In this document: in pieces, positions 1 through 64,000 of the stretch | Numbering within the stretch: position 1 is the stretch's first letter | Layout: every line of letters begins with the position of its first letter | Source: Xenia sp. Carnegie-2017 | Lineage: Eukaryota > Cnidaria > Anthozoa > Malacalcyonacea > Xeniidae | Length of the DNA stretch: 64,000 nucleotides | Assembly: GCF_021976095.1 (NCBI RefSeq) | Contig: NW_025813436.1 | Coordinates: 6,367,307-6,431,306 of the forward strand | Direction of reading: 5' to 3' | Program-made: the position numbers and the translations under genes | Notes under the pieces: model-generated | Told to the model about the DNA's origin: nothing | The model's database searches: none | What the model saw: the letters and a program-made list of their open reading frames with translations, nothing else

Positions 1-114
1 CTTATCACCATGTGGTTTAATCTTCAATGTAGTATGTTTGAGTTCATTGAATTGTGTTGACTTTAGCAGCACCTGCAATGCATATTTGCATTTTGTTTTA
101 AGGTTTTTTCTACC

Positions 115-3100
115 ATGAACTTTTTTCTTGGTCTGTGTTACCTGACATTCATCATACCTTTGCTGGTTTCTTCCACATTACTCCTCACTGAAAATTCAAT
201 GATCTTTTCATGTTCAGGTTAGTTTTATTGAACATGCATTAAATGTTTACTGATAAAGGAGACCGAATATAGTTCAGGGTGAAAAGATTAACTTATTTAT
301 TTTTATTGTAGATTGTAAAGAATTTCAAGATGGCAATACAAACTACTCATATTTTAATACCATATATGATGAGGGAAACACACCATTTGTTTTAATTGGA
401 GTCAGGTATGCACTTGCTTCAAATTAACATCATTCAGGCGGGAATTTTTAATTTGTAGCAAGGATCACAAGGGGCACTTAGTAAATTATTGAGGAGATGG
501 TCAAAGTGGCAAAGTGGCAAAATGAATCAAATAATGATTTCAAATTTTGATAAGTGAAATTCAAAAGATTTTAGCTCATTAAGTCATGGCTAAATGACTA
601 TACAGTGGCATAGTAATGGCATATAACGTTCTCCTCCTTTCCCCCTTGTGTGTACCTTTGGTAATGATATGTTCTCTTTTTATGTCTAGAGATGGTGTGC
701 TCAACGTAACATTGGATGCACAACTCATGCATTTTATTTCCATTCCAAGTATTCCATACGATCATTACATTTGTCAACGAAATGTCGAATTGGGCAATTG
801 GCCAGTATGTTTTGTTTGATATGGTTTTTCTCATTTCTGTAAAGTTTTATTGTTTATGTTTTTATGTTGCTTTTAGCCACCATGTGGGAACATGATTAGT
901 GCAATATATCCTATTTTACATTTTGATTTAATTCTTGTTTGCGGGACAAACTCACGCAGGAGCCAAATATGCTGGAAACTTAATGTAAGTTAATAAATCT
1001 TTGCTTTAAATAAAAAAATTAGATTCATAATTATTTTTTCAAGCTATGAAACTCTAAAAGCAAGATGTTGAATGACAATTTTGAATGAATCTTGGTGTTG
1101 TGGAGGAAAGTTGATTTTCAACTCTAAATTAATCTTTCTTAGGGGACAAAAGTTGGGAGCACGTCTTCAAGCTATTCTTTCTTTAAAATTCCCCTGAGAA
1201 AATATGTCATTTCAGGTATGATAGCTGGGAGTAAGGCATAAGCCAAAGAACACTGAAACAATAATAAAAGTCCTAGATCCTAGTCTTGTGGATGGTGCAT
1301 ATGTCAATCCCACTTTACTGAATACAAACTCTCAAACAGCCACTATGAATTTTAAATGCAACCATGGAGTCTCGAAAGTAGCCTCCCTCTGAAAGTAACT
1401 GCCTGTTTTTATCACTTACTAAGAATTGCTAAAGGAAATGATTCTTTTTAGAACTTTTAAAGGCTTTACAACATTTACATATAAGTATAATGCTCATGTG
1501 TCAACACAACCACAACCGTACACAACTTTAAAAGCTTTAAAAAATATCTGTTTCGACAGCGTGGATAAAGAGTTAACCTCTAGAGTCAACTGATGCTGAA
1601 AATAGCTGCTCAAATCTAAGCCTGCCTCTCTCCCTAAAGTGTATGCCCTGTGAGGGCCCTGGTTTTGAAAGTATTCCAGGCTACCAAATGGCTACTTCCG
1701 GGACTCCATGTTATCCCAAAAACCAATGCTTGTCAATGAAAACAAATTACTCTTCTATATTTAAAAAATAAAAGATGTTTACTGTGTTTGCACAGGCTTA
1801 TGCAAACCGAGGAGACCTTCGGGAGAACTCAAGAGCAAATCAGTGCAAGCCCGAGACCGAAGGTCAAGGGTTGCACTTGCTCGAGAGTTCTCACAAATGT
1901 CTCCGAGGTTTGCATAAGCCAGTTCAAACACGAAAAACATCTTTTATTTCTTTTATAAAATAATATAATGCAAAACAGACAAACATTTTAATTTTTCCTC
2001 TAAAATGTATTCATGATCGATTTTCAAATTCTCTTTGACTGATTGATTGTTATGATTGATTTGATTGGTTGAGCTCAGATGTGTTTGACACAAGCTAATG
2101 CAAACACAGCTCTAGACCAATCAGCGCACGTGCTTCATTGTATTTATTTTATAAATTTCAATATTGAGCTCACTATATCTACTAAGTTCAACTTCCCTAA
2201 TTCTTACTGTTATCATACAGATCCGTATATATATCAAGCGTACTCGGTAAAAAACCTTCACCGAACAACATTTACCCAAACGTGGGTCTTTACCAAAGAT
2301 GGTTTACACGAAACTCGTCCAAAGGAGCTTGTACTTAGGAACACAGGTAGGATGCTTAGGAATACAGGTAGGATGCTTGTTGAACCATCAATGAGTCCAT
2401 CACTACTATGCATATTAAAACTGACATGTTTCAACACATACATTTGGATGTTATGACTTATATATCATAGAAAATAAATGGATACTAACTTTATAAAGAA
2501 TGAATCACCTTATAGAATTCCACCTTATTGTATTCATCTATGTAGATGCAGAAATTGTTTCTTTGTATGAAATTGGCAATTATGTTTATTTTTTCTTCCA
2601 CGAGACGTCCGAAGAAAATATTGATGAACTAACAAAAGTATGTGGAGAAAGTAGTTTTATATTTTTGGTTGGTTTTATAAGTTTATATAATGATGTTATT
2701 TACTCTACAGGAGACGGTATCTCGTGTTGCACGTATTTGCAAGGTAACATTATGTACACTTGTTCATCGATGTTTATTAGTTCAAAAGTGAAGATTTTTT
2801 TATGTTTTTTTTTGGGGTATATGACTTTCTTACAATCATACGTTTTATTAAACAATGTCACTCATTTGAATCAAACGTCGTATTGATCGCCTGAGTCGTT
2901 TTCAGTTAACTGTATAACTATTCCTCACTACCTGTATTTTTTGCGAAATGAAAGGTTTGACAATTTAGTTATCTTCTCTAGCTCTTCTTGTTTTCTGGTT
3001 TTCTGGTTTTCCAAGCAAATATTTTGTTAAATAGTCGTGTTCGCTTTGCGTTATGAAAAACGCCTTATGTAGTGTGTCGTGCCTTTGAAACCTCGTTCAC

Positions 3101-6100
3101 ACGGTTGCCAGTTTGGGGTTTGAAGAAATTACATGGTATTTAAACTGCGACTTTATAAACTTGATGTTGTGTTGTTCTATATTTAAGCATGACCCAGGTG
3201 GTGGTGGTGCGGCACGCTCCATACTTCTTACCTTCTCTAAAGTTAGATTGTTGTGTCCTGTACCTCGTGCAGATGGTTTTCACGATCTATACAATATCTT
3301 GGGTAAGACTAGTCTTTAGCCCTTTCTTTTCACTTAATTCGAGAGAGCTAACTTTAATTTATGCGATCTTATGATTTTTTCGAGGGGTGGTGTCCCCGAA
3401 AAGAATTATTTCATCTTACTTTATTATCTAAATTAAACTTGGACTTGTAATACTTGTGTAGTTTTTTGAAATTTCTTTAATTTCGATGCCAAAAATATGT
3501 TCATTTTAGCTACTCAAATTAATATCCTCAAGAAAGTTTCGTCAACTCCCCTGATATAGATTGTTTTTTTCGACCTTTTAGCAATACCCAATGCAAAAAA
3601 AAACGATACCGAAAAAAAATGGGAATTAATGCTTGACACTATAATTTTAGAAATGACCGCTGTAATACATGATGACAGAAAGACCTATATCTACGGTTTA
3701 TTTCGAGCTCGCATGTATGTAATTGTGTTTCATTTGTATTTATTAGTTCAATGTTACGTCTATTTGCCAACAAAGTGTTCGTTCTATTCATGGTCATGTG
3801 ATCAATGATAAGTTTTTTATCTTCTATTAAAAACGGGAAAGCTAAGTTTTTAGTTTTCTGATTTTTTAGAAATTCTGATGAGTTTGTGTTGTGTCGCTAT
3901 TTACTTTCGGACATAGACAAAGCGTTCGACAGTAAAGTGTACTATAACATTGATCCTAAGGTGCATTATAAGAAGTTCGAATTTGTTGTGGCAGACAAGC
4001 GTGATTACAGACATTTGACGGTACTTAATCGAGTTAGTCACTTTATTGATGTTTAACATTTAAATTTATATAATATTCTTTCTTCTAGTGTGATAGTTCA
4101 CTTGTAGAACCTAAACTTACCGCGCAAGAATATAAAGACTACAGAATGCGTTTAATTCATGCATCAGTCATTCGTCCTGTTGACGAAGAAGCTCTGATAT
4201 TACGTCGCCATAGGAGGTGAGCTTTAGTTTTTCTGCTCTCTTTATTTGTATTCTAGCTGAATGAGGAGAACAGGTTTCACTATTTATATTGTGTTTTAGA
4301 TTCTTTACACTTCTTGCTGAATCAGTGGTTATTGCTGACGTATCTTATCATGTGTTACGACTATTTGGTAAGATTAAATATGTTCTTTGTGTTACGATAA
4401 TAGTGAACTATAGAACATGTAGATTTATTTTCATTTTTGTGTTAAACTTAGATTCCAACCTCTTGTTTGAAATTTTTGTAAATTCCACTGGTGTTGTTTC
4501 GATATCTGCCAGAAAAATTAATAAGGTAAGATTTCATGTCGATTCTCATCGCGATGTTTTGCAATGATTATCATTTGATAAACCCCCTCTAAGATGTCGT
4601 ATTGTTCAATTCATCTAGGATCATCTTATTATTAAAGATATAAAGTTAATAAAGGTAAAGTTTTTTATACTCGTCATTCATTGCCACTCATTAATCAAGT
4701 TTGAGCAAGTCTCGTATTTCTTTTATGCAGTACAACCAGAGCTCTTCAAGAGTTGTCACACCACCTGCAACACCAACAATATCTGCAACAACGACAATAC
4801 CTACTACACCAACAACATCTGCAACAGCGACAATACCTACAACACGAACAACATCTGCAACAACGACAATACCTACAGCACCAACAACATCTGCAACACC
4901 GACAACACCAACAACTCTGTCTTCTTCACAGCCCCCAACTACTATCATTCCAGCTAATAAAACATCAACAGTAAGCAGTAATCTAACATTGAATACAAAC
5001 ACGTCAGTCACTAAATTGAATTCGACAATTGAGAAACGTGAGTCAGAGCGATCCAACTTAAACCTGACTTCAACTCATACAACAGTGGTAGAAAGAACAT
5101 CTACAGACTCACAGGAAATGTTCACGTCGCGGGTTAGTAACGGTAATCTTGTTGAAGTTGGTAAAAGAGTAATTTATAGTCGTCAACATGGATTATATCT
5201 AAACACATGTACAACGGTGAATCAATCCATCGCGGTCTTTGTAATTAAGAGAAGCACTTTCAAACAATAAATTACCAATAATCGTCACTTTTCTCGAGAT
5301 CCAATCTTGTTGTTCAATTTACTTCTTTAGTAATGAATGTATAGTATGTTTAATGACTGCAGATGTTGAGCTCAACTCCTGAGTTGTTAGCTGCAACATA
5401 ATGAACTGGATTGAACTCAAAATGACAATGTAAAAGAAATCTATGATGAATGTTCTCTGAGAGCTGATTTGGAGGGGGGAGGGAGGTTTGTGGAGGAATA
5501 ACATAGAATTAATTAAATGTGCTTTTTTGTTGGTTAAAGGAAACGATTGTTGTTGCAACAGAGAAAAAGCTAGTATTTGTCCCGATTGCATCTTGTACAT
5601 CGTTAAAAACATGTCGGTTAGTTTATTCCTTCTTTATAGCCGTGGAACATACGTCGATAGTCTGATGATTCGTTTGATTTTTTGTTTTGTAGGGAATGTA
5701 TATCCGTCACGAATCCGTACTGTGCGTGGCACAGTGGAACTTGTATTCAACTTAATTCTACTTCTAAAAGGTGCTTTTCAAAAAGACTAATATTTTACAA
5801 AGTGACATTTGTTCAAAGTTATTCGTTGATCTGTTTTAGGCCTTATCTCCAGGACCTTGAAAATGGCGACTATTCTAAAATATGCCCGCAAAGTAAATAT
5901 GATGTGTTTCGACTGATTATCATACCCCGTGTTTCATGGCAGTAAAGTATTTGTTGTTACGTGTTATAGTTCCAGTTTCCTGTGTTGTGAGCTTAGAAAG
6001 CAAGATCGTGGTAAATGAAGAGGTAATCTTACGTTGTTCCTTATCTGGACTACCTACACCAAAAATCTCATCGTGGTTCAAAGATGAAACTGTGGTTGAT

Positions 6101-8005
6101 AATAATACGGTTACGGTGAATGATCAAATGCTCACGATAAAAAGCTACTCATTGAAGAGCTCTGGAAAGTATATGTGTCAAGTGACTAATGATGTGACGT
6201 CATACAACTGTTCATTGACGCTCTTTGGTATGGTTAAATTGTTGTATTGTCAAGATTTTTTGTTGTGAGACTGAGCTCAAAGGAATTACTTCTTTTAAGG
6301 CTCGCTTCCAAAAGTACATTGTAAATGGGATAATGTAAAAGGCAACTTCAACTTATCCTGTAATGTCACTGGTTATCCTCTACCCACGTTTATTTTACTT
6401 AAGTCTGGAGAACGCCATGAAATACTCCATATGATGTCAGAAATAGAAATGAAAGAAAATATCGAGTATAGTTTCATAGCCTACAATGCTTTTGGTGATG
6501 ATGTTACTGGTGTATACAAAAGTATGTTTTCATCTTCGGTTTTCTTAGTGTAATAATCATCTGTTTAAGCTAAATGAAGCTTACTCGTGTCTATTGTTTT
6601 ATAGTTATTTCAACGACTTTAAAGTTCAATTTAGTTGAAGAAAAATGGCATGATGATCTCAAGAAATCCAGCAGTAAAAGATTCATTGACCTGAACATTA
6701 AGGTCTTGCAAGGAGTAAGTTATTTTCATCGTGAGCTCAGAGCTCTGTAAGTTTTGACTGGGAAAAACATCGTTGGTGGAAAAAATCATTGTGGTAATTT
6801 CTGTTTCACTGAGAACTGTATTGATACCATTTTATAACCATGGCTTCAGATTCGTCTCTTACTTTTTGTTTTAATTTTTACTACAGTTTATTAAGTCGGC
6901 TATATTTTGTGATTTTAAAATTTCCGATATCTATACTTCAGATTCGGGAACTTTATAAGCGTTTTCCTCTCTTTCAAGACGCAAGTGCTACTTTCAGGTG
7001 TGTCTTTTTCGTTCAGATGGTCTTGAATTGTTTATGTAACGTATATTTGAGCTATGTTTTTGTCATAGTGAGGGCAGTGTCATAGCAACTGTAGTGCTAA
7101 GTGGTTTAATTACACCTGACTCAGATGAAAGGAATTTAAAGAGTCTCCTTGATATGGTTATTAAGAACAAAGGAAGACTTGGTGACTTACTCATAGGTCC
7201 TTCTGACGCAGCATTAAATGGAACATTATGTAAGAAAAACATTTCTTTATTATAACATAAATCAATATCAATGCAATAGAGTTAGTTACTTATATTTAGT
7301 TAAATACTTTGACTGATCTGTTTTTCATAAAAGAAAAAACCCCCGTTATTTCAAGTTCATGTCATGACGGACAAGAACGCGTTTTTATTGTCAAGATAAT
7401 GCTCTGTTATTCACAATACGCTACATATGGATTTCTTTTATGATTTACAGATCAGCAAAGTACGCATGCTCCTTCAAGACCCCAAACAGTTACTTCTGAA
7501 ACAACTAGCTCACGGAGCCCAGTCACATCTACTCTACCATCCACAAATGTACCCACATACAATTCAACTTTACATATTGAAGCAGTAGGGACCAAAACAG
7601 GTACTGTTCACAAAATTTGTTTGTTGAATGATGAAATCTTACGATCTTGTGATTTCTTTTTTAGTATATATGCATTCGTCCTCATCCGGTGTCCCGCTGT
7701 GGCTATTGATCGTTTTACTATGCGTCACCGCACTTCTCCTTTTATTTCTTGGTTGTTTTTGTGGTGCTCGGGGTTATTATCGCTGTGCGCTCTACCAAAT
7801 ACAACGGAAAAATACGAAGGAGTCTTCATCTTCCGACGAAGAAGTTGCCATGGACGTGATGTCGCGTTCAGAAAAGGTGAGGGAAAGCGAATGTAAACTA
7901 CTGAAAAAAGATGAACGAAAGAAAGTAAAAATGCCAAAAAGATGTCTACAAATGAAAGCGATGATATTTCCAACAGTGGATCCAAACATGGGTCCATTGA
8001 AATAA
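115..8005 (+). CDS. Transmembrane semaphorin-like receptor (Sema-PSI-Ig-Ig-SEA-TM)
   Basis: Semaphorins are ligands or receptors for plexins at the cell surface. I model 26 exons: 115-217, 312-405, 690-804, 877-984, 1143-1215, 2221-2346, 2546-2637, 2711-2743, 3188-3302, 3582-3714, 3870-4020, 4089-4216, 4300-4367, 4452-4525, 4619-4654, 4731-5216, 5564-5616, 5693-5770, 5840-5892, 5970-6227, 6300-6521, 6605-6714, 6942-6997, 7069-7229, 7451-7600, 7665-8005. They total 1138 codons in one frame. The ATG at 115 opens a hydrophobic signal peptide. Sema hallmarks seen are LILVCGTNS, EIGNYVYFFFHET, VSRVARICKHDPGG and LLCPVPR. A PSI module follows (TCRECISVTNPYCAW), then an Ig domain (about residues 707-792, CSLSG...YMCQV), a second Ig-like segment (793-866), a SEA-like domain (867-975), a Ser/Thr stalk and a membrane helix (about 1036-1057). 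The tail is short, acidic then basic. Exon 16 adds a long Thr/Pro-rich insert within the last sema blade. The family call is firm; exact junctions around 5142-5564 and the final exon (a good donor lies at 7876) are less so. Confidence 0.85.
1767..1949. mobile_element. Foldback (MITE-like) element in a semaphorin intron
   Basis: Two arms of about 85-90 bp form a near-perfect hairpin. The left arm begins AATAAAAGATGTTT and carries GGCTTATGCAAACCGAGGAG; the right arm carries the reverse complement. There is no coding capacity. A related decayed stretch with GCTAATGCAAACAC and ACCAATCAGCGC follows at about 2092-2135 in the same intron. I could not identify a clear target-site duplication, so the superfamily is unknown. 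Confidence 0.6.
2335..2376 (+). repeat. 21-bp tandem duplication carrying two splice donors
   Basis: Two nearly identical 21-bp units (TTAGGAACACAGGTAGGATG then TTAGGAATACAGGTAGGATG, each plus C) each contain ACAG/GTAGGA. The exon may end at 2346 or 2367. Both choices keep the frame and differ by seven codons without a stop. Confidence 0.7.
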
Positions 8006-8717
8006 AACAAATTTCCAATGGAGAAGTTGGAAGACCACATTCAGATCATAGTCTATGCTGATGATTTGTTCGCTTTTTCAATTGGTTGGTGGTGCAACTG
8101 ATTCATATTTAAGATCAAAGTAGAAGAGAAGAAGTTTTGTTTACTCTGACAGTTCTTCCTCGCTACTCTTCCCATACTATTTTGGGGAACAAGATCACTT
8201 TTTCAAAGCAAAGTGAGCAGGAAGGGATATAAAAGTTTTTGGAGAATTTCAATTTAGGGAGCATTATTTGAACCAGAAGAAACAATTGGAAGAAATGACA
8301 TGTTGCTGGTCTACATGTCAATGCAGGAGCATGTCGTTACTAGGTATGACGTGCCGCTTGTTTAGATTAATTATGTATCAAGACTGTCAAAATATATTTA
8401 CGTCAAGTATCTTTTTAGTTTATTTAAAGTCTCTTGCGATAGTTAGGTAAGAAATTATCAGATTATTGCAAAAAGAGAAATCAAAATATAGATAGCTACT
8501 TTTAACGACCATATGATATTAAGTAACAGCTAAATTTAAATGTAACTTTACTTACTTAGAAATATAAATTGAATTTTTTTATGCTTATTCGAAAAATTAT
8601 GGTGTCGTTATGTGTTATAGGTGGTTATAGATTCTTGTCTTAACCATGTTCTTGACGTCTGTTCTTCACGCTCCAGCATTTATATGTATATTGAGCTCAC
8701 TGACTTACATATCAAAT
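8006..8717. other. Intergenic: semaphorin 3' end to AAGAB
   Basis: No supported gene. An AATAAA overlaps the semaphorin stop codon (TTGAAATAAAAC at about 7998-8009) and could serve as its poly(A) signal. The ORF at 8268-8450 has no recognisable similarity and lacks a convincing context. Confidence 0.5.
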
Positions 8718-10357
8718 ATGGCGGAAAGATGTGCAGGAAATAGTGAAATCGACAATTATGCATTGGTGATTAACTGTAGTAAATGTTTATCTCCTAATAG
8801 TCTGATAGCTCGTAAGTAGATTTTAAACTTTGGTCTTCAATTATAAAAAATAATATTTAGCTTTGGACCGAAACTTGAGTAATAACACAGTTCTCATTGA
8901 GTGCCCTGTCAGTGTGAGTCGCAGTGTCAGTAAATGTATGTTTCTTGAACTGGAAGTAAGTAAGGGGTAAATGGTTACATCTTTACTCTTGGCCTATTTA
9001 TTAAATTTGTCTGCAGATTTTCACGGGTGTTTATCTAACACTCCCCTGTTCTAGTAAACACAAACACACAATGGCAAAAACTCATATATTTATTAGAAAT
9101 AACAAAAGACCATTTCAAAATTTTGAAGCAAAACCATGACGTAATTTGCTATTCCTGGACGATTGACAACAAGTATTATGATGCCAATATTAATTTCATT
9201 GTGGCAGAAGCACATGAAGATAGTTTTTCCTACTTCAAAAAGTTTCAAATTGCAGCCATCCTCATTATATTTGATATAATTCCGGTTTGTGAAAAGTATC
9301 TGAATATGAGTTTGTGTAAAGTTAAATTAATTTCTCACATATTTTATTTTTACTATTAATATATATATTTAAATATAGGATTCATTTGAGACTGTGAAGA
9401 AATTACTACCTGGTTTAGATGCATTGGAAGTTTCTGTCTTGCTTTTGATTGGCTCAAAATCTGAACACGAGAAAGATTCATGTGAGGCATTTGATTAAAA
9501 AGTCATATTCCATAGATGTAGTCAAATAATTTCCATTGAATTGTTTTAGCATTGTTAACTAACATCCTGAAACTTTCTGTGAAATGTTCTTTTGAATTCA
9601 TTGATTTAAATGAGGAAGTCAGTGAAGAAGGTATTGGGTTCACTTTGAATGGAATTGTATGTTGTTAGTTCTTAAACTGAAATAAATTGTTTTTTGTGAA
9701 CATCAGAGGATGATTTTCCTGATACTATTGGAATTGCACGCATTTCCCAGGCTCTAGAGGCAACCGATTGGCCAAATCTTCATATAAAAGGTATGTTTTA
9801 CTGAATAGAGAATGTTTCGTATGTATTACAGTCATGAGTATTGACATCATCTAGATTATTTTTAAGGAATGACTTGTAAAAAACAAGTAGCAACGAACAA
9901 ACAAGAGACAAAAGATGGCGAAAACAAGGAAATAAATGAAATTAGCAACACTACCTCACACGAAGAATTAAATTCTTTTTGTGGCATTCTTGATGGTATT
10001 GAAGATGATGTGAATCTTGATAGTGATATTCCATTTGATAAATTATTCTCACAAATGAAAATTATGAAAGGTAAAAACTTCATTGATTAATTCTTTCCTG
10101 AAGTCATTGAATTGAGAAATGCTTTCATTTGAATTTTATAGAAAAAGCTGAAAAACTTCCGCACTTACAGCGCAAAGCTTATGCTGAGCAGGTAATGACT
10201 TCAAATTGTTTTGAGCTTAAGGGAAGTGAATATTTTAATTTATTGGAATATGTCATATCAAAAGTGATGCTTTCTGGCACATTTTAAGGTTGCTGTAGCA
10301 TTTTGGAAAGCAATAGGTGGTGATGATGATGAAATTGAAGATCTAGACTGTAGATAA
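8718..10357 (+). CDS. AAGAB: Alpha- and gamma-adaptin-binding protein p34
   Basis: AAGAB is a cytosolic chaperone that binds AP-1 and AP-2 adaptor subunits and helps assemble clathrin adaptors. Exons: 8718-8811, 9055-9284, 9379-9481, 9550-9630, 9707-9790, 9867-10070, 10142-10191, 10289-10357. These give 304 residues, close to the roughly 315 of the human protein. Family signatures are YSWTIDNKYYDANIN, DDFPDTIGIARISQAL, the FDKLFSQMKIMK segment and the C-terminal LPHLQRKAYAEQVAVAFWKA followed by IGGDDDEIE. The N-terminal junction is the weak point. A possible extra exon at 8861-8955 has splice sites, but including it breaks the frame into the WTIDNKYY exon, so I left it out. An AATAAA lies at about 10527. 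Confidence 0.9.
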
Positions 10358-10825
10358 AAATTACTTCACTTTGTGGTACACAGATTGAAGAGGAAAGGAG
10401 GCATGGAAATTAATAATGTATGAAGATACGTATGTAGTCACCTAGTTAAGATGCAACTCAAGATACTATTGTGATTTGCAGCTGGGCTTTACAGTATTTA
10501 ATCACCATTCACAACTACACTAACAATAAATTGAAATACAATACTTCTTCATTGTTTGAATATAAATCTTGCCACAAAAACAATGCAAATCAGTGCATCT
10601 TAACATTTTCATCATGAAAGGTTATTATATTCCTGTTCAAAACACAAAGATATTTTATTGCATTTTGCATCTATCTATTTTGTGCTGGACCTATGAATTC
10701 AAATGCTATTAATATCTATACAGATGTTCCTTTAGCAATGTAGTGCAATAGTGTGAAACTTTTTAGAAATATTACAATGATCATAGTCTTGGAATGTTAC
10801 ATAAATTATTCACATTCCAGAAAAA
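10358..10825. other. Convergent intergenic region AAGAB / ARNT
   Basis: The 3' ends of two convergent genes share about 470 bp. AATAAA occurs on the plus strand near 10527 and TTTATT (AATAAA on the minus strand) near 10654. I see nothing else. Confidence 0.6.
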
Positions 10826-13800
10826 TTAAATGTGACAATTAGTGTAACCAGGATAAACATGGTTCCCTGCCATAGATGATGCAATCAATGAAGGATTCAG
10901 TCCCATCATTGTGTTTGCTGATGATATTTGTCCATCAAACATACTCATATGTTGAAGTGGTGCTTTATCATCCAATTGCCTATCAAAAATGTTCACAGCA
11001 ACATTACCATTGAGGTAAGAGCCTGTTGGCACAATTTCTGATGAAAACTCTTCCGAGGACTGTGTTGAAGGAAAATGAATTGAATTTTGAATTAGTCTAC
11101 GCTCCTCAGGTACAAATTGTGGTTTGTCATATGCAGTTGCGTTTGGTGAACTAAATCTGTTACCAACTGCTTTTTCTTTTGGAAGCATTTCCATCTTTTG
11201 CACTTCAAAATCATCTATATGGGAAGACATCACTTGAATATCAAAGCAGCAACAGTCAAGAATCATCATCAAGTATCAAGACCTACAATTATTTGCCTCC
11301 ATGTTAGGAATCCTCACTTGGCCAGATCGATCTTCCTGCACAGGAATATTCACAAGAGGAAATGACTGAATTGGATTTGAGCCCTGAGAAATATAGATTG
11401 CAAAATTACGAGCGTAATTCATTTCTGAAAAATGACTGGCTGAATGCAGCTCAAAACCTACCATATATACTTGCTGAGGTAGTTCTAAAAGAAAAAAAAA
11501 TTTTTAGAGTAAGAAAATTGGAAAAGATCAAATTTATCTATCTCCTACCAGGATATCTTTTTGTTAACGCTGGTGAACGAGCATCAAAGAACAAAGGATT
11601 GGGAGGGAAATTTCTGTCAGTTGAAACTGAATTAGCTTGTGATGAAAACCAACCATTGTTTGGGTTATGATATTCAGTTTCCATTTGTGAGTTCCTGGCA
11701 ATGATACAAAAAGGTAATATTGAAAGGTTTTCACAGTAAGGAAAAATGTGTTCTATGTATGTGCCAGTTATTAATTAAAAAAAACTTTACTTGCCTTGCA
11801 ATCATATTCTTGCATACAATATACTCAGCTTCATCTGTGAATGGATTTTGAAAACTACAACATAATGTTCTCAACTTCACATAGTTTCCATTTTTGTTAA
11901 GGAAACGGATATCCACTGACAGATTCTGTTGTCCCTTGGTTTTCACCACTGAAATTGATATATACTGGTCAGTGCATGAACATAGTAAAAACATTAATTG
12001 AATAAACAACAGGAACCTCGATCATAACTCTCCATCATTGTTTCTTTATCATCCTTGTGAACAAAGTCATAACAGCTTTTACCAAGAAGATCCTTTGGTA
12101 AATACCCCAACACATCTTGAACACTGTGATCATATAGTGCATAACCAGATGGTTGAAATCGGCTTTTGTATATATTTTACTATATCATCTTATGTTTACT
12201 GTAAATCAGTGTGCGAATTAATGGTGTGCAATGTGCAATTTGCACATTGTTTTAGCTAAAATGAAAACAATTGCACATCACTTTTTCAAACGATGTGCAA
12301 AAATCAGCGGTTGTAGCGAAAAACACTGTTGTAAATCATATGAATTTGTTCACATTTAAAAACATTAATTTAGCAATTAGCGCTTTTTAATAATTAAGGT
12401 AATATCGATTTGATTATGCCTCTAAAGAAACACTTTTGTCAAAAAAATTGCATATCGTTTTTTCTGAACTAATTCGCACACTGCTGTAAATGTTCCAAAT
12501 GACATGAAAACATTTCACTCACTTTTGGTCAAGAAATGTGAACTTCCCATCAATAGCTATTCTTGAGATGAACTCTGTTACTTGCTTTTGACTGGGTACA
12601 TCATTACCCACAGGGGAGCATGTTGGTTGCAGCCGACCAATAGCAACAACACAGAAAGTGGTGCGGTCACTGCCTTCTGTGATTGGGACAAGATTGCCAA
12701 CATGTCCATCTGTACATGACTGTTAAAAAACATTTGTAGCAAAGTTTTAGCAAAAAATTCAACATTCTCTTTAATATTTAAGAAATAAGGTATAATACCC
12801 TTAAAAATCCAGTGCAATGGATAATAGCATAATCCTCATCAACACCAGTGTTCACATTGAGAGCAGAGCTTTCTTCATAATGACCCTTTTTCATGCGACA
12901 TATAAAATTTCTTCGAGAGCTAGTGTATAGTCTTGAGGCATCTGTCATTAATATAATGTACACAGCACTATGAATTTTAAATGATTTGTAATCACAGCAG
13001 CAAAGTCCTTGTTCTGTTAAATCTTGGTTTTATTGTTGGTCAAACAATTACCTGGGCCGGCTTCTTTACGCACACTTCCAGCTAAATGCAACAAAATTCA
13101 AGAAATAATTAAAATCATAGTAAAAACACATAAGAATTTTCTTTGCTTCTTTCTCTTACTTTTCAAATCTAAGATCCGTCCAGAGTCAGCTGGATCCACA
13201 CAAAGTTGATCTTGAACTTTCTTTTTATCATCAGGATGAATAAGTTGGTAGATGGATTTGTTTTCCCAATCAGACTGGCAACAAATAATTACACCATGTT
13301 GCAAAGAAATTGATTTTGTAGAAATCTACGCTTAGATTTCTTACCTGAGCTTGTCTAAGTACAGGTGTAATTGAATCTGACACATATAGCAATCTACCCG
13401 TGATACAGTTTACCACAAAGAGGAAACCTCCTGCAGCCTGTACATATAAAATAATAAGAACTACTAAGAAAATGATTAATTAAATGATATCATTGTATCA
13501 CCAGCCTACCTCCAACACTAACAGTTTAAGTTCACGCTCTGATAGGAACGATGAAGTTTTGGTGTTTGTTCCTTGTGGTTGGTAAGATGGCTCTGCTATT
13601 ATAGTGTGAAAATAAAAATAATTTTCTTTGTATTCTCTTTCTACTTCAAAAATGATGACCACTAATAATCACCTCTTAAATGTTTGATATGATCAACTGC
13701 CATGCGCAAGACAGTCAATTTATCAGGTTTTTTTGGATTTTCATTACAAGTTGGCACCATTTCTGATAGCTCGTTGATGTAAGAGTTCATTTTATTTCTT

Positions 13801-14652
13801 CGTCTTCTTTCTATCTCACTGTGATTTTCCCTGGTAAAATTTACATAAAACACTTGAATGCATTAAACATTACATAGTGGTGTAGGCATATTCAATGTTT
13901 TGACCAACCTAGCAAATTTTTCCCTTGAACTTTCTGGATCATCACTCCTTTTTAAAGTAATAAAAATATTAGTTGTAGAAAATATTAGATATAGAAAAAA
14001 TATTTTCAGCTGGTTTCATAAATACCGTGACATAATATAACAGTCATAATATAACTATGAAATCACACAATGAAATTATGTAAACTTTATATTAAATACT
14101 TGGACTTTTTTCCTGTTACAACATGTGAAGCAATTTGTCTATCATCCTCGCCATCTGAGTATTCCCTTAACAAATACAAAAAATCAATGTCACTTTTCTG
14201 TAAACATACCAAAGTTGTATATCTATCCTGACTAAGTTCTGAAAGTTATGATTTAATTAGTGACATATGGGTAAAACAAAACATAACTCCTAAGATATGC
14301 CAAATTGAATTTGACAAATCCGCCAAGTTTTTCAACGGGTAAACATATCGTAATATCTAAGTAAAATATTGTAATTACTGCTTGTTGACACTTACTCTTT
14401 CACGACAAGCTCCTGTTTTCGTTTAGTCACCACACGACCACTTTTCGTTGTGGTGACCGCTGAAGCATCCGCAGCTAAAGTTAACATATAAATATGAAGA
14501 AGCAAAAAATACAAATCTTTGGAGAAAAAAGTTAAGCAATATTGAATATTTTTGTGATGTCATCTTCGTGTTTTCGACTTGTTGACAAACTCGGTATTAG
14601 GAAAATGAGTAATGTTGATGAGTCTTTGCAAACCTGTCACTGATTCGGCCAT
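10826..14652 (-). CDS. ARNT: Aryl hydrocarbon receptor nuclear translocator (bHLH-PAS)
   Basis: ARNT is the common dimer partner of class I bHLH-PAS factors such as AHR, HIF and SIM in the nucleus. Sixteen exons (minus strand, 5' to 3'): 14652-14634, 14474-14396, 14165-14100, 13947-13909, 13830-13673, 13595-13510, 13437-13345, 13274-13160, 13081-13052, 12941-12799, 12719-12523, 12162-12017, 11948-11795, 11694-11549, 11457-11287, 11232-10826. They join in frame to 682 residues. The basic region [20 protein letters not shown] and [12 protein letters not shown] are ARNT-type, not BMAL-type. PAS-A follows ([41 protein letters not shown]), then PAS-B ([46 protein letters not shown]). The C-terminal third is low-complexity and unconserved. 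One intron appears to use a GC donor (11794-11793). The gene is divergent from DENND4, start to start about 1.1 kb apart. Confidence 0.93.
12207..12483. mobile_element. hAT-type MITE in an ARNT intron
   Basis: A 277-bp non-coding element is bounded by terminal inverted repeats CAGTGTGCGAATTA and TAATTCGCACACTG. It is flanked by a perfect 8-bp target-site duplication, CTGTAAAT, at 12199-12206 and 12484-12491. CAGTG-type ends with an 8-bp duplication are the hAT hallmark. Inner sequence is AT-rich with further partial symmetry (GTGCAATTTGCAC). Confidence 0.85.
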
Positions 14653-15769
14653 CGCGTAAGGAATAGTGTGATAATCGAAGGATTATTTTATAATTATCTT
14701 CAGTAAAAATCTTCAAGACCCACGATGTCGTTTAACAAGTACTTTCTCGACACTAGGCTAATTCACATCGAATAAATTGCAGCTTTAGTCGAAGGAAGTC
14801 TGTAAAAAGGAATTCTTTTCAGATATAGATATTGAGCGGCTTTCTTCGGAACTTTTAACGAAAGTATAATGCTTTCATTTGAACATAGATCTTTTTAGAG
14901 ATCACAAATTTTTTTCAAAATCCAAAACCTTGAATTTACTGCTTGATGTAATGTCTCATATGGTTCTTGGCTAACTAGCCTAATACCCAATAGGAAATCG
15001 GCTTAGACAACGACTAAATTTTGACCAATGAACGTTGCAGTTATAATCTATAGTGTATTGTATAACAATGGCAATCATGTTTCGTGGCTCGTGCATTAGT
15101 TTATTTTTTGAAAAATTCTAAAAAGAAAATTGATATTAAAGAGTCGACTATTCTTTTATTTCTCCACTGGTCAATATAAACTTGATACATATATTTCTAT
15201 AGGCAAAACGAGACATAGTCCACTTTATATTGTACTAGAATAGCAGGTGCACACGCTCGTGCGGGCTTTTATTGATTTCGATTATTGAGATTATTATTGT
15301 GATTGACTCGAGCACTAAAGGTTGTCACTTGGTGCATTTTTAATATTTTGTGTTGGAAATTTGTGTCTTGCGCATTACGTATTTAATTCTTTTGTCCTGG
15401 ACAGGAGGTGTCTGCTGCATGTAGGTAAACGGGACATTATTAATAACTTGCATTTTTTGGGAGCTTTTTTCTTTCATCCTGTACTTTACTGTATAAGATT
15501 ATTTGCCTTCAGTGATATTACTGATATATCATAATTCACACACGCTTTGAAAATTATCTTGAATTCTGTAGTTTCTCTTATTATTACGAAAAGCTGTACA
15601 TTGCTTTTATTTTCATTTTGAATATTGAAAGATTTTGGCAATTTCTCTACGTGAATTCTTATTTTGAACACAGTCTAGAGGTATTCAAAGAAATTTAAAT
15701 GGCAACGAGATTATTGCTCCCGCCTCCATGAAAGAGCCAGTGTTAGTGCTAGCCATGTAAAAATTTACA
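14653..15769. promoter_or_regulatory. Divergent 5' region between ARNT and DENND4
   Basis: About 1.1 kb separates the two start codons, so it must hold both promoters and 5' UTRs. I see no clear TATA box or coding exon. The ORF at 15322-15534 has no family resemblance. Promoter positions are not resolvable by eye. Confidence 0.45.
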
Positions 15770-18700
15770 ATGGAGGATAATGAGATACCACAAAGAGTAG
15801 TTGATTACTTTGTTGTTGCTGGTTTGGGAAAGAATGCCAAGAGAATTTTGGAAAAAGAAGGAACAGTTGTTGATCCTATAACTGATGTAACTGTGATATT
15901 TAAGAGTAAAGGGGAAACTGCACCTGATGGATTTACCTGCATTGAAACAACACCTGGAGGGCTCCCCGCTGACCTGAACTCAGGAGCCATTCGTGGTGAA
16001 TCATGTTTTCTTTGCTATCGTAGAGGAAGAGATAAGCCACCAATAGTTGACATTGGGTGTGTAATAATGAAATTATTTTGATCCAAATTCTCGAACCTTA
16101 AATATTTTGTTTACGTTTTTTAGTGTTTTGTATGAGGGGAAAGAAAGACTAATTGAAGGCTGTGATATCCTTGATACAACTCCACAAGGACATTCTGCTA
16201 ACATTAGTGATAGTATCAACAACAGAATATTCATCACATATAGAAGATCATCAGCTAAACTTACCCACACATCATTGGCAGTCACTCACATTAATGTCAT
16301 TATAGCAAGCAAGGTCTGCATCTTATATTTCTATCCCTATACAAAACTTTATTCTAAACTTTTGTCAAACATTTCCAGGGTGAAAAAACGCCACATGCCT
16401 TTTGCCTGATACAAAAAAATCTTAATAAAGGAATGGTATGTCAAGTTTTCATAAAATGCCATTTTTTGGATAGTCTAATTTTCTAAATCGTCATTTTTAG
16501 ATGAGCTCTGATGTATTTCTCTGCTACAGAAAATCTCTTGCCAGACCACATTGCATCACCTTTGAAGCTAGTGAGTTTAATAACATTTGTAAAAATCAAG
16601 TGCATCCAGCATTTTTCAAATTATGTTTTACTTCAATTGCAACATTGTTATTTAGAGACATTGAGTCGATATCCCAAAAGTGATGTTGCTGGATTTCCTT
16701 TGCCAGATCAGGTTCCACAATTCTGCTTACCTATGGGTGCCATTGTTGAATGTTGGCCAAGAAAGTCACCACATCCTTTGCCCATATTTTCTATTTTTAT
16801 ATTAACTGGTAGTAAAGGACAAAAGGTGGATATACAAGTGCATATGTATTTGGGTTATATTAATATTTTTCATGTTTTCTAGTATTCTACTTATCTCACC
16901 TGACATTGTTTGTTGAAAGTGGATTTTTTTTAGATCTATGGAGCTGTTGTGACATTTTTTGAAGAGCTCCCTGAAGAAGACGTTACCCAGGAAATGATGA
17001 ATGATTTAAAGATTTCAACTCATGACAAAGTCAGACACGATTTACATTGAGGCAATGGACTTTTGTTATGTGTTTGTCATTTTAATTGTTTGTATGTTTC
17101 AGGATTTAGGAGATTTAAGACAAATTGTCCATTCTAATAAATCTATCTGTGTTCTGTCACATTGGCCTTTTTTTGAAGCCTTCAAGAAGTTTCTGTCATC
17201 ATTATACAGAATTTCTGTATCAACTCAACCTATTCCTTTAGAAAGGTAAGTAGACCTTATGATTAATATTCATGTTCAACATTAAATAACCAAAATACTC
17301 TGACTATGTTTGTTTTTATAGATATATTTCACATTTTATGCTTAATGTTCCATTTCCTTCACCACAAAGACCAAGAATTCTTGTTCAGGTTTGTTTTTTT
17401 GTCATTATAGTGGAAGTACCCTGTAAAATTATGCAGGATCCTTTGATAGGATCTTACAGAATCCTCTGGGATTCTGGTAGGATTTTGTAGGATCTTAGAT
17501 GAGTTGACTCAGCTTATTGCGAGTAATGTTTTTAGTGAAACACCTAAATTATGTTTTTCGTTTCTCAACTTAATAAGCATATCAAATAAATCAATATCTG
17601 TAAATTGGCTCTGATAATTTTGATTATAATTATCCAATAGCTGATAATTTTGATTATAATTATCCGATAGCTGATAATTTTGATCACATTTATTGGATAC
17701 CAGTCACAAGCCTGGGACTCTGTGATTCTCTTTGACATTTGCTGCTCATGACAGTAAGGAGGACAGTGAGTGGAAGGTTTACAGATATTGATTTATATGA
17801 TATTCTTATTAAATTGAGAAATGAAAAACATGACTGAGGTGTTTGACTCAAAACATTACTTGCAATAAGCTGAGTCAACTTATTATCAACCTGATATTTA
17901 TGAATAGCGAGTGTGGTATTATTAATTGATCTTAGATGATTCTAAGCTAGGATAGTACACGATTATGTGAGATACTACAGCAACTTACGCAGGAATCCTA
18001 CACCTTTCTTAGACAGATTATGTAGAATCTTACAATATCTTATTCTTACCAAGATATTTTACCAGAATTTTGATATTTTCTTTATTTTCTATTTTATACT
18101 TAGATGAACCTCTATGAACCATTTGAAATATGTCAGCCATACTCAACAAGTTTACCAATCAAGTAAGAGCACTGGAAGTTCTATATAATTAAAAATAAAA
18201 ATTAAATATTAACGTCTAAATTTTCACAAGATATCTTATTGATTTCTTTGTTTTATTCATTTGTAATTTACATTCTTCGCTCCAATTTTCACAAAACGTT
18301 TTACAATAGTCTTAATTATTTTAAGTATATCATGAATTAGTATTTAACTTTATGATGTCGTCAATTCCTCGGCTGATCTTCATTTTGAAAATTTCAGTGG
18401 AGCGTCATTCTCAGCCTTGTTACGTTGGCTTGGTCCTGAGAATTCAATCAAGTTATTTTATTATGTTTTAACGGAACATAAACTACTTATTCATTCACTT
18501 CGTGCTGCCTTACTGACGAGTGTTGCAGAAGCTTTAGTTAGTGTAAGTTTATGCAATATATAATAAATATATGAATTATGAAAATGCGCATAAAATTTCA
18601 TGCACGCGTTGTAGCTAATACTTTACAGAATCATTTCTCACATCTTGATGCGAAGAATTACCTACTTTTATGCGGTTTCAATCGTTCGTTAAACTTTTTT

Positions 18701-21700
18701 GCCATTTTATGTATTTTGTCTTCAGGTCATCTTCCCATTCTCCTGGCAATGTCCTTATATACCTCTCTGTCCTGTTGCATTGTCTGATGTGCTCAATGCT
18801 CCAGTTCCACCTGATGAAGTAATATGTGTTGATTTGGATACAAACATGATATCACCGTATGTTGTGCATTATGAACAAGTTATCTTGACAGCTTATAGAA
18901 AAATTTATTCATTTTCTTTTACGTAGCATCCATGACGTGAATCCTTTTTCTTGGAAAACATTTCCAAAGGTTTAGTTATTCTCCAACGTATCTTTATTCG
19001 TCGTCACCATTTTTAAGCATGGAGATTTTTTGTTTCACAGAAACCAGGAAAGGCTTTGCTGGAAAAACTTCAAACGCAATACTCAAAACTGCACCAACTT
19101 TGCCGTGGTAATTTGCACGTTTTACTTTGCTACGTATCATTTGAGGTGTCGCCAACGTGTTTTTGTTTTCCATTGGTTTTGACTCTTAGAAAGTTTTGCT
19201 TTTCTTTGAGTTAAGTGATTGATGATTAAGTTTCTTTAGGCGATTCTGGTGCTATTTCCGAAAATGCGATAGAGTTGGCTCCTTTGGAACACGATTCGTC
19301 TTACGCAAAGAAGAGAGTAAGATGGGATAATTTCATCTTCTATTTTATGTGCGTGTTACTTGAACCATCGTTGTATGTTTTAGTTGAATATCGAGGTGGC
19401 CATTCAAGAAGCATTTCTTCGATTCAACATCACTGTTTTAAAAGGATACAGGTGAAATACGATAGACGATTTCGTGACTTTAAGTTATTGCTGTTTGATA
19501 AGCGATCTCTATTTGTTTTCTTTAGAACTTTTTTAAAGCCTATCGTTGAAGCGCCAAAAAATATGGCAGATCTTAGCCAAGACTCGCTGTTTAATTTGCA
19601 AGGTGGCTTCTATCAACAAAATTTGACAACATTGTGTTTTGGTGCATTCTGAGCAATATGGTTTATATTTTAGGTTTTTTAAAGACAAGACCAAGCTCAT
19701 TTCATAAGTTTTTTCAAATCCTTACGAAGACTCAGGTTGATCAAATTATATCAATCATGATCTATATCAATAATGATCTTTGTAATATACTGATCATGCT
19801 ATGTTATGGTGATTTTTTAGCTGTTTTCTAGGTTCATTGAGCAGCGATCTTTTGTTTCATCTCAAGACCCATACTTACAGTTTTACGATGAATGCTGTGA
19901 AAAGGTACTCTGAGAGTAAAATTGTGGTTAAAAATATAATATTTTGTTGATAGAACGTAAAATTCGACCGACAACAGTTTCTTACAAGCTAGTTTATTTG
20001 TATATCGAAAAATTTATTAAAAAGGTCTGGAGGTGAGTTCTTCAAGTGATAGAGCCATTGTTTTCTTGTTATTTTCCAGTCTTTGCGTAATTTTATCTAT
20101 CGTCCTGTCTCTTAGTATCTCTCTAGTGATATGCTGTCGATCAATAAATCACAACAAAAATCGGAGGCTATTGTTCTATAATCAATCCTTTTTCTTGCCC
20201 TAGGCCGAAACTGATAAAACTCTCATTGAAATTGATAATTACATGAGCAAGTAAAAATATCTTCCTTCATCGTGATTTTTTCCTATCACATCTTGGCGTA
20301 ATAACTCTAAGGAGTAAACTCTATTTTTTCATGGTTTTTCAGTAATCGAACTTACGTTGTTACTCCTTTGGCTGCCAGTGAAAAGAACGAGAACAAAATG
20401 TATAGGTACGTAAGATCATTGAAGGATGTTATGTGCAGTCATTTTAATGACTTTATGTGTAAGATATTCTGAGGGGGCACAATAGATTAGTAAAAATAAA
20501 TTCTTTACTTTCAGCTATCCAACATTTCCTGCTTTGCAAGATGAACTACTGTCAATGGAGAACGCACAGCCTGTCCCTTTAGCTGTATCGACTCCATCAC
20601 CTGCTTATGGCAGACGTACCCCTAAAGAGCGACATCAATCTGTTCAGGTATTTAATTATGGTTTCCCATTGTTCTTGCTGAATATAATATCCATCCTTTC
20701 TTATAGAGCATAAAAAAGTTTCAAAAGTCACCAGTGTTATGGGCAAGGTTTGTCGATCGTAAAGCAAGAATACAAAGCTACAATATATATGACATGTTAA
20801 ATTCTGTCATTTTTCTATGTAGTTGCCTTCTGGCATATTGCTACAGTATTTGGTTTATTCATCTTCCTGCGTATGTGAGATCATACCATAACAAAGCCAA
20901 AGCTCTTCTTGATGCATACGAAGTTAGTTAGTTTTATTGATCTCACAATTCGAGAAAGAAAAGTTTGAAATTTAAAGCATGAGTTTTATTTTCATCTACA
21001 GGTGCTTTGTAAAATGCAGAAAGAGAAAGTTCAACTTCCAGATGAGGTAATCTTCATAACTCTTACAAATTTCATCTATATATGTAGTATGCGAATCATC
21101 CATGAATCAGATTTTCTTTCAATATTTTAGGTGTGTTATCGTATATTGATGCAGTTATGTGGTCAATACGATCATCCAGCTTTGGCTGTCAAGGTGTTTG
21201 TTTTATTAGCTGCACTCGCTTGTTTTTCACATAATAGAGTGTGTTTGCTTTAACAAAATGTCTTTTTCAAAGGCATACTGTGAAATGAAAAGACAAGGCA
21301 TCGAGCCAAATGCTGTCACCTATGGATACTACAATAAGGTTTTGTTGATGAAGATCTGCCCAAAAAGTTTATTCCTTACATGTTCTGTTCATTAAATATA
21401 GTTTTTCAATTTCAGGCTGTTTTTGAAGGCAAATGGCCATCAACGTCGACCAGCTTTCATAGATGGCGTCGCATGTTTCATTTCATCTCCTCTGTCAATT
21501 ACCTTTTGAAAATTCACGAACGCAAACGTCAAACTGAAACAAAAACGTATTTATTCGGCGAAGAAGGAGAGGCTCATAACTCTGTATTTGAGGTTTCAAA
21601 CTCTCACGACAGTGGTATTGATGACATTGATCCTTTTAGCTCATCTAGAGCGCAATCGAAAGGTCGCAATCGAATTTCGCAGTCTTTGTCGCAGATTGAT

Positions 21701-24700
21701 CTTACTGATGGTTTTCCAAAAATAAATCTAGGACGAACATGTAGTACTGCTTCGTCAGACCTCAGTAATTCATCACAATGTCAGCTTTTTGTCACAAGTG
21801 ACACGGATAATCAATCTAACGGCGAAGGATACCAGGTACTGCGGGATTATGTTGCACATAGTGTTTAGCTTTTATATTGAATGTTACGTTCATGTTTGTT
21901 AATCTAGATTTTTCAAGGTTAAAGTCTCGAGAAGGACCGTTTGTGTTGATGTTGACTGACGTTTCGACAATTTAACTGTAATCATCTTCAGTCAACATCA
22001 ACATCAACACTTCTTCTCAAGACTCTACCAACCAGGATGATTTACGTACATCTACAAACATGTAACGATAGTCTCGGTTTTGAACCATTCAATTTATTTT
22101 AAAGGTTCTTTGAACTGATGTTTTCAATATCTAAATACTTCATGAGTTTCTGTTGTTGCACCCTGTTGCACCATATCACCATGAACTTATTTTTCCAGGA
22201 TACAACGTCAGGTATAGATTATGTCGATTGGCGAAGTCATTGTGGCATGGTACCACGTGATATTTCGTTTGAAGCACTGATCTGCAGTTGTAATCCATGT
22301 AAGGACTGCGAGCGATACATTTATGACGAGGAAATTATGGCGGGCTGGGTTTCTGATGATTCCAACTTAAACACAAGGTGTGTTTTGCTCCTTGTATTAG
22401 ACGTCTATTGGTTGTGTATTAACTAATTATTTTTATTTTTTTGTAGCTGTCCATACTGTTCAACAACCCAAGCTGTTTCGCTGATCATCAAAATTAAAGT
22501 AAAATCTTGATGAAACTTGTGCTGCTTTCGATTAGCTGTGCTCAATTTTCTTCATTTTTCTTTCTAGGATTACAGGGACTGTTTTTCAAGAGAAGGAAGT
22601 AATCTCTCTTCCACTTCTTCAAGTTTCAATAGCAGCGAGTATTTATCCATAAGTGGTATTCACACCACGTCCAATCCTTGCCTCGCTATCCCAACCCATG
22701 AAATCGCCAAACGAGCTGTGCACGGGGGCGATTCACCTGGTTTGATAAGGTCATTTTCTCCCCCTGGCATTACACTTCCGGTGAGCATTGGCAAGAAAAA
22801 TAAGAATCGTTATCCTCTCAGCGCACCATGTAGTGCTAACAACAGTCCTGGATCAGGTCTACTTCAAGGTAGTCCCAAACCACGAAATCGTTTGTCAATT
22901 TCACGTTCTAACAGTATACCTGGCATAGGCAGTCAAAACAGTTTATTTGGTAAAGTTTCGCTTTTGATGTAATTTAAAGTGAATTGTCCATGATATTGGT
23001 ATTACTTTTTTCAGCAATGCCAGAAGAAAGGGATGTGATATCAGTGAACTATGTCAGTCCTCTAGTGTTGAGGAAAGAATTGGAGAATCTCATGGATAAT
23101 GAGGGTGTTGATGCTTTAGAATCCCCTGCTATGATTAAGGAGAAGCCCGTAATATTTTGGAATATGGTGAGGTCACTATCGTTATATGCATCCTAATAAT
23201 GTAGTATATGTATTATTTTTGTTTATTGTAGGTGTGGTATTTTCGACGACTTAATTTACCAACTCATTTAAATGGTCATATTTACGGTAATTATGCTGAA
23301 GATGATCCCTTAGATCGTTCAAAGGTGCGTTTTGTATATAAACGATTAATTTTGAGCTTCTCTTGTACAAACTGCAATATTGTAATTTGATTTCGTGTAT
23401 TTCGTAGGATATTGATAGTCAGATAATTGTATCTACATCATGGGATGCAGAAAGACCTGCTAACGATGATCATATACCTTTGTATGTCTTATGGAATGTC
23501 CCAGGTAAATAATTTAATAATTTAGCGTTTATTCATCTCTTCCGTAATATGTTCAGCAATCTTTCCATGGTTGAAATAATTATATTTAACTGTTTTGCGC
23601 TCGTTCTGTTTCAGCTCAAGAGCATCAAAATCCGACTGTCGACGAAAAATCATGGACACCTAGAAGGTAAGTTGTCTGGTTATTATAATTTTTCGTTTAT
23701 AGTTAATATTCCTGACATCCTTGCACATTTTGTTTTGTTTTTCTCTGTTTGCAGTGTTGTACAATCTGTTGTTGCTCATATAAAGAAGAGCGACATTGCC
23801 AGTCCATTTGATTGTCTTTTTGAAGAAAGAAATCGTCAGAAACTTATAAACCCTAACATACAATGGTGAGTGGAGTGTATTCTCAAACTATTGAAGTACA
23901 TGTTTGTAAATGTAGATCGTCCTGGTTAATGCAGTCTCTTGTCTCTGAAGATGACTATTGTTCAGAAAAGCAAAGTCACTGGACTTTGAAGATGACTATT
24001 GTCCAGGATTTTGAAGTCAACTGGACTTTGAAGATGACTGTTGTCCAGGATTTTGAAGTCACTGGACTTTGAAGATGACTGTTGTCCAGGATTTTGAAGT
24101 CACTGGACTTTGAAGATGACTATTGTCCAGGATTTTGAAGTCAACTGGACTTTGAAGATGACTGTTGTCCAGGATTTTGAAGTCAACTGGACTTTGAAGA
24201 TGACTATTGTCCAGGATTTTGAAGTCAACTGGACTTTGAAGATGACTGTTGTCCAGGATTTTGAAGTCAACTGGACTTTGAAGATGACTATTGTCCAGGA
24301 TTTTGAAGTCAACTGGACTTTGAAGATGACTGTTGTCCAGGATTTTGAAGTCACTGGACTTTGAAGATGACTATTGTCCAGGATTTTGAAGTCAACTGGA
24401 CTTTGAAGATGACTGTTGTCCAGGATTTTGAAGTCAACTGGACTTTGAAGATGACTATTGTCCAGGATTTTGAAGTCAACTGGACTTTGAAGATGACTGT
24501 TGTCCAGGATTTTGAAGTCAACTGGACTTTGAAGATGACTATTGTCCAGGATTTTGAAGTCAACTGGACTTTGAAGATGACTATTGTCCAGAATTTTGAA
24601 GTCACTGGACTTTGAAGATGACTGTTGTCCAGGATTTTGAAGTCAACTGGACTTTGAAGATGACTGCTGTCCAGGATTTTGAAGTCAATTGGACTTTGAA

Positions 24701-26168
24701 GATGACTATTGTCATGGATTTTGCAGTCAACTGGACTTTGAAGAGGACTGTTGTCCAGGATAAGGAAGTGACTGGACTTTGAAGATGACTGTTGTCCAGG
24801 ATAGGGAAGTGACTGGACTTTGAAGATGACTGTTGTCCAGGATTTTGAAGTCACTGGACTTTGAAAATGACTGTTGTCCAGGATTTTGAAGTCAACCGGA
24901 CTTTGAAGATGACTATTGTCCAGGATTTTGAAGTCAACTGACTTTGAAGATGACTGTTGTCCAGGATTTTGAAGTCACTGGACTTTGAAGATGACTGTTG
25001 TCCTGGATAAAGAAGTGACTGGACTTTGAAGATGACTGTTGTCCAGGATTTTGAAGTCACTGGACTTTGAGGATGACTGTTGTCCAGGATTTTGAAGTCA
25101 CTGGACTTTGAAGATGACTGTTGTCCAGGATTTTGAAGTCACTGGACTTTGAAGATGCCTGTTGTCCAGGATTTTGAAGTCACAGGACTCTGAAGATGAC
25201 TGTTGTCCAGGATTTTGAAGTCAACTGGACTTTGAAGATGACTGTTGTCCAGGATTTTGAAGTCACTGGACTTTGAAGATGACTGTTGTCCAGGATTTTG
25301 AAGTCACTGGACTCTGAAGATGACTGTTGTCCAGGATTTTGAAGTCAACTGGACTTTGAAGATGACTGTTGTCCAGGATAAGGAAGTCACTGGACTTTAA
25401 AGATGACAGTTGTTTAGGATAGGGAAATGACTGGACTTTGAAGATGGCTGTTGTCCAGGATTTTGAAGTCACTGGACTTTGAAGATGACTGTTGTCCAGG
25501 ATTTTGAAGTCACTGGACTTTGAAGATGACTGTTGTCCAGGATTTTGAAGTCACTAGACTTTGAAGATGACTGTTGTCCAGGATAGGGAAGTGACTACCG
25601 CGAAGGATGTCAAAACGTCTATGATTGCAAACATCAACACCAACAATCTTTCTCAAGACTGTGCTAACCCGGACGATCTACGTACATCTGCATACATTCA
25701 CTTTACTACTGGAATACGTTGATATAACATGACAAACGCCCTTCTCGTTTATATGACTCACCTATTGCTAATTCACCCATTTCTAAAATATAGGAGCATT
25801 TATAGAGAAATGTTATTTCTATCATTAATGGCTTGTGGTACGGACAACATTGATATTGGTATGTTTTGTGATTTGATTTTCACAACTGTATTTACTTTAT
25901 CGTTAACTGATTATTATTGAATTTTTTTCTCATCCTGTTAATATCAATATACTCGTGTATTGCAGAAGCATTTGACAACGAGTACAAGCGTATTTATCGC
26001 TCTCTACATGGGAACGCAAGCAATCGATCGTATTATACAAACAGAGATGATCGATCACTACCTTCACGTGCAATTTGCTGTAGACGAACGTTTAAACCTC
26101 CGACTTTACAACCCAGATTGCCTCATAGTCAATATTTTCTAAGTCAAGGTCTTATTAATGAAGGTTGA
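15770..26168 (+). CDS. DENND4: DENN domain-containing protein 4 (Rab10 GEF family)
   Basis: DENND4 proteins activate Rab10 and related Rabs by nucleotide exchange. I model 37 exons giving 1418 residues, all phases consistent: 15770-16056, 16124-16313, 16379-16435, 16501-16570, 16656-16825, 16934-17029, 17103-17245, 17322-17388, 18104-18162, 18398-18542, 18726-18856, 18927-18969, 19041-19107, 19240-19316, 19384-19451, 19526-19602, 19674-19735, 19821-19904, 20204-20250, 20343-20405, 20515-20647, 20707-20747, 20823-20922, 21002-21046, 21131-21193, 21273-21338, 21416-21835, 22199-22377, 22447-22498, 22568-22949, 23015-23166, 23232-23324, 23408-23504, 23615-23666, 23755-23865, 25794-25858, 25966-26168. 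The N-terminal MABP part has [23 protein letters not shown] and [11 protein letters not shown]. The DENN tripartite core has [33 protein letters not shown] and [22 protein letters not shown]-like segment follows ([32 protein letters not shown]). A Cys-pair motif (CNPCKDC...CPYC) and the C-terminal WYFRRLNLP block are also family features. Introns 3' of 23865 carry a large minisatellite. The paralogue (4A/B/C) cannot be assigned. Confidence 0.93.
17502..17880. mobile_element. Inverted-repeat MITE in a DENND4 intron
   Basis: The 379-bp element has terminal inverted repeats of about 110 bp: it starts AGTTGACTCAGCTTATTG and ends with its complement CAATAAGCTGAGTCAACT. The centre has about three copies of a roughly 30-bp unit (TAGCTGATAATTTTGATTAT). 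Short GATCTTAGATGA matches flank it at 17491 and about 17930. No coding capacity; superfamily not determined. Confidence 0.7.
21890..22065. mobile_element. Small inverted-repeat element, copy 1 (CATGTTTGT family)
   Basis: A 175-bp element lies in the DENND4 intron after 21835. The left end reads CATGTTTGTTAATCTAGAT and the right end is its diverged complement (ACGTACATCTACAAACATG). Inner inverted motifs are GTGTTGATGTTGACTGACG and CAGTCAACATCAACATCAAC. The same ends recur at 23898-25700 and 28620-28686. Confidence 0.6.
23898..25700. mobile_element. CATGTTTGT-family element swollen by an internal minisatellite, copy 2
   Basis: The ends are inverted copies of each other: left CATGTTTGTAAATGTAGATC then GTCCTGG, right GACGATCTACGTACATCTGC. 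They match copies at 21890 and 28620. Between them sit about 1.65 kb of 41/42-bp tandem repeats. The whole lies in a single DENND4 intron (23866-25793). Confidence 0.65.
23960..25600 (+). repeat. 41/42-bp minisatellite, about 39 copies
   Basis: The unit begins TGGACTTTGAAGATGACTGT and continues TGTCCAGGATTTTGAAGTCA plus AC (42 bp) or C (41 bp). In 24100-24600 units alternate CTATTG and CTGTTG, giving an 84-bp higher-order repeat. Later copies carry private variants (GATAAGGAAGTG, GATAGGGAAGTG). Each unit contains GTCCAG and CTGGAC, so single strands could pair. A 42-bp unit is 14 codons without a stop on either strand, which produces false ORFs. Confidence 0.95.
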
Positions 26169-26507
26169 CCATTAAAATATTATTGTCTTCTATTTATACT
26201 TTGTGATGTAATGGTCATTCAGGTTTGGGCAGAATATCATTCAAATAGTCTGATGTCCTTGTACTTGATTGGTTGAAATTGATTAATCGCTAATATTACA
26301 TGCAGTTCGTTTATCGTTTTTATTTAAGAATTGAATGCAGAATATTGATTTACACTGGTTTTGATAACACTTTTTTGTGAGATATCAAAACTTCAATGAT
26401 AATATAAGATGTATTGTCTTGGGTAATCGTTACAAAAGGTCAATACTTGATGTAGTTTTGTTGTTGTGAGTCGAGAGTTCGTGTCATGGAAGACAGACTG
26501 TATTGTT
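26169..26507. other. Intergenic: DENND4 to RASA1
   Basis: About 340 bp without a supported gene. It must hold the DENND4 3' UTR and the RASA1 promoter and 5' UTR. No clear motif seen. Confidence 0.5.
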
Positions 26508-29500
26508 ATGGCGGGTAAAAACGACGAAATATGGGACTCAAATAACGAGCGCGAGAGTATCCATGTGTATGTAGAATGTGAGGAAACTGACGGTTACGAC
26601 GATGAATTGGACATTGAAGAAGAAGTCATTTTAGACCTTTCATCTTTTGCACCAACTGACGAGTGGTATGATAACTTTCCTTTCAGTACTTTGTCTTAAA
26701 TTCTCGATATTGTCAAGGTGTTTCGCATTGAAATAAATCTCTAAAATCTCTGAAATAAATCTCTATTTTCAAATGCTTAACTTTATTTTTACTACAGACT
26801 AATCTTAGGAAATCCACCATGGCTGTGTTATTAGCCTACGACATTTCCGACCTTACTACTTCTAAATATTTCAATTTCACCGCGTGTGAAATAAAAGAGA
26901 ACTTTTGTTATGTTATCAATTATAAGGCGTTTCAATTTTATTAATTTTATATTACTTAATAAAAAATAAGTTGTCTAGTTGAAAATTGTTTCTTGCTTTA
27001 CGAAGGGGAAGCCATTAACGTTTTTTTGACATAGGTTGTCATTTTAACTTGTTACACGAGTTTTTGGGCGTTGAACTTTATTGAGAGGTTTTGTATTAGT
27101 CGAATGGTTCATTTAATATAATAGTACACATCGCTTGGTAATTTATGTTGAAAGTAATGAATTACCAATTATTTTTATGGAAAAATGTACCTTTCTTAAT
27201 ATATTAAACATAAAGTTTAATTTGAAGGGTGTTGCTCCGTCAATTGTTTACATTCATGCCAAAGCACGAACACCTATGGAAAAATTTTGAGAAGTTTTCT
27301 TTACTTTACTCTACAGGAATTATCCTATTACTGGTTGAAATATTTTTGTTTCTGTTAGGTCAGAATACATACAAAACTCAACGCCAAGTCTATAAAGTTT
27401 ATATACTGAAGCTTCATTGATGCAATTAAGTTTGGGACATTGGGTAGAATGACAGTGACATTTTATGATGCAAACTGTAGCAGACCCCATTCTTATAATT
27501 TTCTGAGTCACCCCCCAAAAAGAAATGGTAACTTTTAATGAAAAACAGTCCTCGTAATCTTTATAGATCTGTTAATCTTTATTCGTCTCAAGGGCCAATT
27601 TTCTTAGCTTAAGATTAATGATCTTATTTTACTTTATCTTATTGCTTCCTGATGAAATCTTGTTCTGTTTTTAGTTGGTATCATGGCAAACTTGATCGAA
27701 AAACCTCAGAAGATCGTCTCAAAAAACAAGGTACACCAGGTAGCTACCTTGTACGAAAGAGTGAAAGAAAACATGGACAGTATTCTCTTTCCTATCTTGG
27801 ATTGAATGGCATTAGTCACTTTAGCATCACCGCTCTTTTTGGAGACTATTACATTGGTGGTCGACAATTTGAGTCATTAAGAGATTTAATTGGTTACTAC
27901 ACTAAATGTTCCAGCTTATTGAAGGATGAAAGGTTGGAACATCCTGTACAACCACCAGAACCTGTTTCACTGTCCACTCGTATGGTTGCCAAGTATGCAT
28001 TTAACAAAACACTTGGAACTGAGGCACTCAGGTAACAATTTAAGAAAGATCTTATGAAAATGTCACACAATTAAGCTCTTCCTTGCTTGCATTACTTGCA
28101 GTTTTGTGCCTGGTGATGTTTTTGTGATTGAAGACAATGTGAATGAGTCTTGGTTTTGGGGACGATTGCTGCGGACCAACGAAAGAGGGATGATTCCAAA
28201 GATGTACACCATTGATGCAGTGTGTGCTTGATTTTCAATTGTTTTTATGATATGAATATTTTGTTCCAATATTCTTACCATCTTTTTATTCAGCCTGAAA
28301 ACCTTAGTCCTCATGCTGGCAGGGCGTATGTTATTCATGATTTTTTCAATTTTACTGTTGGTTTCCTTTTTCGAAGTTCAATGGTCTTTTTATATTTATT
28401 AGATGGTTTTTTGATAAACTTTCAAAGGAGGAGGCTAATGAACTGCTGATGAATGGTATAATGACAATGTTTATTTAAGTCATATCATTCATCCTTTTTT
28501 ATCAATATTATAATAACTTCTGTGGACATATTTTGAATACATAAATAGTAATGAATACCACCCATCACAAGAAATAATGATGATAAGTTTAAACATTGTT
28601 CATTCAAATGTGATTACAGAACAACAACAAAAACAATCCTTCTCAGGACTATACCAACCTGGACGATCTACATTTACAAACATGTAAAGTGCAATAAAGT
28701 TATATTTTTCTTGTAGAAGGTGTTGTTGGCAGTTTTCTGATTCGACCTAGTTCTGCAAGAGTTGGTGATTTTTCACTTTGTGTTAGGTCAGCCCTAATAT
28801 CTGAAATCCGGAAACTGGAAGAACCGAAGCTCTTGTGTTGAATCTATTACAATCACAATTTTTCATTTTTAGAGATGATAATGGTGTGTCACGATTTTTA
28901 ATCAGAAAACAAGGTCTTCAGTATTTGTTTGGTGGAAGATTGTTTGAAGAGTATGTACTAGTATTTTTGTTCTATACCTTTACCTTCTAAATTTTAGTGA
29001 TTGTTGAGCTTGTATAATTACAGTTTGGACAGTATTATTGATCGATACAAGAAAGAGTTTATTGAACAAGGATTATCTCTTGGAAATCCAGTTACAAGCG
29101 TAAGTTTGTCATGAAGTATAAAGCTGTACAAGTATGTAATCTATTTAAATTACTTGTCCATTATAGAAAGACCAAACCCCACCTTCTACACCTACATTGA
29201 TAAGTGGTTTACGTGATCTAAATATCCACGAGGACACTCCTGTCACTCCTATTTATGAGTCTACATTTGAATCCAAAGTTGGAAAGTCTGTGAAATCAGG
29301 GTTTTTGGTTAAAAAAGGTACCAGTGTTTATTGTTCAGGGTGCCGAAGTGGCTGTCAGCAATTTTTCTAACTTCCACGGAAGTATCTCTTTTTAATCATC
29401 TGACTTGCTTTGTTTATCGTGCAGTTTTGACAGGGCTATTGTCACACACCCCCCATCCCTCCCCCTCTGTAATGGTTTACGGATAAAGAAGGTATTAACT

Positions 29501-32500
29501 TTTGTTTACATGAAAGAATCTTAGAGGTGCAACTTGTGCAGGTGGCTACTGTCACTACCAACTCTACTCCACCCCTCTCCCACTTGTATAGGTGCAAATT
29601 TTGCAGGTGGCTACTGTCACAACCAACTCTACTCCACCCCTCTCCCTCTTGTATAGGTGCAACTTGTGCATGTGGCTACTGTCACTACCAACTTTACTCC
29701 ACCCCTCTCCAACTTGTATAGGTGCAAATTTTGCAGGTGGCTACTGTCCCAACTAACTCTACTCCACCCCACTCCCTCTTGTATAGGTGCAACTTGTGCA
29801 GGTGGCTACTGTCACTACCAACTCAACTCCACCCCTCTTCCTCTTGTATAGGTGCAACTTGTGCAGGTGGTTACTGTCATTACCAACTCTACTCCACGCC
29901 CTCCCTCTTATTGATAAAGAAGATATTATTTTTTCTTTTTTGTTTAAGAATCATCAATACCTTTTTAGGTACTGGTAAGAAATGGAAAAGCATGTATTTT
30001 GTTCTGAATGGTGAAGATGAAAAGTTGCTATTTTTCGAACATCAATCGGTGAGTGTTAAATTAAAGTTTCAGTTAATGTAACGATTCTCATGATTCTTTA
30101 TAATTTCGTATTTTTAGAGAACAAGACCAAAAGGAATGATTGATCTTACATATTCAACTGTTTATGAGGTTCACGAAAGTCTCTTTGGAAGGTATATAAT
30201 AATTATATCAAATTATTTCAATTTTCAACTAACTTATTTCTTTGCACTTCGCGTCAGGCCAAATTGTTTTCAGATAGCAGTCCGCTTTGGTGATACTCAG
30301 ATGTTTTATTTGTGCGCCGACACCTATGATGAAGCGAACGTGAGCATTAAATATTTAATATGTTCATAATGACGTTATTTCTTCGAATTTTCTGCAAGAA
30401 GATATTCCTTTAGGACTGGATGCAAGCCATCAGAAAGTTTTGCTGCAAATCTCGGTGGACGGCGACTCAAGTCATGGCTAGCTCGGACGTTAAACAGTTA
30501 CGAGGCCTGGAACTGACTATCATAGAAGCACACAATCTACCAGGAAATAAATCGTACCATCCTTATTGTGTTGTATCACTGAATGAAGTTCGAATATGTA
30601 GAACGCCTGTTATCGAGGGAGAAAATCCCGTATGGAATGAACAGTTTAAATTCAAGTAAGTCAAATACTACTTTGTATTCAAGTTAAAAAGTCAAGTAAT
30701 ATTGGTTCCATTTTCCCCTATATAGCGATATTCCCGAGGATATTGTCTCTTTTACGGTTGCAATTTTTAATCGAAACAAACGATCTAAAGATCAAGACAT
30801 TGGTGAGTTTTTGTTTAGTAAATTGTTGATGATGAATTACTTTTACCGTTCGTTTTAATACATTGTCTTTTAGCAACTGTAACGGTCGCTCTACAGATCT
30901 TAACTAAAGGTGAGGTTGTGGACGACTGGTTTCAACTCAGAGCATCACATTCACGAACTGAAGCAGGAACGATACGAATTAAAGCTAGATACATGGTTGG
31001 TTTACATAACAGTTGTTTTTGTCATATCATTTACGTACTAATTGTATATTGTTTTAAAATGTTTTTGCAGCATGAAATGATAATGCCAGTGGAGGAATAT
31101 TTTGGTCTTAAAGAGGTATTTATTAATCTGAGCTGTTTAATTTTCCAGTGATTTGTACGTGTTGAAGTTTTGTATCATTTACATGATATAGATTTTAATG
31201 AAAGAGGACGTGCTTTGTGTGACGTCTTTAATGGAAGTTTGTAAAGATAGAGACACGCTTGCATCAAGAATACTCAATGTCTTTCGTCATCAGGAACAGC
31301 ATCACAATTTACTAAGACGACTCACGGATAAAGAAATCCAGAATCATGATATAGGTAATCTTGCTTATTTTACCTATTGAGTGAAATAGTAGTATAGTGT
31401 AATGTATTCTCGTACATTATTATCATTAGATAACGTAGCGACATTATTCCGTGGTACGTCAGCTGCCACTAGTCTAATGGATCAATACATGAAGATGGTT
31501 GCCGTGCCATATGTTCAGTCAACATTAAGAGATGTTGTCGTCAGAATCATGGAGTGTAAACATTCTTGTGAGGTAATTCATCTATTGAAATGACAACCTC
31601 GTTTAGTTTCCTGTATTGTGAGTAAGGACAGTAATTCAAGGGATGTCAAATAGTATAAACTTTACAAGGAGGGGGAGTACAAAATGCATGTTTTACATTT
31701 TATTAATGTTGAGAGATACAAATCGATGAACACTTGACGTATTATCCAGAAGCATGTGCATTTTAGAGATTTTTTATTTTTTGCCGTCTTTCCTCTTATT
31801 GAACACCATAAAAGCCTCGTTTGTTAGAATACGCTTTACTAAATCGACATTGTACTAGCTGTATATGTCTCGCAGTAAAGGGTCTGATTTTTTCTTGGCT
31901 TTGTATTAACACCAGGGCAACACAAACGTATTAGTGAACACTATGCTAGTAATTTAAGACTGAGCAAGCTAGTTAATTTAAAATTGCTAATCGTTGCGGT
32001 GCATGGAAATCCAGTTGATTGGTGTGTACTCGTTTTGTCGAGTGGGCTGCGCAAGTATACAGTCATACCTTATAGGTATATTGTTGTCTTCTTCAGCGTT
32101 TTTCCGCAAATATATTTTCAAAATCATTAAATCAATGACTGTTATTGGCATGGCGTGTCTTCCATCATACGTAAAAGCAAAGTAGCCAACTATAGATTTT
32201 ACGAAATGAAAATTCCTTACTAAAACCCTGGACAACAAGTGTTTATGTAGACCATAACTTTAGATAGGTTTTATTAAAATTTTTCTGTCTGCCATTAAGT
32301 CAACGGATGTTCGCCTTTAAGTTAATGGATGTTTCGCCTTTAAGTTAATGGATGTTTCGCCTTTAAGTTAATGGATGTTTCGCCTTTAAGTTAATGGATG
32401 TTTCGCCTTTAAGTTAATGGATGTTTCGCCAAAATTAAATGGTAGTTGTTGGAGAAATTAAATGAGTTAAAAGGCAGTGTTTTTTTAAACTTTGCGTCAT

Positions 32501-33887
32501 CCTTGAATCCCTACAGTTTTGTAGTCATGAAATGAATTTTATCGCCAACTAAGTGGTATTTAGTATTTTTATTATATTATAGTTACTATGTACGATGCTA
32601 TATAATTTATTTTTTTACTTTGTATCATCATGCAATTATTATATTTATTATGTATACTATATAATTAAGATCAATATAATTATATTATATTTATTTATGT
32701 ATGATGCTATATAATTATATTACATAAAGATCAATCCGGCCAGACTTGGGAAAGACGAGAATGCGGTTGGAAATTTGACATCGTTGATAGAATTTCTTGA
32801 CGAAGCTTTAGATTCGATCATAAACTCAACAGATAAATGTCCAATGTAAGTGATGTATATTTTGCTAGATGATAAATTTTTTATTTATGGCGTTCAATAT
32901 CTTCTTTTTAACAGGTTATTACGTTATCTTTTTGGATGTTTACAACGAACCGTGCTTGAAAAATGGCCAGAACATGAAACATTAAAAACAAGAGTTGTCA
33001 GGTTGGTGAATTGTGCAAAAAGTAAGAGTGACAAAGTTAAGTTACGTAAGTATCTTGTTTCATTTACAGTGCGTTTTTATTTTTACGTTGTTTCTGCCCG
33101 GCCATCATGAATCCAAGAATATGTAATATGATGTCAGGTAGGTGACGTATTCATTTCCATATTTCATTTGATGGATTTCTTTTGATACTTTTTAACTACG
33201 TTTGTAGATACACCTTCGCCCATGGCCAGCCGGACTTTAACGATGGTTGCCAAGTGTTTACAGAATTTGGCCAATTTAATAGAATTTGGGGCCAAAGTAA
33301 TTACGTCATGATTTATTATTTTTGTTGTGCGATATGACTTCACTAGTTTTATTCACTTTTTAGGAACCATATATGATTCCTCTTAATCCATTTATACAAA
33401 AGAACAAGCCAAGATTGATAAAGTTCATCGATGACCTTTCGGTAGGATTCTTTTATTAATAGATGGCCACCGATAACTTTTTCGTAGCTTGTCAGTCATT
33501 CACATATTGATTTGCAGAATTTATTGAACGGTCGTATGACAAATATGAATATTCTTTTCGAGTGTATGCGTTGCAAATCGTTGAAAACAAGTTGATGTAA
33601 ATGTTTTTAGAATATTGCTTTCTGTCCATCTGCGACTGAGCAGGTTTCATCTGATTTGGCTCGTAATTTGGCGTTTCTTCATGACAAATGCGTCATTCAT
33701 TCGTCAGCGATCAAAGAACTCGCCCAGGATTCTGTAAGTCGTGGCTGCAAATAGCTGTTATTACATTGTTTTATACATCATTTATGTTTATCACCATTAT
33801 TTATGTTTTGTATTCTTATAGCCTAATCTACAGAGCCTTCTCATAGCAACAGAAAATGTTTCAAATAAAATCAAAGTGTATATGTAA
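26508..33887 (+). CDS. RASA1: Ras GTPase-activating protein 1 (p120-RasGAP)
   Basis: RASA1 ends Ras signalling by stimulating GTP hydrolysis and is recruited to phosphotyrosine receptors by its SH2 domains. I model 25 exons totalling 915 residues: 26508-26665, 27675-28031, 28102-28219, 28294-28325, 28403-28455, 28717-28786, 28873-28950, 29024-29099, 29167-29317, 29969-30048, 30118-30191, 30258-30339, 30414-30655, 30726-30802, 30874-30995, 31071-31115, 31192-31354, 31430-31572, 32730-32845, 32915-33001, 33070-33137, 33208-33296, 33364-33441, 33611-33733, 33822-33887. Order: SH2 (WYHGKLDRKTSEDRLKKQG, SYLVRKSER), SH3 (FVPGDVFVI...SWFWG), SH2 (WFFDKLSKEEANELLMN, GSFLIRPSS), PH (KWKSMYFVLNGEDEKLLFFE), C2 (LTIIEAHNLPG...NPVWNEQF), RasGAP. 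The arginine finger is present (ATLFRGTSAATSLMDQYMK, R at about residue 667), as are FLFLRCFCPAIMNPR and the LANLIEFGAKEPYM block. The N-terminal exon is short and acidic (52 codons plus) and lacks the long Gly/Pro/Ala-rich start of vertebrate RASA1. An in-frame ATG at 26466 is an alternative start. Confidence 0.95.
28620..28686. mobile_element. CATGTTTGT-family element, right-end fragment (copy 3)
   Basis: A 67-bp fragment in a RASA1 intron (28456-28716) matches the right end of the elements at 21890 and 23898: CTATACCAACCTGGACGATC, then CATTTACAAACATGTAA. No left end was found. Confidence 0.55.
29525..29910 (+). repeat. 65-bp minisatellite, six copies, with acceptor-like motifs
   Basis: The unit starts AGGTGCAACTTGTGCAGGTG and ends CTCCACCCCTCTCCCTCTTG plus TAT. 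Six copies start near 29525, 29590, 29655, 29720, 29785 and 29850. It sits in the RASA1 intron 29318-29968, just ahead of the PH-domain exon. Each unit boundary resembles a 3' splice site (pyrimidine tract then TTGTATAG/G). Confidence 0.9.
32291..32430 (+). repeat. 23-bp tandem repeat, five copies plus partials
   Basis: The unit TCGCCTTTAAGTTAATGGAT plus GTT repeats from 32311, with a diverged unit before it. It lies in the large RASA1 intron 31573-32729, which is otherwise AT-rich with TATAATTA-type low-complexity runs near 32580-32720. Confidence 0.9.
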
Positions 33888-34633
33888 GTACACGTGTTTC
33901 ATATGCCGATTGAAATGAAAAAGACTTTATATAAATGATAGTGAAGTGACTGTACATATAAGAAATTACAAATGATGAATAGAGAACAGCTGCATTCTTT
34001 ATAATTATTCTGTAAATGGCATTTGGAACACGTGACAAAGTAACACAATTGGTTTGAATATGATAGTAAAGAACAAGAAAAATAACATCATTGTCATAGT
34101 ACTGTGGTCGGGTCGTAATGTGACCGTAGAAACTAGGAAAGCGTTACTTTGTATGAAAATGTCAATTCAATAAACCTTGCAACCAAGTTATCTTGGCTTA
34201 ACTTCAATTGCATGAAATAATTATTTGATCATGTTTACTAATGTTTAATTCTTGCGTGAAACTTATTCCAGCCTCATGCACTTCATGTTAATGATGCAAT
34301 GCTTGAATTTGAACTCAAGTGTTCATCATACAACTGCTGTTCGGCATGGCAAAAGTACCACGTGTTTGACACGGCACAGAAAAATTACCACTTGTTTAAA
34401 ATGACATAATACGAGCACGACGTTATTAAAATGACAATTAAAGATTAGTAGCTCAAACTTGCTTTCGCTGTTGTTCACTCCTATACGACAGTCAAATAGC
34501 TTGCTTTTTCAACTGGTTGTATGATTCTGATTATGCTATAAATCTACAAGCTAATGCGTTTTTAACTGCACAGGAAGCAGGTGTTAAAACATTTCATGTC
34601 TAGTATTTTATTGGCTGAGAATATAGGAGTTGT
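33888..34633. other. Intergenic: RASA1 to CCPG1-like gene
   Basis: No supported gene. A short degenerate tandem pair is visible near 34345-34400 (AAAGTACCACGTGTTTGACA / AAAATTACCACTTGTTTAAA). An upstream non-coding exon of the next gene could lie here. Confidence 0.45.
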
Positions 34634-37526
34634 TTGAATGTAAATGACGCTACAAGTTTTAACTCGAAAAAAAACAATAGTGCCAGTCGAGACAACCTGT
34701 GGATTGTCGAGCGTCCCAGCCTAATGTCTTTTTCAGTGGATGAAGAAGAGTGGACAATCGTGGATAATGAAAACTTTGTGGATGTAAGTACCTGGCAATC
34801 GCATATTATGTTGTAAGTTTTTACTTTAAATCGTGTTATTGAATAATGTTGAATAATGTTAACATGTAGGTTAGAGAGCAATTCAATGCTAACAAAAAGA
34901 AAAATGATGCTTTAATAAATGGACGCCTAATCAAGTCAACGGTTATTTCCACGTTGCAACAGTCGTTGAAAGACAACAAGTCTAATCGACCCGATGTGTC
35001 TGACAGTCCATTAGTACGATCTGACAGAGAAAGAGCTGTAGGATGTTGTCTTACTCGGGATGAGTCTAGGATTATTAAGATAAATCATGAGGAACTCCTT
35101 AAACTTGAATCACATTCGGATGCGTCATCCACCTGCAGTTTCCATGTAATTAACCATGACACGGATGAAATTATGGCTGAAAGCGACCCAGATATGGCAA
35201 AAGATAAAAAGACTGATAGCGAAAAAAAACTCATACATACTAAACTCTCTGGACAAGAATATTCATTTGAGCTATCAACGGGCGTAGCGCTGTTTTGTTT
35301 TGCTCTTGTTCTTGGATTTGTTTTAGGACAGGGTAAGTTTATATATTTACGACAATAATGTGATCTGAGTTAACGTTACTGTTTGACGTGTTTTCTTTTA
35401 AGGTGTGGCCATCATGAGGACAAACCTCAAGGCTAAACTACCTGAGCTGAATGTTTCTAGTGAATTTTCACGAAATGCGTTTGTGTCTTCGTTGCAAAAA
35501 GAAGTTGTCCTACTGGAAGAGAAAATTGAGCAATGGAAATTTATGAAAAGAGTTAAAAATAATCGCTCACATAACATTTTCCTAAAAAACTTGCAACCAG
35601 GCATTCGGGAAGCTTACTGGCACCTGTCGCTGGAAAATTATAAATTAAAAAAAGCATTCGCTGATATTCGAAAAGAGCTTAAACGCATGAAAGTCTTGTC
35701 ATGGCATCGCAGAGCACAAGTGGAAAGGTTAAAAGAAAAGAAAATGAACGTGACCTATGCTGGTGATACACTTAGGAAAGAACAACAATATTTGGAGAAG
35801 GTATATCTGAGAGACAAGAGACTAGCAGACTCACGATTTGATAAATCGTTGAACGAAGTAGATTATTCCAATTTTGAACCCTGGAAATACTTCAAAAAAC
35901 GCTGGAGAATAGATGACGATAAAAGAGCGCGCAATAATGAATGTGCAACTCCTGACCAGGAAATTAGTTCTGCCTCTAAATGTTTAAAAAGCCATGATGC
36001 AAAATTTCTTTATTCTAATGCATTAAACATGTTTAAAGATGATTCAGATACGCCAAAGATGCACGGAAAACTAATGAACGATGATTCACCGCATCAACGA
36101 GTTAAAGATAAGAAAATTAAAATGTTTCAGCGACATAAATTGGCTTCTGCCAGCGATGTAATAATTGACATTCAAGAAGATAGTGGTAATGATGAAAAGG
36201 AAGTACAAATTTCACATGTTGAGGAATATAGTGATGCTGACACGGCTCAACATCATGAAAACCAGACAGACGATGGTATAGTAGATGGGAAAAGTGCGGA
36301 AACAAATGTCAAAGAAGAGGATTTGTTTGAAGAAGATAATAAGCATAGTATACAAGATAGTAACGATAAAGGTAAACATAAAGGTAGACATAAATGAGGA
36401 CACAAAGGTAAACATAAAGGTGAACATAAAGGTAGACAAAAAGGTAGACACAAAGGTAGACATAAAGGTAAACTTAAAGGTAGACATAAAGGTAAACTTA
36501 AAGGTAGACATAAAGGTAAACATAAAGGGTAGACATATACGCTATTAAAAATGATTTTCATTATTATTTACTTTTTTACTTGATAAAGACTGTCGTGTGG
36601 CCGACAATTTCAATGGAAGTGATTGCTATAATCGTGCCAAATCAAATCAGGTTTCTAGATGTGAAAAGATGACAGCAATAAAGCAGAAAACCGTCAATGT
36701 TTTGTCAAGCATTGAAACAGTCAATGTTAATCAAGGTAATTGCGACAAAAGAGATTTCTTGTGTGGTAATCACGTGACAGTCTTCGTAAAACATCGTGAT
36801 CAGAAGAAAAATGTGAAGTGTTTATTGCCATTAGAAACTGAAAGTCATAGTGAATTGATGATGGGAAAAGAATTACAAAAAAGCCCTAGAAGCAGTGATG
36901 GCAATAGGAATGCTCAACATGTAAGTTCGGCAAAGCAGTCACGTGTATCATCTTTAAGTTTAAATTACGTTGATCATATTGTGAAGAAAAATCAACCACA
37001 TGAGCTGCTAAAAATATTACCATCTCAAGAAATTGATGCCATGCCTAATTCCATTTATCAGAGACAGGAAACAAGAAGGATCCATGATGCAAATTTTGCA
37101 GGTATAACTAACAAACAAAACTGTCATATAATGAAAATCTTCAACCCTTTCAAAGAACTTCTAAAGACTGTCCAATTAAAATCTGAATCTGGCCAAACCC
37201 CAAATCAAATTCCATTTGATGAAGCTACCAAATGCAATAAAGATGCAAGTCTTGCTACATTAAATATGAAGCAAATGGATTCATTCGCCAAATCAAATCA
37301 AGAGAAAAAACCCACAATCACACAAACAATAAAGAAACCAAGAAATTTAGCTTTCACTGACTACATTCATGGTGTTAATTTTCTTTGCAAATATCAACCA
37401 GATAACACCCTGGGTAAATTGTTAACATTGCACAATCGGCCACTTTTTTCTGGAAGAAAACTCAAGAAAATGCAAAAAATACAGACTCTAATGCTAAAGA
37501 TGGACAGAAAAAATGTAAATATTTAA
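34634..37526 (+). CDS. CCPG1-like single-pass membrane protein with LIR-type motif
   Basis: Four exons, 34634-34783, 34870-35332, 35403-36371 and 36589-37526, give 839 residues. An acidic stretch DEEEWTIVD (W at residue 40) fits the LC3-interacting W-x-x-V motif and resembles the GWTVI motif of CCPG1, an ER-phagy receptor. One hydrophobic segment (about 182-203, STGVALFCFALVLGFVLGQG) is followed by a long charged, helix-prone region that looks coiled-coil (EVVLLEEKIEQWKFMKRVKN) and basic clusters. This topology (cytosolic LIR, single helix, long lumenal coiled coil) is that of CCPG1. Sequence similarity beyond that is weak, so the orthology is an inference; PBXIP1-like proteins are the alternative. 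The third intron (36372-36588) is mostly a 12-bp minisatellite. If that intron is retained, translation stops soon after KGKHKGRHK. Tail to tail with USE1, 218 bp apart. Confidence 0.6.
36372..36535 (+). repeat. 12-bp minisatellite in a CCPG1-like gene intron
   Basis: Units of GGTAGACATAAA or GGTAAACATAAA, about 13 copies, start exactly at the predicted donor (AAAG/GTAAAC at 36371/36372). Every unit recreates AAAGGTARAC. The same unit family recurs at 39285-39546, about 39755-39792, 42450-42556 and 43422-43524. Confidence 0.9.
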
Positions 37527-37744
37527 ACATGTTGAAATGACATAAGGTGGGGTATTCTATGAACCATAAGTAACACAATGTTAGGGAAGATGCTATATTA
37601 TAATTTATATGTGCAAAATGCAGATAGAATATTTTTCTTGAATTTTTTTGTCTTATTAAACTCCAATCATTATTTCTTTTGCATAGTGACAAAAGTTCAA
37701 TTGAAGAATATAATTGTATATTTACATAGTTATGTATTATATGC

Positions 37745-38917
37745 TTATATCTTTGGGAAAAATCGTATAAATATGATCATGCTAATGAACACCATACATA
37801 CACAAGTTAACATTATCCATAGCCATAGCGAACATGGCCTGTTAGTTATCTCTTCCAATCTTTCACTTTCATGTTTGAGCTTTTTATAGCTTGAATCAGC
37901 TAATCTTGTTGCATTGTCTAGAACCTATTAACATATGAATAAAATAATGAAAATTGCTTCTCATGCACTAATCCTCAAAGACATATATTGTAAACCTTAT
38001 TGTCTTTTTTCAAAATGTCATTTGCAACCAGTGAGTTATGTTTAAGGTTCTGAGCCATTTCAATCATTTCCTCTGCAATTTTTTCTTGCATATTTTGATG
38101 GTGTTGCATAATCTCATCAAAACCTTCTTCAGAATTTACCATGTGACTACCATGTCAAAAAAATAGAAAAATTATTATAATAAAAATTAAACAGTAGTTT
38201 TTATAAAAATCACCTTGAAGACTTCCGGCTTTTTAAATTGGGCCCAGCAAGTAATTCCTTTCTTGCTTCATTTTGGTGTCGTGTTTTAGCTTTGTGGTGA
38301 ATCTCTCTAACTTTAATTGTTGTGGCATATGTCCTATCTGAAATTATATCAGGAGGGACAATTTGTTGGCTTGCCACAGTTTTCTTGTAAGGACAAGTCT
38401 AAATGGCAATTAATGATAAGGCTTATGATAAGTAAATTTGTGATTTTACAACTACTGATAGTTTTATAAAATACCATTTTCTCTGTATCAATGGTATGTT
38501 TTAAGAACTCAATTCTTTTGGTATATTCTTTCATTGTATCTTTTGAAGGTTTGCTAGAGGTAGGAGATATGACTTTAGAAATATGAAATCATCATTATGC
38601 GCAACCATTGACATATTTTTATAATAGAGTTTTGTTAGTGTATAATCATCGTAAAAAATTTTGCAGTCTTCACGAGTTTACCTGTCTACTTTCCCTAACT
38701 CCACTATTTGCTTTTGAAGCGCAATAACGTACTATACGAAAGAAAATTGATAAATTAGTATTTGATGACGGCTTTCATTTATTTCAAGCCAAAAACGCGA
38801 AACCTTTTCGAGTCTCCAATTTATTTTTCCATCTTTTAATTTAATATTATTTGCCAAGGCTTCGCAACACGAAAGCAATCTTCTTAAGTTAATTTCTTCT
38901 TTAGACAGAACCGCCAT
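37745..38917 (-). CDS. USE1: Vesicle transport SNARE USE1
   Basis: USE1 is the Qc-type SNARE for Golgi-to-ER retrograde fusion. Six exons (5' to 3' on the minus strand): 38917-38804, 38731-38682, 38553-38475, 38398-38214, 38146-37996, 37924-37745. They give 252 residues, against about 259 in human. Signatures: INLRRLLSCCEALANN, NWRLEKYVIALQKQI, RIEFLKHTIDTEKM, RKELLAGPN, and the SNARE helix HHQNMQEKIAEEMIEMAQNL then KHNSLVANDILKKDN. Within the SNARE core the central zero-layer residue looks acidic (LKKDN), as in other USE1 proteins. The C-terminal anchor is LWLWIMLTCVCMVFISMIIF followed by IRFFPKI, matching the family's IRIMPK end. Confidence 0.93.
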
Positions 38918-39084
38918 TATAAACACATATATTCAATATCGATAACATTTAACATCATATTTAAGTTAAGAAATACATTATAATGATTTGCATAATGATT
39001 ATCAAATTTTTTATTCCAATCTTTCAGTTCAATAGTTAAATATTTCAGATAGCAACACAATTCCACGTTAATCCCTGGTTAATG

Positions 39085-39284
39085 ATCATTTTGCATGCAT
39101 CTCAGATTCGTCGATTGTTTAACTTTGTCTTTTCCATGAAAGAAAGGGCACGCTCCCAAAACGTAATGGTCCCCCCACACAGGTTTTTTTTGGGGGGGGG
39201 CTCTGCTAGTTACAAAAGCAAGCAAAATGTGTATTTTGTCTGGGTTTTTCTTTTCATGACAAGTGCTTCTACAGAAAAGCTTAA
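39085..39284 (+). repeat. Dispersed repeat, copy A
   Basis: About 200 bp with motifs CATGAAAGAAAGGGCACGCTC, a G-rich run near 39190-39200 and GCAAGCAAAATGTGTATTTT. It is repeated at 39571-39754 in the same orientation with clear divergence. Each copy runs directly into the 12-bp GGTAGACA minisatellite. Confidence 0.7.
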
Positions 39285-39546
39285 GAGGTAGACAAAAAGA
39301 TAAACATAAAGGTAAACACAAAAGTAGACATAAAGATAGAACATAGAGGTAGACACGAAAGTAGGCCACAAAGATAGACACAAAAGTGTACTTGAAGATA
39401 AACATAAAGGTAGACTCAAAAGTAGACACAAAGATAGACACAAAGGTAGACCTTAAGGTAGACAAAAGGTAGACACAATAGTAGACATAAAGGTAGACAT
39501 AAAGATAGACATAAAGATACACAAAAAGATACACAAAAAGGTAGAC
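39285..39546 (+). repeat. 12-bp minisatellite tail of copy A
   Basis: About 20 degenerate units of GGTAGACATAAA, with AAGATAGACAC and AGTAGACAC variants. It has the same consensus as the array inside the CCPG1-like gene 3 kb upstream. Translated as KGRHKGKH-like or VYLYVYLYV ORFs, which are not genes. Confidence 0.85.
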
Positions 39547-39570
39547 TTATCTTCCACTTTGCTTTGATTA

Positions 39571-39792
39571 GTGATTAGGACTCATTTTTTTTGTTTTCTC
39601 AATGAAAGAGCACTGTCCCAGAACGTAGTGTTCCCTCCCCTCATAGTGTTTTGGGTGCGTGCGCTTCTGCCAGTTATAAAATCAAGCAAAATGTGTATTT
39701 GGTCTATGTTTTCACGGCAAATTATTCTACTGAAAAGCCGAACATTCGGTTTACGCAAAAAGGTAGATATAAAGGTAGACACAAAGGAGGAA
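39571..39792 (+). repeat. Dispersed repeat, copy B with short 12-bp tail
   Basis: Matches copy A: TCAATGAAAGAGCACTGTCC, CAAGCAAAATGTGTATTTGG and CTGAAAAGC, then three units of AAAGGTAGAYAY. The region 39793-40076 beyond it holds no supported feature. Confidence 0.65.
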
Positions 39793-41350
39793 CAAAGTCA
39801 AGCTTTGTAGTAATTCTCAACAAAAACTGCACACTATCTTTGAAAGGGTTTTTTGAAGTTATCTCATGCAGTGCCAGCGTTATATTTATTAGTAAATGCT
39901 TTCAGGGATGTTAGTGATTGGATGTCCCTGCCAACCGAGGGAGTGGAAGTAGTTTGATAAATTTTACGAGGTTTAAGGGTACATTTAATCACTGATATCC
40001 CTAACACTATGTGTTTACATGGTTGCAGAGGATATAATAAGTGCGTTGAACTCTCCAGTTTGGCAATATTCATCAAACTAATTCAAAGATTTGAATATTG
40101 ACAACTATTAATGGTGTTCAAAGCTTGTGTTGTTCATGGTCAGCGAGGGAATAAAGAAATGAATCAAGCTATGTAATTGTAAATTTTGTCATTGAATTGG
40201 TTCAGTGAATATGCGTAAGAATTTGCTTTGCAAATACATTTGGTAGTTTAAATACTGTTTAAGGTCTTGATGGTTGATCACCAGTTTTTATATGTAAGTG
40301 ACAAGGAAGTTGCGGATGAGAAGGAAAGACGATTTCTATGACCAGTCGACACAAATAATGGTGGAGCAGAAATGAGTTGAGGCTTGTAATAACATATTCC
40401 AGGATTTTGAACAAAAGGCCAAAGATTTATTTGTGTTTCAAGTATCGAAGATCTAACAGTCGAACAAGAGGATCCAAAAAGTTGACTTTTGGCTTTGTAA
40501 ACTTGCTCTCGAAGTAGTATGGTTTCAATGGACTTGTGGAAGACATCTTGCCATTAATCTTTTTCATTCATCACAGTTGAAAATTATTAAGGTGTGGAAA
40601 AGTCAAGAAGCAAGCAGAAACAATTTCTACATGAAACGAGAAGGAAATGCAGAAACATGGCATACTTATTTTGATGTTGATGAGGGGTATTTTGTCTTAA
40701 CATCGATGAGGGATATTTAGAACTAAATATGTTTCGTTCCTGTATTTTGAGGAAATACGTCGGTATGTGTCCCTTTTATAACAACTAAATAACATCAACA
40801 GCAATAAAAAATCAAGAGCATCAACGAAACAAGCCGCATTAAAGGGGAAAATTTAGTTTGGTATTATGAACGTAAACGGTATTCTTAAACAATACAGCTC
40901 AACATCCAAACGACGAAGCAGCCAACCAAACTGATGACATCCACGTGAAGATGCTCCTTCCGTTCATCTCGTTCGTCAACCATTAAGGCTCTTAGCTACC
41001 TAAAACAACACCAATATTCAACATTGTTTGAGTGACCAAAAGACGAAAAGAAAATCCACAAGTGCCATTTGTAATAATTCACCAACAACTTTTGATAACA
41101 GCTGCTGAAAGAAATATGAAAACGGAAAACCATTGTGAAATATGCTACAGAAGTACTTGCTTCGATATCATGCGTAAAAAAAGATCTCAAGTTTCGATTT
41201 ATCTCTAATGTTCTTCTTAAAATGACAATGGTTTAAAAGTTGATGTTAAGAATATATATTTACTTAATACTAATTATATTTTTTTTAGTACTTTAATTAA
41301 TACACTGTCTTAAAATGACTAAACTTGCCATCTTTCTCCAACTCACTCAC

Positions 41351-41401
41351 TGGTCGAGTGGGTAGGTAGAGGTTCTCAGGTTGTGGTGTGAGGTTCGAAT
41401 C
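41351..41401 (+). other. tRNA-like Pol III promoter module 1, left arm
   Basis: A-box-like TGGTCGAGTGGG (41351-41362) and a consensus B box GGTTCGAATC (41392-41401) are 29 bp apart, typical of tRNA genes and tRNA-derived SINEs. The acceptor stem does not fold convincingly, so this is not called a functional tRNA. Confidence 0.55.
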
Positions 41402-41796
41402 TTTGAGGGTCTATCAGTTGTTGTTGGGCTTGGTGTGTTGAACATAAGACTTGCAATAACCGAGTACCGTGAATGTCAAGAGCACAGCAAGGGCAGATAA
41501 TAGTGTACACGAGCTGTACAAATGGCAATTCTATTGTTGGTTTTTAAACAATGGAATGCGACACTTGCATATTTTCAGAAAAAAATCCCAAATAAAAAAA
41601 AGAAAAGGGGATCTGTTGCAAAAATTTTGCCCTAAAAAAACTAAGTCTTTTGATCAAATTTTTCTATGACTTCCCGAAGGAAGTCATTTTTTAATAGTCA
41701 GGAAACAGAGGGCAAACCGAACGCCCTTTCACATCCCCTCCTAACCTCAACCTTGCACTCAATCCTAAATCTACAACCCGAACTGACGACGACACC

Positions 41797-41849
41797 GGGA
41801 CGAACCAAGGACCTCGTGCATTGGAGGTCAGACAGAGCCTGTCAAGCCA
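41797..41849 (-). other. tRNA-like Pol III promoter module 2, left arm
   Basis: On the minus strand, TGGCTTGACAGG (A-box-like, 41849-41838) and GGTTCGTCCC (B-box-like, 41806-41797) are 31 bp apart. Confidence 0.5.
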
Positions 41850-42030
41850 GAAGCTCAACAACGAATACTAACAGTTTCTTGGCATATTTGCCCCTTTTTT
41901 TTAACTTTGAAGTAGAAATATACAATATACAAGGTGGTCTTGAACCTTAGAACGTGCAACTACATTAGTCATGACTTTACCTTAGTTATTTACGTATTAT
42001 TGAACTCTAAAAAGCTAAAGAGAACGAAGC

Positions 42031-42085
42031 GGTCTCGAACCCGAGAAGGAGTGATCATCAAATCGTCATCTGTACCACTCAGGCA
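42031..42085 (-). other. tRNA-like Pol III promoter module 3, left arm
   Basis: On the minus strand, TGCCTGAGTGG (A box of Ser/Leu tRNA style, 42085-42075) and GGGTTCGAGACC (B box, 42042-42031) are 32 bp apart, followed by a T run after AGC. Confidence 0.6.
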
Positions 42086-42449
42086 TGCGAGAGAGATGTG
42101 ACGTCGATGAAAACATATCAAGTGTTTCAACAGAACAGCATTTATTGCCTTTCATTACATAAGGCTTTAGTTTATAACCTGTTTTGAAAATATGCCTTCG
42201 ACGGCATCATAGCAATAGTAGAACTCTAAAGGCAAGGGCTTCCTGATCGAACTCTAAGCAATAAATCTTTACTATGAAGAAACAAGAGGAACAAAGTAAG
42301 TTCAAAGGCATCCATTGACATGTGGTGCATTCGGGTCATGACGCGCATGTCCTTAATCAATTTTGTCCATTCAAGAGTATCGTAAAAAGACTATTTCAAT
42401 AGATATTTTTTCTTGTCTTTTCCCATCGTCAATTTTAATGATCGTCATT

Positions 42450-42556
42450 TCAAACCTTTGTGTCTAACTTTGTGTCTACCTTAATGTGATTGCCTACCTA
42501 TGTTTGTACCTTCTTGTCTACCTTAATGTGATTGTCTACCTTTGTGTCTACGTTTT
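42450..42556 (-). repeat. 12-bp minisatellite patch, left arm
   Basis: On the minus strand this reads GGTAGACACAAAGG and GGTAGGCAATCACATTAAGG units, related to the arrays at 36372 and 39285. It is mirrored at 43422-43524. Confidence 0.75.
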
Positions 42557-42761
42557 CAAAGGACAAAGTTTTCACTTTGTTGAAAACGACATTTGAAAAA
42601 TTAGTCTTTTCATAGTTGAAAGTAGTCAATGGAATCGAAGTAATCGAAGGTAGTCAATTCACGCATTGCCATGTGTTAAATCAGGGCAGTGACGAGCATG
42701 TTTTGGTCGTTTTTTTTCCGATGTAATGGCGTCGAGATCATTTGACTTTATGTTTGAACTA

Positions 42762-43300
42762 ACACAGCTATATTTTATCATCATACGCACCAACCATATT
42801 TTTTTGACCGTTAGTGTTGGTTGCGCACAGACAAGAGTTTAATAATTCCAAACAAGGACGAAGAAACCTATGAAATGACGTCTTTTTATGATATCGTCTT
42901 TTATGCAACGACAACTTTTTCAAATGTTGTCTCCCATAAAAAGGTAAGACGAAACAGATGACACAACTTCTGAAAAGACGTCTATTCTATTTGAGGACAT
43001 TGACTATATTCGATTACGATTCCTCCTATGAAATGACGACTTAGTGCCCTATGATCGTTAACAAATTAACGGCTGACGGTAAAGAAATGCCTGCTTTGGT
43101 TACGAAAGTGCCCTTTGATCGTTACACAAATGCCCACAGACGGTAACAAACGTTACAAAATGCCAAATTTTATCATCATCAAACGCACCAACCATAATTT
43201 TTGACTGTTGGTGTTGGTTGCACTCAGTCAAGGGTTTAATAACGCCTTTTTATGATGTCGTGTTCTATGCAATGACAGCTTTTTTAAATGTTTTCCCTTT
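42762..43300. repeat. Core of the palindrome with two direct repeats
   Basis: Copies at about 42772-42935 and 43165-43290 lie in the same orientation. Shared motifs are TTTTATCATCATACGCACCA / TTTTATCATCATCAAACGCA, GTGTTGGTTGC and CTTTTTATGATRTCGT. Each contains a small hairpin, GCACCAAC...GTTGGTTGC. This asymmetry shows the core is not simply the fold point of one mirrored sequence. Confidence 0.65.
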
Positions 43301-43421
43301 CTACATTCCATTAATTTGATTACATTGACTACTTTCGACTATTAAATGACTAATTTTTAAAATGTCGTGGTGTTCAACAAAACGAGAACTTTGTGCTATG
43401 AAAAGGTATCAACAAAGATAT

Positions 43422-43524
43422 ATAAAAAGGTAGAAACAAAGGCAGACAAGAAGGTAGACATAAAGATACAAACATAGGTAGGCAATCACATTAAGGTAGA
43501 CACAAAGTTAGACACAAAAATTTG
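43422..43524 (+). repeat. 12-bp minisatellite patch, right arm
   Basis: Mirror of 42450-42556: AAGGTAGACATAAAGAT, ATAGGTAGGCAATCACATTA, AAGGTAGACACAAAG. Confidence 0.75.
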
Positions 43525-43889
43525 AAATGACGATCATTAAAATTGACGACGGGAAAGGCAAGAAAAAATATCTATGGAAATAGTCTTTTCACGATATTCC
43601 TGAATGGACAAAATTGATTAAGGACATGCGCGTCATGACCCGAATGCACCACATGTCAATGGATGCAATTGGACTTACTTTGTTCCTCTTGTTTCTTCAT
43701 AGTAAAGTATTTATTGCTTAGAGTGCGAAGAGGAAGCCCTTGCCTTTAGAGTTCTACTATTGCTATGATGCCGTCGAAGGCATATTTTCAAAACAGGTTA
43801 TAAACTAAAGCCTTATGTAATGAAAGGCAATAAATGCTGTTCTGTTGAAACACTTGATATGTTTTCATCGACGTCACATCTCTCTCGCA

Positions 43890-43944
43890 TGCCTGAGTGG
43901 TACAGATGACGGTTTGATGATCACTCCTTCTCGGGTTCGAGACC
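43890..43944 (+). other. tRNA-like Pol III promoter module 3, right arm
   Basis: Plus-strand TGCCTGAGTGG (43890-43900) and GGGTTCGAGACC (43933-43944), then TTTTT near 43965, which could act as a Pol III terminator. Confidence 0.6.
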
Positions 43945-44126
43945 GCTTCGTTCTCTTTAGCTTTTTAGAGTTCAATAATACGTAAATAACTAAGGTAAAG
44001 TCATGACTAATGTAGTTGCACGTTCTAAGGTTCAAGACCACCTTGTATATTGTATATTTCTACTTCAAAGTTAAAAAAAAATGGGCAAATATGCCAAGAA
44101 ACTGTTAGCATTCGTTGTTGAGCTTC

Positions 44127-44179
44127 TGGCTTGACAGGCTCTGTCTGACCTCCAATGCACGAGGTCCTTGGTTCGTCCC
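44127..44179 (+). other. tRNA-like Pol III promoter module 2, right arm
   Basis: TGGCTTGACAGG (44127-44138) and GGTTCGTCCC (44170-44179). Mirror of the left-arm module. Confidence 0.5.
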
Positions 44180-44574
44180 GGTGTCGTCGTCAATTCGGGT
44201 TGTAGATTGAGGATTGAGTGCAAGGTTGAGGTTAGGAGGGGATGTGAAAGGGCGTTCGGTTTGCCCTCTGTTTCCTGACTATTAAAAAATGACTTCCTTC
44301 GGAAGTCATAGAAAAATTTGATCAAAAGACTTAGTTTTTTTAGGGCAAAATTTTTGCAACAGATCCCCTTTTCTTTTTTTTATTTGGGATTTTTTTCTGA
44401 AAATATACTAAGTGTCGCATTCCATTCTTTAAAAACCAACAATAGAATTGCCATTTGTACAGCTCGTGTACACTATTATCTGCCCTTGCTGTGCTCTTGA
44501 CATTCACGGTACTCGGTTATTGCAAGTCTTATGTTCAACACACCAAGCCCAACAACAACTGACTGACCCTCGAA

Positions 44575-44626
44575 GATTCGAACCACACACCACAACCTGA
44601 GAAACCTCTACCTACCCACTCGACCA
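44575..44626 (-). other. tRNA-like Pol III promoter module 1, right arm
   Basis: Minus-strand TGGTCGAGTGGG (44626-44615) and GGTTCGAATC (44584-44575). The box sequences match the left-arm copy exactly, although their surroundings differ by several bases. Confidence 0.55.
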
Positions 44627-45901
44627 GTGAGTGAGTTGGAGAAAGATGGCAAGTTTAGTCATTTTAAGACAGTGTATTAATTAAAGTACTAAAAAAATAT
44701 AATTAGTATTAAGTAAATATATATTCCTAACATCAACTTTTAAACCATTGACATTTTAAGAAGAACATTAGAGATAAATCGAAACTTGAGATCTTTTTTT
44801 ACGCATGATATCGAAGCAAGTACTTCTGTAGCATATTTCACAATGGTTTTCCGTTTTCATATTTCTTTCAGCAGCTGTTATCAAAAGTTGTTGGTGAATT
44901 ATTACAAATGGCACTGGTGGATTTTCTTTTCGTCTTTTGGTCACTCAAACAATGTTGAATATTGGGGTCGTTTTAGGTAGCTAAGAGCCTTAATGGTTGA
45001 CGAACGAGATGAACGGAAGGAGCATCTTCACGTGGATGTCATCAGTTTGGTTGGCTGCTTCGTCGTTTGGATGTTGAGCTGTATTGTTTAAGAATACCGT
45101 TTACGTTCATAATACCAAACTACATTTTCCCCTTTAATGCGGCTTGTTTCGTTGATGCTCTTGATTTTTTTATTGCTGTTGATGTTATTTAGTTGTTATA
45201 AAAGGGACACATACCGACGTATTTCCTCAAAATACAGGAACGAAACATATTTAGTTCTAAATATCCCTTATCAATGTTAAGACAAAATACCCCCTCATCA
45301 ACATCAAAATAAGTACGCCATTTTTCTACATTTCCTTCTCGTTTCCTGTAGAAATTGCTTCTGCTTGCTTCTTGACTTTTCCACACCTTAATAATTTTCA
45401 ACTGTGATGAATGAAAAAGATTAATGGCAAGATGTCTTCCACAAGTCCATTGAAACCATACTACTTCGAGAGCAAGTTTACAAAGCCAAAAGTCAACTTT
45501 TTGGATCCTCTTGTTCGACTGTTAGATCTTCGATACTTGAAACACAAATAAATCTTTGGCCTTTTGTTCAAAATCCTGGAATATGTTATTACAAGCCTCA
45601 ACTCATTTCTGCTCCACCATTATTATTGTCGACTGGTCATAGAAATCGTCGTTCCCTCTCATCCGCAACTTCCTTGTCACTTACATATAAAAACTGGTGA
45701 TCAACCATCAAGACCTTAAACAGTGTTTAAACTACCAAATGTATTTGCAAAGCAAATTCTTACTCATAATCACTGAACCAATTCAATAACAAAATTCACA
45801 ATTAAATAGCTTTATTCATTTCTTTATTCCCTCGCTCATCATGAACAATACACGCTTTAAATACCATCAATAGTTGTGAATATTCACATCTTTGAACTAG
45901 T

Positions 45902-46671
45902 AAAAAGTATGAAAGATTTTATAACAAGAATGAATCAGACGAAACAAAAGGTTTGGCTCATTGGCTGCTTTCCCATATAACAAACGAAAACTTTTTTTTT
46001 CCAACTCAAAGTTTGATAATGGAACCACTAATGAGGATTTACGTTCATCTCCAGCAGAGAAATGCTGCGATAAAGGAAATAACATTGAAAAACATCTGCC
46101 ATCCTTAAATAAGTAGTCGTCAAACATTACTCTATAGAGAGAGTTATATCAAAGAAGACATATTCAAAAAGACGAACCATGTGATATCTATGGATATCTT
46201 ATGCACCATGTATCTATCACGCAATTAGTTTCTTATACACGCACCACTTATCATCTTAACACGAATATTGTCATTAAAAACCAAAGCCCTTGAAATTATA
46301 AGAGAAGGAACAGTAAACTGATTAATATTTCAGTATAAGCGCTGACTCTAAACATAATGATGAATGTATTTGCCATTTATTTTCTTAGGTAAATTTTGGA
46401 CGAAATTTGTCAAAAAGTGAAATGAAATTGAGAAAAGCTATACTTAATTGTCGTTACGATGTTGTTTTGTAAGCTTAACACATCCATCAAGATAAACTGC
46501 TCAAAGAATTATAATTAATAGATCGTTTAAGTGGTTTTTAGTGAAAAAAAATCGTGACCTCAAGCAAATTAATAATTGAGTTCTGACCACCACCGAGTGG
46601 CATAAAACGACGAAAAATGTTAATTAACTTCTTTACTCGTTGGCATGTGATAGAAACTATTATTTAAGAAA
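45902..46671. other. Intergenic between palindrome and CRD gene
   Basis: No supported gene. The 76-codon minus-strand ORF at 45897-46127 straddles the element end and resembles nothing I know. Confidence 0.45.
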
Positions 46672-47875
46672 ATGAATTATTTTTTCGTAGTCAAAAACCT
46701 TTCTTTTATTCTGTACTTGTACCAGAATACATTATCAGCAAACGGAACTGTGCATAACAGCAAAAACTTTGGTTATATCACAAAAAGTTTTCCAAACGTC
46801 GAGTGTACGAGTGTTCAAGTAAACCAATATTGTTCAACGATAAACTATCAATTTCCGTACATGGTAAAATTAAGAAGACATGACCAGGTCCCAGAATTTT
46901 TACTGAACCATACCACGTTTATGACACAGTTAAAGAAGATGACGAGAGTAACGGATAATGCCAGCAAGAAGTGTAAGATCTCTGCGAAGGATTATGCATG
47001 TCAACTGGGATATGCTTACCGTTGTAACGAAGATGAAATCTACGCAAATATTGAGGAAATTTTTACATCCTGCGAGCATGCAAGACGTGATTGCTCCAAA
47101 ATACAAGAAAACTTACTGGATGAATATTTCCGCTGTTTGTATATTAATAAGACTTACAGCAAAAAGCTACTACTTAAAGCGAAATGTAGTCGTTTTCCTG
47201 AACTACAACAAAAAAAACTCTTTTCTTGCCAAAATAATTACTCGGTAAAGCTCCACTTTATGTATTTCTTTTTAGCACAATTCCTAAACCTCTCCACAAT
47301 GATTTATTAAATTGTGGTTTTATTCTAAGGCCCATACGAGTAGAAAAATCATCAAACCATCTCAATACCTTTCTAGGTCCCAACCAGCCCAATATTAAAT
47401 TTTACTGAAGCAACCAATACCATCAACACACAGCACAAATATTTTAAGACAGCCAACATCAGCGACGAGAATTGCAAGATGGAGATTGCACAAGTTGTAT
47501 GTAAGTCAGTGCTACCAGCATGTTCATTGGATCGCACCAAAATTATTTTTTTACTAAACAAGCAGGAATGCCACGAAATCGTTTCATGGTAAGATATAAC
47601 TCATGAAAATTGACAATGCAAAAGAAACAATGAGGGTATGACTATGCTTATGTTTCAGCGTTAACAAGAGTGATGATACCAATCTCATTATGAAAGCACA
47701 TCAACTGTGTGCAGGTTTGCCTGACGATGAAAGTGCAAAGATATATTCTCTGGATAAAGTTTATGTACACAATGGTGTGAACAAAAACATGACGTGGAAT
47801 ACCATCTTATTCCTTATCATCACAGCTTGTTATGGTGCCCATATTATATGTACTACTTATAATTTATGTAACTGA
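46672..47875 (+). CDS. Small secreted/membrane-anchored protein with Frizzled-CRD-like cysteines
   Basis: Three exons (46672-47244, 47377-47588, 47659-47875) give 333 residues. The first about 25 residues are hydrophobic enough for a signal peptide. Exon 1 holds ten cysteines whose order fits a Frizzled-type cysteine-rich domain: CTSVQVNQYC, CKISAKDYACQLGYAYRC, SCEHARRDC, then three more. Exons 2-3 repeat the second half of that pattern (CKMEIAQVVCKSVLPAC, CHEIVSC). The C-terminus is hydrophobic (ILFLIITACYGAHIICTTYN), suggesting a GPI signal or tail helix. No seven-helix or kinase region is attached. Family assignment rests on cysteine spacing only. The acceptor before exon 3 makes a Cys codon across the junction. 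Confidence 0.6.
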
Positions 47876-48331
47876 GTGGGGCAGTATGAGGGCAGAGGAG
47901 AAACTAGAACGTTAATTGGTAGCGTGACGTGCCTTTAGGACGACATGAAAAGTCGAGTAGTACCTACTAATGCATGCAAATATCATAAAATATATGTAAG
48001 TTTTAACTAGACAAGTATGTTTTAGAAAATTATAATCGTTAAGCTGGTAGATGAAGCCATAAATCTGATAAAATTTATCTATAATGGGATCGTCAATGCA
48101 GAACTTATACTGGAGAGGGGGAGGGAAATTTCGACTGGGTAAGCTTGAATTATATTTGAGAGATGTCCCCAGAGTCTATATGTTAAACCACGCCTTGGTA
48201 TATCAAACAATTCAATTGTTTCCTAATAACTGGTGGGGATTGATTAATTTAGCTGTAAACGCGCATCTAGAGCCTGGGGATGAATTATTGAATTTATTAT
48301 GTTAATCATTGTTAATTTATCTCAATAGAAT
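47876..48331. other. Intergenic: CRD gene to NUDT12
   Basis: About 455 bp. The 73-codon ORF at 48084-48305 has no known resemblance and overlaps the expected NUDT12 promoter, so it is not called. Confidence 0.5.
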
Positions 48332-50726
48332 ATGGATATGGATAAAAATGATGTTTCTATAGATTTGTCGAGATCAATACAAGAGGACAACATCGAGCAA
48401 GTTCGTTATATATTACATACGCAACACGACAATGTTTCACGATGTATAAATGAAATGGTTATTGATGGACTTACACCATTAATGTTAGCAGCTAAACATA
48501 ACAATGTTGAGATAGCACAAATTCTCATGCGACACAGGTAAAAATAGAGAGATAATCAAGACGTACAACACCATTTAAATAGTGCCTTGTTCTAAGGGTG
48601 AGAGAGTATTTTGGAATTCCTAACATTAATTCAAGTATTTTTCACAAATAATAACTTGTCGGTTGTCCTATATATTTTGGACATGCGCATTAATTATTAA
48701 TTACGTAAACAAAGGACTACAAACATCAATAATAACATCATGATCATGGACAATGGGTTCAACGAAAATTCCAACAAATTTTCCCATGAAAAACAAAGGA
48801 AATTGTTTAGTATTACGCGTAGGAAACAGTTTTACAATACTTGGCAATCATAGTTCTCATTTGATCATATTTTATTTATGATGATAAAAGCTTTAAATCC
48901 TGTGACCACGTCAAAATTATCCCAAGTCCAAAGGTTATCAAAAATAAAAAAACAATTATTTGCTAGAATAAGGTAAGATAACAGGCATATAAATTTTTTT
49001 TTGTTCACATGTTGCAGTGAAGCAATTATGCATTTGTTCTGTATTGTAGTTAAGCCAAGTATGAATTTATAAGCCTAGGGTTGTTTTTCATTGTTGCCAC
49101 TGTTGTTTTTATAATTACCAGTATTTATTGTTAATTCTGTTACTGTTATATTAGTACTGTCCTTATTTTATTAGGGCTGTATCTTATTATGCCAGGTTAC
49201 AATTACCATCATTGATTGTGATGATTATGTGTAAACAATGTTTCATAAATCATAATTATAAATGTTTTTCCATTACCGCTAATTTTCAATTGCTTATGTA
49301 GAGCTACTGTGGATATGAGGGATAGAAAAGGACTAACAGCTACTGATATTGCTAAAAATAACGGATCAATAGCTACATTAAATGTATTGAAACACTACAG
49401 ACAATTCGCGTCAGTGGGTTATCCATCTGTGAACTACTTTAGTCATGTCCCTTTGAACCGAATGGCAGAAAAACGTAAGGATAAAGTATGGCTGGATCAA
49501 CAAATGAAAAATCCTAAATCAATGTATGTTATATTTAACCAACTAAAACCTCTAGCAAGAAAAGTAGCTTCAAAAAAGACTTTTTGTCTGGTAAAGGTTA
49601 ACTTCAGACAGTTATCAGAAATACTTGGAAAGCAAGCTGAGGAGATAAAGAATGTTGTTTTTTTAGGTGTAGAAGAGACTTACACAAATTCTTGCAAAGA
49701 AACTAGTTTGAATAAGGCAATAGATTGTAATATTTCATGGTTTGCTGTTGATGTCGGTGATATCAGTGATGCTTCAGATAAATTCTTAAAGGAAAATCCA
49801 AATACAGAATATTTATCACCACGTCCTGGATTTTTGCAAGTCAATGCAAAAGATGCAACAATACTAGCACAAGCACGTCCAATTCTGGAATGGCATCAGT
49901 TCAACAAGTTCTGTTCAAGATGTGGAAGCAAAGTGTCAATTGAAGAGGCAGGATACAAGCAGAGTTGTTCTAATGAACAATGTGCTACCAAAAACAGTAA
50001 GTGGAAAATTTAACAGCTGTTGCATCTTTAATTCTATATCATGTACAAATAGTGATGATGGCATTGGCTGTAAAAATGATTTAAAATGTGTAAATGGTAT
50101 TCAAACAAATTAATCAACTAAAGTACATACCCATTAATGATGTCATGAAGTATAACTGAATATGGTTCCATGGATAAAGCAGACCTGTTACTTATTGATC
50201 TGAAAAGAAATTAAATAGTGCATTAGCAATAATACCTTCCTTTTGTCTTTTTCTAGAAATTCTCAATGTGAGTTATCCTCGTACAGATCCAGTGGGAATT
50301 ATGCTTGTTGTCTCTCATGATGGCACACAATGTTTGCTTGGTCGTAAAGCAAGCTTTCCTGTGGGAATGTATTCTTGTCTTGCAGGCTTTATGGAGCCTG
50401 GAGAAAGTATAGAAGATGCAGTAAGACGAGAGGTCATGGAGGAAAGCGGTATCAGTGTTGGTCCAGTTAAATATCACTCATCTCAGTTTTGGCCTTATCC
50501 TGCTCAGCTTATGATTGGCTGTATAGCGCATGCAAACACTAGTCATATTGTTATTGATAAGGAAGAACTGGATGATATACAATGGTTCAATCTAGACAGT
50601 GTGAGACAAGCTTGCTATAAAAAAATTGATATTTCAAACCCACCATCGCTATGGTTTCCTCCAAGGCAAGCTATTGCAAGACAGTTAATTGAACATTGGG
50701 TAGATACTTACTCAGATGTATTATAA
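48332..50726 (+). CDS. NUDT12: NAD-capped RNA / NADH diphosphatase NUDT12
   Basis: NUDT12 hydrolyses NADH, NADPH and NAD-capped RNA to the nicotinamide mononucleotide form. Three exons (48332-48537, 49302-49996, 50257-50726) encode 456 residues (human about 462). Ankyrin repeats open the protein (DGLTPLMLAAKHNNVEIAQI, DMRDRKGLTATDIAKNNG). A four-Cys zinc ribbon follows (CSRCG...CSNEQC). The Nudix box is complete at about residues 344-366 (GFMEPGESIEDAVRREVMEE then SGI), matching G-x5-E-x7-R-E-x2-E-E-x-G-I. The NADH-diphosphatase motif SQFWPYPAQ follows. The C-terminus is DVL, not a canonical peroxisomal tripeptide; human NUDT12 ends PNL. The large first intron holds no feature I recognise. 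Confidence 0.95.
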
Positions 50727-51222
50727 ATAAGTATTTAAATAAATGTGATAGTAAAATTTTATTTTGCGTGCTTATTTATGGATGAAATACACACCGAATA
50801 GTCGTTAATACTTGAAATGCTTAAATCATTTTCACTTCTTCATTGTACTTTGTGTTTTCATTCTTCAGTAGGTCTCTTTTTTCTACTATCTTTTCAATTT
50901 AATACTTAGTTTAAGCATGGACTAAACGTTGTTTATGTTTGTTTGGTTTTAAGTTGAAATACTGCTAAAAAAAACATTTGAATGAGAAAAAAAGAGACGA
51001 GAAACCATTCTTGCCGCTCAAACCTTAATCAGTAGGAAGTGTAAACCGTTCTGATTGGTCAGTATCATGAAAGCAATATCCAATCAAATGTTGCGTACTA
51101 TATACATTTAATATAGTGTTGTTCTCGTTGCGACTGCTATGGCTACGTAGATTTTGCTCGAAGAATTCGAACTTTTTCTTACAGAATTGAAAAGCAAATT
51201 AACTATATCCTAAAGATTAACA
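50727..51222. other. Intergenic: NUDT12 to C18orf32-like gene
   Basis: No supported gene. AATAAA-like AAATAAATG lies just after the NUDT12 stop. Presumably includes the next promoter. Confidence 0.5.
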
Positions 51223-52439
51223 ATGGTGTGTGTATCGTGTTTTCTTCTGCCAATTGCGCTCTTCATTTGGCACAAGTTCATACAGCCGATAATCGATCTT
51301 TGGAGAGGTAAAAAACCGATCACCAACAACGCAGCAACGACTGACGTAAAATCAAATGAAAAGGTATTATGCTTAAAATTTTACTAGTATACTTCTTCGT
51401 CTTTATAAGATCATTCACGTATGAAATAGTTTCTTCTTATAATATTCACGAAATTGATGTATAAGATTTTAGCCTTCTGACTCATGGCTAAAGTTTATTA
51501 CTGCGCTTTGAATGATGGGATTGACATGGCAGACGAAAATCAGTAAGGAAAGTTGGAAATTCGTGTGTATTTTCTTATATTTTAAATTTTTACGCGAAAT
51601 CCAGCATTTCTTTATAAATAGCGCAAAAGGTTAGTGTGTGAAAAAATTTTCAGAAGGAAACATTTGAAATGTGTTCTCTGAATATGGCTACATTAAGATG
51701 AACTCGCCAATTAATCAATCTCAAAGTCAGTAATGTTACCCAGACCTTTAACTTTCTTTATTTGTTTTTCCTTTCTTCACCTTTTCATCACAAGAATATA
51801 TGTATATAGACTGAAAAGGTGTTTGTGGTTGAATTGTCATTTATTTTGTTTGTGGTTGAATTGTGATTTTCATTGTGGTTGAATTGTGATTTTCATTTTC
51901 TATCATAATCATCATCACGTGTGCATGCATACCCACTATTCTTATGATCTCCACTAGTTAGTTTTGTCAAAGATGTTTACTGGTCTCCTACAAAATGAAC
52001 TCCAACAGGGATACTTAATATTTTCATATTCCACCATTACATAAACATTGGCTTTATATTCTTTAAGAATATACATCATTGAACCATTTCCATGCCATGT
52101 TTTTCTGTCTACACAAAGGACACCAGATTTATTTTGAATCTAGAAATGCATATTTGCATGATGATTTTTGCCAAACACATAATGTTGTCAAGGCAAACTA
52201 TTTCCATTTTTGCTATTGTGAAAAATGCTTCCCGCACTATAATGACTGTGGCTAATCATTAGTTTATACTACACATGTTTTACAATGACTCAACAATACT
52301 CCTTAGAAGTTTAGTCAAACCATCTTATCTCTTTGACTAGAACGGATCGATATTGACAGAAACAGAGGAGAAAAATGACAGCATTAACACAGATGCTGTG
52401 AAAAACACAGCAGAGGTTGAATTGCCAAAAGATAAATAA
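51223..52439 (+). CDS. UPF0729 / C18orf32-like micro-protein
   Basis: Two exons (51223-51363 and 52341-52439) encode 79 residues, the family's usual size (human C18orf32 is 76). The N-terminus MVCVSCFLLPIALFIWHKFI then QPIIDLW matches the conserved MVC-x-PC-like start, hydrophobic stretch and KF-x-P. The rest is polar and Lys-rich. The first cysteines may be lipidated or bind the membrane, and human C18orf32 is reported at ER and lipid droplets; that location is family knowledge, not seen here. The 977-bp intron has a short direct repeat of TGTGGTTGAATTGT near 51825-51895. Confidence 0.85.
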
Positions 52440-54496
52440 ATTGCACATAGCAATGGAAAATTTGAAGCCTATATTTGTAAATTAGCATGTTTCATGTAAT
52501 TCCCTAACTCCATCAATTAAATAACTTTACATGATTAATTACATTACTAAACAATGATTCTATATTATATTGTGTTGGTAAGTTAGATATACAATAGTAA
52601 TTTCTTTATCAGTGGTCATCTACTTTTATAATATTCAATGGCTTAGCTAGCCAACATTTAACTTCTACTGTCCAAATATAACAGTGTTCATTGACTGTGT
52701 GATATAAACTAAAGTTCTGCAGAAAGGAATGATGGATTTAAAAAGAGCAAAATATACTTTATATAGAATGTTCCAGCTAATAGCTGACGGAACTAAGTAA
52801 GAGCTTACACTATACATGAAATGATCTGTTTTTTCAAAAATTATAATTCTTTATCTTTTCCTGAATTGAACCACTGTGGCTATATTACACAAACACTATG
52901 TTTTGCTTCACTGCATGTTTTAATAGAAAGACTGGTCATGCATTTAAGTCAGTACGCTTACCGCGTGGCTTTCATGTGCATCCACTCATTGTCATCAATG
53001 CGTCTTTACAAATACAAACTCAACCTGAAACATAGGAAACAAAGTTAACATTTTAATATTTGGTCAAGGGAATTGTTAGAGAGATGAGCAGGTAAGAAAT
53101 TGATGTAGTATCACTCAAAACGATTCCGTCACACGAAACGTCCAAACGAGGGCAAAATTTTGAATAATGTTGAACGGGGGAATGTTTAAGTAGAAAACGC
53201 AGTTAAGTTTACAAATTCCGAGATATCTTTTAAGGTGATTTGCCTCTTGGTGAAAAATAACATTCGAAATTACTAAAAACTTCACTCGTAAAGATATCAA
53301 CACCGCTGCCATGAACGTTTCTTCCATAATTAAACACAGTTTATTGGATTCTTAAACACCAATTGTTTTAGTTCCAAATTTCCTTCATTCCACTAATTGT
53401 TGAAATTAAGCACATCATGATACGTTTATTGAACGTACCATTAAAAATAGTGACAATTGTCTTTTTTTGACTCTAGTTGAGGATGGGGTAGGATATTAAG
53501 CGTCTATAAGTGTACAATGCCTCATCCAAAGCGTTAAGTATAATTGCATGATACGTGTAGGGCCATATAGCATACTGGTCATAACTAAATAACTTAACTG
53601 TTGTGCATATTCAAAACCGATTTGCAACAGGCAATACAACCATATATATACAACCCAGAATGCAATATCTCTAAGAATCCAAATCTTTATATGAGATGAA
53701 AATGTGGGTATCTGTTTCAAAATTCTTTCACAGCAGACATCGTTCTATAGATGAAAGCACCACACGCTCCTGACAATACATGTCTGGTATGAATATTTTT
53801 CATGCGATATCAGGCACATCAATTTTTTACAATGCTTCGAATGTTTTATCATATCTTAGTTTATTTATTTCAACACTAAATATTATAGCCGAACATGACA
53901 ACAATTATGAATGAACACGCACTGTTTTCAAAAGTAAGATGCCAAAACTGTGTTCTTGAAGACGTAGGTGAAAACATGCATCTAAGAAATATTCACTCAA
54001 TTGCTTCTCACGAGGAAAATAACTATGTCACGGATTTTTAATGAAAGAAACTTTTTTCTGGCAAAAAACCTTACATCTTGCACGTAAAAGAACTTTATCT
54101 GCATCTCTTTATGTTTAACTTTCAATTATATAGAAAGAATACCTTGATTTTATTCTCTACACGTTAATGTATATAGAAGTATATATAACTAGATGGAGTT
54201 ATAATCACAAAATTATCTTACTAGCTGCTATAGTTTTAACATATTGATAGCATTCGACGTCGTAGAAACTAATTTTCAATGCATGACCGTTCAAGTGAGA
54301 CACATTTGACACGGTGGAAGCGCAGAGACATCAACATTAATATCACTAACGAAGACCGACAGAAAAAAGCAGCGTAATACAAGTTCAGCTGATCAAGACG
54401 GATAGTGAAACTATGATATGTAATGCAAGACAAATCTTCTATTTTTAGTAGATAAGAAAGAGTTTTAGAGGTAAATAAAAACAAAGCGATAACGTC
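52440..54496. other. Intergenic: C18orf32-like to first PR/SET gene
   Basis: About 2 kb with no supported gene. ORFs of 60-86 codons occur on both strands without family resemblance. An upstream exon of the PR/SET gene could lie here, because its paralogue has one. Confidence 0.4.
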
Positions 54497-56616
54497 ATGT
54501 ATAGCCGACGTAGTATGTTCACAAGACAAGAACTAAACGACTACCTCCATGGAAAAAGGGAAGCCTTGCAAGTTAAAATAGACCAGGCAACTGAAGATTC
54601 GATGAGACAAAATGAAAACACGACATTGATAAATAAAGGTAGCTATAAAAATTTGACGATGAACGTATACGTTCGTGTATAGAAGCCAATGGACCCTCAA
54701 CACATTGAGTAGGAGCTCAAATTTAATTGTTTTTTTTACTCTATGTAAACTCTTTAAAATCATGTTCTTATCAATAATATAAGGGAGATGGATTTGTACA
54801 AAGGATGGCCCTACGTTAATGCGTGAGAGCTTCTAGGAATATTTTATTTTTATTATTATCAGGGCAGAAAAACGTCAGCATTCTTCAACTACGCCACCAG
54901 CCGGGAGTGAAGAAAGAATTTTTTTCAAGAGAGGATTATAGGCAATTCTTGACCGTTATCAAACACATTCCACCTCAACTTCACTTGTGTTACTCCAGTT
55001 TGCCTGGAGCAGGATTTGGGATCATCGCCACTGAACTCATACCATCTGGTACTTGGATTGGTCCGTATGAAGGCAAACGCATTTCAGTAGAAGAGATTAG
55101 TAGGGCGACAGATACACGTTACATTTGGGAGGTGAGCTATTAAATGGGTAGGTTAGTGAGAGGTTAGGCTTACCTAGTCATTCAAGACAGTGTCATGCAA
55201 AACAATTTCAAATTGATTACATGGAAAAGTTAAGCCCAGTTGAACAGACTTAGTATCTCTAAAAGAAAGACAATTACTTTGTGAAATAAGTTCAGTCCTG
55301 ATTAAACATAAATCCTTGATATATCAGCAGTAGGCATAAGACATAGTTACTACCAAAGTCAATGAGAAGAAATTTCAAAATGGAAACAAGTGTTTCTGAT
55401 TATGCACCATTTCATTAAATCATCCCAGATTATCATCTTGCCAAAGAAGTCAAGTATACATCGCACAATTAGTTTGAATTACTAGTAACCGAATTTCCCC
55501 CTTTATTTTAATGTAAAGATGTGCTTTGCATCCCTGCTCGAAAACTATTTGTTTTTTTTTCTTCTTTTTAGCCTAGTACACCATCACGAGATGGCCTTAG
55601 AGGGTTTTAATATTTTATAATCGGTCGCTAATCAACACAAAAAATCAATTGTGACAGTGAATAAACCATACACTTAGATATAGAACGAAACATCGGCCAA
55701 ACGATTGACATATGACTGACTGATCACGTAGAAACGTAGAGTGTAATGAGCAAAGAAAGTATTTTTTCTTATTACCCAGCAATGATATGTATGTTAATAT
55801 GTGTGTTAGGTTTACAAGAATGGAGCATTGGTTTATGGGATTGATGGCAGTGATGTTAAGAATGGGTCTGCTAACTGCTGGATGAAATACATTCAATGTG
55901 CGAGGAATCCACGCGAGCAAAATGCAGTTGTATTTCAGTTTGGAGCGGAAATTTATTTCCAGACATTTAAACCAATCAAACATGGAGAGGAAATTCTAGT
56001 ATGGTATGCTGATTATTACGAACAGTACTATGGTATACCAATTGGCGTTAGAAAGTTGGGAAAAAACAAGAACAACACATCATCAGGTATTCATCTTCCT
56101 CGAGTAATCGAAAAACTTCAGAACATGTCAACCAACAACATAACAGGCGTTGTAGTAAAAAGGTTGAACTTCATATATTTATTTCAGTAGCACAATCCAT
56201 GACCAATATCTATACCAATATATACTCAATACGAAAACTATGTTGTACGTTGTAGTAAAAAGAATGAACTCTATATACTTATTTTACTAGCACACTCAAT
56301 ACCAATAGAGAAAAGTCAATTGTCGAAAGAAAATGAAGAAATTCAAGTTGTTGAATCTTTATTTCAAAATGGACCGAAGCTTACCAAAACCGAAGCTTAC
56401 CTAAACCAATCGTTCCCAATAAATAACCACCAGTATAATCATTTTACCGAGACTTACCAAAACCAATCGTTCCCAATGAATAATCGCCAGTATAATAAAT
56501 TTACAGAGAACGTAAGTGAAACCAAAAGAAATGATTTGGAGAGGTTTCCTGAATCAGACGAAAGTAACAATAGAAAAGTGAAAAACGTTTCTGGACGTGT
56601 CCACATTGTCTGTTGA
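54497..56616 (+). CDS. PR/SET-domain (PRDM-type) protein A
   Basis: Four exons (54497-54638, 54863-55131, 55810-56086, 56291-56616) give 337 residues. PRDM proteins are transcription or chromatin regulators. The PR/SET domain spans exons 2-3: LHLCYSSLPGAGFGIIATEL, PSGTWIGPYEGKRIS, YIWEVYKNG, CWMKYIQCARNPREQN, GEEILVWYADYYEQYYGIPI. It is closest in feel to PRDM6, PRDM9 and PRDM14 domains. Exon 1 carries FTRQELNDYLHGKRE, matched by FTTDDLDRQLYGRKR in gene B. The tail has two copies of an about 22-residue unit (NQSFPINNHQYNHFTETY). No C2H2 finger is visible. A strong donor at 56515 (AGAGAAC/GTAAGT) could lead to further exons that I cannot find. The coding start may lie in an unfound upstream exon, because GCGATAACGTCATG before the ATG aligns with gene B coding sequence. 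Confidence 0.8.
56149..56309 (+). repeat. Tandem duplication of a splice-acceptor region
   Basis: GTTGTAGTAAAAAGGTTGAA (from about 56149) and GTTGTAGTAAAAAGAATGAA (from about 56249) start two copies of about 65 bp. Each ends in a pyrimidine/TTTA tract and AG/CACA. Both acceptors (56190 and 56290) are in the same reading phase. Confidence 0.7.
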
Positions 56617-59600
56617 CATTCTCCCACTAAAGTAACACAGCTGTCTTTGTCCTTTGACAAACCTTTTTATGTAAATAGACAACACCTCCCCTAATAATTT
56701 GTTTAAGACTATAGTCTTCGTTTGTACAAAAATATTCATTAATGTATAATATGTAAGGGCCAATAATTTTGGGTACCTTTTGAAATGTGGTGTTGGCAAG
56801 ACGTATGAACCTACACACGCGTGTACTGTCCAAAGTCATCATAAAACAGGAAATAAGTCGTTCAATGATTTGAATATGACCGGCAAACATATAATAGCGT
56901 CAACGGTCATAGCTTTCTTCTAAAATTGCCCGAAAAAGTTTTCCTATATTGCAGCAACGGCATTTAGTCAAATTTGAGTTGAGAACTAGGCTTAACAAAT
57001 TCAGCTAAAGTCATTTCATTTTAAGATCTGTGAAATAATCAAAAAAGACATTTAAATGTGTAACAATCCAGCGCAAGGTAATAAAATACCCTGCAGCGAA
57101 AACAAACACGTTTCTGGCAGTCTTCAGTTTGACGATGATACTCACGTTTTAGGTTCGAGGAGCATTTAAATCTCAAGTGTTTCAAGTCGTAGATACATAG
57201 CTTGCACACACGAATGGCGATAGCATATCTGGGCAGAAATACTTTAGTGTACATCTAGACGAACAATAAGAAACGTAAAATGTCAAGGAAAACAGTAATT
57301 GTTGAAAACACAAGGTATTAGATAGTATCGTGGTCTATCAAAATATGTCGATGAATAATTTCATAAGTGATTTTCGGTTGTGACTCGTGACGTTGTCACA
57401 ATGACTTGCAAGGTAAGAATCCACTGATCTACATAGGCCTCTCTAGGCATAAGACCTCGTCATTCATTGACTTTGTACAGAGCAAACATGCGTAGTACGA
57501 TACCAACAAGACGATTTGGCAAAGATTAGAGGCCACAGGTTGAAATGACATAAAGGTAGGTGTCTTGATCTGCTGGTATTACGAACCAAATAGTTTCACT
57601 TATGGCACAAACTGACAATCATGAATCATGGTCAATGGAGTCTCGGGACTGAAATGGAGAGAGGAATAAAGAGAGAACGAATGAGAGAAAGAGATAGCAA
57701 TTGAGTAGTGGTTTGGATAACAAACTAAATGCACACGATTTTTTTTTAAAAAGTGTAAATCTTAAAAATAAAGAGAGTTGCGGAAAGCTGACAAATCTAC
57801 ATCATCGAATTCATCATGAAACGATGCATTATCGTATAAACCTGGCCATTTGTATACAAAATAAAAATACTTTATAACAAAATTTTCAAAAGTGCACTGA
57901 TTATATATTGTACTTTAACACATTCTAAATCAGAACAGCAATTTCAATATTACAACGGAAACAAGAAGACGTGACACAATAGCAGAGCACTAACGATACC
58001 CTGTGACATCTGTAAGTCATCAAAAAAATATATATTGACCTAGTACCAGCACGTCATTTGGTATACGGTGTCTTGATGATGTCACACGAGGTTCAAATGA
58101 AAATGAAGTATTTGCACAAGTGTTTTTGTAGACATAATGAATAATAGCAGAATAAATTTGAAGGACAGGAAGCTTCATTAACCTGATGTCACATAATGTT
58201 ATCAGAGAAAATGTGTATGTAAGAGCGGGGGCAAAATAAACAGACACACTGACACACAAGATGGCGTTTCTATAGTATTAGGGGCACTTAATAGAAAAAC
58301 CAGAAACCACCTGCAGGTCAATCGTGCATTTTTCAGTAATTTGCATTATCAAAATAAATGTTCAAAAAATACTTTAGTCTTAAATGAAAAATTTTGAAGC
58401 CTTCTTAAAAAAGCATTTGATTTGGACGCACTGACATTGACTTGTATTTCCAACAGGAATATATAACACTTAACATAACCGTAAGACAAGTGCATGTGCA
58501 TGGTGACGAGAGTGTCTGAATACGTGTGAGTTTTTGTTCGTGGTTGTGTGTTCTTTAATCGGTGAGGAAAGGTGGCGGGTGGTCTCCCCAGTGTAACCGA
58601 AGAATACATGGGAATTCCAATTACTATATCCAACACATAGCCGACATAAATATCGCTAAACAGTTATGGGCAGCAAGCTTAAAAACACAAATACACAAGT
58701 AAAGCTAATATATACGTCTGTAATGTCTTTTCATTACAAATACAGAATGAATGTGAAGCATTATAGTTAACCTCTACATTCAAGATGTTCATTTATCATT
58801 TCACAGAATAATGACGTGTCCTTTAGACAAGGAAGTGTAGCAATGAGATTGGGACCAACCCTATACGAAGTGCTGATATGGACACACGACTTTAATGATC
58901 CAAAAAATGCAATCATTGCCATGCAAGTGCAAAGAAATAAATATTAAAAGGACACGCGTGTTCCAACTTTACTAAAAAAACCCTTTTTATACGACACATA
59001 GCTCTTTGTTTCACTTACGCAAGCGAATCATGACATCACGTCAAAAAGCACGCAAGCAAATATGGTGTTGTGGACGCAGGTCGTTGATGTAATCCTATAA
59101 AAATCACGTGACAAATAAGGTGAAAAACTCGCTTGCGTCAGCGTCAGCGATGAATGCCGGTAGAATAAGATCAATACTTAGAGACTAATTTAGAGATGAA
59201 CTACCACAAAATAACCTATATTTAAATTTCAAATTAAAAGCGCAATCATGATATCGCACAAACACACCGAATTCAATAGCCACTCAATTATTCTGACCAT
59301 AAAAAAGGTGAAACGTTGGATAATGACATCAATTATTCCAAACACAGGCAATATCTTTAGAAAAAGCTTTTTCATCAATGTAGAGAATTCAGGATGGGAA
59401 GAGAATAGGGACAAATAGTTGAAATAACCAAAACCTGTTAACCTTAAAATATAATCGATTATTTTATAAAACTTATAACTACATCAAAAACGAACGATTT
59501 TCAGATGTTGTCCATACATTGACAAAAAACCTTGAACATTAAAGGGAACCCATGGAAGAGTCATTTCAAGTTCCAATTTTGCTGAAGTTGTTCATTAAAA

Positions 59601-61302
59601 TATCATTACCCAGGTTTCAAGCTTCTTAACAAAACAATAGAGAAATGAAGCATGACCATGGACGAAGCCAACATGTCTGTCAGACAAGTGTTGAGCACGG
59701 TTGGATAAATTTTCAATAAGTTTGTTGACGACCTGTTCTGGCCAAAAATTTTTTTACTAATTTGAGTTACGTCAAACACCAAGGGATAAGGTGCCTTAAC
59801 TTTATGACTTATTTCCTCTAAAGCCTAAAAAATGATAGAATTTACAGAAATTACCAACATGACCAATATCACTAATTCAATCGTGCCAATTATGACACAC
59901 AAAAGATATTGGACTTTATGAAGTCAAAAACTTTCAAGATGTTTCCATGCGATGTTTTAAAATTGAGGAAGAATATGATAAAAACTAAAATGAAACAAAT
60001 GCAAAAAAAACACTTATAAAAATACATTTGAAGACATACAATCCAATCATCCCAGTGACGAATACAAAGGATAAGTATAAAAAACTCTATTATCTACTGA
60101 TTGTTTTGTTTGGTATATTAACGGAAAATGTAATTATTTCATAATTCATATAACTAACATTGTTATGAATTCGACTTTAAAACGCTATGATTCCTGCTAT
60201 GATTTATTTCCACTAACGGTGAATCATGCTCTTGTGTGATGTCATGCATTTACTCCTGCTTAGTCGACGCTCAATATCACATTGTAAAAGTTATTTTTGT
60301 ATTTTTTGAATGAATAATGCACGTGTTAAACCAATTTCTAGTTGTTTTTAAAATAGTTTATTATTGCTTCGTTTGCATTTTTATTTGTGTAATTTGGTTT
60401 GGAATAAATCAACAAACTCTGTAAACACCTCACGTTCATTTGGAGTAAATATTTTTTGCATATTTAATTAGATCCGTTGAAAACAATTACAGAGTACAGA
60501 TAAATCTGATTCGTTAGATGCACTGCTGTGCGAAGGAACAGGCCGAAATTGGATAGTTAATTAATCACGGAATATGCCCAGCAAGTAAACACGGTTTTTC
60601 TTCTAGACGGATGGGAAGGACTATGATGTGAACTAATTATTTTTTCAATTAAGAACAAGTTTGACAGCCTCAACATTTTGTTAGAATGCTTGCACAAGAT
60701 AGCTGGTTTTATGTTGAAAAAATATTTCCCCTATCTTTAAAAGAATGAGACAAAATGAAAAGACACATGACATGAAGTCACTAGATAATAAACTTGTTTT
60801 GATGCCCAAAAGAGGCTGGTGTTGGTTTCTAACAGTTGAATATAAGAATTTTAATTATGACAGTCTAGACAAACACGGCAAACTGGAAAGAAAATTGTAC
60901 TTCGAAGATACGTACATGCCAAAAAATATCCAAACTATTGTTTTGCTTTGGGATGTTAACAAATTTTGTACTTTCCAACGCTCTACTAACTCTGTTAGGA
61001 TAAGACAAGAAAACATTCCTGACATAAAAACGACAGGCAATGACGAATAGCCATTAAGAAAGAAGACTTCGAAGCAGCAATTGCCACAAGAATTAATGAG
61101 GATACTACGATGGAATAAAGGTGTTCACAATAGGACTCTTAAGAGTTAACGATTACAAAGAACTAATTTATTCTGCTTCTTTAATGTGTACGAAAAGGTT
61201 GAGTGGTTTGCGGTACTAAGTGATATGAGCGTGTCTCATACCGATACAAACAGTGCGCACGCCCAAGACAAAAACACCTCCAACTGAATCGTATTAGAGA
61301 AG
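56617..61302. other. Long intergenic region between the PR/SET genes
   Basis: About 4.7 kb, AT-rich, with no recognisable gene or repeat array. A weak inverted pair ACGCAAGCGAAT / CTCGCTTGCGT lies at about 59019-59139, possibly an old MITE. The ORF at 60745-61050 is listed separately. Confidence 0.4.
60745..61050 (+). CDS. Unrecognised 101-codon ORF
   Basis: I do not recognise this. The composition looks protein-like (PKRGWCWFLTVEYKNFNYDS, MPKNIQTIVLLWDVNKF) and not repeat-derived. A second stretch directly after it in the +1 frame also reads sensibly (IAIKKEDFEAAIATRINED, to a stop near 61115). That suggests either a short intron or an old, broken host gene copy. No splice sites fit cleanly. 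Treat as uncertain. Confidence 0.25.
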   Translation: MRQNEKTHDMKSLDNKLVLMPKRGWCWFLTVEYKNFNYDSLDKHGKLERKLYFEDTYMPKNIQTIVLLWDVNKFCTFQRSTNSVRIRQENIPDIKTTGNDE

Positions 61303-64000
61303 ATGGCAATCACGGTAGAAAAGCATGTACCTTTGCTCGTCCAGATGTCAGCTAATAAAAAGGTCAGTTTCAATATTCTTCGCGCATTTGGCGAGTCGTA
61401 GCGTATACACAAAGCATAGACGCGACCTTTATAAATCGTGAGTAAATTTGATCAAGTGGGCATTGAAATGAACTGTCAATTTACAAATACACAGTATTAT
61501 AAAATGATAGGCAGTATCGCATGAACGATCTCACTAAACATAATGTTTCATTGATGAAATCTTCAATATTCGTGTATCTGGTTTGGCGCCTAATTTGAGT
61601 AAAAAGCATCGTATGCAAATTGTACAATAGTAATACTAAAACATTTGCATTGTTGTGCATGGCATTGTCTTAATAAATATATGGGGAAGGTTGTGAAGGT
61701 GTGTTTCTTTCCATATCAAACAAATTCAAAATTCAAAAATACGAATATGCAGCGTCGTTATCAACGGCGTTTCGGTTTGTCATAATGACCTTTGTAAGTG
61801 CTAATGTTCATGATCATAAAGGGTTGAGCAAAATATCCAGGGGTTAACAGATTGCAAGCGGGAAAATAGAAGAGCGGGTGCACTTGAGCAGATTTTCCTT
61901 CTCAACTGATAAAAAAGCAGTCAAATGAACAGTAGAGGCAAAAATGTGCTGTTTTAAAACGCTATGTAAAAGGTGTACTAAACACTTTAAACGCTCCAAG
62001 GATTTCTTAATGATGCGTTTAGTGTCGAAACGTTTGCGATTTTTCTGAAACCGAACTTGATGGTATTTCATATTAAAAAGCCAGAACATACTATGTGCAA
62101 TTCTAGTGCATCCTGACACCGCACTTTATTGTTCGTGTCCATAGAGGCAATGAAAAAGGAAATTGTGGAACATTCTAATACACAATCATAGTAATGTCAA
62201 ACATATCTGGCGTCTGACGTCAAGGATAAATACAAAGAAGTACCATAAAGAGTAAAGAAAATTCGTAGTCACCCATACAACAAATGCTTCCCAATGATCT
62301 TAATTTCCTTGTTCATGGGGACAGACCGACAAAAGTGCCGGCAACATTCACTAAAAAACATATAGCTTACATTTTGACCATTGATATTTTGTAACGGTTC
62401 ACTGACTGCTCTGAAGAGATATGCTAGAGTGTTTATTGACTTTGAGAAATGGAAAGTAGTAGGAAAGCACTGTCTCTGAGAAACTCCAGATTATCAATAT
62501 TCTTTCAAAGATATTCTTCACAATGAAATGGGATTACATAGATCTGCGCGTGCAACGCAATCAAATCATGCTAAGTATACCTAACCAATATCTTTAGGAA
62601 AACGATGTCATCACGCGGACACCCACGTCGTTTACTCAAGTAGGACGAACGGCAATGAACAAAATTTGCTCAATTCCATCTTCACTCAGAGAAAATACGT
62701 TTGACTTCACCACGGATGATCTGGACAGACAACTTTATGGAAGAAAAAGAGTGAAACCTATTGATGTTGAAGAAATAGCAAGAAAGAGAGAACTGTTGGA
62801 TAACGACCATCCTTCATACAAAAAAAGCAGTATGTAATTGCAATTTTCTTTTTTTTTCAAGACAAACTCCCTCATGATTGCAGATACATAGAAATAAAGA
62901 AATCGAATAATTGACAAAGAGTAGATTCAATATTACAAACGGACCAGAGGAATTCTTAAGTTACTCTGCGTTTATACAGATGAGTAATTCTTTTTTCCGG
63001 ATGATCTGACCTCATGTATTTTAATCCCATAACAATATCTTTGAATATCATGCATTGACACAAGAAAGTTCAACCATTAACTCATAAAAATCTGTGGCAG
63101 GAATCCTTACTGAAGATGAAGAGCTCGATGATATTGAAATGACATATTCCATTATGTCTTTTCCCAATGACGTTCAACTTTGTTTGTCGAGTATTCCTGG
63201 ACAAAAACTTGGGGTGTGTGCAAAAGACTTCATGCCTGTCGGCACATGGATCGGTCCATACGAAGGGAAACGAGTTGCCGAAGGACAATTAACAAGAGAG
63301 AAACGCGATTCTACCTTTTGTTGGGAGGTGAGTAACAATGAAATTTGAGAGATGTATTCAATAAACATTATTGAAAATTCGATATCAATTGCGAAAACAC
63401 TTGTTGATTTCCTCTCTGCTTCTCTTCCTGCTGACCCGTGGAAACATTGTAACGAAACAAACTTTGCCTCATTGACACTGTATTCTATCGTTCTTCTAAA
63501 TACTTCATGTTTTCCTGAGTGACTTTTGTCACAAATATTGCTTCCAAACGTTTTTATACTTTGGGAAACATCAGAATGTAGCATCGTTTAACCAACAATA
63601 GCTTCACAGGCTTAACATTCTACGTCACATGATTTTAAGATTTACAAAGATGGCAAGTTGGACCATTTCTTAGATGGTTCCGATGGCAACTCATCCAGTT
63701 GGATGCGCTATATAAGATGCGCACGAAATCGTTTCGAGCAAAACATGAACATGGTGCAGTATGGACCAAATATTTACTACCACTCGTTCAAAGATATTAT
63801 GCCTGGAGAGGAGTTGCTAGTGTGGTACGAAAGTCAATACGAACAATATTTCGGAATCCCCATGTTCATTAAACTATCCAGTTTTGGGAAAAAACCAACA
63901 AATTTAGCCATTAATCGCGGTAAGTTGAGATATGTTCCCAAGCATGCACAGTTAGAAAATATACAACTTCCCCAAGGAATGAATACGAGCAGAAAAAGAT
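61303..64000 (+). CDS. PR/SET-domain (PRDM-type) protein B, partial
   Basis: Exons 62598-62829, 63101-63327 and 63640-63919 are well supported. A first exon at 61303-61362 (MAITVEKHVPLLVQMSANKK, good Kozak, donor GTCAGT) joins in phase 0 and is tentative; ATG 62655 is the fallback start. The PR/SET domain reads VQLCLSSIPGQKLGVCAKDF, VGTWIGPYEGKRVAEG, FCWEIYKDGKLDHFLDGSD, SSWMRYIRCARNRFEQN, GEELLVWYESQYEQYFGIPM. Intron phases (1, 0, 1) and positions around the domain match gene A, so the two arose by tandem duplication. The gene continues past the window, so zinc fingers downstream cannot be excluded. Confidence 0.8.

Follow-up and report, generated by a model that had tools for sequence, protein, structure and literature searches.

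In Caenorhabditis, the arms of long intergenic inverted repeats owe their continued similarity to an active process, probably gene conversion, and these repeats have been maintained over speciation (PMC1803023). Gene conversion has also been documented in palindrome P6 of the human Y chromosome (PMC3723533). Among mobile elements, plans comparable to that of the palindrome analyzed here are found in Tetris, Galileo and Tm1 (PMC4079207, PMC3573991, PMC3169594). The two arms within one copy of Tm1 average 93% identity, and a truncated copy of this element has no target-site duplication (PMC3169594); chimeric copies of Galileo likewise occur without target-site duplications (PMC3573991).

The palindrome occupies positions 40077-45901 of a 64-kb window, i.e., the whole stretch of DNA that was analyzed. 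Like the Caenorhabditis repeats (PMC1803023), it has closely spaced, near-identical arms and a short unmatched spacer that evolves faster than the arms. The Caenorhabditis repeats, in contrast, involve paralogous gene pairs and were compared among three species (PMC1803023), whereas the arms described here are gene-free and represented by a single sequence. With the mammalian sex-chromosome palindromes (human P6, PMC3723533) the locus shares a non-duplicated spacer and an arm similarity above that predicted from the age of the edges, but it is far shorter (2.6-kb arms), has no genes and shows a lower arm identity, of about 98.6% in the middle of the arms. Long inverted arms, a variable non-coding middle domain and, to a limited extent, internal repeats are features in common with foldback-type transposons (FB; Tetris, PMC4079207; Galileo, PMC3573991; Tm1, PMC3169594), from which the palindrome differs in having no target-site duplication and no further copy in the 64-kb window. 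Literature searches on foldback elements in other invertebrates and on artefactual palindromes returned nothing specific. The palindrome is a further small, gene-free case of a known class of inverted repeats that are held alike.

Architecture and genomic setting

BLAST self-comparison of the 64-kb window aligned 40077-42653 with 43301-45901 in inverted orientation at 95.6% identity over 2604 columns. This pair was the single outstanding inverted match in the window, and a repeat finder returned pieces of the same pair. The palindrome is thereby confirmed as real, and the outer limits of 40077 and 45901 given for it by the sequence-only reading proved exact. In a global alignment, the two arms differ by 88 substitutions and 11 indel events. 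Without a mismatch, inverted similarity extends over at most 266 nt, compared with 15-20 nt in ten first-order Markov sequences matched in size and composition. The main elements of the locus and the nearby exons are as follows.

40077..42653, + strand: left arm of the palindrome, 2577 bp, inverted alignment 95.6%, sharp ends
42654..43300, no strand: spacer, 647 bp, not palindromic, with degenerate direct repeats
43301..45901, - strand: right arm of the palindrome, 2601 bp, inverted alignment 95.6%, sharp ends
41666..41687, no strand: hairpin with a perfect 9-bp stem, ATGACTTCC-CGAA-GGAAGTCAT, from sequence and fold
42454..42555, - strand: 12-bp minisatellite (AAAGGTAGACAC), inner end of the left arm
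43402..43518, + strand: 12-bp minisatellite (AAAGGTAGACAC), inner end of the right arm, exceeding the left-arm array by 18 bp in the alignment
27622-28032, + strand: SH2 exon, most similar to Ras GTPase-activating protein 1 (RASA1-type)
49249-50723, + strand: NUDT12 exons
55810-56187, + strand: PR-domain exon

The arms end sharply. Alignment is strong over the terminal 77-100 bp of the arms but falls to the level of shuffled sequence in the 400 bp outside the outer ends and in the 300 bp inside the inner ends. A mere decay horizon, with similarity running on past the ends, is ruled out by this sharpness. The outer edge of the left arm starts with ACTAATTCAAAGAT; the end motif of the palindrome, ACTARTTCAAAGAT, was located by a motif scan at the two palindrome ends and nowhere else in the 64-kb window. 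A perfect 12-bp palindrome, GTGAATATTCAC, lies at 45876-45887, near the outer end of the right arm, and its left-arm version is imperfect. In the right arm, the mirror copy of the 9-bp-stem hairpin is missing one base.

Toward the center of the palindrome, repeats are limited to two kinds: each arm carries a short 12-bp minisatellite at its inner end, and the spacer contains decayed direct repeats. The latter pair 42772-42845 with 43167-43242 and 42878-42931 with 43242-43295, at about 85% identity, and a 25-bp repeat occurs at 43043-43066 and 43107-43131. If divergence rates are similar, these decayed repeats would match or exceed the arm edges in age. Further AAAGGTAGACAC arrays are present 0.3 to 3.7 kb to the left of the palindrome (36366-36537, 39286-39546 and 39756-39787), clustered within 3.5 kb; beyond these three and the arms, no other such array was detected in the 64-kb window. 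The segments 39124-39322 and 39590-39785 form a degenerate direct duplication containing the same minisatellite.

Because it is flanked on either side by exons of animal genes, the palindrome is placed in intergenic or intronic animal DNA. The window has a GC content of about 35% and contains several other repeats. A MITE- or hairpin-like sequence of 190 bp at 1763-1952 is self-complementary, with 78% identity to its reverse complement and ends AAAAGATGTTT / AAACATCTTTT. At 17499-17883, a small foldback-like structure has inverted arms of 106 bp (90%) that enclose a 30-bp tandem repeat (17611-17684). A 41-bp tandem array at 23973-25584 holds about 39 copies with 93% matches. A short dispersed repeat, about 80% identical among its copies at 21994-22061, 25630-25697 and 28620-28687, likely represents an interspersed repeat family.

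Divergence along the arms

With the minisatellite masked, change-point analysis revealed a U-shaped profile of arm divergence, for which the best three-segment model places breaks at 40215 and 42245. The resulting segments, given for the left arm, are as follows.

40077..40214, no strand: outer edge, 138 bp, 11.6% divergent from its partner
40215..42244, no strand: homogenized middle, 1.43%, 29 substitutions in 2028 columns (about 2.0 kb)
42245..42653, no strand: inner edge, 8.8% over 285 compared bases, minisatellite masked

Relative to a uniform rate, the three-segment model gained 31.7 log-likelihood units, compared with at most 10.5 in 200 permutations. At the edge rate, about 197 differences would be expected in the middle, so most of them would have been erased there, provided that all parts of the arms are of the same age. 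The differences left within 40370-42240 are somewhat clustered (variance/mean 1.65, P about 0.03). As to a GC bias among the arm differences, 57 of 70 set a strong against a weak base, with a 25/32 division by arm; such differences can be polarized only with an outgroup.

The sequence-only reading had expected a closer match in the inner arms than at the outer ends; the arm alignment instead placed the best match in the middle, with both ends worse. Of the three options offered by that reading (recent origin, arm-to-arm conversion or selection), a simple recent origin is at odds with the sequence of 11.6%, 1.4% and 8.8% along the arm, and arm-to-arm conversion fits the profile, as copying between arms would leave such a U-shape. 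The arm interiors resemble each other more closely than would be expected from their divergent edges, as in a gene-converted palindrome; averaging during assembly would give the same result.

Coding potential and tRNA-like segments

The longest stop-to-stop frame within the palindrome spans 110 aa. Pfam searches with ten of the longer frames returned nothing above chance, and the 110-aa frame had no match in the PDB; within the limits of these searches, the earlier description of an element with no recognizable protein stands. Each arm contains three pairs of box A/box B-like motifs with tRNA-like spacing, of which two share an orientation and the third is reversed.

41351..41402, + strand: box A/box B-like pair 1, mirror copy at 44574-44626 (-), no Rfam tRNA match
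41796..41849, - strand: box A/box B-like pair 2, mirror copy at 44127-44180 (+), no Rfam match
42031..42085, - strand: box A/box B-like pair 3, mirror copy at 43890-43944 (+), no Rfam match

Every pair in the 64 kb that passed the threshold falls inside the arms, with none elsewhere; three in a single arm have a Poisson probability of about 2e-4, for pairs that had been spotted by eye before testing. They may tentatively be seen as the worn heads of tRNA-derived SINEs. The description of the arms as SINE-bearing is kept tentative because the boxes were noticed by eye before the test and match no Rfam tRNA model. Neither ARAGORN at default thresholds nor Rfam identified a tRNA gene in the window, which also gave no other Rfam match. 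With relaxed thresholds, ARAGORN called 180 'genes' in the window, a result that is uninformative.

Maintenance and origin of the palindrome

We give roughly an even chance to the reading that the palindrome is an old non-coding inverted repeat with recopied arm interiors, which is also the simplest account of the data. The interiors would have been copied from each other by arm-to-arm gene conversion or template switching. Such copying would require matching sequence on both sides and would be rare near the unmatched spacer and flanks, so that the last few hundred bases at both arm ends may have escaped it and then diverged; divergence would be U-shaped because copying fades toward these borders. 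We deduce this copying from a contrast of rates within one sequence rather than from visible tracts, and faster evolution of the edge sequences for another reason could be an alternative source of the contrast.

The palindrome, its sharp ends and the U-shape are direct observations; we infer further that copying took place in the living genome and not during assembly. It is unlikely that assembly produced the U-shape, or even the whole palindrome, by pooling short reads from the arm interiors or by joining two haplotypes head to head. The divergent edges (about 140-300 bp on the outside, 400 bp on the inside) do approach a short-read insert length, within which reads stay anchored to unique sequence, and the same profile, on a similar length scale, would result if short reads averaged the arm interiors into a consensus. 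Against such an artefact, the middle still holds its 29 substitutions, the spacer is a distinct, decayed sequence, and genes continue on either side of the palindrome. A head-to-head join of haplotypes should run from an arm into the other flank's copy; the two outer flanks are unrelated, which makes such a join unlikely. It is more improbable still that the arms are kept complementary by selection on a transcript folding into long double-stranded RNA, as a hairpin-RNA or small-RNA source; the near-perfect arms over 2 kb and the promoter-like boxes within them would suit such a source, but selection for pairing alone would not explain the worn outer and inner ends, and the box pairs occur in both orientations.

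As to origin, an inverted duplication of SINE-bearing DNA is slightly favored over a foldback-type transposon. The palindrome would have arisen when intergenic DNA in which SINE-like fragments with tRNA promoters were already present underwent a single inverted duplication, an origin that explains both the absent target-site duplication and the mixed orientation of the tRNA-like segments. A non-autonomous foldback-type DNA transposon is a possible but doubtful alternative. The 2.6-kb arms would then be very long terminal inverted repeats that contain repeats of their own, the spacer would be the middle domain and the transposase would be encoded elsewhere, with the arms later homogenized and the target-site duplication lost or scrambled by recombination. 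This origin explains the near-centre repeats and the absence of genes: the terminal inverted repeats are long and have sharp ends, no coding capacity was recognized, and the minisatellite and degenerate direct repeats toward the center loosely resemble those of Tetris and Galileo. The 93% identity within single Tm1 copies, and the chimeric Galileo and truncated Tm1 copies without target-site duplications, are further precedents.

The arms of the palindrome are longer than those of most described foldback copies. No target-site duplication of about 7-10 bp was found flush with the ends, which counts against a transposon; the longest flanking match is 8 bp, lies asymmetrically to the ends and is equaled by 9% of random pairs. 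This match, AAAGATTT (40085-40092 and 45912-45919), was rejected: one copy falls within the left arm and the other outside the right arm, so it cannot flank an element with these ends. Also unfavorable to a transposon are the mixed orientation of the tRNA-promoter-like arm segments, the lack of a second copy or partner ends in the 64 kb, and the end ACTARTTC, which to our knowledge is the terminus of no transposon superfamily. Apart from the minisatellite, nothing else in the window matched the palindrome. Probes for the minisatellite, arms and ends were absent from viral and prokaryotic collections, where no animal genome is expected and which therefore do not inform on copy number. A mobile-element origin is thus possible, without positive support in the 64-kb window. 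We consider it very unlikely that the palindrome represents a new protein-free foldback family with very long arms, Pol III promoter-like modules, self-conversion and possibly double-stranded RNA.

Arm-to-arm copying has mostly been studied in far larger sex-chromosome palindromes. If the old inverted repeat with recopied interiors is confirmed on reads, it would provide a compact natural gauge of how far such copying reaches and how it fades near an unmatched junction. If the palindrome is instead a transposon, it would define a new long-arm family.
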